NCBI GenBank assembly: GCA_018606725.1
Contig: JAGYID010000005.1
Span: 1-54,309, forward strand
Source of the DNA: Acidobacteriota bacterium
Lineage (GTDB): Bacteria > Acidobacteriota > Polarisedimenticolia > Gp22-AA2
DNA length: 54,309 nucleotides
Direction of reading: 5' to 3'
Shown here: in pieces, positions 1-54,309 of the stretch
Layout of the letters: the number at the start of each line of letters is the position of its first letter
Numbering within the stretch: position 1 is the stretch's first letter
Notes under the pieces: model-generated
Seen by the model: the letters and a program-made list of their open reading frames with translations, nothing else
Told to the model about the DNA's origin: nothing
Database searches by the model: none
Made by a program: the position numbers and the translations under genes

Positions 1-50
1 CACCCGCAGCGGCGAGGACCCGAAACGTATTCGACATACGTTGACGGGTG
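1..50. repeat. Nested inverted repeat at the left edge
   Basis: Bases 24-30 (AACGTAT) and 36-42 (ATACGTT) are perfect 7-base inverted arms around a 5-base loop. They sit inside a second pair, CACCCG at 1-6 and CGGGTG at 45-50. A related GCGAGGAC string occurs at about 12-19 and 58-65. No gene is visible in bases 1-120. The structure lies just past the stop codon of the minus-strand patatin gene, so it could end that operon, but there is no T-tract. It could equally belong to something left of the window. Confidence 0.4.
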
Positions 51-120
51 CGAGCCGCGAGGACGCCCGTCAGGGCGGCCAGATCCGCGGTCGCAGCAGC
101 AGACCGGTGCGAAATCCGGG

Positions 121-1131
121 CTAGATCCCCAGCCGGTGGCGCGCGCCGCCCCTGTCGGGCCGGCGCTCGGCATCGACCGCGGCCTTCCGGGCGCGCCCGA
201 TGGTCGCGGGGCCGAACAGGAAACGGCGCTGCAGATCGAACAGGCGCGTTCGCGCCGCCTGCGCGCCCGGCTCGACGAGGGCGCGGGCGGCCTCGAAGTC
301 GTCGATCGCGTAGGGGCGCTCGAGCGGGACGTTGATCCGCTCGTACTGGCCCGGGCGGAGCAGTCGCCGGGCGATTTCGTGCGCGACGCGCGCCTGGGCG
401 ATCAGCATGTGCTCGTACAGCAGCGTCTTCCACTCCCAGACGCCCATGCGCACCGCCCTGTCGTGAGGGATGCGCTCGGCGCGCTCGCCGGTCCCGACCG
501 ACAGGATCCGCACCCGGTCGAGCGGTTGATGGAAGTAGCTCGCCGCCTCGGTGAGGCCGATCAGCGCCGGGTTGTTGGCGAACAGCCCGCCGTCGACGTG
601 GCTGTCGTCGTCGAGCACCCGGGCCCCAGGGAAGTAGATCGGGGCGGCCGACGATGCCAGGGCGACCGCCCAGGCCGGCTCGTCGCCGTTGCAACGCGCT
701 TCCGCCGCGTGATCGTCCTTCCAGATGCGCGGGTAGGAGTTGGTCAGCTCGTAGCTGGTGAGGCACACCGGGGTCAGCACGTCGTTGAGCGCCCGCTCGC
801 CGAAGATGTCCTGCAGCATCCGGCGCAGCGCCGCGTTGCCGTACTTGGGCCGCACCAGCATCCCGAACCGGCGGGGATGGGCGAAGATCGACGCGCCGCG
901 CTCGAGGACGAGATCGAGGATCCGGCGCGCCGGCAGCCCGAATGCCAGCGCCAGCCCGATCATGCCGCCGCTGCTGGTGCCGACAATCAGGTCGAACTGG
1001 TCGGCGATCCGGACGTGCAGCAGCTCCTCGATGGTGGTCAGGAACGAGGCGATGAACAGGCCGCGGGCGCCGCCGCCGTCCAGGGCGAGTACACGAAACA
1101 CCTTCTCCTGCAACGGTTCTCTGGGAATCAT
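121..1131 (-). CDS. Patatin-like phospholipase / acyl hydrolase
   Basis: Predicted Ser-Asp dyad lipid acyl hydrolase of the patatin family, about 336 residues. Visible marks are the oxyanion-hole motif GGGARG (about residues 19-24), the nucleophile elbow GTSSGG (Ser about 53) and the catalytic Asp in VDGGLFANNP (about 180). The start is placed at the ATG at 1131, which has a GAGG six bases upstream and begins just before the conserved core. An in-frame ATG at 1221 would add 30 residues but has no ribosome site. It is the last gene of the minus-strand glycolysis operon, about 150 bases after the phosphofructokinase stop. No signal peptide is evident, so it is probably cytoplasmic. The lipid substrate cannot be told from sequence. 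Confidence 0.85.
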   Translation of the reverse strand: MIPREPLQEKVFRVLALDGGGARGLFIASFLTTIEELLHVRIADQFDLIVGTSSGGMIGLALAFGLPARRILDLVLERGASIFAHPRRFGMLVRPKYGNAALRRMLQDIFGERALNDVLTPVCLTSYELTNSYPRIWKDDHAAEARCNGDEPAWAVALASSAAPIYFPGARVLDDDSHVDGGLFANNPALIGLTEAASYFHQPLDRVRILSVGTGERAERIPHDRAVRMGVWEWKTLLYEHMLIAQARVAHEIARRLLRPGQYERINVPLERPYAIDDFEAARALVEPGAQAARTRLFDLQRRFLFGPATIGRARKAAVDAERRPDRGGARHRLGI

Positions 1132-1282
1132 GGGGAGCCTCGTGGACGAATATGGCTCGTCCGCGGCGCTCCCGCCATGAGCGCGCGGGGCCGGCCGCGC
1201 CGCCGCGCCGAAACTGGTCATCGGTCGCGGTGCGCCGGCGTCAAGAGGATGCCGCCCGGATGGTTCGTCCGTTGTCGCCGGC

Positions 1283-2479
1283 TCAGATGAACAGCGGCTT
1301 GCCGAGAAGCTCCGTGAACTTGGGGCGGAAGCGGGCGGTGTCGTACAGCGTCGCCACGTCGACGGTGCGCGCCCCGCGCGCCGGGTCCGGCAGGGCGGCG
1401 TGTCCGTAGACGCCGCCCTGGAGGCACACCATCCGGTCGCTCTTGCCCTGCGCGATCAGCTCGACCGCCAGGGTGCCGAAGACGTTGGCGACGATCTTGT
1501 CGAGGGCGTCCGGGTCGCCGCTTCGCAGGTCGTAGGTGATGTCCTGGGGTCGGGTCGGCAGTCCGGTGGCGCGGCTGATGGCTTCGGCGAGGGCGTCGCC
1601 GACGTTCATCTTCTTGCGGTGGCCATAGGCGTCCGGCGCGCCGATCTCCTGGAGGCTGCCGCCCTTCCACATCGCCCCCTCGGAACACAGCACCAGGGCG
1701 TAACGGCTGGAGTTGCCCGCGTGATCCCGCGCCACGGCGGCGCACAGGGCTTCGAGATCGAAGCGGTGCTCCGGGATGAGGCAGCGAACGTCCGAAATCG
1801 CCATCGCCGTCCCGAGCGCGGTGAATCCGGCGTTGCGTCCGAAGATCCGGAACACCCCGACGGTCTCGTGCGAGCCGAGGTGGGTCCGCTGCCGGTTGAT
1901 GAAGGCATCGGCGCGGGTGAGGGCGGTCTTGAAGCCGAGGGCGTACTCGGTGCCGCGCACGTCGTTGTCCATCGTCTTCGGGATGCCGACGACCGGGAAG
2001 CCGCGCGCGCTGAGGGTGTGGGCGTAGCCCAGGGTGTCGTCGCCGCCGATCGCCACCAGACACTCGATGCCGGCGCGCATCATGTTGTCGATCACCTGGT
2101 CGGTCAGGTCGAACAGATCGTCGCGCCCGTCGACCCGCGGCAGCTCCGAGTGCCGCGCCCGCAGCGCGTCCGGCAGCTCCTCGAGACCGATCCGGTCCGG
2201 GCGGGTCCGCGACGAGTGCAGGAATGTCCCGCCGGTGCGGTCGACCCGGCGCACGATCTCGTCGGTCAGAGGCAGTGCGAAGCCGGTCGGGTCGCCCGAC
2301 CCGGCCGTCGCGCCGTCCAGGTGCACGACCCCCTTCCAGCCCCGCCGGATGCCGATGACGTCGGCGTCCCCGCTCCCTTTCCGGAGCCAGCCGCGGTCGC
2401 CGGCCGCCCGGTAGACCGACTTGATGGCGGCGTTCAGTCCGGGGACGTCGCCGCCGCCCGTCAGCACCCCGAGGCGCAT
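1283..2479 (-). CDS. pfp: Pyrophosphate-type 6-phosphofructokinase
   Basis: Phosphofructokinase of about 398 residues, interconverting fructose 6-phosphate and fructose 1,6-bisphosphate. The N-terminal TGGGDVPGLN is the phosphoryl-donor loop. Two specificity positions point to pyrophosphate rather than ATP: the second Asp in GGDDT (about residues 145-149) and the Lys in PKTMDND (about 167-173). These are the residues known to separate PPi from ATP enzymes in this family. The ATG at 2479 is preferred because GAGGGG lies just upstream. A GTG at 2491 would overlap the aldolase stop as GTGA and add four residues. A PPi enzyme is reversible, so the operon could serve glycolysis and gluconeogenesis. 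Confidence 0.88.
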   Translation of the reverse strand: MRLGVLTGGGDVPGLNAAIKSVYRAAGDRGWLRKGSGDADVIGIRRGWKGVVHLDGATAGSGDPTGFALPLTDEIVRRVDRTGGTFLHSSRTRPDRIGLEELPDALRARHSELPRVDGRDDLFDLTDQVIDNMMRAGIECLVAIGGDDTLGYAHTLSARGFPVVGIPKTMDNDVRGTEYALGFKTALTRADAFINRQRTHLGSHETVGVFRIFGRNAGFTALGTAMAISDVRCLIPEHRFDLEALCAAVARDHAGNSSRYALVLCSEGAMWKGGSLQEIGAPDAYGHRKKMNVGDALAEAISRATGLPTRPQDITYDLRSGDPDALDKIVANVFGTLAVELIAQGKSDRMVCLQGGVYGHAALPDPARGARTVDVATLYDTARFRPKFTELLGKPLFI

Positions 2480-2487
2480 GCCGCCCC

Positions 2488-3870
2488 TCACCCGGCCGGG
2501 GAGATCCGGCGCAGCAGCAGCGGCTGCTTGCCGGCGACCCCGAGCTTCTCATAGAGAAACGCGAACTTGGTCCGCAGCGCCTCGCGCAGCGCCGCCCGCA
2601 CCCCTTCCGGCAGATCCCAGGTCTGCGCCTTGAACGGCCCCCAGGTTTTCTTGCGCGTCTTGTAATGGAACTGCTCCGCGGTCATGCCGGGGGTGCGCTC
2701 GGCGGCGCAGTGCGTCTCCGCCCAGGCGTACATCTCGGTCCGCAGCGCCCGCGGGAACTCCGGATGGTCGAGAAGGATGTTCTGGAACTCGGTCGCCAGG
2801 TGCACTTCGGCCGCGCCGTGCTTCGGGAACTCCCCGAAGGCCTCGGCCGGCAGGGTGCTGGCGCCATGCTGCACGGCGCCGGCGAGGCCGTACTCGCGCC
2901 GGGCGATGTCCGAGATGGTCCGCAGGCAGTCGAAATCGATCTTGACCTTGGCGACCGTCCCGTCGGGGAGCACCACGCCGCCGTGCGACGTGCCGGTCTG
3001 GATCGAGATCTTGCTGACCCCGGCGGCGCGGGAGGAGGGGGCGGTCCGCCGCGCGAACGCCTCGCGGAAGCCGTCCATGAAGGCGCGGAACTCCTCCGGC
3101 GTCGAATTGCGGCCGCCGACCTCGCCGATCTCGCCGCCGACGGAGACGGTCACGCCCGGCGGCTGCTCCTGGCGCACCAGCGCCGTCAGCTCGGCCTGCA
3201 CCTCGAAGTTGTCGCGCTGCTGCTCGCGGACGCCCGGCCGCTCGAGCACGACCAGGGTCGAGGCGTCGATGTCGATGTTGAGGAAGCCGGCGCGGACCGC
3301 GTCGGCGACCAGCGCGCGCAAGGCGCGCAACTCGGCGTCGCGCGCCGCGCCGCCGGCGTGGTACTTCTTCGCGTTCACCTGGAAGTGGTCCCCCTGGATG
3401 AACACCGGGCCGGTCAGCCCCTCGCGCAGGCAGGCGGCCAGCACCACGGTGGCGTACTCGTCGGGGGTCTGGGATGCGTAGGACATCTCCGAGCGCGCCA
3501 GCTCGAAGATGACCGGCCCGGCCTCCAGATCGCGGGCGGCGCGCGCCGCGGCGCGCGCCGCGTCATAGGCCATGCCGCGCAGGTTGAGGGCCGGCGTCGT
3601 GAATCCTCCGACTTCGCCGCGCCCCATCGCCTCGTAGAGCGGCTGGATCGAGGCAGGTCGAAGGCCGCGCAGCCGGGCCAGCTCGCGGATGACCCGGCGG
3701 GCGGCGGCCGTCGCGTCGGCGTCGCCAAACACCGCCAGTTGCGCCAGCCGATCCATGGCGGGGCCCTGCAGCGCCTCCGGGTGATGCAGGGTCACGACGC
3801 CCTGCGCCGAAACCTCGAACTCGTTCTTGAACGGGTCGAACAGCGCGAGCGTCATGGTCGGGCCGGTCAC
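2488..3870 (-). CDS. Class II fructose-bisphosphate aldolase family protein
   Basis: Zinc-dependent aldolase family, 460 residues, longer than the usual 280-360. Recognisable parts are the Asp-His pair in FIQGDHFQ, NIDIDAS, the glycine-rich SVGGEIGEVGG, GTSHGG and VQHGAST, which supply the expected metal and phosphate ligands. The GTG start at 3870 has GGAGGA seven bases upstream; an ATG five codons later is possible. It lies 24 bases after GAPDH and overlaps the alternative GTG of the phosphofructokinase gene. Position between phosphofructokinase and GAPDH fits cleavage of fructose 1,6-bisphosphate to triose phosphates. A tagatose-type or other ketose-bisphosphate substrate is not excluded. 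Confidence 0.82.
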   Translation of the reverse strand: MTGPTMTLALFDPFKNEFEVSAQGVVTLHHPEALQGPAMDRLAQLAVFGDADATAAARRVIRELARLRGLRPASIQPLYEAMGRGEVGGFTTPALNLRGMAYDAARAAARAARDLEAGPVIFELARSEMSYASQTPDEYATVVLAACLREGLTGPVFIQGDHFQVNAKKYHAGGAARDAELRALRALVADAVRAGFLNIDIDASTLVVLERPGVREQQRDNFEVQAELTALVRQEQPPGVTVSVGGEIGEVGGRNSTPEEFRAFMDGFREAFARRTAPSSRAAGVSKISIQTGTSHGGVVLPDGTVAKVKIDFDCLRTISDIARREYGLAGAVQHGASTLPAEAFGEFPKHGAAEVHLATEFQNILLDHPEFPRALRTEMYAWAETHCAAERTPGMTAEQFHYKTRKKTWGPFKAQTWDLPEGVRAALREALRTKFAFLYEKLGVAGKQPLLLRRISPAG

Positions 3871-3894
3871 GGGCGAATCCTCCAGGATGCGATT

Positions 3895-4899
3895 CTAGGT
3901 CATCTCCGCCAGCCGCAACGCCAGATCGACGACGCGGTGCGAATAGCCCCACTCGTTGTCGTACCAGGACAGCACGCGCGCCTGGCGTGGGCCGATCCGG
4001 CGCGTCGACAGGGCGTCGAAGATCGAGCTGTGGGAGTTGCCGATGATGTCGGACGAGACGATCGGCTCGTCGCAGTACTCGAGCACCCGCTTGAGGGCGC
4101 CGCCGGCGGCCTCCTCGACGGCGCGGTTGATCTCCTCGGCGGTCGCCTCGCGCTTGAACTCGACGACCAGGTCGACGACCGATCCGTCGGGCACCGGCAC
4201 CCGGATGGCCAGGCCGTCGAGCCTGCCTTTCAGGTGCGGCAGCACCTTGCCGACCGCCCGCGCCGCGCCGGTGGTGGTCGGGATGATGTTGCGCGCCGCG
4301 GCGCGGGCGCGGCGGAAGTCCTTGTGCGCCACGTCGGCCAGCCGCTGGTCGTTGGTGTAGGCGTGGACCGTGGTCATGAAGCCGCGCTCGATCCCGAACC
4401 GCTCGTCGAGGACGCGCGCCACCGGGGCCAGGCAGTTGGTGGTGCACGACGCGTTCGAGACGATGCGGCACGCCGGCGTCAGGACGTGGTCGTTGACCCC
4501 CAGCACGACGATGGCGTCGACCTCGTCCTTGGGCGGCACGGTCAGGATCACCTTCCTGGCGCCGGCCGCCAGATGCGGCTCGAGCTTCGCCCGCTCGCGC
4601 AGCACGCCGGTCGCCTCGACGACGATGTCGGCGCCGACGGCGGCCCACGGCAGCCGGGCGGGATCGCGCTCCCGGCTCAGCGGGATGCGGCGGCCCGCGA
4701 CGCGCAGCGCCCCCTCCTCCCAGGCGATCTCCTTCTCGAAGATCCCCATCACCGTGTCGTAGCGCAGCAGGTAGGCGAGGTCCTTGGCGGGGAACAGGTC
4801 GTTGATCGCCACGATCTCCATGTCGGTCCGCTCGCTGACGATGCGGAAGATCGTCCGGCCGATGCGGCCGAAGCCGTTGATGCCGATCCGCACGGTCAT
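3895..4899 (-). CDS. gap: Type I glyceraldehyde-3-phosphate dehydrogenase
   Basis: Canonical NAD-dependent GAPDH, 334 residues, the usual family length. It starts with the Rossmann motif INGFGRIGR. Asp34 in AINDLF favours NAD. The catalytic Cys152 lies in SNASCTTNC and His179 in TVHAYTNDQR. The phosphate-site TTTGAA and the C-terminal WYDNEWGYSHRVVDL are intact. The ATG at 4899 overlaps the TGA of the upstream GAPDH-like gene (ATGA), and its strong GGGAGGG ribosome site lies inside that gene's last codons, so the two are probably translationally coupled. Downstream come aldolase and phosphofructokinase in the same operon. Assignment is secure. Confidence 0.95.
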   Translation of the reverse strand: MTVRIGINGFGRIGRTIFRIVSERTDMEIVAINDLFPAKDLAYLLRYDTVMGIFEKEIAWEEGALRVAGRRIPLSRERDPARLPWAAVGADIVVEATGVLRERAKLEPHLAAGARKVILTVPPKDEVDAIVVLGVNDHVLTPACRIVSNASCTTNCLAPVARVLDERFGIERGFMTTVHAYTNDQRLADVAHKDFRRARAAARNIIPTTTGAARAVGKVLPHLKGRLDGLAIRVPVPDGSVVDLVVEFKREATAEEINRAVEEAAGGALKRVLEYCDEPIVSSDIIGNSHSSIFDALSTRRIGPRQARVLSWYDNEWGYSHRVVDLALRLAEMT

Positions 4900-5963
4900 C
4901 GAGATCCCTCCCGGGGGGCGCCCGGCGGTCCTTCCCGGGGGGGCCCCGGCGGCCCTCCACCGTCCATCTGCCGGAAGCGGCCGAGCAGGTCGACGACGCG
5001 CGCCGCATAGGCCCAGCCGTTGTTGAACCAGGCGATCGACTTCACCAAGCTGTCGCCGAGCATCATCGTCGCCAGGGAGTCGAACACCGACGAGTACGGC
5101 GACAGCTCGACGTCGCTCGAGACGATCGGGTCGCCGGTGAACTCGAGGATGCCGTGGTACGGGCCGGCGGCCGCCGTGCGCATGACTTCGTTGACGCCGT
5201 CGCGCGTCGCCGGCTTCTTCGTCCACAGCGTCATGTCGACCAGCGAGCCGTTCGGCAGCGGCACGCGCAGGGCGGAGGCGAACAGCCGGCCGGCGAGCTG
5301 CGGCAGGATGTCCTCCAGCACGGCGGCGGCGTTGGTCTCGGACGGGACGATGTTCTCGGCCGCCGCCCGCGACAGGCGCGGATCGTCGGCCGGCACGTCG
5401 GCGAGACGCTGCGTGCTGGTATAGGCGTGCACGCTGGTCAGGTGCGCCCGCTCGATGCCGTAGGCGTCGTGCAGCGCCGCCAGGACCGGGGCGGCGCAAT
5501 GGGCCGTGCAGGAAGCGTTGCTGACGATCCGATGCCCGGGCTCCAGGCGGTCGTCGTTGACGCCGTAGACGACGGAGATGTCGGGGCGCTGCCGGGGCGG
5601 CGAGCACAGCACTACGCGACGCGCGCCGGCCTCGAGGTGCCGCTCGACCTCGGCGCGCGAGCGATCGCGACCGACCGCCTCGATGACGTAGTCGACGCCG
5701 TAGTCCGACCAGCGCACGTCGCCGGGGTCCTTCGCCTGCAGCAGGGGATACTCGCGGCCCCGGGTGTACAGGCGGCTGTTGGCGCAGGTCACCAGGTCGG
5801 GGAAGCGCCCCAGGATAGTGTCGTAGCGCAGCAGGTAGGCGAGCACCTCGGGATCGGCGATGTCGCAGATCGCCGCGATGCGGATGTCATCGCTGCGGTA
5901 GAGCAGGCGGAACAGGTTCCGACCGATCCGACCGAAGCCCATCAATGCGACGACCGCGGGCAT
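4896..5963 (-). CDS. Divergent GAPDH paralogue (first gene of the glycolysis operon)
   Basis: GAPDH-fold protein, 355 residues, related to its immediate neighbour. It keeps GFGRIGR, Cys152 (SNASCTAHC) and His179 (SVHAYTSTQR), so it is probably still an aldehyde dehydrogenase of this fold. It departs at conserved places: Met for Asn before the nucleotide loop, TAH for TTN after the active Cys, TNAA for TGAA in the phosphate site and FNNGWAYAAR for the usual YDNEWGYSNR. It ends in a Gly-Pro-Arg-Glu-rich tail of about 20 residues made of two similar eight-residue units. The ATG at 5963 has AGGTG upstream; longer in-frame extensions are Arg-rich and unlikely. Substrate could differ from glyceraldehyde 3-phosphate (erythrose 4-phosphate, for example), or it may work with or regulate Gap. 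Confidence 0.85.
   Translation of the reverse strand: MPAVVALMGFGRIGRNLFRLLYRSDDIRIAAICDIADPEVLAYLLRYDTILGRFPDLVTCANSRLYTRGREYPLLQAKDPGDVRWSDYGVDYVIEAVGRDRSRAEVERHLEAGARRVVLCSPPRQRPDISVVYGVNDDRLEPGHRIVSNASCTAHCAAPVLAALHDAYGIERAHLTSVHAYTSTQRLADVPADDPRLSRAAAENIVPSETNAAAVLEDILPQLAGRLFASALRVPLPNGSLVDMTLWTKKPATRDGVNEVMRTAAAGPYHGILEFTGDPIVSSDVELSPYSSVFDSLATMMLGDSLVKSIAWFNNGWAYAARVVDLLGRFRQMDGGGPPGPPREGPPGAPREGSR
4904..4957. repeat. Imperfect GC-only direct repeat at the GAPDH-like/gap junction
   Basis: Two adjacent units of about 25 bases, each with a run of six or seven G followed by CCCGGCGG or CCCCGGCGG, encode the repeated Pro-Gly-Arg-Glu tail of the GAPDH-like protein. The complementary strand carries the ribosome site of gap. 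It looks like a local duplication. Its position just before the coupled start could affect how ribosomes pass between the two genes. Confidence 0.5.
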
Positions 5964-5987
5964 GGCACCTCGGGGAAAATCTTGAGG

Positions 5988-6028
5988 CACCATCTTGGCC
6001 CGTTTGCCGCCCCGGGCGCAAGATGGTG
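5988..6028. promoter_or_regulatory. Long inverted repeat between divergent GAPDH-like and pcm genes
   Basis: CACCATCTTG (5988-5997) and CAAGATGGTG (6019-6028) are perfect 10-base inverted arms. A second set, GCCCG (5998-6002) and CGGGC (6013-6017), lies just inside. The element is near the middle of the 92-base gap between the divergent start codons at 5963 and 6056. That is where an operator controlling the glycolysis operon would be expected. It could also fold as an RNA hairpin in either leader. No matching regulator is encoded nearby. Confidence 0.45.
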
Positions 6029-6055
6029 GTGGTCGCGACCCATCCGGAGACTCCC

Positions 6056-6793
6056 ATGAAGACACTTGCATCCCGGACCGCCGTCCGGTGGCTCCTCCTC
6101 CTGCTCGTCGTCGTCGCGTCTGGCTGGGCAGCCGAACCGCCGGCCGGGCCGACCGCACTCGCCGGCGATCCGTTCCTCGAGCCGCGGCGTCGCCTGGTGG
6201 AGGATCTGCGCCGCCACGGCATCCGCAACGAGACGGTCCTGGCCGCGATGCTGCGGGTGCCGCGGCACCGCTTCGTGCCGGGAGACATCCGCAGCCTCGC
6301 CTACGAGGACCGGCCGCTGCCGATCGGCCTCGACCAGACCATCTCGCAGCCGTACGTCGTCGCCTTCATGACCGAGGTGGTGCGCCCCTCTCCAGGCGAC
6401 AGGGTCCTCGAGATCGGCACCGGCTCGGGATACCAGGCGGCGATCCTCGCCGAGCTGGTGAAGGAGGTCGACACCATCGAGATCATTCCCGAGCTGGCGG
6501 CGCGGGCCTCGACGACCCTGCGCGATCTCGGCTACCGCAACATCCGCACGCGGGTCGGCGACGGCTACCTCGGCTGGCCGGAGCGCGCCCCGTTCGACGC
6601 CATCGTGGTCACCGCGGCGCCGCCCGAGGTGCCCGCAGCGCTCGTCGCGCAGCTGGCGGTCGGCGGCCGGATGGTGGTGCCGGTCGGCACCGGGGACCAG
6701 GAGCTGCGCCTGATCACCCGGCACGCCGACGGCACCACCGAGAAGACCCTCATCCCGGTCCGCTTCGTGCCGATGGTCAAGCCGCGGGAGTGA
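6056..6793 (+). CDS. pcm: Exported protein-L-isoaspartate O-methyltransferase
   Basis: SAM-dependent methyltransferase, 245 residues, that starts repair of isoaspartyl residues in aged proteins. The SAM loop VLEIGTGSGYQ (about 117-127) and the substrate-side DQTISQP (about 93-99) are clear family signatures. The N-terminus has two Arg and a hydrophobic stretch (about residues 12-23) ending near SGWAAE, a Sec-type signal peptide. The enzyme is therefore predicted to be periplasmic or membrane-anchored rather than cytosolic. The ATG at 6056 follows CCGGAGACTCCC. It is divergent from the glycolysis operon and shares the inverted repeat at 5988-6028. Supply of SAM outside the cytoplasm is an open question. 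Confidence 0.9.
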   Translation: MKTLASRTAVRWLLLLLVVVASGWAAEPPAGPTALAGDPFLEPRRRLVEDLRRHGIRNETVLAAMLRVPRHRFVPGDIRSLAYEDRPLPIGLDQTISQPYVVAFMTEVVRPSPGDRVLEIGTGSGYQAAILAELVKEVDTIEIIPELAARASTTLRDLGYRNIRTRVGDGYLGWPERAPFDAIVVTAAPPEVPAALVAQLAVGGRMVVPVGTGDQELRLITRHADGTTEKTLIPVRFVPMVKPRE

Positions 6794-6822
6794 GTCGCGG
6801 GATCGAAATCGACCGGGAGCGG

Positions 6823-6850
6823 TTGACCCGGGGCGCCCCGTGCATAACTT
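6823..6850 (+). promoter_or_regulatory. Possible sigma70-type promoter for the zinc-ribbon membrane protein
   Basis: TTGACC (6823-6828), 16-base spacer, TAACTT (6845-6850). It stands about 22 bases before the start codon at 6872, between the pcm stop and the next gene. The -10 element matches moderately. It suggests the next gene has its own transcript. Confidence 0.4.
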
Positions 6851-6871
6851 GGAGTAATCGGAGGTGTGCCG

Positions 6872-8461
6872 ATGGAACGTGGCCCCGCGTCCGATCACAA
6901 AATCGAACCCGAGCACTTCGGGCCGCTCGCCGATCGTCCGCTGATCGAGATGGCGAAGCGGTCCGATCCGGCGGACCTGTTCCCCGGCGCCTCGCTGTTC
7001 CTCAGCGCGCGACAGCAAAAGAAGCGCCGACAGCAGTGGGAGGCGGTGCGGCCGCTGGCCGGCCGGCTGCTGCGGGCGGACGAGCGGATCCTCTATGTCG
7101 CCCAGGCGATGCAGATCCCGCCGGTGCTGCAGTCGATGGCGCTCGGGGCCTTCGTCTACGCCTATCACCAGGCCGTTCTCGTCTTCACCGACAGCCGGAT
7201 CATCGAGGTGCTGCTGAACTTCCGGGGCAACGGCCCGGGGACGCGCATCCGCACCTTCGACTTCGCCGGGGTCCGGGGGCTCAAGCTGTCGTTCGGCAAG
7301 CTGACGCTGCAGCCGGTCGAGGGGAAGAAACAGGCCTGGAGGTTCCCGATCGGCGGAGACAAGAAGCTCCTGAAGCTGCTGTTGCCGCGCCTGCAGACGC
7401 GGCTGGTGCTGGGGGCGTCGACCTCGACCGGCGCGCTGCCGCAGTGGCATTGCCCGCAGTGCGGGGCGGCCGTGCCGGCGAATCCCGATTCGTGCGCCGC
7501 CTGCGGCACGCTGTATCGCTCGTCGCGCCTGGCGACCTGGCTGTCGCTGGCGTTCCCCGGCGCCGGCCTGCTCTACGTCGGCCATCCGTTCCTGGCGGCC
7601 GCCGACTTCCTCGGCGAGGTCCTGCTGTTCACCATCTGGGTGGCGGTCGCGGTGGCGGATTCCGGGGATGACGGGATCGGCCCGACCCTGGCGCTTGGCG
7701 CGTTCTTCTTCGTGGCGACCAAGTTCCAGAGCATCCACCTTGGGCATGTCCTGGTGGCGCGCAGCGTGCCGGAGACACCGCGACGGCGGCAGGGGTTCCG
7801 CCGGTTCGCGGCGGCGGGCGCGGCCTTGTCGGCGCTGCTCGTGCTGGGCGCCTTCCCGCTGGCCGGAAGCGCGCGGCCGCGGCTCGAGCACGATCTCGAC
7901 GCCTCGACCGACGACGGCGCCTGGAGCGGCAGCCGGGTGGCCGCCGAATGGGGCTATTTCAAGGATGACCGGGATGCGCGCTCACAGTGGACGCACGCGG
8001 AGACCGGCGTGCACGTCACGGTGTTCGCCTACGCGCAGGGGCTGCTCGACGAGCTCGAGCAGTTTCACCGCGACTGGTCCCGGATCATGAAGGAGCGCGG
8101 CGTGGGCGCCATCGCCGACGATGACTCGCTCCCGCCGCCGTTCCACGGCTTCCGCTACATCGGCGAGGTGCCGGTGAAGGGAGGCGAGCCGCTGGCCCAG
8201 ATCACCTATTTCCTGTTCGATCTGGACGGGCACGACATCCACCAGGTGTTCATGGCGGTGCCGCGCGAGGACGCCGACGCGGCCGACGCCATCGTGCGCG
8301 ATTTCCTGGCGCACGCCCGCTGGATCGACTCGACCCCGCCGGAGCGTCCGGCCGCCCCGCCGGAAGGCGCCGCGTCACCGGGAGAGGCCGATGCGGCCGC
8401 GCCCGCTGCGGGCGATGCGGCAGCGCCGGGCGTGGAGGACGCCGCACCGGCGGTACGCTAG
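6872..8461 (+). CDS. Zinc-ribbon membrane protein of unknown function
   Basis: Protein of 529 residues with no confident family. The first 180 residues are soluble, with a beta-rich segment that resembles a bacterial PH-like fold. Next comes a zinc ribbon with CPQC and CAAC pairs (about residues 195-213). After it, several hydrophobic segments begin with a TM2-like stretch, AFPGAGLLYVGHP. A further transmembrane segment precedes a soluble domain (about 330-490) and an Ala/Pro/Glu-rich tail. The ATG at 6872 has GGAGG seven bases upstream, preferred over a GTG two codons earlier. The stop lies four bases from the stop of the convergent oxidoreductase. It may sense or buffer something at the membrane, but nothing fixes the role. 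Confidence 0.8.
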   Translation: MERGPASDHKIEPEHFGPLADRPLIEMAKRSDPADLFPGASLFLSARQQKKRRQQWEAVRPLAGRLLRADERILYVAQAMQIPPVLQSMALGAFVYAYHQAVLVFTDSRIIEVLLNFRGNGPGTRIRTFDFAGVRGLKLSFGKLTLQPVEGKKQAWRFPIGGDKKLLKLLLPRLQTRLVLGASTSTGALPQWHCPQCGAAVPANPDSCAACGTLYRSSRLATWLSLAFPGAGLLYVGHPFLAAADFLGEVLLFTIWVAVAVADSGDDGIGPTLALGAFFFVATKFQSIHLGHVLVARSVPETPRRRQGFRRFAAAGAALSALLVLGAFPLAGSARPRLEHDLDASTDDGAWSGSRVAAEWGYFKDDRDARSQWTHAETGVHVTVFAYAQGLLDELEQFHRDWSRIMKERGVGAIADDDSLPPPFHGFRYIGEVPVKGGEPLAQITYFLFDLDGHDIHQVFMAVPREDADAADAIVRDFLAHARWIDSTPPERPAAPPEGAASPGEADAAAPAAGDAAAPGVEDAAPAVR

Positions 8462-8465
8462 CAGC

Positions 8466-9431
8466 CTAGGGAATCAAAACGATTTTGCCGAACGACCCCG
8501 GCTCCATGATCAGCGCATGGGCCCGCGGCGCGTCGCGCAGCGGCAGCTCGCGGCCGACGATCGGCCGCAGCGTCCCGTTCTCGAGCCCGGCGACGAGCGC
8601 CGCGTGGATGCATGCGGCGTCGGCCGCGCCCAGGTTGTAGAGCGACATCCCCAGGATGGCAGCGTCGCGCCCCATGGTGTCGCGCGGGTCGATCTCGACC
8701 GTGCCGCGGCTGCCGATGACGACGACCCGGCCGCCCGGGGCCAGCGCCTTGAGGTCCATCCCCAGGTTGACGTTCGCCAGCATTTCCAGGATGACATCGA
8801 CGCCGCGCCCGCCGGTCAGCTCGGCGATCGTCCGGAAGTAGTCCGGTGCTTTGCGGTGGTCGAGGACATGGTGGGCGCCCTGCTCGCCGGCCAGGTCGCG
8901 TCCCTTCGCCGTGCCGGCGGTGGCGATGATCCTCAGGCCGGCGGCGCGCGCCAGCTGCACCGCCGCCACGCCGACCCCGCCGCTGGCGCCGTGCACCAGG
9001 ACGGTCTCGCCAGGGAGCGCGCGGCCCCGCTGGTGGAGCGCCCGGAACGCCGTGGCGTACGGGGTGTTCACCGCCGCTCCCTGCTGGAAGGTGATCGACC
9101 CGGGAAGCGGGTGGACCTGTGCCTCGGTGCACAGCACCAGATCGGCGTAGGCGCCGCTCAGGTTCCAGCCGGTGTAAACGCGGTCGCCGGCGCGGACGCG
9201 GCTGACGCCGTCGCCGACCGCCTCGACCGTGCCGGCGGCGTCGAGGCCGGGGGTGTACGGCAGGGGAGCCTTGATCGGATAGAGCCCGGAGCGGAGATAG
9301 GTGTCGACCGGGTTGACTCCGGCCGCGCGGACGCGCACCACGACCTGCCCGCGCTCCGGCCGCGGATCGGGCACGTCCTCCAGGCGCATCACCTCGGGGC
9401 CGCCGGTCTGGTGGACTCGAATCGCTTTCAT
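8466..9431 (-). CDS. Zinc-independent medium-chain NADPH:quinone oxidoreductase
   Basis: Zeta-crystallin/Qor-like medium-chain reductase, 321 residues, probably cytosolic and NADPH-using. The Rossmann loop is HGASGGVGVAAVQLA (about residues 147-161). The N-terminal GroES-like domain has AAGVNPVDTYLRSG but not the Cys/His zinc ligands of alcohol dehydrogenases. The ATG at 9431 has GGAG eight bases upstream. It is a single gene between two plus-strand genes. Quinone reduction is the family default; other activated alkenes or aldehydes are possible. Confidence 0.9.
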   Translation of the reverse strand: MKAIRVHQTGGPEVMRLEDVPDPRPERGQVVVRVRAAGVNPVDTYLRSGLYPIKAPLPYTPGLDAAGTVEAVGDGVSRVRAGDRVYTGWNLSGAYADLVLCTEAQVHPLPGSITFQQGAAVNTPYATAFRALHQRGRALPGETVLVHGASGGVGVAAVQLARAAGLRIIATAGTAKGRDLAGEQGAHHVLDHRKAPDYFRTIAELTGGRGVDVILEMLANVNLGMDLKALAPGGRVVVIGSRGTVEIDPRDTMGRDAAILGMSLYNLGAADAACIHAALVAGLENGTLRPIVGRELPLRDAPRAHALIMEPGSFGKIVLIP

Positions 9432-9574
9432 CGGTGATCTCCAGCTGATTGCGCCGATTCTATCCCAGGAGCCGGCCGGGATCGCCGCGGGGCCATTCCG
9501 GCGGCGGCAGCGGCGCGCCGGTGAGAGATCCGGGCTAGAATGCGTCGGTTTTCCCCGGCCCCGGAGGAGCGTCC

Positions 9575-12500
9575 ATGTCTGCACGTCGGTCCCGCCCCGC
9601 ATCCCTGCTCGTTGCCCTGGTCGTCCTGCTCGGCGTCGGCATCGGCGCCGCTCGCGCCGCCGAGGAGCCCGAGAAGCCCTCCAAGGGGCCGGAGGAGTTC
9701 AACAGCCTGAAGTTCAGGCTGGTCGGTCCGGCGGCCGGTGGAAGGGTGTCGCGGGTCGCCGGCGTGCCCGGCGATCCGCTGGTCTACTGGGCGGCGACGG
9801 CGTCGGGCGGTGTGTGGAAGTCGGAGGACGGCGGCGTCGACTGGAAGCCGGTCTTCGACGACCAGCCGATCGCGTCGATCGGCTCGATCGCGGTGGCGCC
9901 CTCGAACCCGGGCGTCGTCTACGTCGGCTCGGGCGAGGCGAACATCCGCGGCAACGTGGCGCCCGGCAATGGCATCTACCGGACCACCGACGGCGGCAAG
10001 AGCTGGACGCACGTCTGGAAGCAGGAAGGCCAGATCGGGACGATGATCGTCCACCCGACGAACCCCGACCTCGCCTTCGCCGCCGTGCTCGGCCACGCCT
10101 TCGGGCCCAACCCGGAGCGCGGCGTCTATCGCACCCGGGACGGCGGCCGGACCTGGCAGCAGGTGCTCAAGAAGGACGCCGAGACCGGCGCCTCGGATGT
10201 CTGCTTCGATCCGTCGAATCCGAACATCCTGTTCGCCGGATTCTGGCAGGCGCGGCGCCGGCCATGGGCCATGACCAGCGGCGGCCCCGGGTCGGGTCTG
10301 TACCGCTCGACCGACGGCGGCGATTCGTGGACGCAGCTCACCGGGCACGGATTGCCGGAGGGGATCTGGGGCAAGGTCGGGGTGGCGGTCGCGCCGTCGA
10401 ATGGCCGGCGCGTCTACGCGCTGATCGAGGCAGAGAAGGGCGGCCTGTTCCGATCGGATGACGGCGGCGACGCGTGGGACCGGGTCAGCGACCATCACGG
10501 CCTCACCCAGCGCGCCTGGTACTACACGACGATCACCGTCGACCCGTCCAACGCCGATGTCGCCTGGTTCCCGCAAGTGCCGATGCTCAAGACGATCGAC
10601 GGCGGCAGGACCATCAAGCAGGTCAAGGGGATCCATCACGGCGACCATCACGACGTCTGGATTGATCCAAAGAATCCGAAACGGTTGATCGGCGCCAACG
10701 ACGGCGGCGTCGACCTGTCGTGGGATGGCGGCGAATCCTGGTATGCGCCGCCTCTGCCGCTCGGGCAGCTCTACCACGTCTCCGCCGACAACTCGCAGCC
10801 GTACCGGGTGATGGGCGCGATGCAGGATCTCGGGACCGCCTCGTGTCCGAGCGACAGCCTGCACGGCGGCGGCATCGGCAATGCCGACTGCCACGACGTC
10901 GGCGGCGGCGAAGCGGGGCACGCGCAGGCGGACACCGCCGACCCGAACATCGTCTGGGCGGGCGAGTACTTCGGCATCATCACCCGCTACGATCACCGGA
11001 CCGGCATGGCGCGCAACGTGGCGATCTATCCGGAGAACATGTCCGGCCACGGCGCCGAGGACAACCGCCATCGATTCCAGTGGACGGCGCCGATCGTCGT
11101 ATCGCCGCATGATCCGAAGACGGTCTACCACGCCGGCAACGTCCTGTTCCGCACCACCGACGGCGGCCAGACCTGGACGCCGATCAGCCCGGATCTGACG
11201 CGCAACGACAAGACGAAGCAGAAGTGGTCGGGAGGGCCGATCACCGGCGACAACACCGGGGTCGAGTGGTACGACACCATCTTCGCGGTCGCCGAGTCGG
11301 CGAAGGAGAAGGGGCTCCTGTGGGCCGGCACCGACGACGGGCTGGTGCAGATGAGTCGCGATGGCGGGGCTCACTGGGCCAATCTCACGGCCAACATCAA
11401 GGGGCTGCCGGAGTGGGGGACGGTGAGCCTGATCGAGGCCTCGCCGCACGACGCCGCGGCCGCCTATGTCGTCGTCGACGCCCACCGGCTCGACGACATG
11501 CGGCCGTATCTGTGGAAGACCTCCGACTACGGCAAGACCTGGAAGAGCCTGACCGCGAAACTGCCCCAGGATGTGTACCTGCACGCGGTGCGCGAGGATC
11601 CGAAGAAGAAGGGGATGCTCTACGTGGGGACCGAGCGCGGCGTCATGTTCTCGCGCGACGACGGCGCCACCTGGCAGCTGCTCGGCCTGAACCTGCCGAC
11701 GGTGGCGGTGCACGATCTGGTCGTCAAGGACGACGACCTGGTGCTGGGGACGCACGGCCGCTCGATGTGGATCCTCGATGACCTCCAGCCGCTGCGCGAC
11801 TGGTCGCCGGCCGTCGCCGGCGAAGCGATCCACCTGTTCCCGGTGCAGCCGGCGATCCGTTGGGAGCGCCGCGCGTCGTTTCACGGCGACGGTGCCGGCT
11901 CGAACCCGCCGCAGGGCGCCGTCATCAACTACGCCCTGAAGAAGAAACCGGAGGGCACGATCACCCTGGAGATCCTCGACGCCTCCGGGGCCCTGGTCAG
12001 AACCATCACCAGCGTGAAGCAGGAGCCGGAGTTCGCGGAGGACGACCCGGACGCGCCCTGGCAGCCGCCCGACAAGCCGATCCTCAAGACCGAGCCGGGC
12101 GTGCAGCGGGTCGCCTGGGACCTCGAGTGGGAGCCCGCCAGGAAGATCCCCGGCGCCAAGGTCGAAGGAAACCCGGAGGCCGCGCCCCGCGCCGTCCCGG
12201 GCACCTACACCGCCCGGCTGACAGTCGAAGGGAAGACCGTGACGGCGCCGATCGAGGTGCGGCCCGATCCGCGGCTGAGCGTGCCGCAGTCGGACATCGA
12301 GGCGCAGGTGCGGTTCACGCTGCAAGTGAGGGATGCCGTCACACGGCTGTCAACGCTGGTGGCGCAGATCCGCTCGGTGCGGGGGCAGATCAACGTGAAG
12401 AGCGAGGCGCTGAAGGGGAACCCGCGCGCCGCCGACTGGGCGAAGGCGGCAGCCGATCTGGCCGGCAGGTGCGATCGGCTCGAGGAGACGCTGCACAATC

Positions 12501-12772
12501 CGAAGGCGCAGGTGGAGTACGACATCCTCGCCAAGGGGGCGCGCCTCTACTCCCGGCTGAGCCCGCTGCTGAGCAACGCGGTCGACGGCACCGGCGCCCC
12601 GACTCAGGGGGTGCGCGAGGTGTTCGCCGGGCAGGCGAAGGAGCTGGACGGCCTCGAAGCCGAGTGGAACGCCATGGTCGGGGGCGATCTCGCCGCGCTC
12701 AACCGCAGGGCGGCGGAGATGAAGCTCGAGGGGGTCGTGGTGCCGGAGGCCGGGAGCCCCGCCAAGCGGTGA
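9575..12772 (+). CDS. Large exported sortilin/BNR-type beta-propeller protein
   Basis: Protein of 1065 residues with a clear signal peptide ending near GAARAAEEP. Many BNR/VPS10 turns are visible, such as TDGGKSW, RDGGRTW, STDGGDSW, TDGGQTW, RDGGAHW and DDGATW. They run from about residue 40 to 740 and imply one or two large propellers. After that come a beta-sandwich-like segment with an ILDASGALVRTI motif and a helical C-terminus. Such proteins are often labelled glycosyl hydrolase, but no catalytic residues can be pointed to; binding or peptidase-accessory roles are as likely. The ATG at 9575 has GGAGGAG seven bases upstream. It is probably monocistronic, located in periplasm or secreted. 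Confidence 0.88.
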   Translation: MSARRSRPASLLVALVVLLGVGIGAARAAEEPEKPSKGPEEFNSLKFRLVGPAAGGRVSRVAGVPGDPLVYWAATASGGVWKSEDGGVDWKPVFDDQPIASIGSIAVAPSNPGVVYVGSGEANIRGNVAPGNGIYRTTDGGKSWTHVWKQEGQIGTMIVHPTNPDLAFAAVLGHAFGPNPERGVYRTRDGGRTWQQVLKKDAETGASDVCFDPSNPNILFAGFWQARRRPWAMTSGGPGSGLYRSTDGGDSWTQLTGHGLPEGIWGKVGVAVAPSNGRRVYALIEAEKGGLFRSDDGGDAWDRVSDHHGLTQRAWYYTTITVDPSNADVAWFPQVPMLKTIDGGRTIKQVKGIHHGDHHDVWIDPKNPKRLIGANDGGVDLSWDGGESWYAPPLPLGQLYHVSADNSQPYRVMGAMQDLGTASCPSDSLHGGGIGNADCHDVGGGEAGHAQADTADPNIVWAGEYFGIITRYDHRTGMARNVAIYPENMSGHGAEDNRHRFQWTAPIVVSPHDPKTVYHAGNVLFRTTDGGQTWTPISPDLTRNDKTKQKWSGGPITGDNTGVEWYDTIFAVAESAKEKGLLWAGTDDGLVQMSRDGGAHWANLTANIKGLPEWGTVSLIEASPHDAAAAYVVVDAHRLDDMRPYLWKTSDYGKTWKSLTAKLPQDVYLHAVREDPKKKGMLYVGTERGVMFSRDDGATWQLLGLNLPTVAVHDLVVKDDDLVLGTHGRSMWILDDLQPLRDWSPAVAGEAIHLFPVQPAIRWERRASFHGDGAGSNPPQGAVINYALKKKPEGTITLEILDASGALVRTITSVKQEPEFAEDDPDAPWQPPDKPILKTEPGVQRVAWDLEWEPARKIPGAKVEGNPEAAPRAVPGTYTARLTVEGKTVTAPIEVRPDPRLSVPQSDIEAQVRFTLQVRDAVTRLSTLVAQIRSVRGQINVKSEALKGNPRAADWAKAAADLAGRCDRLEETLHNPKAQVEYDILAKGARLYSRLSPLLSNAVDGTGAPTQGVREVFAGQAKELDGLEAEWNAMVGGDLAALNRRAAEMKLEGVVVPEAGSPAKR

Positions 12773-12782
12773 GGCATCGGCG

Positions 12783-12811
12783 GATTGACAGTCCCCGCCC
12801 GAAGATTGACA
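12783..12811. repeat. Repeated GATTGACA box upstream of the pilin-like gene
   Basis: GATTGACA occurs at 12783-12790 and 12804-12811, 21 bases apart, which is two helical turns. The longer string GGCGGATTGACA at 12779-12790 recurs exactly at 14209-14220, where it supplies the -35 of another promoter. No good -10 follows here. The rest of the 275-base gap 12773-13047 shows no gene. Either tandem -35-like elements or a binding site for a regulator is possible. Confidence 0.35.
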
Positions 12812-13047
12812 TTCCACGTCAGCGCGCGGCATCGCGGCGACGGGCCCGGGGTGCCGGCGGCGCGTCGCCGAACCGTCATGTCCGCCGTTCGTTTGTCGCG
12901 CCAAGCATCATCTCCTCTGTGACTTGCGGCGGTGCAGTCGCCGGTCGATGGCGCTTTGACGGGCGCCTGCCCTGTCCTCCACCCGTCCCGGGAACGGTTC
13001 TTGCTGTAAAGGGGCGGGCACGAGTCCGTCGGTGGAGGAATGCAGCC

Positions 13048-13539
13048 ATGAACTGGGCGGATCACTCGTTGAAAGAATCGTGCAATCGGAGCCGACCGTC
13101 GGGATCCGGCGCCGGCTTCACGATCGTCGAGCTCCTGATCGTGCTGGCGATCATCGGCATCATCTCAGCCATCGGGCTGAGCGCCGGACAGTACGCCTTC
13201 GATGCGTCGCGCCTGGGCAGCACGGTCGCCAACATGCGCGGCGTGGCCGACGCCATCCTGAAGTACCAGTCCGACAACAGCGCGCTGCCGTCGGGAGGCC
13301 TGCAGCCGGTGAGCGCCATTGCCGCCGCGCTGCGCCCGGTCGGCGGTTCGGTCGGGCTGAAGGACGGCTGGGGTTGGGACATCTATTACGAGCCGATCAC
13401 CGGCGGCGGCGACCCGACCTTCCGCGTCTACTCGTACGGCAAGGACGGCACGCCCGACGGATCGGTGACCGGCACCTGGGTCGACTTCTACACCGACATC
13501 GTGTTCGAGGGCAGCGGGTTCATCCAGACCCGGTGGTGA
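13048..13539 (+). CDS. Type IV pilin / GspG-like pseudopilin
   Basis: Protein of 163 residues with a class III leader. Prepilin peptidase is predicted to cut at Gly23-Phe24 in GAGFTIVELL, leaving Glu at +5 of the mature chain, followed by a single hydrophobic helix (about 24-46). The soluble part has a GspG-like C-terminal layout with WGWDIYYEP and a YSYGKDG stretch near the end. The ATG at 13048 has GGAGGA upstream. No secretion ATPase, platform or peptidase gene lies nearby, so the assembly machinery must be elsewhere. It could be a minor pilin or a type II secretion pseudopilin. Confidence 0.85.
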   Translation: MNWADHSLKESCNRSRPSGSGAGFTIVELLIVLAIIGIISAIGLSAGQYAFDASRLGSTVANMRGVADAILKYQSDNSALPSGGLQPVSAIAAALRPVGGSVGLKDGWGWDIYYEPITGGGDPTFRVYSYGKDGTPDGSVTGTWVDFYTDIVFEGSGFIQTRW

Positions 13540-13577
13540 GCGGGGCTCGCCGGTGAACGATTCACAGAGGCGCAACG

Positions 13578-14174
13578 ATGGCTGATACGACGATGGATCG
13601 CTACCTGAACCTGCTCGGCCTCGAGCCGGGCGCGACGCTCGACGAGGTGACCACCACCTACTACTCGCACCTCGAGAAGCTGTCGAAGAACCCGACCGAA
13701 GAGGACGAACGGCTGCTGCAGCAGCTCAAGCATGCCTATGCTTGCCTGCGGCGCGCCTATGTCCCGCCGCCACCGAAGGGCCTGTCGGTGGCCGTGAACA
13801 CGCGCGTGCTGTTCCCGGTGATGGCGGTCCTGGCGGTCGTCCTGGGAGCTGCCCTGTTCATGATGAATCGCGGCAACATCAAAATGATGATCACCCGTTA
13901 CGAGCCGGGGGTGGTTCTGCGCTGGGAAGGGAAATCGGCGCCGTACGGCCAGGTCGTCGCCTACGACGCCCGGCACCGGTTCAGCACCGGCGGCCCGTCG
14001 GCGGCCTACCAGATTCGCCTGGCGGACAAGAACGAGACCATCTGGCTGAGCGAGCGGATCGTCGTCAAGGCGATGTTGCCGGCCGGCTCTGCGATCGCGC
14101 CGGCCACCCCGGCGTCGGTCGGCGCGCCAGCCGCGCCGGGTCCGAACGTCGCGCCGGCCAACGCGCCTCGCTGA
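13578..14174 (+). CDS. J-domain-like membrane protein of unknown function
   Basis: Protein of 198 residues. Residues 1-65 look like a short helical J-type domain (YLNLLGLEPGATLDEV then a long helix and LKHAYACLRRAY), but the HPD signature is absent, so Hsp70 stimulation is unlikely. One transmembrane helix follows (about 75-95). Then comes a small soluble beta-rich domain and an Ala/Pro tail. The GAGG box before the ATG at 13578 is good. It follows the pilin-like gene by 38 bases and may share its transcript. Function is unknown; a membrane adaptor is a guess. Confidence 0.7.
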   Translation: MADTTMDRYLNLLGLEPGATLDEVTTTYYSHLEKLSKNPTEEDERLLQQLKHAYACLRRAYVPPPPKGLSVAVNTRVLFPVMAVLAVVLGAALFMMNRGNIKMMITRYEPGVVLRWEGKSAPYGQVVAYDARHRFSTGGPSAAYQIRLADKNETIWLSERIVVKAMLPAGSAIAPATPASVGAPAAPGPNVAPANAPR

Positions 14175-14214
14175 CGGACCGGCCGGGCCGCCCGGCCCGG
14201 CGGCCGCAGGCGGA

Positions 14215-14242
14215 TTGACAAGGCCGCGACGCCCCGTATAGG
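14215..14242 (+). promoter_or_regulatory. Sigma70-type promoter for the small Cys-rich gene
   Basis: A consensus TTGACA (14215-14220), 16-base spacer, then TATAGG (14237-14242). Start of transcription would fall near 14249, about 39 bases before the ATG at 14288. A GC-rich hairpin (14181-14197) lies just upstream and may mark the end of the preceding transcript, although it lacks a T-tract. Confidence 0.6.
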
Positions 14243-14287
14243 CTCGCCGCACGTTGACGTGACCCATTCGCCAATCAGGAGGCCATC

Positions 14288-14581
14288 ATGCGCAGGTTGG
14301 TGCGGAAAGTCTTCGTCCTCGCTGCACTCATCGCGGTCGCCTCGCTCGTTCCAGCGCTCCTGTCCCTGCCCTCCCCGGCCGGGACTCCCTACGTCTCGGC
14401 GCTGTCCACCGTCGTCGTCCCGGCGATGGCGGCGACGACCTGCGAGAACAAGCATTGCTACATCGCGCCCGACGGCAACCAGTCGAAGTGCGTCGACAAC
14501 GCCCTGACGCGCTGCGTGATCACCAGCGTGCACGGCCGCGGTCACGGCCGGATCTGCACGACGTACGACTGCTCCCTGTAG
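14288..14581 (+). CDS. Small secreted Cys-rich protein
   Basis: Protein of 97 residues with a long Sec signal peptide that probably ends after VPAMAA (about residue 48). The mature part of about 50 residues holds six Cys (TCENKHCYI, KCVDN, RCVI, ICTTYDC), an even number consistent with three disulfides. It also has a His/Arg/Gly stretch, HGRGHGR. The ATG at 14288 has a perfect AGGAGG upstream, and a good promoter stands at 14215. No family is recognised. It could bind metal, inhibit an enzyme or act outside the cell. The kinase-TolB gene starts 30 bases downstream and may be cotranscribed. Confidence 0.75.
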   Translation: MRRLVRKVFVLAALIAVASLVPALLSLPSPAGTPYVSALSTVVVPAMAATTCENKHCYIAPDGNQSKCVDNALTRCVITSVHGRGHGRICTTYDCSL

Positions 14582-14611
14582 TCGCATCGCACCACACCCG
14601 GAGGACCCGGG

Positions 14612-16942
14612 GTGATCGGCACAACCCTCTCCCACTATCGCATCCTCGATCGGATCGGCGAGGGTGGCATGGGGGTGGTCTATCGCGCCAAGGACGAACG
14701 CCTCGACCGCGACGTCGCCCTCAAGGTCCTGCCGGCGGGCGCCTTCGCCGACGAGTCCAGTCGGAAGCGCTTCCGCGGCGAAGCGCTGGCACTGTCGCGG
14801 CTCAATCATCCCAACATCGAGACGGTGCATGACTTCGATCGACAGGACGGGGTCGACTTCCTGGTCATGGAGTACATCCCCGGGGTCACGCTCGATCGGC
14901 GACTGGCGGCAGGGCCGCTCCCGGAACCCGAGATCCTGCGGCTCGGGTCGCAGCTCGCCGAGGGTCTCGCAGCGGCGCACGCGCAGGGGGTCGTGCACAG
15001 CGATCTGAAGCCGGGGAATCTCCGCGTCACGCCCGATGGGCGACTGAAGATCCTGGACTTCGGTCTGGCCCGGCTGTTGACGTCGCGCGACGACGGCGCG
15101 CCGACCGTCACCCTGGTCGGGAGACCGGTCCTCGCCGGCACGCCGCCCTACATGGCGCCCGAGCAGTTCCGGGGCGCGCCGAACGACGCGCGCGTCGATC
15201 TCTACATGGCCGGCGCCGTGCTCTACGAGATGGCGACCGGCCGGCGCGCCTTCGATCAACCCGCCTGCGAGACGCTGCTGCGAGCGATCCTGCATGGAGA
15301 TTCGCCCGCGCCGCGGTCGCTGAATCCGGTGATCTCGATCGAGCTCGAGCGGGTGATCCTGAAAGTCCTGAACACGGACCCCCGGAGCAGGCACCAGTCG
15401 GCCGGCGAACTTCTCGCCGACCTGAAGCGGATCGGCGCCGCGGAGGGACGCGGCGACGCGCCCCGGCGCCCGGGCCGCCGGACGTGGGCCGCCGTCGCGG
15501 CGGGCTCCGGCGTGCTGATCGCGCTGGGCGGGATCGGCGCGTTCCGCCTCCTCGCCCCCGGCGGGCCGGTCGGATCGCTGGCCGTCCTGCCGTTCGCCAA
15601 TGCCGGCGGCGACCCGGACGCGGAGTACCTGAGCGACGGCCTCACCGAGGGGATCATCAACAGCCTCGCGCTCATCCCGCAGCTCAAGGTCATCGCGCGG
15701 GCCTCGGTGTTCCGCTACAAGGGACAAGACATCGATCCCGGGACGGTGGGACGGGACCTCGGCGTCCGCGCCGTCCTGGTCGGGTCGGTGGGTCATCGGC
15801 GGGATGATCTGATGGTGAGCGCCGAGCTGGTTGACGCGGAGGATCGCCGGCACCTGTGGGGCGGGCAGTACACGCGCCCTGTCTCGGACATCTTGAAGGT
15901 GCAGGGGGAGATCGCCGGCCACATCTCGGAGAGCCTGCGCCTGCGACTGACCGGTGACGAGAAGAGTCGTCTGGCGAAGCGATCGGCAGGCAGTCCGGAG
16001 GCCAACCGACTATACCTGCAAGGCCGATTCTTCGAGAACAAGGGCACCCGGGACGGCTTCATGAAGGCGGTCGAGTACTTTCAGAGCGCCATCGCCGCCG
16101 ACTCCGGCTACGCTCCGGCTTATGCGGGACTGGCCGAGGCCCACTACTGGGTGTCGAACATGTACGTCTCTCCAACGGAGGCGATGCCGAAGTCGAGGGC
16201 GGCCGCGACGAAGGCGCTGGAGCTCGACGAGACGCTCGGCGAGGCGCACGCTTCCCTCGGGCGGGTCAAAGCGCTCTACGACTGGGACTGGGCCGGCGGC
16301 GGGGAGGAGTTCCGCCGGGCGATCGCCCTGAGCCCGGGCAGCGCCGAGGCGCACCTGGCCTATGGCAATCACCTGGCGGTGATGGGCGATCTGGATGGAG
16401 CGCTGGCCGAGATGGCCACGGCAGGCGGTCTCGACCCGCTGTCCGCCGTCATCGGAGTTCAACGGGCACTCCTTCTCCAGGCGGCGGGCCGTGACGAACA
16501 GGCAGCCGAGGAGGCGCGCCGGGCACTCCACCTGGAGCCGTCCGCGGCGCAGGCTCGCGTGGTGATCGGGATCGTCGATCTCAGGCAAGGGAGAATCGAG
16601 GAGGGGATCGCAGAAATCCAGAGGGCCTTCAGTCTCGATGACAATGCCGACACTGGCGGCTGGCTGGGTTACTACTACGCCGCCTCGGGGCGCAGGGACG
16701 ATGCCATGAGGCTCGCCAGGCGACTGGAGACGCGGCAGGGTCAGTTTGTGCCGGCCTGGAGCGTCGCCATGATCTTCGCCGGGATGGGCGATGCCGACCG
16801 GACCTTCGAGTGGCTGGCGAAGGCCTGCGACGATCGCTCCGAGGGCATTTCCTGGCTCAAGATCGAGCCCAGGCTGAAAGACCTGCGCTCCGATCCCCGC
16901 TACCGCGACCTGCTTCGACGGGTGGGTCTCGCGTCCGGATGA
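14612..16942 (+). CDS. Membrane Ser/Thr protein kinase fused to TolB-like and TPR domains
   Basis: Protein of 776 residues. Residues 9-275 are a Hanks-type kinase: glycine loop GEGGMG (16-21), Lys38 in VALKVL, catalytic HSDLKPGN (129-136) and DFG (149-151). A transmembrane helix follows (about 291-314). A TolB/adenylate-cyclase-associated domain comes next (about 321-455, with LAVLPFANAGGDPDAEYLSD), then TPR-type helical repeats to the end. The catalytic motif is HSD rather than HRD, so activation may not need loop phosphorylation. The GTG start at 14612 has GGAGGA seven bases upstream. This architecture is common in acidobacterial genomes. The TolB/TPR part should lie in the periplasm if the kinase is cytoplasmic. 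Targets are unknown. Confidence 0.92.
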   Translation: MIGTTLSHYRILDRIGEGGMGVVYRAKDERLDRDVALKVLPAGAFADESSRKRFRGEALALSRLNHPNIETVHDFDRQDGVDFLVMEYIPGVTLDRRLAAGPLPEPEILRLGSQLAEGLAAAHAQGVVHSDLKPGNLRVTPDGRLKILDFGLARLLTSRDDGAPTVTLVGRPVLAGTPPYMAPEQFRGAPNDARVDLYMAGAVLYEMATGRRAFDQPACETLLRAILHGDSPAPRSLNPVISIELERVILKVLNTDPRSRHQSAGELLADLKRIGAAEGRGDAPRRPGRRTWAAVAAGSGVLIALGGIGAFRLLAPGGPVGSLAVLPFANAGGDPDAEYLSDGLTEGIINSLALIPQLKVIARASVFRYKGQDIDPGTVGRDLGVRAVLVGSVGHRRDDLMVSAELVDAEDRRHLWGGQYTRPVSDILKVQGEIAGHISESLRLRLTGDEKSRLAKRSAGSPEANRLYLQGRFFENKGTRDGFMKAVEYFQSAIAADSGYAPAYAGLAEAHYWVSNMYVSPTEAMPKSRAAATKALELDETLGEAHASLGRVKALYDWDWAGGGEEFRRAIALSPGSAEAHLAYGNHLAVMGDLDGALAEMATAGGLDPLSAVIGVQRALLLQAAGRDEQAAEEARRALHLEPSAAQARVVIGIVDLRQGRIEEGIAEIQRAFSLDDNADTGGWLGYYYAASGRRDDAMRLARRLETRQGQFVPAWSVAMIFAGMGDADRTFEWLAKACDDRSEGISWLKIEPRLKDLRSDPRYRDLLRRVGLASG

Positions 16943-17109
16943 CCCCCCGGCTCCCACGCCCCCTTCACAATCCTCGACCACGCCGTTCCACCTCCCGGAC
17001 TTGCCGGGGCCTGCCCTCTGGGCGAACATCCTCGCCGTTCGGGGCTCCTGCGATCGATGTCGATGCGAGGACTCCGGACGACGAGGAAGGGCCGGTGGAG
17101 ATTCGCCGC

Positions 17110-18012
17110 ATGTCCATGACAGCGAGAGGTGACGCGCCATGGCGGCGGCTCGCCGATGGGGCGCGGGCGGTCGGCGTCTGGCTGGCGCTCGCCTCGGTCG
17201 CCACCTGTCCGGTCACGGCCTCGCCCGCGCTTGCGCCGCCGCCGGCGCCAACGCGCGTCGACGTGCGCACCTCCCGGGGCGACTTCGAACTGATGGTCTA
17301 CCGGCCCGCCAGTCAGGCGCCGCCGGCCGAGGCTTCGGCCGGCCGGCCGCCGGCGGGCGCTGCGGCGGGCCCTGCGCCGGCGGTGCTGTTGATCTCCGGG
17401 GAGGGGGGGTGGGCGAGCTTCGTCGACCGCGTCGCGGGGATGCTGGCGGGCGAGGGGTACTGGGTCGGCGGGCTCGACGCGAAGCGGTACTTCGCAGAGC
17501 CTCAGGATGACCGCGGGGCGCTCGCCGCCGACGTGCGGATCTACGCCGACGCCCTGCTCAGGGCGGCGGGTCGCCCGGCCGGATCGCCTTTGGTTCTCGC
17601 CGGCTTCTCGTTCGGGGCCGACGTGGCGCCCCGGGTCGCCGCCGATCCCGGCTGGGGCGGACGGGTGCGCGGTCTCCTGTTGATCGCCCCCGACGCGATC
17701 GGCAGCCTGCAGTACCGGCTGCTGGAGATGATCGGCATCGAGTACACCGATCACACGTTCGAGGTGGCCGCGGCGCTGCGCGAGGCCGCCGGCATCCCGA
17801 TGCTGTTCGTGCACGGAGAGAACGATGGATCCTCGGCGGCGCCGGCGCTGGCGCAGGGGGCGGCCGAGCCGAAGCGGCTGAGCGTCGTCCGCGGCGCCGG
17901 TCATCATTTCTCGGGACTGGACGATCGCCTCAAGGCGACGCTGCGCGATGGCCTCGGCTGGCTGCTGCAGCAGTCGCCGCGGCCGCGCGCCGACGGCGGG
18001 ACCCGACCATGA
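17110..18012 (+). CDS. VirJ-like alpha/beta hydrolase, exported
   Basis: Protein of 300 residues in the VirJ/AcvB hydrolase family. A signal peptide spans about residues 15-40. The core has SGEGGW (96-101), the nucleophile elbow GFSFG (165-169, Ser167) and a late GAGHHF that supplies the His. Related AcvB of Agrobacterium is known to hydrolyse lysyl-phosphatidylglycerol. The ATG at 17110 is chosen because GGAG lies about ten bases upstream; a second ATG two codons later is possible. Its stop overlaps the start of mprF (ATGA), so both are almost surely one operon. Predicted to act in the periplasm on aminoacylated lipid, by context and homology only. Confidence 0.82.
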   Translation: MSMTARGDAPWRRLADGARAVGVWLALASVATCPVTASPALAPPPAPTRVDVRTSRGDFELMVYRPASQAPPAEASAGRPPAGAAAGPAPAVLLISGEGGWASFVDRVAGMLAGEGYWVGGLDAKRYFAEPQDDRGALAADVRIYADALLRAAGRPAGSPLVLAGFSFGADVAPRVAADPGWGGRVRGLLLIAPDAIGSLQYRLLEMIGIEYTDHTFEVAAALREAAGIPMLFVHGENDGSSAAPALAQGAAEPKRLSVVRGAGHHFSGLDDRLKATLRDGLGWLLQQSPRPRADGGTRP

Positions 18013-20630
18013 CGGAACCGGCCCCCGGCGAAGAGCTGCCGAGCGCCGCGCTGCCCGAGCCGCAGCGGCTGCGGCTGTTCCTGTCGAGGTCGGTGGAGGC
18101 GCTGCGACCGATCTGGCCGTGGCTCATCCTCGCGCTGATCGCCTGGGTCGGCTGGCACGAGCTGCGGCAGGTGGATGTCGGGACGGTGCGCGGTCTCCTG
18201 CGCGACGCCGACCCGACGCTCATCCTGATCCTGCTGGGCGCCACGGCGGCGAACCTGGCGGTCTTCGGACTGTACGACGTCGCCGCGCTCGGACCGCGCT
18301 CGCAGCCGCCGCCGCTGGCGGCGCGCTGGAAGGTCGGCGTGCTCAGCTTCGCGTGGAGCAACTTCCTGACCTTCGGCCCGCTGGCCGGCCCGGCGCTGCG
18401 CCTGTGGCTGTACCGGCCGATCGGGGTCGAAGGGGAGCGGGCCCGCTCGGCGCTGGCCGCGGTCCTGTCGGCCCTGTCGCTCGCCCTCCTCGGCTGGTGC
18501 GGCGCGGTCTGGATGCCGCTGCCGGCCGCCATCGACGGCTTCCCGGCCCGGCTCGGCGCGGGGGTCGTTTTCGCCGCCCTCGCGGCGGCGATCCTCCGCC
18601 TCCTGCCGCGACTGCGTTTCGCCCCCGCCCTGATCCGTCGCTGGGAGGCGCGTACCCTGCTCCTGTCTGCGGTCGCCTCGCTCGACTGGTTCCTGGCCTG
18701 GGTGGTGTTCGACCTGGCGCTCGACGGCCTGCACGGCGGGATCGATCAGAAGCTCTCCATCACCGCTTTCTTCACCGGCCAGCTGATCGGCCTGATGAGC
18801 TTCACCCCGGGCGGTCTCGGATCGGCGGATGCCTGGTGGATCGTGTCGCTGAGCGGCGTCGCGGGCGGGCACGATCGGGTGCTGGCGGCCCTCGTCTTGT
18901 ACCGCTGCATCTATTACGTCCTGCCCTGGGCGGTCGCGAGCCTGGTGCTGGCCGGCCGCCTGGTCCGGACCGGCCCCAACATCAATGCCGTCCTGCGCGC
19001 CAGCGTGGCGTCCTACGCCTTCCTGTGCGGCGTCGTGCTGCTCGCCAGCGCGGCCACGCCGTCGCTGTCCGACCGGGCGGCGTTCCTGATGCACACCGTG
19101 CCGGTGGCGCTGGTCGAGATCTCGCACGCCGCCTCGGTGGTGCTCGGCTTCCTGCTGCTGGTGATCTCCCGCGGTCTGGTGCGCGGCTACCGGGCCAGCC
19201 ATCGCCTGGCGCTGGCGCTGTTCGTCGCCGGCGCGGTCACCACGTTCCTGAAGGGGCTCGATTTCGAGGAGGCGATCCTGTCCCTCGCGGCGGTGGCGAT
19301 CCTGCTGGTCGCCCACCGGCCGTTCGAGCGCGAGGGACGGATGCGGCCGTCGACCGAATTCATCGTCTCGGTCGGTACGTTCGCGGTCGTGCTGTTTGCC
19401 GCCGTCGGGTTCGGCTCGTTGTCGCACGTGCCGCGGCTGCCGCTGGTGTTCACCCGCTTCGAGCACTTCGCCTACGGCGCGCGGTTCCTCCGCGGTCTGC
19501 TGATCCTGGCGGCGATGGCGGCGGTCGCCGGGCTGCACTTCGCGCTGCGCGCCCGGCCGCGCGATCCGCTGCCCGACGCCGTGGCGATCGACCGGGCCAT
19601 CGAGGAGACGCGCGCCTGGAGGCGCGGCACCAACCCGCTCCTGGTCGCCTCGGGCGACAAGGCAATCTTCCGGGCAGCGCGCCCCGCGGAGGGGTTCATC
19701 GCCTACCGCACCGCCGGCCGCTTCATGGTCGCGTACTCCGACCCGGTCTGCCCGCCGGGCCGGGAGCGGGCGCTCCTGGCCGCCTTCCTCGAGCACGCCT
19801 CGGCCTGGGACCGGGATGTCATCCTCTACCAGATCGCCCCGGCGACGCTGCCGGTGGCGCACGACTTCGGCTTCACGTTCTTCAAGCTCGGCGAGGAGGG
19901 GCTCGTCGATCTGGCGCGCTTCGACCTGAAGGGGAACAAGGCCAAGTCGTGGCGCCACGCCATGAACAGCGTCGAGAAAGAGGGGGGGCGATTCGAAGTC
20001 GTGCCGGCGGCGGAGGTCAAGGCCCTCCTGCCGGAGCTGCGCGCCATCAGCGACGACTGGCTCGCCGAGAAGCACGTCGTCGAGAAGCGTTTCTCGCTCG
20101 GCCGCTTCGAGGAGACGTACCTGACGCGGACCCCCTGCGCGGTGGTGCGCGACGCCGCCGGCCGGGCGGTCGCCTTCGCGAACCTGCTCGAGGGGGCGCC
20201 GCAGGATGAGCTGTCGGTCGACCTGATGCGTTACAGCGCCCGCCGCGAGCAGGCGGCCGGCCTGCGCGACGTGATGGACTACCTGTTCCTGCAGCTGATG
20301 CTGCACGGCAAGGAGCGCGGCTATGCCCGCTTCAACCTCGGCATGGCGCCGCTGGCATCGGTGGGCGAGGAGCGCTGGGCCCGGCCGTTCGAGCGCTTCG
20401 CGCGCCTCGTCTTCCGGCACGGCGAGCACTGGTACAACTACCAGGGCCTGCGGCGCTACAAGGAGAAGTTCGATCCGATCTGGGAGCCGCGCTACATGGC
20501 GTACCAGCACCCGTGGGACTGGCCGCTGGCCAGCACCACGACCGCGGCGCTGATCGCCGGCGGCTGGCGGGCGCTGCTGCTCCCCGGCGGCGGACAAGAG
20601 GCGTCAGCCGGCAGCGGGCACGCGGCGTGA
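18009..20630 (+). CDS. mprF: MprF-type aminoacyl-phosphatidylglycerol synthase/flippase
   Basis: Protein of 873 residues with the full two-part MprF layout. The first 550 or so residues are a polytopic membrane domain, including FTPGGLGSADAWW, that moves the modified lipid across the membrane. The C-terminal 280 residues are the cytoplasmic transferase that uses aminoacyl-tRNA, with FNLGMAPL and YQGLRRYKEKFDPIWEPRY as family marks. Lysine or alanine as the amino acid cannot be told by eye. The ATG overlaps the preceding hydrolase stop, and its own stop overlaps the next hydrolase start (GTGA). Making aminoacyl-PG lowers surface negative charge and gives resistance to cationic peptides and acid in known systems. 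Confidence 0.93.
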   Translation: MTEPAPGEELPSAALPEPQRLRLFLSRSVEALRPIWPWLILALIAWVGWHELRQVDVGTVRGLLRDADPTLILILLGATAANLAVFGLYDVAALGPRSQPPPLAARWKVGVLSFAWSNFLTFGPLAGPALRLWLYRPIGVEGERARSALAAVLSALSLALLGWCGAVWMPLPAAIDGFPARLGAGVVFAALAAAILRLLPRLRFAPALIRRWEARTLLLSAVASLDWFLAWVVFDLALDGLHGGIDQKLSITAFFTGQLIGLMSFTPGGLGSADAWWIVSLSGVAGGHDRVLAALVLYRCIYYVLPWAVASLVLAGRLVRTGPNINAVLRASVASYAFLCGVVLLASAATPSLSDRAAFLMHTVPVALVEISHAASVVLGFLLLVISRGLVRGYRASHRLALALFVAGAVTTFLKGLDFEEAILSLAAVAILLVAHRPFEREGRMRPSTEFIVSVGTFAVVLFAAVGFGSLSHVPRLPLVFTRFEHFAYGARFLRGLLILAAMAAVAGLHFALRARPRDPLPDAVAIDRAIEETRAWRRGTNPLLVASGDKAIFRAARPAEGFIAYRTAGRFMVAYSDPVCPPGRERALLAAFLEHASAWDRDVILYQIAPATLPVAHDFGFTFFKLGEEGLVDLARFDLKGNKAKSWRHAMNSVEKEGGRFEVVPAAEVKALLPELRAISDDWLAEKHVVEKRFSLGRFEETYLTRTPCAVVRDAAGRAVAFANLLEGAPQDELSVDLMRYSARREQAAGLRDVMDYLFLQLMLHGKERGYARFNLGMAPLASVGEERWARPFERFARLVFRHGEHWYNYQGLRRYKEKFDPIWEPRYMAYQHPWDWPLASTTTAALIAGGWRALLLPGGGQEASAGSGHAA

Positions 20631-22183
20631 GCGCGCGGCGATGCCGGCGCGCGGTGGCGAGCGTGGCGGCCGTGGTGGCATCGATGACGGCGCTGCTGGC
20701 CGCCTCGCCGGCGGCGGTCGGAGACGGCTTCGTCGAGGAGAAAATCACGCTGCCGATCTTCGGGACGGTGACCGTCTACCGTCCCGAGCCGGTGCAGCGG
20801 ACGCGCGGCGTCGTGCTGTTCGTATCGGGCGACGGCGGCTGGAACCTCGGCGTGGTCGACATGGCCCGCCGCAGCGCGGCGCAGGCGCTGGTCGTCGGTC
20901 TGTCGATGCCGGCGTGGCAGAAGGTCGTCGAGAAGGACCCGTCGCGCTGCTGGTACCCCGCCGGCGAGCTGGAATCGATCGCCCAGGCGGTCGAGAAGAC
21001 CTATCACCTGCCGCGTTATCTCAAGCCGATCCTGGTCGGCTACTCCTCCGGCGCGACCGTCGTCTACGGCGCCCTGGCGCAGGGTCCGGGCGACGCCTTC
21101 GCCGGCGCCGTCAGCCTCGGCTTCTGCCCCGACGCCGAGATCGCCCGCCCGTTCTGCGGGCAGAACGGCTGGAAGCCGACGTACGCGCCGGAACATCGGA
21201 AGAGCCTGCTGCCGCCGAGGCTCGATCTCCTGAAGCGCGACGACGAGGCCGCCCGCTGGGTCGTCCTGCAGGGGCAGATCGATCAGGTCTGCGACCCGCC
21301 GGCGGTCGCCCGCTTCGCGGCGCAGATCCCGGCCGCCCGCCTGGTGGCGCTGCCGAAGGTCGGCCACGGCTTCTCGGTGCCGCGCAACTGGGGCGATGCC
21401 TACGACCAGGTGATCGAATCACTCCTCGAGCCGCGGCCGGCCTGGGAGGCGGTCGCGGAGACGCCGATGGCGGACGCCGGCAGCGCCCCGGAAGGGGTCA
21501 GGGCGCGATTGCGGGATCTCGACCTGCCGCTGCGCGTCGACTGGCCGGCCGGGGCGCGTGAGGCGCTGATCTTCGTGTCGGGGGACGGCGGCTGGGCCGA
21601 GCTCGATCAGCGGGTCGCCGCCGCCCTGCGGGCGAGAGGCGTCGCGGTCATCGGCTGGAACGCGTTGCGCTATTTCTGGGAACCGAAGACCCCCGGCGAG
21701 TTCGCCGCCGACCTGGCCCGTGTCGTCGAGGTCCTGCCGGAGTCGCTGCCCCTGTTCGCGGGCGGCTACTCGTTCGGCGCCGAGGTCGTGCCGGTCACCG
21801 TCCTCGGCCGCGGTCGGCAGGCCCACCCGCCGCTGTCGCGCCTTCTCGGGCTGGTGCTGCTCGCCCCGGGGCCGTATGCCAGCTTCGAGGTCAGTCCGCT
21901 TGACTGGCTGCGCCAGAGCGAAAGCCCGACGCGCCACCCGGTGCGCGCCGCCATCGACGCCGCCGGCAATCTCCCCGTGCTCTGTCTCGAGCCGGCCGAC
22001 GGCGCCGACTCGGGGTGTCCCCAGGAAGGCCGCAGCGGGACCGGCATGGTCACGACCCGCCACCTCCCCGGCGGGCATCATTTCGCCGGCGACTTCGATC
22101 TCCTAGCGCAGCGCATCACGGACTTCCTGAAGCAGCCGGCCGTCGACGCCGGGGGCTTGACGGAAGCGCCTCCCGGGCGATAG
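20627..22183 (+). CDS. AcvB-like double-domain hydrolase (aminoacyl-PG hydrolase candidate)
   Basis: Exported protein of 518 residues with two VirJ-type hydrolase units. Each has the SGDGGW loop (67-72 and 318-323), a Ser elbow (GYSSG 138-142, Ser140; GYSFG 380-384, Ser382) and a late His (GHGF about 246; GGHHFAGD near the end). Residues 1-32 form a signal peptide. The start is taken as the GTG at 20627, overlapping the mprF stop, because translation from there gives a proper signal peptide. Agrobacterium AcvB, with a similar two-part layout next to its LPG synthase LpiA, is a lysyl-PG hydrolase. Both Ser here look intact, so both halves may be active. Confidence 0.85.
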   Translation: MSARRCRRAVASVAAVVASMTALLAASPAAVGDGFVEEKITLPIFGTVTVYRPEPVQRTRGVVLFVSGDGGWNLGVVDMARRSAAQALVVGLSMPAWQKVVEKDPSRCWYPAGELESIAQAVEKTYHLPRYLKPILVGYSSGATVVYGALAQGPGDAFAGAVSLGFCPDAEIARPFCGQNGWKPTYAPEHRKSLLPPRLDLLKRDDEAARWVVLQGQIDQVCDPPAVARFAAQIPAARLVALPKVGHGFSVPRNWGDAYDQVIESLLEPRPAWEAVAETPMADAGSAPEGVRARLRDLDLPLRVDWPAGAREALIFVSGDGGWAELDQRVAAALRARGVAVIGWNALRYFWEPKTPGEFAADLARVVEVLPESLPLFAGGYSFGAEVVPVTVLGRGRQAHPPLSRLLGLVLLAPGPYASFEVSPLDWLRQSESPTRHPVRAAIDAAGNLPVLCLEPADGADSGCPQEGRSGTGMVTTRHLPGGHHFAGDFDLLAQRITDFLKQPAVDAGGLTEAPPGR

Positions 22184-22186
22184 GGT
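22157..22186 (+). promoter_or_regulatory. Weak promoter overlapping the end of the AcvB-like gene
   Basis: TTGACG (22157-22162), 18-base spacer, TAGGGT (22181-22186). The -10 element contains the TAG stop codon of the upstream gene. It could drive the RidA-like gene at 22343 with a leader of about 150 bases. A second -10-like TACAAT at 22285-22290 has no matching -35. Confidence 0.3.
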
Positions 22187-22295
22187 CGAAGCGAATTCGA
22201 ATCTCCGCCGGCGGCCCTCCCGCCGGGTTCCCTGATCTTCGGCTGCACCGTGCGCCGGCACCTCCCGCGCGTCGTGGCTCCCGGTACAATAACCA

Positions 22296-22335
22296 CCGGC
22301 GCGGGTGGAAAGCGCGCCGGCGCGGCGCTATTTTT
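22296..22335 (+). terminator. Terminator-like hairpin with competing upstream hairpin before the RidA-like gene
   Basis: AGCGC (22311-22315) pairs with GCGCT (22325-22329) and is followed by A and five T. This is the only hairpin plus T-tract noticed in the window. Just upstream, CCGGCGCG (22296-22303) and CGCGCCGG (22313-22320) form a perfect 8-bp hairpin that uses part of the terminator stem, so the two are mutually exclusive. It sits 130 bases after the AcvB-like stop and 8 bases before the next ATG. It may end the mprF operon, act as an attenuator for the next gene, or both. GC-rich DNA makes chance hairpins common. Confidence 0.4.
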
Positions 22336-22342
22336 GATCGGC

Positions 22343-23509
22343 ATGATCAACGACACGGACATCGACGCCGTCCAGGCGGTCAGGGTCGCCTCGCCGACCA
22401 CGGTGGAGGTGCATGTCCGCGCCCGGCCGGAGGCGGGCGCCGATTTCGAGGCCCAGGCCCGCTCGATGTACGCCGGCATGCTGGCGGCGCTGCGGGAGCA
22501 CGATCTGCAGCCGAATGCCGTGGTCGCCGAGAAGATCTTCCTCTCCGATGTCGGCGCCCAGGCGCCCCGGCTCGACGCCATCCGGCGTGAGGTCTACGGC
22601 GATCCGGCGAGAGGCGCGCTGCACCCGGCGGCGACCTGCATCGGGGAGACGCCGACGGGACCGGAAGCGATCTGCGAGCTGCAGGCGGTGGCGGTTGCGA
22701 CGATCGGCGGTGCCAGCCTGCCGTCGCGCAATCTGTACGGGCTCGAGGGACAGGCGTCCGGCAGGGTGATCGAGGCGGGCGGCCTGCGCCACCTCTACCT
22801 GTCCGGCCTCAGCACCGTTCCCACAGCGGGCGGGGGCGATTTCGGCACGCAGGTTTCCACGATGCTGACGGATGCGGAGGCGGCGCTACGGGGCGAGGGG
22901 ATGACGTTCGCCGACGTCGTGCGGACGTGGATCTATCTCGCCGACATCGAGCGCGACTACCCCGCTCTCAACCGGGCCCGCCGCGACTTCTTCGAGTCGC
23001 GCGGCATCGTGACCCCGCCGGCGAGCACCGCCATCCGCGGCGTGCCGTTCCCCGCCGACCGGGCCTGCGGGCTGGACCTGCGCGCGGTCGCCGGGACCGG
23101 GACGCGGCGCGTCACCCCGTTCCGTATCTCGTCGATGAACGAGGCGTCGACCTACGGCTCCGATTTCTCGCGCGGCATGCGCCTCGAACTGGAGGACCGC
23201 GCCATCATCTATGTCTCGGGGACGGCGAGCATCGACGCGAAGGGGCGGGTGGCCCACCCGGGCGACATCGAACGGCAGACCGACTGGATGCTGAAGAACA
23301 TCGAGGCGCTGCTCGCCTCGCAGGGCGCCGGCTACGCCGACGTCGTCTCCGCCATCACCTACCTGAAGGACCCGGACTACGCGGCGCCGTTCCGGCGGGT
23401 CGCCGCCCGGCGCGGCCTGCCGGCGCGCGTTCCCAACACGCTCTGCGTCGCCGACATCTGCCGCCCCGAGTGGCTGTGCGAGATGGAAGTGACCGCCATC
23501 CGCGTCTGA
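22343..23509 (+). CDS. Tandem RidA-fold protein, chorismatase (FkbO/Hyg5)-like
   Basis: Protein of 388 residues with YjgF/RidA-type halves. The C-terminal part has VVRTWIYLADIERDY, TPPASTAIRG, VSGTASIDAKGRV and a GDIERQTDWML segment. These follow the order of motifs in the chorismatase branch (FkbO, Hyg5), which hydrolyses chorismate. A plain imine/enamine deaminase role is also possible. The start at the ATG at 22343 is uncertain: no ribosome site is visible and a terminator-like hairpin lies directly before it. The next gene begins 17 bases after its stop. No signal peptide is seen, so it is cytosolic. No aromatic or secondary-metabolite genes lie nearby to support a chorismate substrate. 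Confidence 0.75.
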   Translation: MINDTDIDAVQAVRVASPTTVEVHVRARPEAGADFEAQARSMYAGMLAALREHDLQPNAVVAEKIFLSDVGAQAPRLDAIRREVYGDPARGALHPAATCIGETPTGPEAICELQAVAVATIGGASLPSRNLYGLEGQASGRVIEAGGLRHLYLSGLSTVPTAGGGDFGTQVSTMLTDAEAALRGEGMTFADVVRTWIYLADIERDYPALNRARRDFFESRGIVTPPASTAIRGVPFPADRACGLDLRAVAGTGTRRVTPFRISSMNEASTYGSDFSRGMRLELEDRAIIYVSGTASIDAKGRVAHPGDIERQTDWMLKNIEALLASQGAGYADVVSAITYLKDPDYAAPFRRVAARRGLPARVPNTLCVADICRPEWLCEMEVTAIRV

Positions 23510-23526
23510 ACTAGGATATCCGCCTT

Positions 23527-25857
23527 ATGAGCAGCCTCAGGCGGCCGCTGCCGGTCGTGGCACTCCTGTTACTCCTGATCGCGGCCGGCGCGGCGATCGT
23601 GATGGTCCGCCGGGCCGGCGACGCGCCCGCCGGCCGGGGCGCGGAGACCCGCCGCGATGCCGTGCTGGCGGAGGGGGTCGGGCTTCCGACGACGGTCGGC
23701 TCGACGGATCGGCGGGTCATCGAGGGGCTCCGCCGGTCCGGGGCGGGACCCGCCGGGCTCGCCGCGATCACCGTCGACTATCCGCAGATGGAGTCGATCG
23801 TCCCGCCCGACCTGGCGGCGCCGACCTTTCTGTGGCACGACGCGGCGGAGGGGGTCGACCGCTGGCTGGTCGAGGTGACCTTCCCGCCCGCCCCCGCGCG
23901 CCTGACTATCCAGGTGCAGGGGGATCCGCCGCCGCAGGGGGAGATCGACAGGCGCTGCCTGTCGGAGCACAACGAGATCTGGAAAGGGACGCCCTACCAG
24001 CAGTCGGCGCGATCGTGGCGACCCGACCCGGCGGTGTGGGCGGCAATCAAGGAGAACTCGGTCGAGCGGCCGGCGACGCTTACCTTCAGCGGCTATTGCG
24101 ACGCCGAACCGGCCCGCATCCTGTCGCGCGGCCGCGTGACGCTGACGACGTCGCGCGACCCGGTCGGGGCGCCGATCTTCTACCGCGACGTGCCGCTGAT
24201 GCCGTCGCAGACCGAGGAAGGGGTGATCAAGCCGCTCGCCAAGGCGTCGCTGCCGCTGATCAACTGGCGGCTGAAGGATGTGTCGCGCGACGACAGCAGG
24301 GTGATGCTGACCGATATGCCGACCTGCGCCAACTGCCACTCTTTCAGCAATGACGGCACGACGCTGGGGATGGACATCGACGGCCCGCAGGGTGACCGGG
24401 GCGCCTACGCCGTCGTGCCAATCAAGAACAAGGTCCGCATCAACTACCGCGACGTGATCACCTGGAACGCCTTCAAGGGGAAGCCGAAGGATTTCATGAC
24501 CATCGGCTTTCTGTCGCGCGTCAGCCCGGACGGGCAGCATGTCGCCTCGACCGTCAACGAGCAGCTGTACGTGCAGAACTTCTGGAACTACAAGTTCAAC
24601 CAGGTGTTCTATCCGACGCGCGGCATCCTGGCGATTCAGACGCGCGCCACGGGGGCGATCGAGGCCCTGCCGGGCGCCGACGATCCGCGCTCCGTTCACT
24701 GCGACCCGGTGTGGGCGCCTGACGGCCGGACGATCGTGTTCGCGCGCGCGGCGGCGCGCGATGCCTACCCCGCGGGCCGGCCGGATGCCAAGTTCGCCGG
24801 CGACCCGAACGAGACGCCGATCCAGTACGACCTGTACCGCATCCCGTTCAACGACGGCCGCGGCGGGGCTGCTGAACCGATCGCCGGCGCGTCCGCCAAC
24901 GGCACGAGCAACAACTTTCCGAAGGTCTCGCCCGACGGGAAGTGGGTGGTCTTCGTGCGCTGCGCCAACGGCCAGTTGATGCGCCCCGACAGCCGGTTGT
25001 GGGTCGTGCCGCTCGCCGGCGGCGCGGCGCGCCAGATGCGCTGCAACCTGCCGCTGATGAACTCGTGGCACTCGTTCTCGCCGAACGGCCGCTGGATGGT
25101 CTTCTCCTCCAAGAGCAACCGTCCGTACACGCAGATGTTCCTGACCCACATCGACGAGGCCGGCAACGACAGCCCGGCGATCCTGATCGACAACAGCACC
25201 GCCGACAATCGCGCCGTGAACCTGCCGGAGTTCGTCAACGTGCGTTACGACGACTTCCAGGGGATCGAGGTGCCGGCGGTCGAGCACACCCGCCACTTCA
25301 ACCGCGGCGAGGAGCTGGCGCGCGCCGGCTCGCACCGCGAGGCGGTGGCCGAGTTCGAGGCGGCCCTCGCCACCGAGGACAACGATTGGAAGACCAGCGA
25401 GTGGAAGATTCACGATCGCCTGAGCCGATCGCTCATGGCGCTCGGCCGGGACGCCGCCGCCGTCGACGAGATCCGCGCCTCGCTCCGGCTCAATCCTTAC
25501 AATCCCGAGATGCAGACCAATCTCGCCAATTACCAGTTCGAGCGGGGCGACCACGCCGGCGCCCTGACGCACATCGACAACGCCATCAAGCTGGCGCCGC
25601 AGACCGCCACGCTTTACTACAACCGCGCCACCATGCGCCTGCGGCTCGGCGAGCGCGCCGCCGCCCTGGCGGATTACAGCAAGGCGGTGACGCTCGACCC
25701 GAAGTATGCCGATGCCTGGTACGGCCGCGGCACCGCCCACGACCAGGGCGGCGACCGCGCGGCGGCGCGGCGCGACTACGCCAGGGCCCTCGAGGTCGCC
25801 CCGCCAGGCTGGCCGAGCCGCGCCAAGGTCGAGGGGCTCTTCGGAGCGGCCCGCTGA
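23527..25857 (+). CDS. Exported mono-haem, beta-propeller (PD40) and TPR fusion protein
   Basis: Protein of 776 residues. It begins with a hydrophobic segment (about 7-27) that anchors or exports it. A single c-type haem motif CANCH is at 267-271. TolB/PD40-like blades follow (SPDGQHVAST, APDGRTIVFAR, SPDGKWVVFVR, SPNGRWMVFSSKS), to about residue 560. TPR repeats fill about 590-765. Haem attachment requires periplasmic location. Conserved Trp/Tyr-rich stretches between haem and propeller have no known role. It follows the RidA-like gene by 17 bases. It could be a redox-sensing scaffold or an electron-transfer subunit; the axial sixth ligand is not evident. Confidence 0.8.
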   Translation: MSSLRRPLPVVALLLLLIAAGAAIVMVRRAGDAPAGRGAETRRDAVLAEGVGLPTTVGSTDRRVIEGLRRSGAGPAGLAAITVDYPQMESIVPPDLAAPTFLWHDAAEGVDRWLVEVTFPPAPARLTIQVQGDPPPQGEIDRRCLSEHNEIWKGTPYQQSARSWRPDPAVWAAIKENSVERPATLTFSGYCDAEPARILSRGRVTLTTSRDPVGAPIFYRDVPLMPSQTEEGVIKPLAKASLPLINWRLKDVSRDDSRVMLTDMPTCANCHSFSNDGTTLGMDIDGPQGDRGAYAVVPIKNKVRINYRDVITWNAFKGKPKDFMTIGFLSRVSPDGQHVASTVNEQLYVQNFWNYKFNQVFYPTRGILAIQTRATGAIEALPGADDPRSVHCDPVWAPDGRTIVFARAAARDAYPAGRPDAKFAGDPNETPIQYDLYRIPFNDGRGGAAEPIAGASANGTSNNFPKVSPDGKWVVFVRCANGQLMRPDSRLWVVPLAGGAARQMRCNLPLMNSWHSFSPNGRWMVFSSKSNRPYTQMFLTHIDEAGNDSPAILIDNSTADNRAVNLPEFVNVRYDDFQGIEVPAVEHTRHFNRGEELARAGSHREAVAEFEAALATEDNDWKTSEWKIHDRLSRSLMALGRDAAAVDEIRASLRLNPYNPEMQTNLANYQFERGDHAGALTHIDNAIKLAPQTATLYYNRATMRLRLGERAAALADYSKAVTLDPKYADAWYGRGTAHDQGGDRAAARRDYARALEVAPPGWPSRAKVEGLFGAAR

Positions 25858-25890
25858 GCGATCGCGGCGGCGCGAGGAAACCCGCTGCGC

Positions 25891-27117
25891 TCAGCCGCGG
25901 TCGCGGGGGCGGAGCGCCGCGTCGGCGCGCAGCATGAGGGTGCGGATCGGCAGGTCGTAGGCGCAGGCCCGCTCGCAGAAGCCGCTGCAATGCAGGCAAT
26001 GGGCGGCACGCTCGGAGGCGACCAGGCGCGCGTACGATTCGAGGGCGCGGTTCTCCTGCTTGTACTCGTGGTAATACATCGAAAATCGGAGGATGTCGGT
26101 GATCCGCACGTTCTCGGGGCAGGCCTCCATGCAGGCGCCCTCGAAGCGACACACCTGGGTGGAGAACTCGCGGGCATACTCCTCGAGGATGGCGCGATCG
26201 GCGAGCGTCAGCGGCGCGCCCGCCGCCGCGGCGTACTCGTCCACCTGCTGGCGGCTGTTGATCGAGATGATCAGGTTGGAGACCTTCCGGTTCGACAGCA
26301 CCCACTTGAGCGCCGCCTGCTTGAAGGTGACATGCCGGTCCCTGAAGCGGTCGAGGTCGGCCCCCTTGGCGCCGGCCAGCGTCTTCATGGCGATGAACCC
26401 GACGCCCTTCTCGGCGGCACGCGCGATCAGGGCGTCCTGTCCCGGGTAGTCCAGGAAACTGTAGCGGCACAGCACGGCGTCGAAGCGGCCCGACTCGACG
26501 GCGTAGCGCATGATGTCCATCAGATCCGGGTCGTGGCCGCTGGCGCCGAGAAAGCGCGCCTTCCCGGCCCGGTGGGCAATCTCCCAGGCCTCGAACATCT
26601 CCGGGTTCTGCAGGCGCGGCAGCCCGGACCCGTCCGAATTCTTCCCGACCTCGTGGTTCAGCAGCAGATCGACGTGGTCGGTCTGCAGCCGTATCAGGCT
26701 GGCATCGAGCTGCTCGAGGAAGAACTGCTTCTTCGCCGGCTTGCCGATGTGATGCGGGCACCACTTGGTGGTGACGATGAACGCGTCGCGCCGTCCCTTC
26801 AGCGCCTTGCCGATGGTTGTCTCGCTGGCGCCGCCGCGGTAGCAGCTCGCGGTGTCGAGATAGTTGATGCCGCGATCGAGGGCGTACAGGATGACGTCGG
26901 GGTCGTCGATCGGGTATCCGCCGAGGCCGACCTCCGGCACCCGCAGCCCGGTGCGGCCGAGGGTGCGCCGGGCCATCCCGGCGCCCGCGTTCGTGGGCGA
27001 CGTCGCGGGAGGCGCCGGGCTCGCGGCGGCGCCCGGCAGCCCGGCGGCCACCGCGCCGCCGAGCAGGGCGGTATCGCGCAGGAAGGTCCGTCGATCGATC
27101 CGCCGGCGTCCGCTCAC
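25891..27117 (-). CDS. Tat-exported aldo/keto reductase with C-terminal Fe-S domain
   Basis: Protein of 408 residues. The N-terminus has a twin-arginine signal (DRRTFLRD, Arg9-Arg10, then a hydrophobic stretch and Ala-rich cut site). The barrel has LGRTGLRVPEVGLG and the catalytic region DTASCYRGG with Asp and Tyr. The last 90 residues are Cys-rich, ending in CLHCSGFCERAC (about 375-386), a [4Fe-4S]-type motif; other Cys at FEGACMEACP may form a second site. The GTG start at 27117 overlaps the upstream gene stop (GTGA). Tat export implies cofactor loading in the cytoplasm. Substrate unknown. Confidence 0.87.
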   Translation of the reverse strand: MSGRRRIDRRTFLRDTALLGGAVAAGLPGAAASPAPPATSPTNAGAGMARRTLGRTGLRVPEVGLGGYPIDDPDVILYALDRGINYLDTASCYRGGASETTIGKALKGRRDAFIVTTKWCPHHIGKPAKKQFFLEQLDASLIRLQTDHVDLLLNHEVGKNSDGSGLPRLQNPEMFEAWEIAHRAGKARFLGASGHDPDLMDIMRYAVESGRFDAVLCRYSFLDYPGQDALIARAAEKGVGFIAMKTLAGAKGADLDRFRDRHVTFKQAALKWVLSNRKVSNLIISINSRQQVDEYAAAAGAPLTLADRAILEEYAREFSTQVCRFEGACMEACPENVRITDILRFSMYYHEYKQENRALESYARLVASERAAHCLHCSGFCERACAYDLPIRTLMLRADAALRPRDRG

Positions 27118-27518
27118 GGCTTGCCTCGCTTCAGCAACAGGGCCAGGAAGACCACGAAGAACGCGAGAACGTACATCTTATTCGTGAGCCACAGAAGTTT
27201 CCAGAACGACAGATCCGGCTGCCGGATGTAGACGGCGAGCTTCACCGTCACGATGGCGATCTCGGCCACCGCGACGACGGCGCCGGTCAGCCACGCCAGC
27301 GGATGCCGCCGCCACAGGAGCGTTGCCAGGACGAGGTGCGCGACCCACCAGAAGTCCCACATGATCGGGGCCGCCTCGACCGGCCTGCCCGCGGCCCGCT
27401 CGGCCGCCGCCCACAGGAGCGGCGCCAGGTACTTGATCGCCAGCGTCCAGGTCGCCATCACCACCAGCCCGAAGACAGAGAAGGTGATCCATCCCTCGCC
27501 CCGCCCCGGGCGGCTCAT
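27114..27518 (-). CDS. Small integral membrane protein of unknown function
   Basis: Protein of 134 residues with about four transmembrane helices (roughly 12-35, 55-69, 73-95 and 114-129). A Trp-rich loop, MWDFWWVAH, lies before helix two. No family is recognised. Its ATG overlaps the stop of the upstream membrane protein (ATGA) and its own stop overlaps the start of the aldo/keto reductase (GTGA). It is therefore firmly part of one operon. It may give the exported reductase a membrane partner, but that is inference. Confidence 0.78.
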   Translation of the reverse strand: MSRPGRGEGWITFSVFGLVVMATWTLAIKYLAPLLWAAAERAAGRPVEAAPIMWDFWWVAHLVLATLLWRRHPLAWLTGAVVAVAEIAIVTVKLAVYIRQPDLSFWKLLWLTNKMYVLAFFVVFLALLLKRGKP

Positions 27519-28345
27519 CCGCGCCCCCGCAGGCTCGTCGTCGCCGCATCCCGCCGTCCCCACCGCGCTCCGGCCGCGACCACCACCGCACCGGCGAGCG
27601 CGGCGCCGGCGCGCAGCAGATAAAAGCGCGGCTCGCTGGTGGTGTAATTGGACAGCGGGAAGAACAGGCTGTTCACGTCGGTGATGACGAATCCCTCGAG
27701 AAAATAAAGGAGACCATGATAGAGGCCGGCCAGCAGGATGCCGCCGCCCGACAGATAGACGATGACATAAGCCAGCTCGTGCCAGGCGGCGACCGCGAAG
27801 GCGGCGGCGATGTACGGCGGGTCGTAGAACGCGGTGCCGAGCAGGATACCGGGCGCGGCGAGCGCCATTCCGGTGATGACGGAGAGCGCGGCGGCCGGGA
27901 CGGTGCCGATCGCTCCGGCCCAGCCGGAGAGGACGCCGCCCCGCAGCGCCCGCTCCCAGCCGATCACCCCGACCAGCAGGCACAACGGCAGCCCCCGGGC
28001 GACGGCCGCGCCCGGGTGGCCGCTGAGCTGCTGGTCGCCGAAGGTGAAGGTCACCCAGTCGAGAAGATGTCCGACGCCGAGGTAGGAGAAATCGGCGAGC
28101 AGGGCGAGCCCGCAAAACGGCGCCAGCCGCAGGGCGGTTCTCCAGGAGGTCGGGCGATCGGTCGAGGCCGGCAGCCGCGGGAACAGCAGGGCGGCGAAGA
28201 ACATCGCCGCGAGCGGCAGCCCCCAGAACACGACGCCGTCGAGGCGGGCCCGGCCGATCGCCTGCCGGGCGGCCGGATGCAGCAGGCAGAGAGGCAGCAG
28301 GATCAGGATGGCGGTCAGCCGCGCGGCGCGGGGCGTCAGCGACAT
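27515..28345 (-). CDS. Polytopic membrane protein of unknown function
   Basis: Protein of 276 residues with about seven or eight hydrophobic helices. A conserved-looking AWHELAYVIVYLSGGG and a following GLYHGLLYFLEGF place His and Glu within the membrane. This recalls CPBP-type intramembrane proteases, but the paired-Glu motif is missing, so I do not assign it. The ATG at 28345 is nine bases after the stop of the acyl-CoA ligase and has no clear ribosome site. Downstream it overlaps the 134-residue membrane protein. Confidence 0.75.
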   Translation of the reverse strand: MSLTPRAARLTAILILLPLCLLHPAARQAIGRARLDGVVFWGLPLAAMFFAALLFPRLPASTDRPTSWRTALRLAPFCGLALLADFSYLGVGHLLDWVTFTFGDQQLSGHPGAAVARGLPLCLLVGVIGWERALRGGVLSGWAGAIGTVPAAALSVITGMALAAPGILLGTAFYDPPYIAAAFAVAAWHELAYVIVYLSGGGILLAGLYHGLLYFLEGFVITDVNSLFFPLSNYTTSEPRFYLLRAGAALAGAVVVAAGARWGRRDAATTSLRGRG

Positions 28346-28354
28346 CGCGGCATT

Positions 28355-30499
28355 CTACCGGGAGCGCCGGCGCGCCGGGGTGCGTCGGTTCCGGCGGGCG
28401 GCCGGCCGCCGGGGTCGGGAGGCGGGCCGCCGCCTGCCGCGGCTGGCCGGCGGGCGTTTGCCGCGGTGCGCCGGGGCGCGCCCCGACGGGCGGGTCGGCG
28501 GCGCCTCACACTGGTAGCGGGCCCGCAGCTCGCGGCGCATCAGCTTGTTCGAGGCGGTTCGCGGCAGCGCCTCGACCACGACGAGGTCGTGGATCTTGAA
28601 CAGCGGGTTGAGCCGCGACGAGAGCTGCTTCTGCAACCCGGCCATGAGAGTCCGGCGATCGGGCCGCGCGGCCCGGCCCGGCTTCAGGGCCACGAAGGCG
28701 ACGAGCCGCTCGGCCCCCTCGCCTCCCGGCTGCACCGCGACGGCGGCGCTCTCGTAGATCGCCGGGTGGCGATCCATCACCTGCTCGAGCTCGAGCGCGC
28801 TCACCTTGATGCCGCCGAGATTCATCGTGTCATCGGACCGGCCCAGCGCCCGGAAGAATCCGCCCGGCAGGCGGATGAACCGATCGCCGTGGCGGCGCAG
28901 CGGCGCGCCGCCCGGGCCGCGTGGGCAGCCTTCGTAGTACACGCGCCGGTGGTCGTCGTTCAGGAGCCGCTGTGACAGGCCGATCGACGGCGGGATCAGA
29001 TACAGGTCGCCGGCCTCGCCCTCGCCGACCGGCTTTCCATCGGCGTCGAGGATGGTGAAATCGATGCCCAGGGCCGGTGTCGTGAAGGTCGCCGGCGAGG
29101 CCGGCTGGGCGACGCTGCCGGTGATGTGGCCGCCGCCGATCTCGGTGCCGCCGAGGTACTCGATGATCGGGGCGCGGTAGCCGGTCAGGCCCATCAGCCA
29201 CAGGGCGTCCTCACGGCTCGAAGGCTCTCCGGTGGAGGAGAAGACGCGGATCCGCTCCCACTCGCCGGGGCCGACGTCGCCCGCGGCGCGCCAGGCGCGC
29301 ACCATCGATGGCACGACGCCCAGCATCGAGACGCCGCTGTCGCGCACGAAGCGGGCGAACCCGCGGCCGGCGGGCGCGCCCTCGTACAGCGCCATGGCGG
29401 CGCCATTGATCAGGCTGGCGTAAATCAGCCACGGCCCCATCATCCAGCCGATGTTGGTCGGCCAGGCGACCACGTCGCCCGGCCGGATGTCCTGATGGAA
29501 GTGCCCGTCCATGGCGCATTTGATCGGCGTCAGATGCGTCCACGGGATCGCCTTCGGCTCGGCGGTGGTGCCGGAGGAAAACAGGATGTTGGTCACCGCG
29601 TGCGGGTCGTCGGGCTCCGACCGGAAGAACGTGTCCGCCGGCAGGAACTCGCCCCACCACAGATCGCCGTCGCGCAGCCGCGCCTCGCCGGCGGGGCGGT
29701 CGCGGTCGGTCGGGATCACGATGGCCCGGGGCGCCTCCGCTTCGCGCACCTTCGAGTAGAGATCGACCGGGCGCCCGGCGCGCGTGTAGGACTCCACGGT
29801 GATGACCCCGGCGGCGTCGCCGAGGCGGCAGCGGCGCGCCAGCTCGGCCGCCGGGAACGAGTCGGCGATCGACACGACCCGGCAGCCGGAGCGCACCACC
29901 CCGAGGTAGGCCGCGACGCACTCGACGGTCATCGGCATGTACAGGGCGATGCCGTCGCCCGGAGCGAACTGGCGGGCGCGCAGGCCGTTGGCGACGCGGT
30001 TGACCAGGGTCTCGAGCGCGCCGCGCGTGGTGACCCGCAGCGCCGCCGATCCCTCCGCTCCCGAGATGACCGCGGGGAGGCGCGCCTCGGCCCGGAAGCA
30101 GCTGTCGACGATGCTCAGCCGCGCGCCGGGAAGCCAGCGCGGGTTCTCGACGTCGCCGGACCGGTCGAGGATGTCGTCGGGACGGCGGCCGAGGACGATG
30201 CCGAGCCGGTCGATGACGGTGGCCCAGAAATCCGGCCGCTTCGTCGCGCTCCAGCGGTGCAGGGCGGCGTAGTCCCGGCACCGCCGCAGGGCCATGAGCC
30301 GGCCGAGATTGGACGCCGCGATCTCCTCGGCGGTCGGCCGCCAGGCGATCGGCGGGCCGTCACCTCGCCTGCGGTTCGCGAAGGTCTTCTCCCAGGCGGC
30401 CCAGTGCTCGGCGAACGGGCGGGGCGGGCCGGAACGAATCCGGTCCACGAATGACCGCCAACGATCGTCCTGCTCGCGGGCCCCGCGCGACGGAGTCAT
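28355..30499 (-). CDS. AMP-forming acyl/acetyl-CoA synthetase with basic tail
   Basis: ANL-superfamily ligase, 714 residues, activating a carboxylic acid with ATP and CoA. The P-loop is SSGTTAEPK (308-316), followed by YLGGTEIGGG, GRSDDTMNLGGIKVS and the catalytic Lys in ASNKLMRREL. The overall form is acetyl-CoA-synthetase-like, close in layout to plant acyl-activating enzymes 17/18. The last 40 residues are almost only Arg, Pro, Ala and Gly and lie outside the fold; they may bind nucleic acid or membrane, or be neutral drift. It is first in an operon with two membrane proteins and the Tat reductase. The acid substrate is not known. Confidence 0.87.
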   Translation of the reverse strand: MTPSRGAREQDDRWRSFVDRIRSGPPRPFAEHWAAWEKTFANRRRGDGPPIAWRPTAEEIAASNLGRLMALRRCRDYAALHRWSATKRPDFWATVIDRLGIVLGRRPDDILDRSGDVENPRWLPGARLSIVDSCFRAEARLPAVISGAEGSAALRVTTRGALETLVNRVANGLRARQFAPGDGIALYMPMTVECVAAYLGVVRSGCRVVSIADSFPAAELARRCRLGDAAGVITVESYTRAGRPVDLYSKVREAEAPRAIVIPTDRDRPAGEARLRDGDLWWGEFLPADTFFRSEPDDPHAVTNILFSSGTTAEPKAIPWTHLTPIKCAMDGHFHQDIRPGDVVAWPTNIGWMMGPWLIYASLINGAAMALYEGAPAGRGFARFVRDSGVSMLGVVPSMVRAWRAAGDVGPGEWERIRVFSSTGEPSSREDALWLMGLTGYRAPIIEYLGGTEIGGGHITGSVAQPASPATFTTPALGIDFTILDADGKPVGEGEAGDLYLIPPSIGLSQRLLNDDHRRVYYEGCPRGPGGAPLRRHGDRFIRLPGGFFRALGRSDDTMNLGGIKVSALELEQVMDRHPAIYESAAVAVQPGGEGAERLVAFVALKPGRAARPDRRTLMAGLQKQLSSRLNPLFKIHDLVVVEALPRTASNKLMRRELRARYQCEAPPTRPSGRAPAHRGKRPPASRGRRRPASRPRRPAARRNRRTPARRRSR

Positions 30500-30639
30500 G
30501 AGCGGACGTCATCATACAGCGCCCCGCCCGGGGCGGAAGCCGGCCGCCACCGTTCCCGCAGCCCCCGGGCGGCCGGGAATCCGGTAGAATGGCCGGTCTT
30601 CCGGGCCGATCGGACTTTCCGGGAGGCAGGAGAGTGCCG

Positions 30640-31866
30640 ATGATCGCAGGCGTGATGAGAGAGTCGTTCCCCGGCGAGCGCCGCGTCGCCCTGGTGCCGG
30701 CGGCCGTGCCGGCGCTGATCAAGGCCGGAATCGAGGTCATCGTCGAGACAGGGGCCGGTGCGGCGGCCGGCTATCCGGACGGGGAGTTCCGCGACAAAGG
30801 CGCGCAGCTGGCGCCGGCGCGGTCCGAGGTGCTGCGCGCGGCGGCGGTCCTCCTGCAGGTGCGCTCCCTGGGGACCAATCCGGACGCCGGCAGGGCCGAC
30901 CTGGCGCAATTCCGCCGGGGTCAGGCGATCATCGGCCTGTGCGATCCGCTGTCGGCGCCGGCGGCGGTGCGCGACCTGGCGGCGGCGGGCGTGACCGCCT
31001 TCGCGCTCGAGCTGATGCCGCGCATCACGCGCGCCCAGAGCATGGACGTCCTGTCGTCGATGGCGACCGTGGCCGGCTACAAGGCGGTGTTGCTGGCGGC
31101 CGATCGTCTGCCGCGCATGTTCCCGATGCTGATGACGGCGGCCGGGACGATCACCCCGGCGAAGGTCTTCGTGATCGGCGCCGGCGTCGCCGGCCTGCAG
31201 GCGATCTCCACCGCCAAACGGCTGGGCGCCGCGATCGAGGGATACGACGTCCGCCCGGCGGTCAAGCAGCAAGTCGAGAGCCTCGGGGCCAGGTTCGTCG
31301 AGCTGCCGATCGAGACGACCCAGGCCGCCGAGGACGCCGGCGGCTACGCCAAGGCGCAGGACGAGTCGTTCTATCGCCGCCAACGGGAGACGATGACCCG
31401 GGTGGTGGCGCAGAGCGACGTCGTCATCACGACCGCGCTCATCCCCGGGAAGCCCGCGCCGATCCTGATCACCGCCGACATGGTCGGCGCCATGCGCCCG
31501 GGGTCGGTGGTCGTCGATCTGGCGGCCGAGCGGGGCGGCAACTGCGCGCTGACCAGGCCGGACCAGGTTGTCGTCGAGGGCGGTGTGACGATCCTCGGGC
31601 CGACGAACCTGCCGTCGGAGATTCCCTACCACGCCAGCCAGATGTACGCCCGCAACATCTCCATTTTCCTGCTGCACCTGTCGAAGAAGGGCAGCCTTAC
31701 GCTTGACTTGAGCGACGAGATCACGCGCGAGACTCTCCTGTGCCGGGACGGCGACGTCGTCCATCCGAGGATCCGCGAGTTGCTCGGGCAGCCGGTGGGC
31801 GCGACCGGGTCCGGCCGCGCCGCGGCGCCGGCGGGCGCGGCCCCCGCGGCCCCGGCAGCGTCCTAA
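30640..31866 (+). CDS. pntA: NAD(P) transhydrogenase alpha subunit, soluble part
   Basis: Protein of 408 residues like the PntAA subunit of proton-pumping transhydrogenase, which binds NAD(H). It starts with GVMRESFPGERRVALVP and has SMATVAGYKAV, the Rossmann VIGAGVAGLQA and VVVDLAAERGGNC. After residue 380 it has an Ala/Pro tail and no membrane helices, matching the split alpha1 form. The partner subunits PntAB and PntB, normally next door, are absent here; a thioesterase follows instead. The ATG at 30640 has AGGAG seven bases upstream. The alanine dehydrogenase fold is similar, but the PntA pattern fits better. Confidence 0.9.
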   Translation: MIAGVMRESFPGERRVALVPAAVPALIKAGIEVIVETGAGAAAGYPDGEFRDKGAQLAPARSEVLRAAAVLLQVRSLGTNPDAGRADLAQFRRGQAIIGLCDPLSAPAAVRDLAAAGVTAFALELMPRITRAQSMDVLSSMATVAGYKAVLLAADRLPRMFPMLMTAAGTITPAKVFVIGAGVAGLQAISTAKRLGAAIEGYDVRPAVKQQVESLGARFVELPIETTQAAEDAGGYAKAQDESFYRRQRETMTRVVAQSDVVITTALIPGKPAPILITADMVGAMRPGSVVVDLAAERGGNCALTRPDQVVVEGGVTILGPTNLPSEIPYHASQMYARNISIFLLHLSKKGSLTLDLSDEITRETLLCRDGDVVHPRIRELLGQPVGATGSGRAAAPAGAAPAAPAAS

Positions 31867-31887
31867 GGACGGGTCCGGGACGGCGCC

Positions 31888-32409
31888 ATGGCCGCGGGCG
31901 GCAGGCATCCGGGACGGCGACCGCGTTCGCGGCGCGGGACGGCCGCGGTGGTCCGGGGGCTGCAAGAGATCTACGCGCCGCGCAGCATCTGTTACGGATG
32001 CGGGCCGGCCAACTCCAGGGGACTCCGCCTCGAGAGCCGCGTCGAGGGGGACGAGGTCGTCGCCACCTGGACGCCGGCGCCCCACCACGAAGCCTTCGAG
32101 GGGATGCTCAACGGCGGCATCATCGGGACCATCCTCGACTGCCACTGCAACTGGACCGCCGCCTACGCCCTGATGAGACGGGCCGGCGCCGGCCGCCCGC
32201 CCTGCACCGTGACGGCCGAATACGCCATCCGGCTGCTGCGCCCGACGCCGAGCGGCGCGCCGGTGACCCTGAGAGCGCGGCCGATCGAGATCGAGGACGA
32301 TCGCGCGCGGATCGAAGGGACGCTGTCATCGGGCGGGCAGGTGTGCGCCACCTGCCGCGGGCTGTTCGTGGCGGTGAAGCCGGGTCACCCCGCCTACCAT
32401 CGTTGGTGA
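31888..32409 (+). CDS. PaaI-type hotdog thioesterase
   Basis: Protein of 173 residues. After a basic, probably disordered N-terminus, the hotdog fold begins at ICYGCGPANSRGL. The central helix is HHEAFEGMLNGGIIGTILD, in which the Gly-Gly-Asp arrangement is typical of acyl-CoA thioesterases. A conserved CATCRGLFVAV strand ends the fold. The start may be later than the ATG at 31888 because the first 25 residues are low-complexity. It is 21 bases after pntA and probably cotranscribed. Its stop lies within a 15-base tandem repeat shared with the convergent gene. Acyl substrate unknown. Confidence 0.82.
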   Translation: MAAGGRHPGRRPRSRRGTAAVVRGLQEIYAPRSICYGCGPANSRGLRLESRVEGDEVVATWTPAPHHEAFEGMLNGGIIGTILDCHCNWTAAYALMRRAGAGRPPCTVTAEYAIRLLRPTPSGAPVTLRARPIEIEDDRARIEGTLSSGGQVCATCRGLFVAVKPGHPAYHRW

Positions 32410-32858
32410 ACGAGGGGTTGGTGAACGAGGGGCAGGTGAACGAGCGCGTCGAGCCGCGTCACCCAGACGGCGGCTGACAGCGCGAATCCGGCCAGCAGCA
32501 GGGTCCGAAGCAGCCGGCCGCGCAACCGGGGCCGCAGCGAACTGCCGAGCGCCGCCTCGGCCCCGAGCCACAGGCAGGCGGAGGCGATCAGGACGACGGC
32601 GATCGGCGCGGCGGGGTGCATGGCCACCGCGTCGAGCCAGCGCCCCTGCAGCAGCAGGCAGATCGAGCGCGTCAGGCCGCACGTCAGGCACGGCAGGCCG
32701 GTCAGGCGGTGCAGGATGCAGGCATCGAACGGCAGCGGCCGCAGCGGCGGCAGGATCGATGCCGCGACCAGGAGCGCGGCGAAAGTGAGCGAGGACACGA
32801 CGCGATCGCGGCGTTCCGCGCGGTGCAGCGGGCGTCCACGCCCTTCGACCTGGGTCAC
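32394..32858 (-). CDS. DUF2752 membrane protein
   Basis: Protein of 154 residues with the DUF2752 core, PCLTCGLTRSICLLLQG, followed by a short loop and two further hydrophobic helices. The family's function is unknown. The GTG at 32858 has GAGG upstream; later GTG codons are possible starts. The C-terminus HLPLVHQPLVHQ is encoded by a tandem repeat that also covers the end of the convergent thioesterase gene, with 16 bases of overlap. It follows the GYF-domain membrane protein by 16 bases in the same operon. Confidence 0.8.
   Translation of the reverse strand: MTQVEGRGRPLHRAERRDRVVSSLTFAALLVAASILPPLRPLPFDACILHRLTGLPCLTCGLTRSICLLLQGRWLDAVAMHPAAPIAVVLIASACLWLGAEAALGSSLRPRLRGRLLRTLLLAGFALSAAVWVTRLDALVHLPLVHQPLVHQRW
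32403..32444. repeat. 15-base tandem repeat, about 2.8 copies, in a convergent gene overlap
   Basis: TTGGTGAACGAGGGG occurs at 32403-32417 and 32418-32432, followed by a partial third copy at 32433-32444. The first copy holds the TGA stop of the thioesterase gene. On the other strand the repeat encodes the repeated Val-His-Gln of the DUF2752 C-terminus. It may vary in copy number by slippage, which would alter only the tail of one protein. Confidence 0.75.
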
Positions 32859-32874
32859 CGGGTCGCCTCGCCGA

Positions 32875-33711
32875 TCAGGCGCCCGCCGGGGCCGCCGTGT
32901 TCTTGCGCTGCTGCAGCCACCGGTAGGCCAGCCCCAGCGATGTGAAGCAGACCGCCTCGGCCACGAACACGCCGACGCACAGGCAGAGGACTCCCAGCAT
33001 CAGCACCAGGACGTTAGCGAGCAGCAGGACGAACAGGCGCCAGCGGTATCCCTCGGTGAGCACGGCGCTCTGGCGCATCGCCTCCCAGAAGCCGAGGTTC
33101 GTCTCGCCGATGATCGGGAAAAGGAAGATCCACATGACCGCCAGGATGATCCCCGGCACGATCAGCGCGATGACGCCGAGGCCGATCAGGAGGGTCGAGA
33201 CCAGCATTCCCAGGAACGCCTCGCCGAAACGATCGAAACCCTCGAACATCATGCCGACCTGCGGCGGCCGGCCGCCGATCATCCCGAGCAGGGCCCGCCA
33301 GATGCCGACCATGATCGCGCCGCCGATCACGAACTGGACGCAGGGCCCGATGTAGGGCACCCAGCCGATCGCCATCTGAATGAAGAACATGGCGCCGAGC
33401 GGCAACCAGTACGGCTTGACCAGGTCCCAGGCCTGCCCGATGAACGCCCAGGCCGCGAACTCGGAGGGCAGGATGACCGGCGCGGCATCGACCGCAGCGC
33501 GGGCCGCGGCGGGCGGCGCGGCGACGCTGGCGGGCTGGAAGTAGCCGGCCAGCTCCGGGAAGCTCGCCGCCTCCATCCAGGGGCCGTCGTTACGGCGCAC
33601 CCGGGTCGTGGCGATGAGCCGCCGCTCGCGGATCCACTGCACGACGTTGGCGAGCGCGCTCGGGCCGTACTCTTTCCCGTCGGCTCCGGTAATCCAGTAT
33701 TGGTCGGCCAT
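32875..33711 (-). CDS. GYF-domain membrane protein
   Basis: Protein of 278 residues. Residues 1-58 are a GYF_2-type domain (YWITGADGKEYGP, then a basic strand and GPWMEAASFPEL), a small fold that often binds proline-rich peptides. After a linker, about five transmembrane helices fill 90-265 in a pattern like the DUF4013/glycerophosphoryl-diester membrane families, including GVIALIVPGIILAVMW. The ATG at 33711 is preceded by AGGA. Cotranscribed with the DUF2752 gene. Function unknown. Confidence 0.8.
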   Translation of the reverse strand: MADQYWITGADGKEYGPSALANVVQWIRERRLIATTRVRRNDGPWMEAASFPELAGYFQPASVAAPPAAARAAVDAAPVILPSEFAAWAFIGQAWDLVKPYWLPLGAMFFIQMAIGWVPYIGPCVQFVIGGAIMVGIWRALLGMIGGRPPQVGMMFEGFDRFGEAFLGMLVSTLLIGLGVIALIVPGIILAVMWIFLFPIIGETNLGFWEAMRQSAVLTEGYRWRLFVLLLANVLVLMLGVLCLCVGVFVAEAVCFTSLGLAYRWLQQRKNTAAPAGA

Positions 33712-33778
33712 GTCCTGGGTTCCCTCCGATGGTCGCCGGAAACCGCGCCGGCCGGTCGCCCGGGCCCCCGTCGGGGGG

Positions 33779-33800
33779 GCGCCGGGAGGTTCACCGGCGC
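33779..33800. repeat. Inverted repeat in a divergent intergenic region
   Basis: GCGCCGG (33779-33785) and CCGGCGC (33794-33800) form a 7-bp hairpin. A CCCCCG...GGGGG pair lies just before it. This is the 247-base region between the divergent GYF-domain gene and the plus-strand gene at 33959. The rest of that region holds no gene and no convincing promoter. Confidence 0.3.
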
Positions 33801-33958
33801 GAGACGCTAGAACAGTCGCGCTGTCCCGTCAAGGGCGCCACGCATTGTACGCGGACGGGGCAGCAGGAGTTTCAGTCGCGCGGCGCCCTGCAGGGCGGCG
33901 AGCCCGGGGAGGACGCCCGGCATCGAGTCGCGGCTGTTGCGACGGCGCGGGCGTTGTG

Positions 33959-34453
33959 ATGAAATACGCCGCGATGCCCGCCGACACGATGGACACCGGG
34001 AGCGGCCGCCGTCTCTGGCGGACGATCAAGCGCACCCTGCTCCTGCTGGTTCTTGCCGCAATCCTCCTGTTCGCGCTCTACACCTGGAGCGCGTACCATT
34101 ACGCGTACGCGGAAGGGGAGCGCGCCGGCTACATCCAGAAGTTTTCGAAGAAGGGCTGGATCTGCAAGACCTGGGAAGGCGAGCTGGCGATGGCCAATCT
34201 TCCGGGCGCGATGCCGGAGGTCTTTCACTTCACGGTCCGCAATGAAGAGGTGGCGAAGCGGATCACCGCGAGCATGGGTGAGCGCGTCTCGATTCACTAT
34301 CACCAGCACCGCGGCCTGCCGACCACCTGCTTCGGCGACACCACCTACTTCGTCGACGAAACACGGCGCGTCGAGACGCCGCCGTCGGCCACGGCCCCCA
34401 TGTCCGGCGTCCCCTCCCCCGCCGCGGCGCCGGCTCCGACCCCGACGAACTGA
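33959..34453 (+). CDS. Single-pass membrane protein of unknown function
   Basis: Protein of 164 residues. One transmembrane helix (about 24-45) is followed by AEGERAGYIQKFSKKGW, CKTWEGELAMANLPG and FHFTVRNEEV. This is a widespread conserved pattern in bacteria that databases often mislabel as 6-phosphogluconate dehydrogenase; nothing of that enzyme is present. A Pro/Ala tail ends it. The start at 33959 lacks a clear ribosome site, and ATGs at 33974 and 33989 are alternatives. It probably exposes a small beta domain to the periplasm. Role unknown. Confidence 0.72.
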   Translation: MKYAAMPADTMDTGSGRRLWRTIKRTLLLLVLAAILLFALYTWSAYHYAYAEGERAGYIQKFSKKGWICKTWEGELAMANLPGAMPEVFHFTVRNEEVAKRITASMGERVSIHYHQHRGLPTTCFGDTTYFVDETRRVETPPSATAPMSGVPSPAAAPAPTPTN

Positions 34454-34486
34454 AGCGCCGACATCCGGCGACCCCGCGGCGCGGGT

Positions 34487-34500
34487 CTGATCCAGATCAG
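34487..34500. promoter_or_regulatory. CRP/FNR-like palindrome upstream of the NfnAB-type gene
   Basis: CTGATCCAGATCAG is a perfect palindrome and matches TGAT-N4-ATCA, the core of the FNR/FixK box (consensus TTGAT-N4-ATCAA), missing only the outer pair. It lies about 213 bases before the start at 34713. A promoter placed at the usual -41.5 distance would start near 34535, but no strong -10 is seen. An oxygen- or redox-responsive regulator would fit the downstream gene. Confidence 0.35.
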
Positions 34501-34637
34501 CCGACGTCATTCCGGCGCTCGGTCATCGATGCCCGACGGCCCGGAGTTTGCAGTTTCGATCCCTCCCGCGCGAACCCGGGTCTGGAACGAGCCCGGGGCA
34601 GGCGTTGCCGGGGAGCCCAGCAGCCGCATCATGCCCG

Positions 34638-34662
34638 GCCCCGCGCAAATCCTGCGCGGGGC
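34638..34662. promoter_or_regulatory. Perfect 10-bp hairpin in the NfnAB-type leader
   Basis: GCCCCGCGCA (34638-34647) pairs with TGCGCGGGGC (34653-34662) around a 5-base loop. There is no T-tract after it, so it is not a classic terminator. It ends about 50 bases before the GTG start. It could stabilise or regulate the leader RNA, or simply reflect GC richness. Confidence 0.4.
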
Positions 34663-34712
34663 GGTGCCGGGGGAGAAGCGGGGGGCGTAGAGTTTTCCGG
34701 GAGGAGCCGAGG

Positions 34713-37133
34713 GTGTATCGAATCGTCAAGCGCGAGCAGTTCGGCCCGGTGACCTTCCTCTGGGAGGTCGAGGCGCCGAAAGTCGCCAGAGCGGCGCGGC
34801 CGGGGCACTTCCTCATGGTCCGGATCGACGCGACCGGCGAGCGGATTCCGCTGACCGTCGCCGACTACGACGCGGCACGCGGCACGGTGACCGTCGTCAT
34901 CCAGGCGATCGGCAAGACGACGCGCCAGATGATGGCCCTGCCGGAGGGCGCGGAGATCCTCGACTTCGTCGGACCGCTCGGTCTGCCGAGCGCCATCGAG
35001 GCGCCGGGCAAGGTTGTTCTGGTCGGCGGCGGCCTCGGCGTCGCACCGGTGTACCCGCAGCTGCGCGGCTTCAAGGAGAAGGGGAGCACCACCATCTCGA
35101 TTATCGGCTTCCGCAGCCGGGACCTGATGTTCTGGGAGGACCGCTTCCGCCGCTACAGCGACGAGCTGCTGGTCACCACCGATGACGGGTCGTACGGGAT
35201 GAAGGGACTGGTCACCCAGGCGCTGCAGAAGGTCCTCGACGCGCACGCCGACGTGAAGGAAGTCATCGCCATCGGACCGCTGGTGATGATGCGCGCCTGC
35301 GCGGAGGTGACCCGGCCTCGGCGTGTGAAGACGCTCGTCAGCCTCAACTCGATCATGGTCGACGGCACGGGGATGTGCGGCTCGTGCCGGGTGACCATCG
35401 ACGGGCTGATGCGCTTCGCCTGCGTCGACGGCCCCGACTTCGACGGGCACAAGGTCAACTTCGACGAGCTGATGCTGCGGCAGAAGCGCTTCGAGCGCGA
35501 GGAGAGGGAGTCGCTCGAGCGCTACCTGCGCGAGAGCGCCGCGGTGGCGAAGCTGCCGTGCGCCTCGAGTGATCCGATGCAGTCGATCGCCGTTCTGCGG
35601 ACGCTGCGCGACACCGAGGCGCAGCTGTCGAACGTGCCACATCTCGCGCCGGTCCCCGAGCCGCTGCCGCCGCCCGAGCCCGGCGCGAAGCCGGTGGTGA
35701 AGAACATCCGCACCATCGCCCCGAAGCGCACCGGCATGCCCGAGCAGGACCCGCAGGTCAGGGCCCGCAATTTCCAGGAGGTCAATCTCGGCTACTCGCT
35801 CGACATGGCGCTCGGCGAGGCGCACCGTTGCCTGGCCTGCAAGAAACCGCGCTGCGTGCCCGGCTGCCCGGTCGGCATCGACATACCGGGGTTCATCGCG
35901 GCGGTCGGGCGGCGGGACTTGAAGGCCGCCTACAGGATCCTGAAAGACGCCAACGCCATGCCGGCGGTCTGCGGCCGGGTCTGCCCCCAGGAATCGCAGT
36001 GCGAGGCGACCTGCATCGTCGGCAACAAGCTGGAGCCGGTCGCGATCGGCCGGCTGGAGCGGTTCGTCGCCGACTTCGCCGCCGCGCGCGGCTGGGATGA
36101 GCTGCCGGACGCGCCGAAGAGCGGCCGGAAGGCGGCGATCATCGGCTCGGGTCCGGCGGGCCTGGCCTGCGCCGGCGACCTGATCAAGCGCGGCGTCGAG
36201 GTCACCGTGTTCGAGGCCCTGCACGTCGCCGGCGGCGTCCTCAAGTACGGCATCCCGGAGTTCCGGCTGCCGAATCACATCATCGACGTCGAGATCGCCA
36301 ATCTCCAGCGCCTCGGCGTGAAGTTCGAGCTCGACGCCGTCGTCGGCAAGCTGTTCACCATCCCGCAGCTGATGGGCGAGATGGGGTACGACGCGGTCTT
36401 CATCGCCACCGGCGCCGGCTCGCCGAAATTCATGAACATCCCGGGCGAGTCTCTCAACGGCGTCTTCTCGGCGAACGAGTTCCTGACCCGCGTCAACCTG
36501 ATGCGCGGCAACGAGCGGCCGCTGTACGACACTCCCGTCGGCATGGGTCGCCGGGTGGCGGTGGTCGGGGCGGGAAACACCGCCATGGACGCGGCGCGCG
36601 TGGCGCTGCGGATCGGCGCCGAGCGGGTCTTCATCGTTTACCGCCGCAGCGAGGTGGAGTCGCCGGCCCGCATCGAGGAGCGGCACCACGCGAAGGACGA
36701 GGGCGTCCAATTTCTCTGGCTCACGAATCCCGTGCGGATCATCGGCAACGAGGCCGGCTGGGTGAGCGGCATGGAGTGCACCGGGATGGAGCTGGGCGAG
36801 CCGGACGCCTCCGGGCGCCGGCGCCCGATCGTGAAACCCGGGACCGGGACGATGCTGGACGTCGACACGGTGATCTCGGCGCTCGGCACGACCGCCAACC
36901 CGATCATCGCGCAGACCACCCCGGGGCTGAACACCAACAAGTGGGGGTACATCGAAGCCGACGAGACCAGCTGCGCCACGTCGCTGCCGGGCGTGTTCGC
37001 CGGCGGCGACATCGTCACCGGCGCGGCCACCGTGATCCTGGCGATGGGCGCCGGCCGCAAGGCGGCCGCCGGGATCCTGCGCCACCTCAAGATCGATACC
37101 ACGGCACCGGCCGCCGTCGCGGCGGCGTCGTAG
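34713..37133 (+). CDS. Single-chain NfnAB-type FAD/Fe-S NAD(P)H oxidoreductase
   Basis: Protein of 806 residues fusing two modules. Residues 1-260 are a PyrK/NfnA-like FAD and NAD(H) domain with a [2Fe-2S] site of unusual Asp217, Cys222, Cys225, Cys237 ligation, as known for NfnA. Residues 350-800 are a GltD/NfnB-like subunit with Cys373/376/381/385 and Cys420/424/430/434 for two [4Fe-4S] clusters, then two nucleotide folds (IIGSGPAGLACAG, VVGAGNTAMDAARV). Nfn enzymes bifurcate electrons between NADH, NADPH and ferredoxin. The GTG at 34713 has GGGAGGAG upstream. Cytosolic. A sulfide dehydrogenase or glutamate-synthase-type role is the alternative. Rubrerythrin-like and HEAT genes follow. Confidence 0.9.
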   Translation: MYRIVKREQFGPVTFLWEVEAPKVARAARPGHFLMVRIDATGERIPLTVADYDAARGTVTVVIQAIGKTTRQMMALPEGAEILDFVGPLGLPSAIEAPGKVVLVGGGLGVAPVYPQLRGFKEKGSTTISIIGFRSRDLMFWEDRFRRYSDELLVTTDDGSYGMKGLVTQALQKVLDAHADVKEVIAIGPLVMMRACAEVTRPRRVKTLVSLNSIMVDGTGMCGSCRVTIDGLMRFACVDGPDFDGHKVNFDELMLRQKRFEREERESLERYLRESAAVAKLPCASSDPMQSIAVLRTLRDTEAQLSNVPHLAPVPEPLPPPEPGAKPVVKNIRTIAPKRTGMPEQDPQVRARNFQEVNLGYSLDMALGEAHRCLACKKPRCVPGCPVGIDIPGFIAAVGRRDLKAAYRILKDANAMPAVCGRVCPQESQCEATCIVGNKLEPVAIGRLERFVADFAAARGWDELPDAPKSGRKAAIIGSGPAGLACAGDLIKRGVEVTVFEALHVAGGVLKYGIPEFRLPNHIIDVEIANLQRLGVKFELDAVVGKLFTIPQLMGEMGYDAVFIATGAGSPKFMNIPGESLNGVFSANEFLTRVNLMRGNERPLYDTPVGMGRRVAVVGAGNTAMDAARVALRIGAERVFIVYRRSEVESPARIEERHHAKDEGVQFLWLTNPVRIIGNEAGWVSGMECTGMELGEPDASGRRRPIVKPGTGTMLDVDTVISALGTTANPIIAQTTPGLNTNKWGYIEADETSCATSLPGVFAGGDIVTGAATVILAMGAGRKAAAGILRHLKIDTTAPAAVAAAS

Positions 37134-37144
37134 CAGAGAGGCCC

Positions 37145-37780
37145 ATGCCGTCCACCTGCCCCAAGTGCCGCCGCGTCGTCGCCGAGGATGTCATCTGCTG
37201 CGCCGAGCTGCGCACCACGTGGCGATGCCGGTCGTGCCGCAAACTCAGCAGCGGCTTCGTCATGCCGTACGGCAAGTGCTTCATGTGCGGCGGCGAGCTG
37301 GAGACGATTGAGGGCCATGAGTTCGACGATCCGATGAAGGTCCGGCCGATCCGCGAGGCGGTGCAGTTCGAGCTGAACACCTACCACTTCTACCGCCTGG
37401 CGCTGGCGAAGGTGACCGATCCGACCCAGCGCGCCGTGCTGGAGCAGCTCTACCAGAACGAGGTCGACCACCTGCACCACCTGCAGGACGTCTATCACAC
37501 GCATCTCAATGACGAGGTGCTCGACCTGCGCCCGGATGTCGGCGCTCTGCTCGCCGATCGGCTGTTCGAGGGAATCGATCTCGCCGACCCGCGCGCCGGG
37601 GCCGTCGGGCTGTACGACAAGGCGATCGCCATGGAACGCCGCACGCGCGACCACTTCAAGGCGCTGGGCGGGGAGCTGCCGCCGGGCCCCGAGCGCGACA
37701 TCTGCCTGGAGCTGGCCGCCGAGGAAGAAGAGCACGTGGCCCTGCTGGAAGCGGAGCGGGAGCAGTTCCTTGTCCGCTAA
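37145..37780 (+). CDS. Rubrerythrin-like ferritin-fold protein with zinc ribbons
   Basis: Protein of 211 residues. The N-terminal 55 residues have three CxxC pairs (5/8, 28/31, 45/48), more than a single rubredoxin site. The rest is a four-helix bundle with the spaced Glu and ExxH residues expected of a diiron site: FELNTYHFYR, NEVDHLHHL, MERRTRDHF and EEEEHVALL. Rubrerythrins reduce hydrogen peroxide with electrons from NAD(P)H systems. It starts 11 bases after the NfnAB-type gene, which could be its electron donor. The order of domains (metal site first) is reversed from classic rubrerythrin. Confidence 0.82.
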   Translation: MPSTCPKCRRVVAEDVICCAELRTTWRCRSCRKLSSGFVMPYGKCFMCGGELETIEGHEFDDPMKVRPIREAVQFELNTYHFYRLALAKVTDPTQRAVLEQLYQNEVDHLHHLQDVYHTHLNDEVLDLRPDVGALLADRLFEGIDLADPRAGAVGLYDKAIAMERRTRDHFKALGGELPPGPERDICLELAAEEEEHVALLEAEREQFLVR

Positions 37781-38645
37781 GAACCGGTCCTGGTCCTCGG
37801 GCGGACGGCTGGACCTCGATCGAATCGCAGCCGACCTCGCCGCCGCCGATGCCGCCACCGCCTGCCGGGCCCTCGACCGGCTGGGACCGCGTCTGCATCG
37901 GCTGCGCGAGCCGGAGCACCACCGGGCCATCGAGATGGTCTGCAGCCTGCTGTACATCGACGCCATCGACCGGCCGGACTTCGAGGAGGTGCTGCAGCGC
38001 GCCATGGACGTCCTGGCCGACCAGGGGGCCCGCGTCATCCCGGCGCTTCTGGATCAGATGCGCGGCAGCGACATCAAGTCGCACACCTACCTGGCCCGCA
38101 TCCTGGCCATGATGGGAGACCCGGCGCTGCCCCGCCTGCGCAACGCGATCGCCACGGCCGACGACCCCTACGTCAGGACCTTCGCGTTGTATGCGCTCGG
38201 GAAGATGACCTGCCGGAGCGTGGCCCGCGCGCTGCCGGAGGTGATCGGCAGCCTCATGCATCCCGACCGGGAGGTACGCGACTCGGCGGCGCGCACGCTC
38301 GGGAAGATCGCCACCGTCGTGCCGCGGCGCCTGCTGACGCCGCGCCGCCGCCGGGAGATGTTCGAGACGCTCGTGCGCGCGGTCCGCGACGTGCAGCCGG
38401 CGGTGCGCGCCAAGGCGATGCGCAGCCTGGGGAAGATGGCGGCGGCCGGTCTCCTCAACGGCCGCCAGCGGAGCGCCCTCGAGACGTCGGCGCGCGCCGC
38501 CCTCGGCGAAGCGGATGTCTACGCCTGGGACAACGCCTACATCGTCCGGCGCGAAGCGCGCGAGACCCTCGATCGCCTCGCCTCCGGCCCCGCGGCGCCC
38601 GCAGCGCGACCCCGCCGGACGCCCCGACCGACCGCTAGTTTTTGA
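37770..38645 (+). CDS. HEAT-repeat protein
   Basis: Protein of about 291 residues built of helical HEAT/PBS-lyase-like repeats (DDPYVRTFALYALGKM, DREVRDSAARTLGKIA, QPAVRAKAMRSLGKMA). It has no catalytic motif and probably binds a partner. A TTG at 37770 with GGAGC/GGGAGC upstream is the proposed start, overlapping the previous gene by 11 bases; this start is not certain. Its end overlaps the convergent tricorn gene by 11 bases. Context suggests it serves the Nfn/rubrerythrin pair, but that is a guess. Confidence 0.75.
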   Translation: MSAKNRSWSSGGRLDLDRIAADLAAADAATACRALDRLGPRLHRLREPEHHRAIEMVCSLLYIDAIDRPDFEEVLQRAMDVLADQGARVIPALLDQMRGSDIKSHTYLARILAMMGDPALPRLRNAIATADDPYVRTFALYALGKMTCRSVARALPEVIGSLMHPDREVRDSAARTLGKIATVVPRRLLTPRRRREMFETLVRAVRDVQPAVRAKAMRSLGKMAAAGLLNGRQRSALETSARAALGEADVYAWDNAYIVRREARETLDRLASGPAAPAARPRRTPRPTASF

Positions 38646-41600
38646 CGGGCGGCGGCGGCACCGGCGGCAGGGCCTTCGGGTTCCCGCGGATCGCCTCCAT
38701 CACGACCTCGATCCCCTTCTCGAGCTGCGGGTCGCGTCCCTTGACGACGAGGTCGTCGCGGTTGTCGACCTCGATGTCGGGGTCGACGCCGTGTCCCTCG
38801 ATGATCCACCGGCCCTCGAGGCCGTAGGTCCCGAATTCGGGACGCGTCACGTAGCCGCCGTCCACCAGCGGCGAATAGCCGCGGATCCCGACGACCCCTC
38901 CCCAGGTGCGCGTCCCGATGAGCGGCCCGAGCCCGTATTTCCTGAAGAAGTACGCGAACACGTCGCCATCGGATGCCGAGTAGTGGTTGATGAGGCAGAC
39001 CATCGGCCCGTAGAAGGCCTGCGACGGGTAGGTGCTGATGCCGCCGTTGCGGCTGTTCCCCAGCCCCGCCAGCACGCGGCGCAGGCGCTCCAGGATCATC
39101 TCGGAGACGAATCCGCCGCCGTTGTTGCGGACATCGATGATCAGCCCCTGCTTGCGGATCTGGGGGTAGTACTGGCGGACGAACTCGTTCAGACCCTCGC
39201 CGCCCATGTCGGGGATGTGCACGTAGCCGACCGTCCCGCCGGTCGCGCGGTCCACCTTCAAGCGGTTGGTCTCGATGCGGTCGAAGTAGCGCAACCCCCC
39301 CTCGTCGGCCAGCGGGCGGACGGTGACGCGCCGCGCGCCCGCCTCGTCGGGCCGGTTGCTGACGGTCAGGGTCACCGTGCCGCCGGTCCGGTTCTCCAGC
39401 AGCTGATCGGGGGTCCGCGGCGGCCTGAGATCGATTCCGTCGATGGCGAGGATGAACGATCCCTCCGGCACGCCGATGCCCGGCTCGGTGAGCGGGGAGC
39501 GCCGCGCCTCGACCCAGTTCTGCCCCTGCAGGACGCGCGCGATGCGAGTCCGGCCGCTCTTCGGATCGAGGGCGTAGTCGGCGCCGAGGAGGGCGATCGG
39601 CACCGTCTTCGCCTTCGGCATGTCGCCGCCGCCGACGTAGGCATGGCCGGCGCTGAGCTCGCCGATCAACTCGCCGATGAGGTAGGTCAAGGCGCTGCGG
39701 TGGGCGACATCGGGGAGCAGGGCGCCGTACTTCCGTTTCATCGCCGGCCAGTCGACCCCGTGCATGTTGGGGACATAGAAGAAGTCGCGCTCCAGCCGCC
39801 AGGCCTCGTCGAAGATCTGGCGCCACTCGGCCGGCGGGTCGAGATCCATCGACATGCCGTCCAGCTTGAGGGCCCCTTCCCCGACCTTGACGGGCGCCGC
39901 GCCGGGCTTCGCGTCGATGATGCCGTACTGCTTCCCGGCGGCGTAGATTGCCTTGCCGCCGTCGGCCGACAGCTCGTACTCGCCGATGTCGGCGATCAGC
40001 GCGGCATCCTTGCGGTCGTCCAGATTGAAGGCGTGCAGGACGCTCTTCGGCTCCTCGTCTCCCCCCTCGTTGAGGGTGGGGGACGGATCGGCCACGTAGT
40101 AGACGGCGGTCCTGGTCGCGCTGAGATGCGACAGGGTCCCCGGCTCGATCGGGAAGACGGCGATGCGCGCCTCGATGCCGTCGAGGTCGATCCGGATCGG
40201 CGCGAGCCCTTTCGGGGCCTCCTTCCCCGCGGCGCCGGTCTTCTTCTCCTTCTCCTCCCCGCCGATCGTGACCTCGTCCGACTCGGGGGCGAAGGGCGAT
40301 GGCAGGTCGGCGCGCAGCGTCAGGGCGTAGATCCGGGTCGTGTTGTTGTAGACGTAGCTGAGATCGAATGCGCCGATGCTGGCGTTGAGGTCGCGATCCG
40401 AGAGGAAGTAGAGGTACCGCCCGTCCGGGTCGAAGACCGGGCTGCCGTTGTCGGTCATCTCGGATGTGACCCGGGTGACCGTCCCCTTGTCCAGCGAGTA
40501 CAGGTACACCTGGCGCATCTGCTGCGGGTCCTGCTTGGTGTAGGCGAGCCAGCGGCCGTCCGGGGACCAGGCGTAATCGCGGATCTCCGCCTCCTTCGCC
40601 CGGTCGGCCTGCGTGACCCTGCCGCTCGCGATGTCGACCACGAACAGCCTGAGATCCTTGTCGGCGAACGCGAGCGACCGGCTGTCGGGGGACCAGACGG
40701 GCGGGAAGCGCCAGCCGTGGCCGTCGGCCGTCAACCGGCGCGCCGGGGCGGACCGGTCCTGGGGGCCGATCCAGATCTCGTCTTCGCCGGTCTGATCGGA
40801 GAGCCAGGCGATCGACCGGCCGTCGGGCGACCAGGCGGCGCCGCGCTCGTGCGCCCCGGAGGTGTTGGTGAGATTGCGCGTGTTCCCCTTCTCCGCCGGC
40901 ACGGTCAGGATTTCGCCGCGCGCCACGAACAGCGCCCGCTTGCCGTCCGGCGACAGGCCGAACTCGGTGATCGCCTCGGCCAGCGGGATCTGACCGGGGC
41001 GGGCCGCCAGCCGCTCGGACGGCACCCTGATTTCGACCCTCGCGGATTTGCCGGCCGCGAGATCGTAGAGGTAGATGGCGCCGCCGTTCTCGTAGACGAT
41101 GCCGCCCGGGCCGCCGCTCGCCCAGCGGACATCGTAGTCCCGATGATCGGTCAGCTTGGCGACCGATTTGGTGAGCGGGTCGACCGAGAACAGGTTGCAC
41201 ACCTTGTCGCGGTCGGAATCGAAATAGATCCGGTCGCCGATCCAGATCGGCTCGGTCGAGATGTTGTCGTTCTCGGTGAGCTTCTCCAGCGCGTTGCCGG
41301 GGATGTCGTAGATCCAGAGGTTCTGCGTCATGCCGCCGCGGTACCGCTTCCAGGTCCGGAAGTTGCGCCAGATCCGGTTGTAGACCAGCTTCCGACCGTC
41401 GGGCGAGAAGGCGGCGAGCCCTCCCTCCGGCATCGGCAGCGCCTCGGGAAGCCCGCCGTCCAGCCCGATGGTGAACAGCCGTCCGGAACGGTCCTCCCAC
41501 GCCTGGTGCCGGGATCTGAACAGGATGCGCGTCCCGTCCGGGGTCCAGCCGATCACCATGTTGTTGGGCCCGGCCCTCTCGCTCGGCTGGCCGGTGTCGG

Positions 41601-41943
41601 TCCAGAAGGTGAGCCGCTTCGGCACGCCCCCCTCGGCGGGGATGACGTAGACGTCGCGGTTGCCATCGTACTGACCGGTGAACGCAATCCATCGGGAGTC
41701 CGGGGAGTAGCGCGGCATGATTTCCAGCCCCGCATCCGAGGTGAGGCGCCGGGCCGTCCCGCCCTGGCGCGGCACCGTCCATATGTCGCCGGCAAAGGTG
41801 AAGGCGATCGAGTCGCGGGACAGCGTCGGGAACTGCAGCAGCCGCGTCGCCGCGTCATCGGCCGGGGCGGCGGCGAACGCGCTCAGGGACAGGACGGCGA
41901 TGGCGGTCAGCGGGACGGATCGACGGAACGGCGCGCGGCGCAT
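38635..41943 (-). CDS. Tricorn-type serine protease (S41), exported
   Basis: Protein of 1102 residues with a signal peptide ending near SAFAAAPADD. Residues 35-560 form PD40/TolB-like propeller blades (YSPDSRWIAF, SPDGKRALFV, SPDGRSIAWL). A PDZ-like segment and the S41 catalytic core follow. Candidate catalytic residues are the His in LSAGHAYVGG, the Ser in NHYSASDGD, and a Glu after RTWGGVVG. Tricorn proteases trim peptides; this one would act in the periplasm, unlike the archaeal cytosolic enzyme. The ATG at 41943 has GAGGAG upstream and a good promoter at 41974-42002. Confidence 0.93.
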   Translation of the reverse strand: MRRAPFRRSVPLTAIAVLSLSAFAAAPADDAATRLLQFPTLSRDSIAFTFAGDIWTVPRQGGTARRLTSDAGLEIMPRYSPDSRWIAFTGQYDGNRDVYVIPAEGGVPKRLTFWTDTGQPSERAGPNNMVIGWTPDGTRILFRSRHQAWEDRSGRLFTIGLDGGLPEALPMPEGGLAAFSPDGRKLVYNRIWRNFRTWKRYRGGMTQNLWIYDIPGNALEKLTENDNISTEPIWIGDRIYFDSDRDKVCNLFSVDPLTKSVAKLTDHRDYDVRWASGGPGGIVYENGGAIYLYDLAAGKSARVEIRVPSERLAARPGQIPLAEAITEFGLSPDGKRALFVARGEILTVPAEKGNTRNLTNTSGAHERGAAWSPDGRSIAWLSDQTGEDEIWIGPQDRSAPARRLTADGHGWRFPPVWSPDSRSLAFADKDLRLFVVDIASGRVTQADRAKEAEIRDYAWSPDGRWLAYTKQDPQQMRQVYLYSLDKGTVTRVTSEMTDNGSPVFDPDGRYLYFLSDRDLNASIGAFDLSYVYNNTTRIYALTLRADLPSPFAPESDEVTIGGEEKEKKTGAAGKEAPKGLAPIRIDLDGIEARIAVFPIEPGTLSHLSATRTAVYYVADPSPTLNEGGDEEPKSVLHAFNLDDRKDAALIADIGEYELSADGGKAIYAAGKQYGIIDAKPGAAPVKVGEGALKLDGMSMDLDPPAEWRQIFDEAWRLERDFFYVPNMHGVDWPAMKRKYGALLPDVAHRSALTYLIGELIGELSAGHAYVGGGDMPKAKTVPIALLGADYALDPKSGRTRIARVLQGQNWVEARRSPLTEPGIGVPEGSFILAIDGIDLRPPRTPDQLLENRTGGTVTLTVSNRPDEAGARRVTVRPLADEGGLRYFDRIETNRLKVDRATGGTVGYVHIPDMGGEGLNEFVRQYYPQIRKQGLIIDVRNNGGGFVSEMILERLRRVLAGLGNSRNGGISTYPSQAFYGPMVCLINHYSASDGDVFAYFFRKYGLGPLIGTRTWGGVVGIRGYSPLVDGGYVTRPEFGTYGLEGRWIIEGHGVDPDIEVDNRDDLVVKGRDPQLEKGIEVVMEAIRGNPKALPPVPPPPVKN

Positions 41944-41973
41944 GCAGGGCTCCTCAGCTGTCGGTGCGCCGCG

Positions 41974-42002
41974 TTTCTACCCGCTGCGCGCCGCCGCGTC
42001 AA
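41974..42002 (-). promoter_or_regulatory. Sigma70-type promoter for the tricorn protease gene
   Basis: On the minus strand, TTGACG (42002-41997), 17-base spacer, TAGAAA (41979-41974). Transcription would start near 41967, about 24 bases before the ATG. The -35 hexamer includes the TGA stop of the upstream lsrF gene. Confidence 0.6.
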
Positions 42003-42892
42003 GTCCGGGGGCCGGGGCGTTTCTTCAACGACACATAGAGTTCGTGCGCCTCGCGCGGCTTCATCTTTTCGTGCACGACTTTCCGGACCGCCTGCAGCAT
42101 GGCGATCGGCGCGTCCGATTGAAAGATGTTCCGCCCCATGTCGACGCCGGCGGCCCCCTGGTCGATGGCGTTGTACGCCATCGTCAGGGCGTCGAGCTCG
42201 GGCTGTTTCTTGCCGCCCGCCATGATGATCGGCACCGGGCAGGAGGCGACGACGGTGTCGAAGCCCTCGGCGATGTAATAGGTCTTGACGAACTGCGCGC
42301 CAAGCTCGGCGCACACCCGGCAGGCGAGGCGGAAGTACTTGGCGTCGCGCACCATGTCCTTGCCGACCGCGGTGACGGCGAGCACCGGCACGCCGTGGCG
42401 CAGGCCGGCGTCGACCAGGCGGGTCATGTTGTGAACCGAGGCGGTCTCGCCCTCGCCGCCGACGAACACCTGCACCGCCAGCGCCGCCACGTTGAGCCGG
42501 CAGGCGTCCTCGATGTCGACCGCGATCTCCTCGTTGGAGAGCTCCTTGAGGACGGTCGGGCCGCCGCTGGCGCGCAGCACCACGCCGCGCCCGAAGGCCG
42601 GCGGGATGCTGGTGCGCAGGATGCCGCGGGTCACCATGAGGGCGTCGCAGTGCGGCAGGAGCGGCACGATGTTGACATCGACCCGCTCCAGCCCGGTGGT
42701 CGGGCCCTGGAAGTAGCCGTGGTCGATCGCCAGCATGACGGTGTGGCCCGAACCGGGATCGAAGATCCGCGCGAAGCGGTTCTGCATCCCCCAATCGAGG
42801 GCCCCGGCCCCCTTCAGGAAGAACGGCCGGTTCTGCGCCGGGATGTCGAGATGGAAGTCCTTCGCGTCCTTGCCGTGATCCGCCTCGGGCAT
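41999..42892 (-). CDS. lsrF: LsrF-like thiolase/aldolase
   Basis: Protein of 297 residues that follows Escherichia coli LsrF closely along its length. Shared strings include [40 protein letters not shown] and [12 protein letters not shown]. The Schiff-base Lys203 is in [10 protein letters not shown], the same number as in LsrF. LsrF ends autoinducer-2 breakdown, splitting 3-hydroxy-5-phosphonooxypentane-2,4-dione with CoA to give DHAP and acetyl-CoA. No lsrACDB, lsrK or lsrR gene lies in the window. A class I aldolase with another substrate is possible. The ATG at 42892 has AAAGGAG upstream. It lies 66 bases after the Rrf2 gene. Confidence 0.88.
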
Positions 42893-42934
42893 GATGCCTG
42901 GCTCCTTTCGACTGCAGTGCCGGTGAGGTCCCTG

Positions 42935-42962
42935 TGTATCACCGCAGCGGCGCGGTTTTCAA
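42935..42962 (-). promoter_or_regulatory. Possible promoter for lsrF
   Basis: On the minus strand, TTGAAA (42962-42957), 16-base spacer, GATACA (42940-42935). The -35 contains the TGA stop codon of the Rrf2 gene. The -10 is a modest match. It would give a leader of about 35 bases. Confidence 0.4.
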
Positions 42963-43396
42963 GTGGCGACGCGGCGCCGGCGGGCGGCGCTCCGCCCGCC
43001 GGGCGCCAGGTCGAGGAGCGTCGTGCGCCGCGACCAGGCGTGGAACGCACCGCTGAGACCGGACCACGAGTCGTGCAGGGGGCACGGATCGCGGCGGTCG
43101 CAGCGGCCGTCGCCGAACACGCACAGGTCGCGCTCGAGGGAGCCGCCGGCCGCCTCCAGGACCTCGCTGAGGCGGGTGGCGCGCAACGGCCGTGCCAGCC
43201 GGTAGCCGCCGCCGTGTCCCTTGATCGCGTGCAGCAGACGGCGCGCCGTCAACCGGCGCATGATCTTGGACAAATAGGCCGGCGGCACCCCGGTCGCCCG
43301 CGACAGGTCGCGGGCCCGCACCCGGCTGCCGGCGGGCAGCGCCGCCAGGTGCATCAGCGCCCGCAGCGCGTACTGGGCGGTCTGGTTGACGTGCAT
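42959..43396 (-). CDS. Rrf2-family transcriptional regulator with Fe-S ligands
   Basis: Protein of 145 residues. The winged-helix N-terminus has QTAQYALRALMHLA and GVPPAYLSKIMRRL, the usual Rrf2 pattern. Three Cys and a His near 92-108 (CVFGDGRCDRRDPCPLHD) match the IscR/NsrR-type cluster site, so it may sense Fe-S status, oxygen or nitric oxide. The ATG at 43396 has no ribosome site, but TACGAT ends six bases upstream; the mRNA could be leaderless. It diverges from the corrinoid gene and is the likely regulator of one or both directions. The C-terminus is Arg-rich. Confidence 0.88.
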   Translation of the reverse strand: MHVNQTAQYALRALMHLAALPAGSRVRARDLSRATGVPPAYLSKIMRRLTARRLLHAIKGHGGGYRLARPLRATRLSEVLEAAGGSLERDLCVFGDGRCDRRDPCPLHDSWSGLSGAFHAWSRRTTLLDLAPGGRSAARRRRVAT

Positions 43397-43439
43397 GGTG
43401 GAATCGTAGCACGTCGCCGTGCGCCGCGCGGGCGCGGCC

Positions 43440-43469
43440 TTGACCGTCCTCGGAGGGCGCCCGTAAGAT
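43440..43469 (+). promoter_or_regulatory. Sigma70-type promoter for the corrinoid operon
   Basis: TTGACC (43440-43445), 18-base spacer, TAAGAT (43464-43469). The start would be near 43476, about 29 bases before the ATG at 43505. It lies in the divergent gap with the Rrf2 regulator gene. Confidence 0.5.
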
Positions 43470-43504
43470 AGCGGATGCACTGGTCTCTTGAGAGGGGAGG
43501 GACG

Positions 43505-44182
43505 ATGGATGGGGCGGCGCTGTACGGCGCGATCCGCGCCGCGGTGGTCGAGGGTGATGCCGAGCGGGCGGGGGCGCTGGCCGGCGAGGCGCTCCGGGCC
43601 GGGCTGGATCCGCTGGAGATCCTCGACCGCGGCTTCACCTCGAGCCTGCGTCACGTCGGCTCCTGCTGGGAGAAGGGCGAGCTCTACCTCCCCGAGATGA
43701 TGCTGGCGGCCGAGGCGGTGAAGGCGGGGCTCGCGGTCCTGAAGCCGCGCCTGAGCGCCGCCGGCGCCTCGAAGGCGGGCGGCGCGGCGCCGCTGGTGTG
43801 CGTCATGGGCACCGTCGCGGGGGACATTCACGACATCGGCAAGAACATCGTCGGCACGCTGCTCGAGGCGATCGGCGTCCGGGTCGTCGACCTGGGCACC
43901 GACGTCGAGGCGTCGCGGTTCGTCGGTGCGGTACGCGAGCACGGCGCGAACCTGGTGGGGATGTCGGCGCTGCTCACCAGCACCATGCCGGCGATGCGGC
44001 AGGTCGTCGAGGCGCTCGAGGCGGCCGGTCTGCGCCGGGGCGTGCGGATCGCCGTCGGCGGCGCGCCGGTCACCAAGGCGTTCGCGCAGGAGATCGGCGC
44101 CGACGGGACGGCGGCGGACGGCATGGGGGCGCTGCGGCTGTTCCAGTCGCTGGCGGCGAAGGAGGTGCCCGGTGCGGTTTGA
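43505..44182 (+). CDS. Corrinoid (B12-binding) methyl-carrier protein
   Basis: Protein of 225 residues of the MtbC/MttC/MetH-domain type. A helical N-cap (about 1-90, with GELYLPEMMLAAEAVK) precedes the Rossmann B12 domain. That domain carries GDIHDIGKNIV, whose His is the lower cobalt ligand, and SALLTSTM and GGAPVT. It carries a methyl group between a substrate-specific methyltransferase and a second enzyme. The ATG at 43505 has GGGAGGG upstream. Its stop overlaps the next gene by 11 bases, and that gene encodes the likely methyl donor enzyme. Cytosolic. No corrinoid activase is seen in the window. Confidence 0.92.
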   Translation: MDGAALYGAIRAAVVEGDAERAGALAGEALRAGLDPLEILDRGFTSSLRHVGSCWEKGELYLPEMMLAAEAVKAGLAVLKPRLSAAGASKAGGAAPLVCVMGTVAGDIHDIGKNIVGTLLEAIGVRVVDLGTDVEASRFVGAVREHGANLVGMSALLTSTMPAMRQVVEALEAAGLRRGVRIAVGGAPVTKAFAQEIGADGTAADGMGALRLFQSLAAKEVPGAV

Positions 44183-45575
44183 GGCGCTGACCGGACAGGA
44201 GACGAAAACGGTCCATCGGGCGGCGCTCCAGATCCTCGAGGAGGTCGGATTGCACCTCCCGCCGGCCTCGACCCTGGCGGGACGGCTGCGCGAGGCGGGA
44301 TTGCAGGTGACGCCCGAGGGGCGCCTGCACCTGCCGGCGTCCTTCATCGAGGCGGCGCTCGCGAAGGCGCCCCGCGTGGTGCGGCTGGGCGGCCGCGACG
44401 GCCGGGAGACCGCCGTCCTCGACGGCCGGCGCACCTTCATCACCACCGACGGGTGCGGCGCCTGGACGATCGATCCGGAATCAGGGGAACGGCGCGCCTC
44501 GACCCTCGACGATGTCGCCAGGAGCGCCCGGCTGACTGATGCGCTCGAGCACTACCAGGTCTACTGGATGATGGTGAGCGCCGGCGACGCGCCGCTGCCC
44601 CTGCGCACGGCGCGCGAGTACCTGACCGCGGCCCGGAACACCACCAAGCACGTGCAGATGATCGACGTGCACCGTCCGGAGGAGGCGGCCGCCATCGTGA
44701 AGATGGCACGCGCGCTGCGGGAGAGCGGCGCCGCGACGGACGCGCCGGTGTCGATGCTCAACAGCGTCGTGTCGCCGCTGCGGCTCGACCCGGGCGGCTG
44801 CGAGGCCGCCCTGGCGTTTGCGGCCGCCGGCCTGCCGGTGGCCGCCTGCAGCATGCCGATCGCCAGCGTCACTGCGCCGGCCACGGCGCCCGGCTCGCTG
44901 CTGATGTCGCACGCCGAAATCATCGGCTTCACCGCCCTGGTCCAGACGCTCTACCCGGGGGCGCCGGTCATCTACACCGGCTTCCCGGCCTTCGCCGACG
45001 CGCGCACCGGCATCACCAACTACCGCGACCCGCGGCGCTGGTGGGCCGCCGCGGCGGCGACCCAGATGGGACAGAGCGTCCGCCTGCCGGTGTTCACCTC
45101 GGGAGAGCTGGCCTCGCTGCTGGAGCATCCGGACATGCTGTGCTTCGGGGGACTGCTCGAGGTGTCGACCGTCCTGTCTTTCGAGCAGCTGGTCATCGAC
45201 CACGAGATCGTGCGCGACATGCTGCTGTCGGCCGCGCCGCAGCCGGTCGACGACGAGACGCTGGGGGTCGACGCCGTCCGCGAGGTGGGGCCGGGCGGTC
45301 ACTTCCTGTCGCGCCGGCACACCCTGCGCCACATCCGCGAGTTCGTGGTGCCGAAGTTCTCGGAGCCGGCGCGCCCGGTCGAGCGGGCGGAGCAGGATGC
45401 CGCGCGCGGCAGCCCGGGGGACGCGGCGCGCCGCGAGGCGCTCCGCCTGATCGCCACGCACGCCGTCCCGCCGATCGACGCGCGCGCCGCCGCCGCGATG
45501 GAGCGTGTCGCGGACGGCCCGGAGCCCGCCCGGCCCGAGACCCGGGCTAGAAGTTCACCACCAGCGAAGTCGTGA
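44172..45575 (+). CDS. MttB-family methyltransferase without pyrrolysine
   Basis: Protein of 467 residues of the trimethylamine methyltransferase (MttB) family. Marks include TDGCGAWTID, SMLNSVVSPLRLD, YTGFPAFADARTG and the HFLSRRHT...REF end region. There is no in-frame TAG where true MttB places pyrrolysine, so it belongs with the non-pyrrolysine branch. Characterised members of that branch (MtgB, MtpB, MtcB) demethylate quaternary amines such as glycine betaine, proline betaine or carnitine. The GTG at 44172 has GGAGG six bases upstream. The actual substrate is not readable. The C-terminal Ala/Arg-rich tail overlaps the convergent DUF481 gene by 29 bases. Confidence 0.88.
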   Translation: MRFEALTGQETKTVHRAALQILEEVGLHLPPASTLAGRLREAGLQVTPEGRLHLPASFIEAALAKAPRVVRLGGRDGRETAVLDGRRTFITTDGCGAWTIDPESGERRASTLDDVARSARLTDALEHYQVYWMMVSAGDAPLPLRTAREYLTAARNTTKHVQMIDVHRPEEAAAIVKMARALRESGAATDAPVSMLNSVVSPLRLDPGGCEAALAFAAAGLPVAACSMPIASVTAPATAPGSLLMSHAEIIGFTALVQTLYPGAPVIYTGFPAFADARTGITNYRDPRRWWAAAAATQMGQSVRLPVFTSGELASLLEHPDMLCFGGLLEVSTVLSFEQLVIDHEIVRDMLLSAAPQPVDDETLGVDAVREVGPGGHFLSRRHTLRHIREFVVPKFSEPARPVERAEQDAARGSPGDAARREALRLIATHAVPPIDARAAAAMERVADGPEPARPETRARSSPPAKS

Positions 45576-46467
45576 AGATCGAATCGAACTTCTCCAGCGG
45601 GACGAGCGTCGTGCCCAGCGCGATCGCCAGCGGCTGGCTCGGATAGATGTCGTAGACGGTGATCGCCTCGAGCGATGGCGAGTTGTCGTACAGCCACTGC
45701 AGGCTGGCCTTCAGGGCCAGCCGCTGGCTCATGGTCACCGCCACCCAGTTGGTCATGTTGGCCCGCCAGTCGGTGGTGTCCTTCAGGTTCTCGTTGAAGG
45801 CGGTGTCGTTCCCGAAGGTCGTGGCGGCGCCGAACTTGTGCATGAAGTTCGACGAGATCATCAGGCCGCCGAAGGTGTCCTCGACGTCCGGGTTGACGAC
45901 CACGTCGTTCTGGTTCGTGAGCGTGGCGGCGTAGCTGGTGCGGAACTTGGCCCGGTCGCTGTCCAGCCAGATGTTGCCGAGCCCCCCGCCCGCGGTGTAG
46001 CGATTCTCGATGCCGGCGAAGGTGTTGCGGTCCCAGCCGGCGCCCAGGAACCAGAAGGTCCTCTTGGAGATTGTGCGGTCGTAACGGCCGGTCAGGTAGT
46101 AGCTCTCGGCCGTCAGCGCCGTATCGCGGTCGGTGTGCTCGTCGGGGTTGGCGAGGGTCCCGGTCGCGAAGCGGGTGATGGTCGTCGACTCGCCGCGCAC
46201 CGCGCCGGCCTTCAGCTCGAACATCGACTTGTCCCGCTTGCCGGTCAGGGCGTTCTTGAAGCCGAGAGTCGAGAGCTCCGAGTTCCCCGATGTCTGCACG
46301 TAGCTGAACTCGGAGACGTCCGACCAGGTCTTCGGGGGCGGCGCCGGCGCCGCGTCCGGGTTCGGCTGGTCCTCGGCGCGGGCCGGGCCGGCGCTGACGA
46401 GCAGCAGGCCGGCGGCGACCGCCGCCGCCGGCAGGAGAGCGAGCACACTGCGGACTTGTCTGTTCAC
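45547..46467 (-). CDS. DUF481 outer-membrane beta-barrel protein
   Basis: Protein of 306 residues with a signal peptide ending near GPARAEDQ. The mature part has alternating strands and YVQTSGNSE, typical of the DUF481 (YdiY-like) family, and ends in Phe (SLVVNF) as expected for barrel insertion. Function of the family is unknown. The GTG at 46467 has GGAGGA seven bases upstream. Its end overlaps the methyltransferase gene on the other strand. Confidence 0.88.
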   Translation of the reverse strand: MNRQVRSVLALLPAAAVAAGLLLVSAGPARAEDQPNPDAAPAPPPKTWSDVSEFSYVQTSGNSELSTLGFKNALTGKRDKSMFELKAGAVRGESTTITRFATGTLANPDEHTDRDTALTAESYYLTGRYDRTISKRTFWFLGAGWDRNTFAGIENRYTAGGGLGNIWLDSDRAKFRTSYAATLTNQNDVVVNPDVEDTFGGLMISSNFMHKFGAATTFGNDTAFNENLKDTTDWRANMTNWVAVTMSQRLALKASLQWLYDNSPSLEAITVYDIYPSQPLAIALGTTLVPLEKFDSIFTTSLVVNF

Positions 46468-46528
46468 GAGGGTTCCTCCGTGTCTGATGTCGGGCGCGGA
46501 CCGGCGTTGGACCCGCGGCGCGGCGACG

Positions 46529-46948
46529 CTACACCGGGCTCTGACAATAGCGGCACTTCTTGGCCGCCGCCGGGATCTGCTCCGTGCACTGGGGGCACGA
46601 TTTCATCGCCGGACCCGGCGGGGCCGGGGCGGGTCGCATCGCGATCTTCGTGATCATGTAGATGCAGAAGGCGACGATCACGAAGTCGACGATGGTGTTG
46701 ATGAACAGGCCGTAGTTGAGGGTCGGGGCGCCGGCCTTCTTCGCCTCTTCGAGGGTGGCGTAGGATTCCGGTCCCAGGGTGACGAACAGGTTGCTGAAGT
46801 CGACCTTGCCGAGGAGCAGACCGAGCGGCGGCATCAGGATGTCATTGACCAGCGACGACACGACCTTGCCGACCGCGCCGCCGATGATGACGCCGATCGC
46901 CAGCGCCAGCGCGTTGGACTTGAGCAGGAACTCCTTGAATCCGCTCAT
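46529..46948 (-). CDS. mscL: Large-conductance mechanosensitive channel with zinc-ribbon tail
   Basis: Protein of 139 residues. The MscL core is clear: FKEFLLKSNALALAIGVIIG with the first helix, VNDILMPPLGLL, and a second helix near 82-103. MscL opens under membrane tension and releases solutes on osmotic downshift. Instead of the usual charged C-terminal helix it ends in a zinc ribbon with Cys118/121 and Cys132/135 (CPQC, CRYC). Such a ribbon in the cytoplasm could bind metal or a partner. The ATG at 46948 has a perfect AAGGAGG. Confidence 0.93.
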   Translation of the reverse strand: MSGFKEFLLKSNALALAIGVIIGGAVGKVVSSLVNDILMPPLGLLLGKVDFSNLFVTLGPESYATLEEAKKAGAPTLNYGLFINTIVDFVIVAFCIYMITKIAMRPAPAPPGPAMKSCPQCTEQIPAAAKKCRYCQSPV

Positions 46949-47034
46949 CTTGAGCCTCCTTGCGGTGAGCGAGCCGTCCGCCGAAATGCCCCGGCGGCAG
47001 CGGGCATCCCATGATTTTGTGTCGAGGGGGCCGG

Positions 47035-47063
47035 ACGATACACAACAGCCTGGTCGAGCGCAA
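47035..47063 (-). promoter_or_regulatory. Possible promoter for mscL
   Basis: On the minus strand, TTGCGC (47063-47058), 17-base spacer, TATCGT (47040-47035). It is upstream of mscL in the 218-base divergent gap with the ABC transporter operon. The spacing is ideal; the -35 is weak. No clear promoter was found for the transporter direction. Confidence 0.4.
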
Positions 47064-47166
47064 GCGCCCGACCACGCCGCCCCCGTCGAGGCCGCTCCCC
47101 GCGCGGCGGTCCCCGCTGGCCCTGTGATATCGTCCGCATCATTCGCCTTTCAAGGAGGTCCCCGGC

Positions 47167-48402
47167 ATGAGACATAACCTCGCGCGCATGACCGGCGTCA
47201 CGGCCGAAACGATCCTCGTCAACCTCGTCGTCATCGTCTCCGTTGTCTTCGTCGTCACTGCCGGCGGCGCCTGGGTCGGCTGCGGGCCGGGCGGCGCGCG
47301 GCAGGCCGGCGGCGCCGCGCCGCTGCAGCAGATCGGGCCGGGCGAGGGCGCCGTGTCGATCATCTCCTGGGCCGGCTACATCGAGCGCGGCGAGAGCGAC
47401 CCGAACTACGACTGGGTCACCGGCTTCGAGAAGGAGACCGGCTGCGCGGTCAGCGTCAAGGTGGCCGCCACCTCCGACGAGATGGTCGCGCTGATGAACG
47501 AGGGAGGCTTCGACCTGGTGACGGCGTCCGGCGACGCCAGCCTGCGGCTGGTGTCGGGAGGACGGGTGCAGCCGATCAACACGGCGCTCATCCCGTCGTG
47601 GAGCAGCATCGACCCGCGGCTGCAGAACGCCCCCTGGCACACCGTCGACGGGACGCATTACGGCGTGCCCTATCAGTGGGGATCGAATGTCCTCGCCTAC
47701 AACACGAAGGTCTTCACGACGCCGCCGAAATCGTGGGATGTCGTGTTCGAGGCGATGACGCTCCCGGACGGCAAGCCGAACAAGGGGCGGGTGCAGGCGT
47801 TCGACGGGCCGATCTACCTCGCCGACGCGGCGCTCTATCTGATGGCGCACCGGCCGGAGCTCGGGATCACCGACCCGTACGCGCTCGATCGCCCACAGTT
47901 CGAAGCGGCGATCGCGCTGTTGCGCCAGCAGCGGAAGCTGGTCGGCCGCTACTGGCACGACGCCATCGCGCAGGTGGATGATTTCGTCAACGAGGGGGTG
48001 GTGGCCAGCTCGTCGTGGCCGTTCCAGGTGAATCTTCTAAAGAGCAAGGGCGCCCCGATCGCCAGCGTCATCCCCTCGGAGGGCGCCACCGGCTGGGCCG
48101 ACACGACGATGCTGCACGTCGGCGCGCCGCACCCGAACTGCGCCTACCGATGGATGGAGCACTCGCTGTCGCCCAGGCTTCAGGGCGACCTCGCCGCCTG
48201 GTTCGGGTCGGTGCCGGCGGTGCCGGCGGCCTGCGACGGGAACGCGCTCCTCGGCGCGCAGGGGTGCGCCACCAACGGTGCCGGCAACTTCGATCGGATC
48301 CGGTTCTGGCGGACTCCGGTCGCCCGCTGCGGCGAAGGGCGCGACTGCGTGCCGTACCACGAGTGGGTGACCAGCACCATCGCGGTCATCGGCGGCCGCT
48401 GA
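47167..48402 (+). CDS. potD: PotD-type periplasmic solute-binding protein
   Basis: Protein of 411 residues of the spermidine/putrescine-binding family. A long hydrophobic N-terminus with a possible lipobox Cys39 (WVGCG) suggests it is exported or lipid-anchored. The binding-lobe marks are [35 protein letters not shown] and [11 protein letters not shown]. The N-terminal substrate motif is a little unlike classic PotD, so polyamine specificity is probable but not certain. The ATG at 47167 has AAGGAGGT upstream. It starts an operon with ATPase, two permeases, a decahaem cytochrome and a beta-barrel. Confidence 0.87.
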
Positions 48403-48425
48403 GCGCCGCGACGCGGGCGGGGGAG

Positions 48426-49466
48426 ATGGCAGGGGAGCGGGCCCCGGTCGTGCGGTTCATCGGGGTCAGCCGGCACTTCGGTTCGCTGCGGGCCGTCGAC
48501 GACGTCAGCCTCGACATCGCCGACGGCGAATTCTTCTCGATGCTCGGGCCGTCCGGCTCGGGCAAGACGACCTGCCTGCGGCTGATCGCCGGCTTCGACC
48601 GGCCGACCTCCGGCCGCATCCTGCTGCACGGCCTCGATGCGGAGCGCCTGCCGCCCTTCGAACGCGACGTCAACACGGTGTTCCAGGACTACGCCCTGTT
48701 TCCCCACATGACGGTGGAAGAAAACGTCGCCTATGGCCTGGCGATCCGGAACGTGCCGCGCGCCGAGCGCCGGCGACGCGCCGGCGAGATGCTGGAGCTG
48801 GTGCGCCTGCCGGAGGTCGCGTCGCGCCGCCCGGGGCAGCTGTCGGGGGGCCAGCGCCAGCGGGTCGCCCTGGCCCGGGCGCTGGTCAACCGCCCGCGCG
48901 TCCTGCTGCTGGACGAGCCGCTCGGCGCGCTCGACCTGAAGCTCCGCCAGCAGATGCAGATCGAGCTGAAGGCGATCCAGGAGCGCCTGGCGATCACCTT
49001 CGTCTACGTGACGCACGACCAGGAGGAGGCGCTGGCGATGAGCGACCGCCTCGCCGTCTTCCGGGAGGGGCGGGTCGATCAGGTCGGGACTCCGGCCGAG
49101 GTCTACGAGCGGCCGGCCACCCCGTTCGTCGCCGACTTCGTCGGCACCTCCAACCTCATCGAGGGACGCCTGGCGGAGCGTCTCGCGGGCTCGCCGGCGC
49201 CGTGCACCATCCGGCCGGAGAAGATCCGGATCGTCGCGGCGGCGGCGCCGGTCGCGGGGGGCGACGGTGCGGTGGACGGGACGATCCGCGATGTCGTCTA
49301 CCTCGGCAGCCACACGCGGTACCGGGTCGAGGTCGGCGAGGGGGTCGTGCTGGTCGTCGTCGAGCTGAACCGCGCGACCACCGCCGTCGACGCGCACGCG
49401 GCGCGCGGACGACCGGTCCGCCTGGCGTGGGCGCGCGAACACCTCCGGCCGGTGGGCGGCCGATGA
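48426..49466 (+). CDS. potA: PotA-type ABC transporter ATPase
   Basis: Protein of 346 residues, the ATP-hydrolysing subunit. Walker A is GPSGSGKTT, the signature is [15 protein letters not shown], Walker B is [11 protein letters not shown] and the switch His is in [13 protein letters not shown]-type C-terminal domain (about 270-340, [10 protein letters not shown]) follows as in PotA/FbpC. The ATG at 48426 has GGGGGAG directly upstream. Its stop overlaps the next permease start (ATGA). Confidence 0.93.
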
Positions 49467-50389
49467 GGTCGACGCGTCGATCACCGGGCCGGGCCGCGGC
49501 GACCTTCCTGTTCCTGCGGCCGCGTCTGGCGCTCGGCCTGCTGCTGGCGCCGCCGCTCGCCTGGCTCGGGGCCGTTTACCTGGGCTCGCTGGCGTCGCTG
49601 GTGGTGCAGAGCTTCTTTCATCTGGATGGCTTCACCGGTCAGGTGATCCGGAAATTCACCTTCGCCACCTGGCGGGATCTCATGACGCCCGCCAACTTCG
49701 ATATCGCATTGCGCACCGCGACCATGGCGGCGGCGGTCACGGTGGCGGCGGCGCTGCTGGCGTTCCCGCTGGCCTATTACATGGCGCGCTACGCCTCGCC
49801 CGCCGTCAAAGCGGTCCTGATGGTCGGGGTCCTGCTGCCGCTCTGGTCGAGCTACCTGGTGCGGGTCTACTCCTGGAAGCTGATCCTGGCGAAGGAGGGT
49901 GTTTTCGCCTGGTTCGTCGGGCAGGCGGGACTCACCTGGCTGCTCGAGCGCGTGCTCGCGCTTCCTGTCATTGGGGGGCCGTCGCTGTCGGTCTCGTCGC
50001 TCGGGACCTTCCTCGCCTTCCTGTACGTCTGGCTGCCCTACATGATCCTGCCGATCGAGGCGGCGCTGCAGCGCGTGCCGCGCTCGCTGGTGGAGGCATC
50101 CGCCGATCTCGGGGCCCGCCCGGCGCAGACCTTCCGGCGCGTGACCCTGCCGCTGGCGCTCCCGGGCGTCATCGCCGGATCGATCTTCACCTTCTCGTTG
50201 ACCCTCGGGGATTTCGTGGTGCCGAGCGTCCTGGGGAACTCCAGCCTGTTCATCGGCCAGGCGGTGCTGGCCCACCAGGGGACGGCCGGCAACATCCCGC
50301 TGGCGGCGGCGTTCACGGTCATCCCGATGGCGATCATGGGCGCCTACCTGCTTTTCGCCAGGAGACTCGGGGCGTTCGATGCGCTTTGA
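49463..50389 (+). CDS. potB: PotB-type ABC permease
   Basis: Inner-membrane permease of 308 residues with six or so helices. The coupling loop [25 protein letters not shown] contains the EAA motif that contacts the ATPase. [14 protein letters not shown] and a [10 protein letters not shown] stretch are typical of PotB. It overlaps potA by four bases and potC by 11. Pairs with PotC to form the channel. Confidence 0.92.
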
Positions 50390-51209
50390 GCCGGCCGCGT
50401 CGCAAGGTCGCGAACGGGCGCCGGCGGCGCTGAAGCTGGCGGTGGCCGGGGTCCTGCTGTTCCTGCACCTGCCGTTCGCGATCATCGTGCTGTATGCCTT
50501 CACCACCGACGACGCCTCGTACCGCTTCCCGCCGCCGGGGCTGACGCTCGACTGGCTGCAAGTGGCCTGGAACCGCCCGGATGTCTGGCAGGCGCTCGGT
50601 CTGTCGCTGCGGGTCGCCGCCGCGGCGACCGCCGCGGCGCTGGTCCTGGGCACGCTCGCCGCCGCGGCCGTGCACAAGAGCCGCTTCTTCGGCCGCGAGG
50701 CGCTGTCGTTTCTGCTGATCCTGCCGATCGCCCTGCCGGGGATCGTCACCGGCATCGCGCTGCGTTCGGCGATGAGCCTGGCGTCGATCCCGTTCTCGTT
50801 CTGGACCGTCGTGGTCGGCCACGCGACTTTCTGCGTCGTCGTGGTCTACAACAACGTCCTGGCCCGTTTGCGGCGCACGCCGGCCTCGCTGGCCGAGGCG
50901 TCGATGGATCTCGGCGCTACGCCGCAGCAGACCTTCCGCCGGATCCTGCTGCCGCACCTGGCGACCGCCCTGGTCGCCGGCGGCATGCTGGCCTTCGCCC
51001 TGTCGTTCGACGAGATCATCGTGACGACCTTCACCGCCGGGCAGCAGCAGACGCTGCCGATCTGGATCTACGCCCAGCTCAGCAAGCCGAGGCAGCGCCC
51101 GGTCACCAACGTCGTCGCGGTGTTCGTGGTGCTGACCACGGCCGTGCCGATCCTGCTGGCCCATCTGCTGACGCGGGACAAGGGCGGGGGGATCGCCGGA
51201 GAGCGGTGA
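50379..51209 (+). CDS. potC: PotC-type ABC permease
   Basis: Inner-membrane permease of 276 residues, partner of PotB. It has an EAA loop ([18 protein letters not shown]) and [15 protein letters not shown], a segment characteristic of PotC. Its stop overlaps the start of the decahaem cytochrome gene as GTGA, which links the transporter to the electron-transfer genes by translation. Confidence 0.92.
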
Positions 51210-52132
51210 TCTTCCGGCACATGGCATGTCCTTCGCTAGCCTCACGACCGCGGGAGGCCCATTACTTGCGAAGACTCGCAGGCCGGTTGTCCCCCCCGAT
51301 GCTCGCGGCGCTGGCGTTCGCAGGTCTGGCGCTGACGCCGCCGGCGGCGGCCGCCGAGCAGGCAGGCGAACCGCCCTACCCGCACGGCTCCTATGTCGAG
51401 GACTGCGGCCTGTGCCACGAGGCGCAGGGCTGGAGGCCGGCGCGCCCCGGTCCGCAGTTCAACCACGCGAAATATTTTCGGCTGGAAGGTGCCCACAGGA
51501 CGGCGGCGTGCAACGGCTGCCACAAATCGCTGAAGTTCGACGCGGAGAAAACCAAACAGGACTGCGTCGACTGTCACGGCGACCCCCACATCGGCGAATT
51601 CGGTCCCGATTGCGCCCGCTGTCACACGACGGTGAGCTTCATCGACCAGGCGCGGATGCGGCGGGCGCACATCCTGACCCGCTTCCCGCTCGTCGGCGTT
51701 CACTACGCGGCTGACTGCGACACCTGCCACCCGCCGCAGGCGCAGGGTCACCTCAGGTACGTCAACACCCGCACCGACTGCGTCGCCTGCCACCTGGACG
51801 ATTACCTGGGCACGACCAACCCTAACCATCAGGCGGCTAATTTGTCGCAGGACTGCAACCAGTGCCACTTCCAGACGACCTGGCTGCCGGCGCGCTTCCC
51901 GGGACACGACTCGCTGTACTTCCCGATCTCCACCGGGACGCACCGCGGCAAGTGGACCTATTGCAGCGAGTGCCACTACCAGCCGGGCTCCTACACGATC
52001 TTCTCCTGCATCCTCTGTCATGCGCACAGCGATTCGGCGCAGCTGGCCAACAAGCACTCGGGAGTCGGGGGGTACCAGTACACCAACACCTCCTGCTACA
52101 CCTGCCATCCGAGCGGGCAGGCGGACGACTGA
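51206..52132 (+). CDS. Decahaem c-type cytochrome, periplasmic
   Basis: Protein of 308 residues with ten CxxCH motifs: CGLCH, CNGCH, CVDCH, CARCH, CDTCH, CVACH, CNQCH, CSECH, CILCH and CYTCH. An N-terminal signal peptide ends near PPAAAAEQ. Ten haems in about 270 mature residues is the same number and a similar size to MtrA/PioA, the periplasmic half of porin-cytochrome conduits. The GTG at 51206 overlaps potC; an ATG at 51221 is possible. The next gene is a beta-barrel that begins one base into this stop. Equivalence with MtrA is an inference from haem count and context; a soluble electron shuttle is the alternative. Confidence 0.92.
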
Positions 52133-53808
52133 TGAGAGCGACCAGAATCGCCTTGGCGCTCGTGGCGCTCGTCACGGTGCCGGCGCCATCGCCCCACGCC
52201 CGGGCCCAGGACGCGCCGCCGCCGGCCGCGGCCCCGGCGACCGCGGCCCAGGTGCCTGCGGCCCCGGCGCCCGCAGCCCCGGCGACGGCGCGCATCACCT
52301 ACGTCACCGGCACGTCGATCTATCTCGACGCGGGGCGGCAGGAGGGGATCAACGAGGGCGACACCATCGAGGTCATGCGCGACGGACAGATGATCGCGAC
52401 GCTTCGTGTCGCCTACCTGTCGGAGCACAGCTCCTCCTGCACCATCGTCGGCGTCTCGGAGCCGCCGGCGGTCGGCGATGTCGCGCGCTACACGCCGCGC
52501 GCGCCGTTGACGGGCGCCGCGGGCGCGACCGCGCCGGGCGAGGTGGCGGGCCCGGGCTCCGGCGCCGGAGCGGCGCCGACCGCGACGCGGAGCCGGTTCA
52601 GCGGGCCGGGTCTGCACGGGCGTGCGGGGGTGCGCTATCTCGTCGTGCGGGACACCGGCAACGCCGACAACGGCTATACGCAGCCGTCGCTCGACCTGCG
52701 GCTCGACGGCGAGGGGCTCGGCGGCAGCGACTTCGACCTGAACGTCGACGTCCGGGCGCGGCAGACCTACCGGAACTGGCCGGGGTCCGAGGACCAGCGG
52801 CTCGACCGCGTCTACCGGCTGTCGACGACCTACCGTTTCCCGGACCGCCGGCAGCGGCTCACCGTCGGGCGCCAGTTCGCTCCGAACCTCGAGGCGGTGA
52901 ACATCTTCGACGGGGCTCTCTATGACATCGACGGCGGGCGGTGGGGTGCCGGGTTCTTCGCCGGCACGCAGCCGGACCCGACCGACTTCGGCGTCGACGG
53001 CACCGTCACGGAGTACGGCGGCTACTACCTCGTTCACAGTCGCGCGCCGGAGGCGAAACAATGGGCCGTCACGCTGGGGCTGATCGATTCGTATGCCGAG
53101 GGGGACGTCAACCGGGAGTGGTTCTATCTACAGGGGCGCTACCGCGGCCCCCGGCTCAACGGTTTCGTGACCTCGGAGATCGACTACAACCGTTCCTGGA
53201 AAGTCAGCGAAGCGGGTGAGAGCACCGTCTCGCCCACCAGCACGTTCGCGACCCTGCACTTCCGGGCCAGCGAGCACGTCAGTCTGCGCGCCGGGTACGA
53301 CAACCGCCGCAGCGTCAGGCTGTACCAGGACCGCGTGACCCCTGCGACCACGTTCGATGACGCCTACCGGCAGGGGGGCTGGGCCGGGGCTTCGTTCAGG
53401 TTCGGCAGGCATTTCGGCATCGGCGCGGACGCGCGCGTCAGCACCGGCGGCCCGGCCGGCCGGGCCGACGGCTACTCGGGCGACCTCGCGTGGGACGGCG
53501 TCGGCGGCGCCAATTTCGGGTTCAGCCTGCGCACCACCCGCTACGGCAACGATCACAGCGACGGCTGGCTTTACACCCTGATCGGCGGGTGGGACCTCGG
53601 CCGGCGCTGCCGCATGGATCTGTCGGTCGGCCGGGTGGAAGAGACCGACACGGAGGATACGGCGCTCGACCGCTCCGACGACTGGTACGGCATCGACCTG
53701 AATATCGTGATGGGGCGGAGCTGGTTCGCGATCGTGTCGTGGGAGCGCTACACCGGTACCTTCAACGACAACGACCAGGGGTACGTCGCGGCGACCTACC
53801 GCTTCTAA
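52132..53808 (+). CDS. Outer-membrane beta-barrel with N-terminal periplasmic domain
   Basis: Protein of 558 residues. A signal peptide ends near HARAQDAPP and is followed by an Ala/Pro linker. A small beta domain (about 53-115, ITYVTGTSIYLDAGR to GDVARYTP) precedes a second linker. About 400 residues of amphipathic strands then run to a terminal Phe (VAATYRF), the usual barrel-insertion signal. It overlaps the decahaem gene stop by one base (TGATG), so the two are coupled. It could sheathe the cytochrome as MtrB or PioB does, although sequence similarity to MtrB cannot be judged by eye. Confidence 0.85.
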   Translation: MRATRIALALVALVTVPAPSPHARAQDAPPPAAAPATAAQVPAAPAPAAPATARITYVTGTSIYLDAGRQEGINEGDTIEVMRDGQMIATLRVAYLSEHSSSCTIVGVSEPPAVGDVARYTPRAPLTGAAGATAPGEVAGPGSGAGAAPTATRSRFSGPGLHGRAGVRYLVVRDTGNADNGYTQPSLDLRLDGEGLGGSDFDLNVDVRARQTYRNWPGSEDQRLDRVYRLSTTYRFPDRRQRLTVGRQFAPNLEAVNIFDGALYDIDGGRWGAGFFAGTQPDPTDFGVDGTVTEYGGYYLVHSRAPEAKQWAVTLGLIDSYAEGDVNREWFYLQGRYRGPRLNGFVTSEIDYNRSWKVSEAGESTVSPTSTFATLHFRASEHVSLRAGYDNRRSVRLYQDRVTPATTFDDAYRQGGWAGASFRFGRHFGIGADARVSTGGPAGRADGYSGDLAWDGVGGANFGFSLRTTRYGNDHSDGWLYTLIGGWDLGRRCRMDLSVGRVEETDTEDTALDRSDDWYGIDLNIVMGRSWFAIVSWERYTGTFNDNDQGYVAATYRF

Positions 53809-53833
53809 AGTTCCTCACGGACCTCATTTCCGC

Positions 53834-53861
53834 TTGACTGGACCCGGCGACCGGGTAGATT
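53834..53861 (+). promoter_or_regulatory. Promoter candidate for the right-edge protease gene
   Basis: TTGACT (53834-53839), 16-base spacer, TAGATT (53856-53861). Transcription would begin near 53868, about 22 bases before the ATG at 53890. No terminator is seen between the barrel gene stop (53808) and this element. Confidence 0.45.
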
Positions 53862-53889
53862 CCCACCGACGCTCCGCGGACCTATCCAG

Positions 53890-54309
53890 ATGAAAAGGCT
53901 GATCATCGTGCTCTGCGCCGGGGTCCTCCTGGCCATTCGGGTTGCGCCGGCAACGGCGGCAGGCGACCCGGACCGGGGTGCCCGCGCCGGCCCGGCGGCC
54001 GATCCGATCGAGCCCGACCTGCGGGAGCGTCTCGCCACGTTGGAGAAGGGACGGAAGGTCGCGGTGATCGTCCGTTTCACCTCCGGGCAGGAGCCGGCGG
54101 CGGACCTCCGCCCCGCCGGCAGGGCCGGGCGCGCCGGGTTGATCCGATCGCTGCGGCTCGCCGCCGAGGCGAGCCAGCGCGAGGTGAGAGCCGCGCTCGA
54201 TCGCGACCGCGCCGGTCCGTACACCGTGCTGTGGCTCATCGACGCTCTGGCGCTCGAGGCGGAGCCGGCCGTCATCCGAAGACTGGCGATGCGGCCGGAG
54301 GTCGCCTCG
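53890..54309 (+). CDS. N-terminus of an exported subtilisin-like (S8) protease, cut by window end
   Basis: The frame is open for 140 codons and leaves the window without a stop. A Sec signal peptide (MKRLIIVLCAGVLLAIRV, cut near ATAAG) is followed by a prodomain-like region, with KVAVIVRFTSG, a long helix with LRLAAEASQREVRAAL, and VLWLIDALALEAEP. This order resembles the prodomain of bacillopeptidase F-type S8 proteases. The catalytic Asp, His and Ser are beyond the edge, so the enzyme class is inferred. Nothing ties it to the decahaem operon except position. Confidence 0.65.
   Translation, partial: MKRLIIVLCAGVLLAIRVAPATAAGDPDRGARAGPAADPIEPDLRERLATLEKGRKVAVIVRFTSGQEPAADLRPAGRAGRAGLIRSLRLAAEASQREVRAALDRDRAGPYTVLWLIDALALEAEPAVIRRLAMRPEVAS

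Follow-up and report, generated by a model that had tools for sequence, protein, structure and literature searches.

An overlapping Acidobacteriota operon joins MprF to VirJ/AcvB-type hydrolases with three intact predicted active sites

Among the systems closest to the locus described here, Agrobacterium tumefaciens pairs an MprF-type synthase with a two-domain AcvB-type hydrolase in the lpiA-acvB operon (also Rhizobium lpiA-atvA), and Pseudomonas aeruginosa carries MprF with a periplasmic VirJ-family hydrolase as PA0920-PA0919, which we take to be an alanyl-phosphatidylglycerol (alanyl-PG) synthase and hydrolase gene pair. The S336 and H433 residues of AcvB and its partnership with LpiA have been proven experimentally (PMC13197417), and the enzyme is described as a Ser-His dyad. 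The AcvB N-domain, by comparison, is reported to be inactive and dispensable; its function is called elusive, and the domain is considered a possible remnant of evolution (PMC13197417, PMC13135905). The VirJ protein of octopine Ti plasmids is a single-domain C-type lysyl-PG hydrolase, encoded with vir genes rather than with mprF, and VirJ alone hydrolyzes lysyl-PG (PMC13135905). Brucella abortus VirJ is again a two-domain protein and is linked to type IV secretion; its first domain, D1 (9rc4), has lost the nucleophile (GIGQG). The N-type hydrolase is thus far described only as the inactive domain of AcvB/VirJ.

The window analyzed, an entire 54.3-kb contig from an Acidobacteriota genome, holds an overlapping three-gene unit on the + strand at 17110-22183. 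Gene A (17110..18012, + strand, ATG start, with an alternative ATG at 17116) encodes a 300-aa single-domain VirJ-family (C-type) serine hydrolase; mprF (18009..20630, + strand) encodes an 873-aa bifunctional aminoacyl-PG synthase/flippase; and gene C (20627..22183, + strand, GTG start) encodes a 518-aa two-domain AcvB-type hydrolase, putatively periplasmic. A and mprF overlap by ATGA (18009..18012, + strand), and mprF and C overlap by GTGA (20627..20630, + strand), so that the open reading frame coordinates bear out the hydrolase-MprF-hydrolase order and the two junctions given in an initial annotation of this DNA. Putative N-terminal signal peptides, judged by eye, lie at about 17110-17223 (+) in A and 20627-20722 (+) in C. 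A serine/threonine protein kinase with TPR repeats adjoins the operon upstream (14612-16942), and an open reading frame with three RidA-like (PF01042) stretches adjoins it downstream (22250-23509). A wider operon including either neighbor was considered and rejected, as no homologue of either neighbor was found in DNA flanking the six further loci with this gene order; the accompanying search for a sigma-70-like promoter found none.

Profile and structural comparisons gave consistent identities to the three proteins. Gene A (E 3e-15, 57 bits) and the C-terminal half of C (E 3e-41, 141.8 bits) both matched the Pfam VirJ family PF06057 above its curated cut-off of 22. Gene A also matched the AcvB structure 9xhm (E 1e-10), as did gene C (E 7e-36) in an alignment spanning both domains, with the N-terminal half of C matching the AcvB N-domain (9xhm) and Brucella VirJ D1 (9rc4). 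The AlphaFold model of A (pLDDT 84) adopts an esterase-type alpha/beta-hydrolase fold, and structure comparison returned esterases (best Z 20.3); the two-domain model of C (pLDDT 90.8) returned, among others, Brucella VirJ domain 1 (9rc4). The AcvB crystal structure was absent among the structural matches listed for A or C from a structure library extending through April 2026. C is best described as two VirJ-type alpha/beta-hydrolase domains in one putatively exported protein (export judged by eye) adjoining mprF. The MprF protein passed NCBIfam NF033480 for bifunctional MprF (667.9 bits over 31-850, cut-off 600), matched the LPG_synthase_C domain PF09924 (E 9e-82), and was the sole PF09924 match of the window's genome. 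Full-length flippase and LPG_synthase_C domains are present and the flippase Tyr-Arg-x-x-Tyr is retained; the Pfam TM model PF03706 scored 23.2, under its own cut-off of 33.4.

The operon encodes three intact predicted active sites, one N-type and two C-type. In A, the predicted site comprises Ser167 (nucleophile, GFSFGAD, codon at 17608..17610, +), Asp239, and His265. The N-domain of C (20732..21451, +), N-type by homology to the AcvB N-domain and Brucella VirJ D1, has Ser140 (GYSSGAT, codon at 21044..21046, +), Asp219, and His247. The C-domain of C (21524..22141, +), assigned by PF06057 and the AcvB alignment and equivalent to the AcvB catalytic domain, has Ser382 (GYSFGAE, codon at 21770..21772, +) and His484, which align with AcvB Ser336 and His433. 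A clear acid partner is seen only in A (D239) and the N-domain of C (D219), the C-domain being without one. The three serines named as hydrolase serines in the initial annotation therefore hold as plausible sites, each being exactly the serine of a GxSxG motif accompanied by a His. Alignment of the seven three-gene orthologue sets left these residues in place as well, with nucleophile and His columns invariant at all three sites in 7/7 sets, and with the acid of A and of the C N-domain invariant across the seven loci. In the AlphaFold models each Ser sits at a strand-turn-helix nucleophile elbow, as in serine esterases. Chance GxSxG matches were ruled out by this invariance and by the elbow position.

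The A-mprF-C order was found in 7 of 41 genomes of this Acidobacteriota class (G000, G001, G008, G010, G018, G024, and G030), spanning five families and sharing no neighbors in the sampled flanks. An ATGA or TTGA overlap joins A and mprF in six of the seven loci, and an ATGA or GTGA overlap joins mprF and C in all seven. Since the order and overlaps recur in six other genomes and every orthologue keeps the nucleophile and His at each site, the three-gene unit is not a product of chance. Across the seven loci MprF averaged 62% identity and A 53%, with 60% in the N-domain of C and 56% in its C-domain. The seven MprFs group in a single clade (support 1.0), indicating that the order probably arose once and has persisted since. 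Within the class, another four genomes (G003, G004, G005, and G009) have mprF-C without A, and other members of Acidobacteriota have either mprF-C without A or different hydrolase sets. A scan for gene A in named genomes beyond the class gave one strong match, an Acidobacteria MAG, among the matches listed. Conservation of the order in Acidobacteriota, raised as a question by the initial annotation, thus holds for seven genomes but not in general; with 7/41 genomes of the class and a single MprF clade, a general Acidobacteriota trait is ruled out.

Other hydrolase arrangements were also encountered. Two are independent: an N-type single domain, MprF, and an AcvB-type protein in Vicinamibacteria SSF20 (L069:2750-8597, JAIBCN010000105.1), and N-type, MprF, N-type at L186:6099-10440 (G219:C6). 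Two tandem single-domain C-type hydrolases occur in Bacteroidota (L077, L078, L088, and L095) and Acidobacteriota (L174, L175, and L178), some with GYSRG motifs; MprF lies near them in six of the seven loci, with none in the L175 stretch examined. Sphingobium loci (L068, L070, L071, and L074) have the order C-type, AcvB-type, MprF, with a dead AcvB N-domain and an extra upstream protein bearing an unusual GQSFGAN motif.

By analogy with LpiA/AcvB, we consider it rather likely that the operon works as a self-contained module for aminoacyl-phosphatidylglycerol turnover, its most likely function being periplasmic deacylation of MprF-made aminoacyl-PG to control the level of this lipid. MprF would take an amino acid from aminoacyl-tRNA, link it to PG, and shift the product to the outer leaflet, where A and the two-domain C, if exported as their N termini suggest, would cleave the aminoacyl ester to yield PG and the amino acid. 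One co-translated unit would in this way set the steady level of the modified lipid. Ser382 is the direct counterpart of the proven AcvB site, Ser167 represents a separate C-type lineage, and Ser140 is of the N-type subfamily, whose members are dead in Agrobacterium and Brucella but in this operon, as in several phyla, appear to have an intact catalytic site. Homology, gene order, overlaps, catalytic-residue conservation, and the contrast between intact and dead N-domains are observed here, and from there we infer periplasmic export, catalysis at each site, the lipid substrate, and the amino acid. The analogy with LpiA/AcvB gives a good foundation to the built-in cycle of synthesis and removal suggested initially.

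The amino acid is probably neutral. Docking and mutants of AcvB assigned Asp271 and Asp340 to the alpha-amino group and Asp370 to the lysine side chain, and producers of alanyl-PG have Ser or Thr at position 370, Pseudomonas aeruginosa included (PMC13197417). At the three AcvB positions, the C C-domain has Asp320, Glu386, and Ser419, and A has Glu98, Asp171, and a Ser, such that the lysine-recognizing set is matched in neither. Because Ser replaces Asp370 in both, as in the Pseudomonas homologues, alanine or another neutral amino acid is probably a likelier substrate than lysine, as judged from this one position, and lysyl-PG should not be assumed. The orthologue L036 has Asp at the Asp370 position. 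The AcvB membrane-loop Trp is retained in C as Trp427. In the N-domain of C, the acid four residues after the nucleophile (Asp340 in AcvB) is replaced by Thr; its substrate may therefore differ.

The hydrolase domains fall into two subfamilies, N-type and C-type, which separate with support of 0.997/0.985 in a tree of 220 domains. Single-domain N-type proteins with a GVSEG or similar motif, Asp, and His adjoin MprF in genomes of other Acidobacteriota classes, and in several (e.g., L179, L182, L183, and L191) the sole VirJ-like gene detected beside mprF is N-type, so an N-type hydrolase may be sufficient as the partner of MprF. No N-domain was recognized by the N-type profile in the Pseudomonas relatives examined. 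Together with the differing residues at the three sites (Glu98/Asp171/Ser in A, Asp320/Glu386/Ser419 in the C-domain, Asp69 and the Thr at S+4 in the N-domain), the depth of the split and the stand-alone N-type partners of MprF lend themselves to a division of labor, in which the N-type site and the two C-type sites would act on different lipids or ester positions, for instance alanyl-PG and another aminoacyl lipid, among several MprF products. We regard this as a tentative possibility, for the genome has a single MprF and residue differences alone do not prove substrates. In a more speculative form, which we find somewhat doubtful, an active ancestral N-type enzyme would remove a different aminoacyl lipid or ester isomer than the C-type sites, so that one MprF would write several separately erased marks.

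We gathered 71 two-domain relatives by VirJ-type active-site motif patterns or whole-genome profile searches. The C-domain Ser and His were intact in all 71; 32 of these proteins also had an intact N-domain pair and the other 39 a dead N-domain, with uneven sampling of the two classes across phyla. Intact N-domains occur in Acidobacteriota, Bacteroidota, Steroidobacteraceae and other Gammaproteobacteria, and Phenylobacterium, and dead ones mainly in Burkholderiales, relatives of Rhizobiaceae, and Sphingobium. Between pairs with C-domain identity of 0.3-0.4, N-domain identity was 0.40 for intact versus 0.27 for dead N-domains, and at C-domain identity of 0.4-0.5 it was 0.46 versus 0.31, the pairs in both ranges being nonindependent. 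This contrast, which is not a formal test, points to constraint on intact N-domains comparable to that on the catalytic domain, and to its relaxation in dead ones. Given that intact copies are kept across phyla, that dead copies drift faster, and that stand-alone N-type proteins occur beside MprF, the AcvB-type N-domain most likely represents a second hydrolase that has decayed.

These patterns also bear on whether Ser382 is the only site relevant to aminoacyl-PG, with A and the N-domain acting on unrelated esters or regulating the complex. The AcvB N-domain is inactive and dispensable, and an autoinhibitory role has been proposed for it (PMC13197417, PMC13135905), which would fit. So would the relatives of A outside the operon: in the family to which the window belongs, six genomes have an A paralogue elsewhere, and five of these six copies, including that of the window's own genome, have exchanged Ser for Ala and His for Arg. 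Because these relatives have mostly lost both residues, noncatalytic roles probably exist in the A lineage. The paralogues form a clade of mostly dead copies conserved in the six genomes; the copy in the window's genome (L044:5538-6485, - strand, G000:C150; GFAYGAE, GGDRQF) lies next to a malic enzyme gene. The operon copies of A, however, keep the triad in all seven loci while 5/6 outside paralogues have lost Ser and His, a pattern that speaks for selection on catalysis within the operon. All catalytic residues of the operon proteins are likewise kept in 7/7 loci, the conservation of intact N-domains is close to that of C-domains, and A is linked in the operon; we therefore think it unlikely that Ser382 alone matters. 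Equally a C-type domain, A might also be a recent duplicate of the C-domain of C with no role beyond dosage, but in the tree it falls outside the whole set of other C-type domains, among them those from Proteobacteria and Bacteroidota (0.951). It is therefore no local duplicate, and we reject this origin as highly improbable.

Returning to the turnover module that we favor, the comparison with described systems can be drawn more closely. Agrobacterium lpiA-acvB is without the upstream hydrolase A, and its AcvB has GIGKG in the N-domain, with Gly at the nucleophile position, where C has GYSSG with Asp and His; AcvB also has Asp370 where A and the C C-domain have Ser. The contrast with Agrobacterium proposed initially accordingly stands for the extra gene and the greater number of intact sites; the double-domain architecture is not new, AcvB being two-domain as well, with its N-domain nucleophile lost. 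The Pseudomonas aeruginosa pair has one hydrolase gene rather than two. VirJ of octopine Ti plasmids resembles A in size and fold, but A forms a lineage of its own, branching apart from the other C-type domains, and Brucella VirJ D1 is a homologue of the C N-domain.

In these terms, some soil Acidobacteriota have three intact predicted sites where Agrobacterium has one, and the domain whose Agrobacterium version is dead seems functional in them and in several other phyla. As the N-domain subfamily has intact, conserved catalytic residues in several phyla and stands alone beside MprF in some, its role is directly testable with proteins such as C. More broadly, bacteria vary widely in the number and kind of hydrolases attached to one aminoacyl-lipid synthase, a variety that is relevant to antimicrobial-peptide and acid tolerance.

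Follow-up and report, generated by a model that had tools for sequence, protein, structure and literature searches.

The window, a stretch of 54,309 nucleotides from the genome of an Acidobacteriota bacterium, carries a string of six genes on one strand (47167-53808), in which an ABC importer is followed by a multihaem cytochrome and an outer-membrane barrel that both have a counterpart on another contig (C233) of the same genome:

47167..48402, + strand: YdcS-like periplasmic substrate-binding protein (SBP); NF041888 (YdcS), 605 bits against a cut-off of 725; SBP_bac_8; closest solved protein by sequence 6nlp, 530 bits
48426..49466, + strand: PotA/YdcT-like ATPase; ABC_tran and TOBE_2; TIGR01187 (potA), 366.5 bits against a cut-off of 355.6
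49463..50389, + strand: PotB/YdcU-like permease; BPD_transp_1; top profiles PotH/PotB, under their cut-offs
50379..51209, + strand: PotC/YdcV-like permease; BPD_transp_1; top profile PotC, under its cut-off
51206..52132, + strand: ten-haem c-type cytochrome; ten CXXCH; Cytochrome_C7; 70% identity to the C233 copy
52132..53808, + strand: outer-membrane barrel of 22 predicted strands in a structural model; FlgT_C, 23.6 bits against a cut-off of 27; 68% identity to the C233 copy

The reading frames bear out the gene order described in an earlier sequence-only reading, with overlaps of 4, 11, 4 and 1 bases from potA onward; a gap of 23 bases separates the SBP gene from the ATPase gene. All six ORFs have a positive coding score, and all except the barrel reach a Pfam cut-off. 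The 4-base overlap between potC and the cytochrome gene presupposes GTG 51206 as the start of the latter, which may be 51206, 51221 or 51299; by our reading, GGAGAG stands just before GTG 51206 and is absent before ATG 51221 and ATG 51299. A codon-usage gene caller sets the cytochrome start at 51299 and the barrel start at 52162, and if these are right the last two overlaps vanish.

A promoter and terminator separating the importer from the pair had been named as evidence against their coupling; promoter-like and terminator-like matches were looked for from potC to the barrel start, and none was found. A terminator-like match at 48517 lies within the ATPase gene (three such matches were found in total, where shuffling predicts 2.4), and the barrel gene holds a promoter-like match at 53033. 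The overlaps, together with the absence of any terminator-like match from potC to the barrel, make it likely that importer and pair share one transcript, and there may be selection for their joint expression.

The importer

The sequence-only reading had named the first four genes potD-potA-potB-potC. The polyamine-type importer stands, with the correction that the binding protein is YdcS-like and not PotD: YdcS is by far its top model, and PotD scores 38 bits. The N-terminus makes a lipoprotein possible. As in YdcSTUV of Escherichia coli, the genes run S-T-U-V, encoding a binding protein whose nearest model is YdcS, a PotA-like ATPase and a pair of permeases. It differs from YdcSTUV in that the binding protein scores under the curated YdcS cut-off and the importer genes are followed by a cytochrome and a barrel. 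The E. coli system is described as a putrescine importer in one source (PMC8674398) and as a "putative" one in another (PMC7494812).

Orthologues of the window importer occur in the genomes G011 (84%) and G323 (75%), with which the window potC aligns until near its C-terminus. In G323, putrescine-aminotransferase-like and FAD-oxidase genes, both scoring under curated cut-offs, lie directly upstream of the importer, and this amine-catabolism-like setting favours amines over metal chelates. Uptake of a metal chelate, proposed in the sequence-only reading, was rejected as unsupported, the ferric ABC ATPase profile scoring under PotA (276 versus 378 bits). The importer appears to be YdcSTUV-like, with putrescine or a similar polyamine as its most likely substrate.

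The cytochrome and the barrel

CXXCH occurs exactly ten times in the cytochrome. Ten additional histidines are each kept in 13 or all 14 of the aligned rows, which amounts to one possible distal ligand per haem and suggests an electron wire of all bis-His haems with no vacant catalytic haem. Searched against NCBIfam at E 0.001, it gave no match, the DmsE/MtrA decahaem family TIGR03508 included, and a sequence search of the PDB gave a weak NrfH match only (E 0.005). Its AlphaFold2 model was poor (mean pLDDT 43) and was discarded.

The AlphaFold2 model of the last ORF (mean pLDDT 72, pTM 0.59) is a 22-strand barrel after a small N-terminal beta domain that is FlgT_C/SH3-like, with FlgT_C under its cut-off. 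Since Foldseek returned generic barrels at low TM (ushers, OccK, AlgE and others), the fold claim stops at "barrel". A PDB sequence search with the barrel found nothing meaningful (best E 0.18), and the MtrB_PioB profile (PF11854) was not found in it.

A PCC3-like cluster in the same genome

PCC3, described by He et al. (2017, PMC5566968), is predicted to be a porin-cytochrome conduit and is reported to consist of a porin, a variable outer multihaem cytochrome, a periplasmic cytochrome of about 21 haems and an inner-membrane protein of about 300 residues (PMC5566968; PMC10734462); its function is so far given as predicted (PMC12442390). Contig C233 holds a five-gene cluster that encodes an inner-membrane protein, a 23-haem cytochrome, an n-haem cytochrome, a barrel and, behind the barrel, an FAD/4Fe-4S oxidoreductase, and no pot genes were found in it. 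C233 and loci in relatives hold counterparts of all four PCC3 parts, set here against proteobacterial PCC3 by description. The window pair resembles PCC3 in having a barrel beside a multihaem cytochrome whose haem number varies, here the shortest form of the outer cytochrome, without internal three-haem repeats. The large periplasmic cytochrome (23 haems in C233, 20-23 in relatives) is absent at the window locus, as is the inner-membrane protein that C233 has; porin and outer cytochrome stand there by themselves, behind an ABC importer. As the window locus is without the periplasmic cytochrome, we term it a partial copy and not a PCC3.

In the window, cytochrome and barrel duplicate two adjacent C233 genes (68-70% identity; for the cytochrome, 70% over 253 residues). 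The earlier description of a ten-haem, porin-cytochrome-type pair holds. The two barrels are sisters with 100/100 support in a tree of 31 rows, and DNA similarity between window and C233 runs from 51338 to 53807, that is, over the pair's two genes only. Identity, sister relation and similarity edges together point to a duplication of the pair within the window's lineage, which would have brought it directly behind potC. The tetranucleotide signature of C233 correlates with that of the window at r 0.96, against 0.98 for the window halves and 0.72-0.93 for eleven stretches of ten other genomes.

Another genome, G016, has a second, solitary cytochrome-barrel pair on its contig C52. Two genomes here therefore show that the outer half of the conduit can have an additional copy standing apart. 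The inner-membrane-protein match in G000 is single. Contig C108 of the window's own genome carries a further barrel, of MtrB type, together with a decahaem cytochrome, and the PF11854 matches of this genome lie on C108 only. A spaced two-haem DNA pattern, which was too strict, had no match in the own genome.

Gene order in relatives

Relatives were found by an alignment scan of genome contigs, a single-protein scan having given none; the window's genus is represented by its own genome alone, and for phylum-level barrel matches outside the class, stretches from ten of the genomes were taken. Gene starts outside the window are approximate, coming from the codon-usage caller, which split genes in loci of lower GC (e.g. 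L089, L091, L092, L095); those were not counted. With a multihaem gene defined as six or more CXXCH in a single frame at most 1500 bases upstream, 34 distinct barrel loci were scanned. Such a gene lies directly upstream of the barrel at 29 of the 30 whose upstream sequence is long enough, the sole exception being G012. Homologues of SBP, PotB and PotC (tblastn 1e-10, within the stretches examined) occur at one of the 34, which is the window itself. Conversely, the importer orthologues in G011 and G323 are without the cytochrome-barrel pair. An orthologue in G238 was kept outside this count, as the contig ends there, and G026, whose examined stretch has a distant binding protein (31%) and importer genes but neither a cytochrome nor a barrel, was not counted as an orthologue.

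The order inner-membrane protein, FAD/FeS oxidoreductase, 20/23-haem cytochrome, n-haem cytochrome, barrel is found in 8 of 28 named loci, and the same order recurs in Emticicia oligotrophica DSM 17448, whose plasmid pEMTOL02 encodes a 40-haem cytochrome. Plasmid searches with the inner-membrane protein and the oxidoreductase yielded one PCC3-like cluster, from Bacteroidota; the remaining oxidoreductase matches were left out. PCC3-like conduits with an added FAD/Fe-S oxidoreductase occur in Acidobacteriota, Gemmatimonadota, Eisenbacteria and a culture-collection Bacteroidota strain. Within the class the parts do not match throughout, G013 having the inner-membrane protein without a barrel match and G030 a barrel without an inner-membrane-protein match; the barrel match in G015 is a fragment (E 6.6e-4).

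Interpretation of the gene string

The locus quite probably holds two unrelated modules in one gene string, a polyamine importer and, following it, a duplicate of the outer half of a PCC3-like conduit. The barrel, small for a PCC3 porin, and the imperfect agreement of barrel and inner-membrane protein within the class weigh somewhat against this reading. One module would be the YdcSTUV-like ABC importer and the other the copied outer half, ten-haem cytochrome and barrel, whose likely GTG start overlaps the potC stop. Electrons would pass, in either direction, between the inner-membrane pool and the outside by way of the C233 inner-membrane protein, of a family predicted to carry two b haems, the 23-haem cytochrome and one of two alternative outer halves, encoded on C233 and in the window, with the window half probably being served by the C233 inner half. 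Importer and pair are perhaps co-transcribed; expressed with the importer, the window pair would be a second outer route by which electrons leave or enter, and it would need no direct part in uptake. As importer and pair stand together only in the window among the genomes compared, their adjacency seems to have arisen by chance in the local gene order rather than to mark a new joint machine. A stricter form of this explanation, compatible with it, holds that the adjacency is selectively neutral, the pair having landed behind potC to be translated by read-through with no regulatory meaning. Its one occurrence among the compared loci and the coincidence of the similarity edges with the pair's two genes agree with this; the retention of ten CXXCH and ten histidines at about 70% paralogue identity indicates, on the other hand, a pair in use, though not a use for the linkage, and we regard strict neutrality as possible rather than probable.

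That the pair has been annexed to the importer and is translated with it, so that polyamine or nitrogen supply switches surface electron exchange, or that the 22-strand barrel is the polyamine entry of the outer membrane with the cytochrome as plug or gate, seems very improbable. It is very unlikely that all six genes form one functional system, in which a polyamine, or a metal chelate after its reduction by the cytochrome, crosses the outer membrane through the barrel and reaches the binding protein for uptake. The genes do overlap on one strand with no terminator-like match between potC and barrel, and the pair seems intact in its haem motifs and conserved free histidines; however, elsewhere the pair's neighbours are a 23-haem cytochrome and a redox protein of the inner membrane, and the histidines suggest a wire and not a catalytic haem. 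The gene-order comparison proposed in the sequence-only reading found the pair mostly without potABC, with C233, G011 and G323 concurring, and nothing found here supports the shared substrate that it had envisaged; the claimed importer-cytochrome machine gives way to a checkable account. An assembly artefact joining importer and pair from different places is conceivable in a genome of 235 contigs that is probably a metagenome bin, yet the two copies are too divergent for a collapsed repeat, at the junction the genes overlap cleanly by GTGA after purine-rich sequence, and GC3 is fairly even across it (potC 0.94, cytochrome 0.87, barrel 0.92), which makes this highly improbable.

Comparison with known conduits

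The PCC3 inner-membrane protein is described as carrying SGXXG on helix 4 and WX3HX13H on helices 3 and 5 (PMC5566968). The C233 protein (L049) has five hydrophobic stretches and the motifs at residues 92, 132 and 265; SGXXG and two WX3HX13H are present in 23 of 25 inner-membrane-protein rows (the two misses, L066_0 and L061_1, are wrongly chosen proteins, and one protein is listed twice, L062_4 = L107_9), with two to five hydrophobic stretches by a simple hydropathy scan. Unlike PCC3, most clusters found here have the extra FAD/2x[4Fe-4S] oxidoreductase, and the window barrel has 22 predicted strands, whereas PCC3 porins are reported as mostly large, with up to 42 (PMC5566968). The window pair resembles MtrAB/MtoAB/PioAB as a decahaem cytochrome with an outer-membrane barrel, but no match to the MtrA or MtrB profiles was found for either protein.

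For the outer cytochrome of Gallionellaceae PCC3, 10-16 haems are reported, with 18 in one cluster (PMC10734462). The outer cytochromes found here follow instead 10+3n, in 18 of 20 hand-picked as complete-looking (n = 0 to 11; window n = 0). Moving in whole units of three haems between 10 and 43, this variation would offer a natural length series for relating wire length to electron transfer. Geobacter GSU1996 is a three-haem c7-type polymer, and the tandem three-haem units of the longer relatives resemble such polymers (GSU1996, TIGR04257), one of them (L064) scoring 38 bits against NCBIfam TIGR04257 (cut-off 40). Unlike c7-type polymers, the repeats here lie between fixed ends, in a gene beside a barrel gene, and the window form is repeat-free.

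Gene arrangement and the importer

The window is the complete contig C95 (GC 70.7%) of a 3.74 Mb genome in 235 contigs, and near its end six ORFs follow one another:

47167-53808, + strand: binding protein, ATPase, two permeases, cytochrome and barrel, in that order

The ORF reading confirms the gene arrangement described in the sequence-only reading and bears out its overlaps of 4, 11, 4 and 1 bases from potA onward; a 23-base gap separates the binding-protein and ATPase ORFs. The 4-base potC/cytochrome overlap holds only if the cytochrome starts at GTG 51206, which by eye has GGAGAG just 5' of it, a sequence lacking at ATG 51221 and ATG 51299; a codon-only gene caller prefers 51299 for the cytochrome and 52162 for the barrel. 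A scan of the window found no promoter-like or terminator-like matches from potC to the barrel start, and the single terminator-like match within the ATPase gene is not above chance expectation.

In profile searches the binding protein is closest to the YdcS model NF041888 (605 bits, cut-off 725), with 54 bits for PotF and 38 for PotD; its nearest solved structure by sequence is 6nlp (530 bits), and the ATPase clears the TIGR01187 potA cut-off. YdcSTUV of Escherichia coli is given as an importer of putrescine in PMC8674398 and termed putative in PMC7494812. Comparably close binding proteins (E 1e-60) occur in 4 of 396 phylum genomes, namely this one, G011, G238 and G323; the G238 contig stops just past the binding protein and is uninformative on downstream genes. 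Immediately 5' of the G323 importer lie two genes: one putrescine-aminotransferase-like, incomplete because the contig begins within it (331 bits, cut-off 612), the other similar to FAD amine-type oxidases, with scores under cut-offs. These neighbours favour, short of proof, an amine as the importer substrate.

Distribution of the pair among relatives

The proposal that importer, cytochrome and barrel form one coupled machine is not supported by their distribution. Among 41 genomes of the class, this one counted, matches were obtained for the cytochrome in 12, the barrel in 13 (one a weak fragment) and the inner-membrane protein discussed below in 12; binding-protein matches came from 3 genomes, a distant match included. 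No barrel match accompanies the inner-membrane protein of G013, and G030 shows the opposite combination. Barrel matches, several of them weak, occur in 29 of 396 phylum genomes. A barrel is present in 42 of the 43 loci scanned, and removal of eight same-contig duplicates (L098, L099, L100, L101, L102, L105, L107, L123) left 34 distinct loci, of which four have at most 50 bases upstream and 30 are testable for an upstream cytochrome. At least six CXXCH motifs in one frame were found within 1500 bases upstream of the barrel at 29 of these 30, the G012 barrel, with no multihaem frame found upstream, being the sole exception. Homologues of the binding protein, PotB or PotC (tblastn, 1e-10) were found in the stretches examined at 1 of the 34 loci, that of the window. 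Conversely, behind the four importer genes of G011 (84%) and G323 (75%) comes an opposite-strand gene, and no cytochrome or barrel was found there; the related barrel of G323 is on a different contig.

A second copy within a PCC3-like cluster

Contig C233 of the same genome encodes, in order, a 296-residue membrane protein, a 23-haem cytochrome, a 10-haem cytochrome, a barrel and an FAD/two-[4Fe-4S] oxidoreductase (11409-18469, within locus L049, 6719-18469); no pot genes were found in this cluster. Adjoining it are an HlyD protein that includes a heavy-metal-binding domain and a long, by eye RND-pump-like gene. Its 10-haem cytochrome and barrel are 70% and 68% identical to those of the window, DNA similarity spans window positions 51338 to 53807, and the two barrels are sisters in a tree of 31 (support 100/100). 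Tetranucleotide composition of C233 correlates with each half of the window at r = 0.96 (half versus half, 0.98), compared with 0.72-0.93 for eleven stretches from ten other genomes. The ATG of the C233 10-haem gene overlaps the 23-haem stop by four bases, just as the window GTG overlaps the potC stop. We infer that the two genes were duplicated and the copy placed behind potC.

Passages of PMC5566968 describe the predicted porin-cytochrome conduit PCC3 as a porin, an extracellular multihaem cytochrome whose haem number varies widely, a periplasmic cytochrome (median 21 haems) and an inner-membrane protein. The last is about 300 residues long, is predicted to bind two b haems, and has WX3HX13H on its third and fifth helices and SGXXG on its fourth. 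The 296-residue protein, the single such match in the genome, shows five hydrophobic stretches; its WX3HX13H motifs are at residues 92 and 265 and its SGXXG motif at residue 132. These motifs are present in 23 of 25 rows examined, both misses being wrongly picked proteins and one protein being counted twice; hydrophobic stretches per row varied from two to five in a simple scan. PCC3 porins are mostly large, with up to 42 predicted strands according to the same passages, whereas 22 are predicted for the window barrel.

The order inner-membrane protein, oxidoreductase, 20/23-haem cytochrome, n-haem cytochrome, barrel recurs in 8 of 28 named loci, the others being truncated at contig ends or differently ordered. 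Plasmid pEMTOL02 of Emticicia oligotrophica DSM 17448 has it with 23 and 40 haems; this cluster (L127, NC_018749.1, 11300-19996) adjoins a cytochrome c biogenesis gene. The window locus has neither the periplasmic cytochrome nor the inner-membrane protein, so its pair is a partial copy comprising the outer half. G016, a genome of another family, shows a comparable arrangement: its single inner-membrane-protein match lies on C86, in a cluster that also has a 23-haem cytochrome, and the short contig C52 carries a solitary cytochrome-barrel pair (L053, 1797-5290) whose repeat stretch is broken by a run of N.

Haem pattern and ligands

CXXCH spacing in the outer cytochromes follows, with small deviations, a head of 36,16,16,35,21,25, n units of 32,16,25 and a tail of 35,15,29. 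The resulting 10+3n motifs were found in 18 of 20 examined, from n = 0 in both copies here to n = 11 in L108 (43 haems); the two exceptions have 17 and 39 motifs, each plus one CX3CH. The 40-haem (L064, 8431-11493) and 43-haem (L108, 6765-9980) forms consist of three-haem repeats of about 73 residues between fixed ends. Haem-site repeats are mentioned in PMC5566968. The Gallionellaceae extracellular PCC3 cytochrome has 10-35 haems, 11, 12, 14, 15 and 18 among them (a passage of PMC10734462), so the three-haem step need not apply there.

Ten non-motif histidines, matching in number the haems of the shortest form, are kept in at least 13 of 14 aligned rows, and a further one at residue 243 in all 10 rows having that position; the window cytochrome retains them all. 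One conserved histidine per haem suggests bis-His ligation throughout, and the protein would be more wire than enzyme.

Proposed function

The window pair is most likely an extra copy of the outer half of a PCC3-like conduit. It would share the C233 inner half and be co-transcribed with the importer; electrons would pass via that inner half to the pair as an alternative outer half. A role of the pair in uptake is a proposal outside what the evidence supports. According to PMC12442390, the function of PCC3 has yet to be tested. Searches of open-licence literature found no PCC3 reports for Acidobacteria (with cytochrome) or Gemmatimonadetes (with porin, multiheme), and nothing evidently on porin-cytochrome duplication linked to an ABC transporter. 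In Acidobacteria, MtrB- and ExtB/E-type porin-cytochrome complexes are described for Holophaga (PMC7399161), and one group of such complexes has a ferredoxin-NADP reductase gene near 7 of 11 (PMC13264449). The novelty lies in a variant PCC3-like cluster with a separately copied outer half, the importer not being part of it.

Other genes

Contig C108 carries a further, separate candidate outer-membrane conduit of this genome (L126, 7155-10559), in which a decahaem cytochrome of 323 residues accompanies an MtrB/PioB-type barrel of 804 residues. In the window, 42959-45575 holds an MttB-type methyltransferase behind a gene that by eye is corrinoid-protein-like, adjoined by an opposite-strand gene that, also by eye, resembles an Rrf2 regulator, and 38635-41943 encodes a tricorn-protease-like protein with PD40, Tricorn_C1, PDZ_Tricorn and Peptidase_S41 domains.
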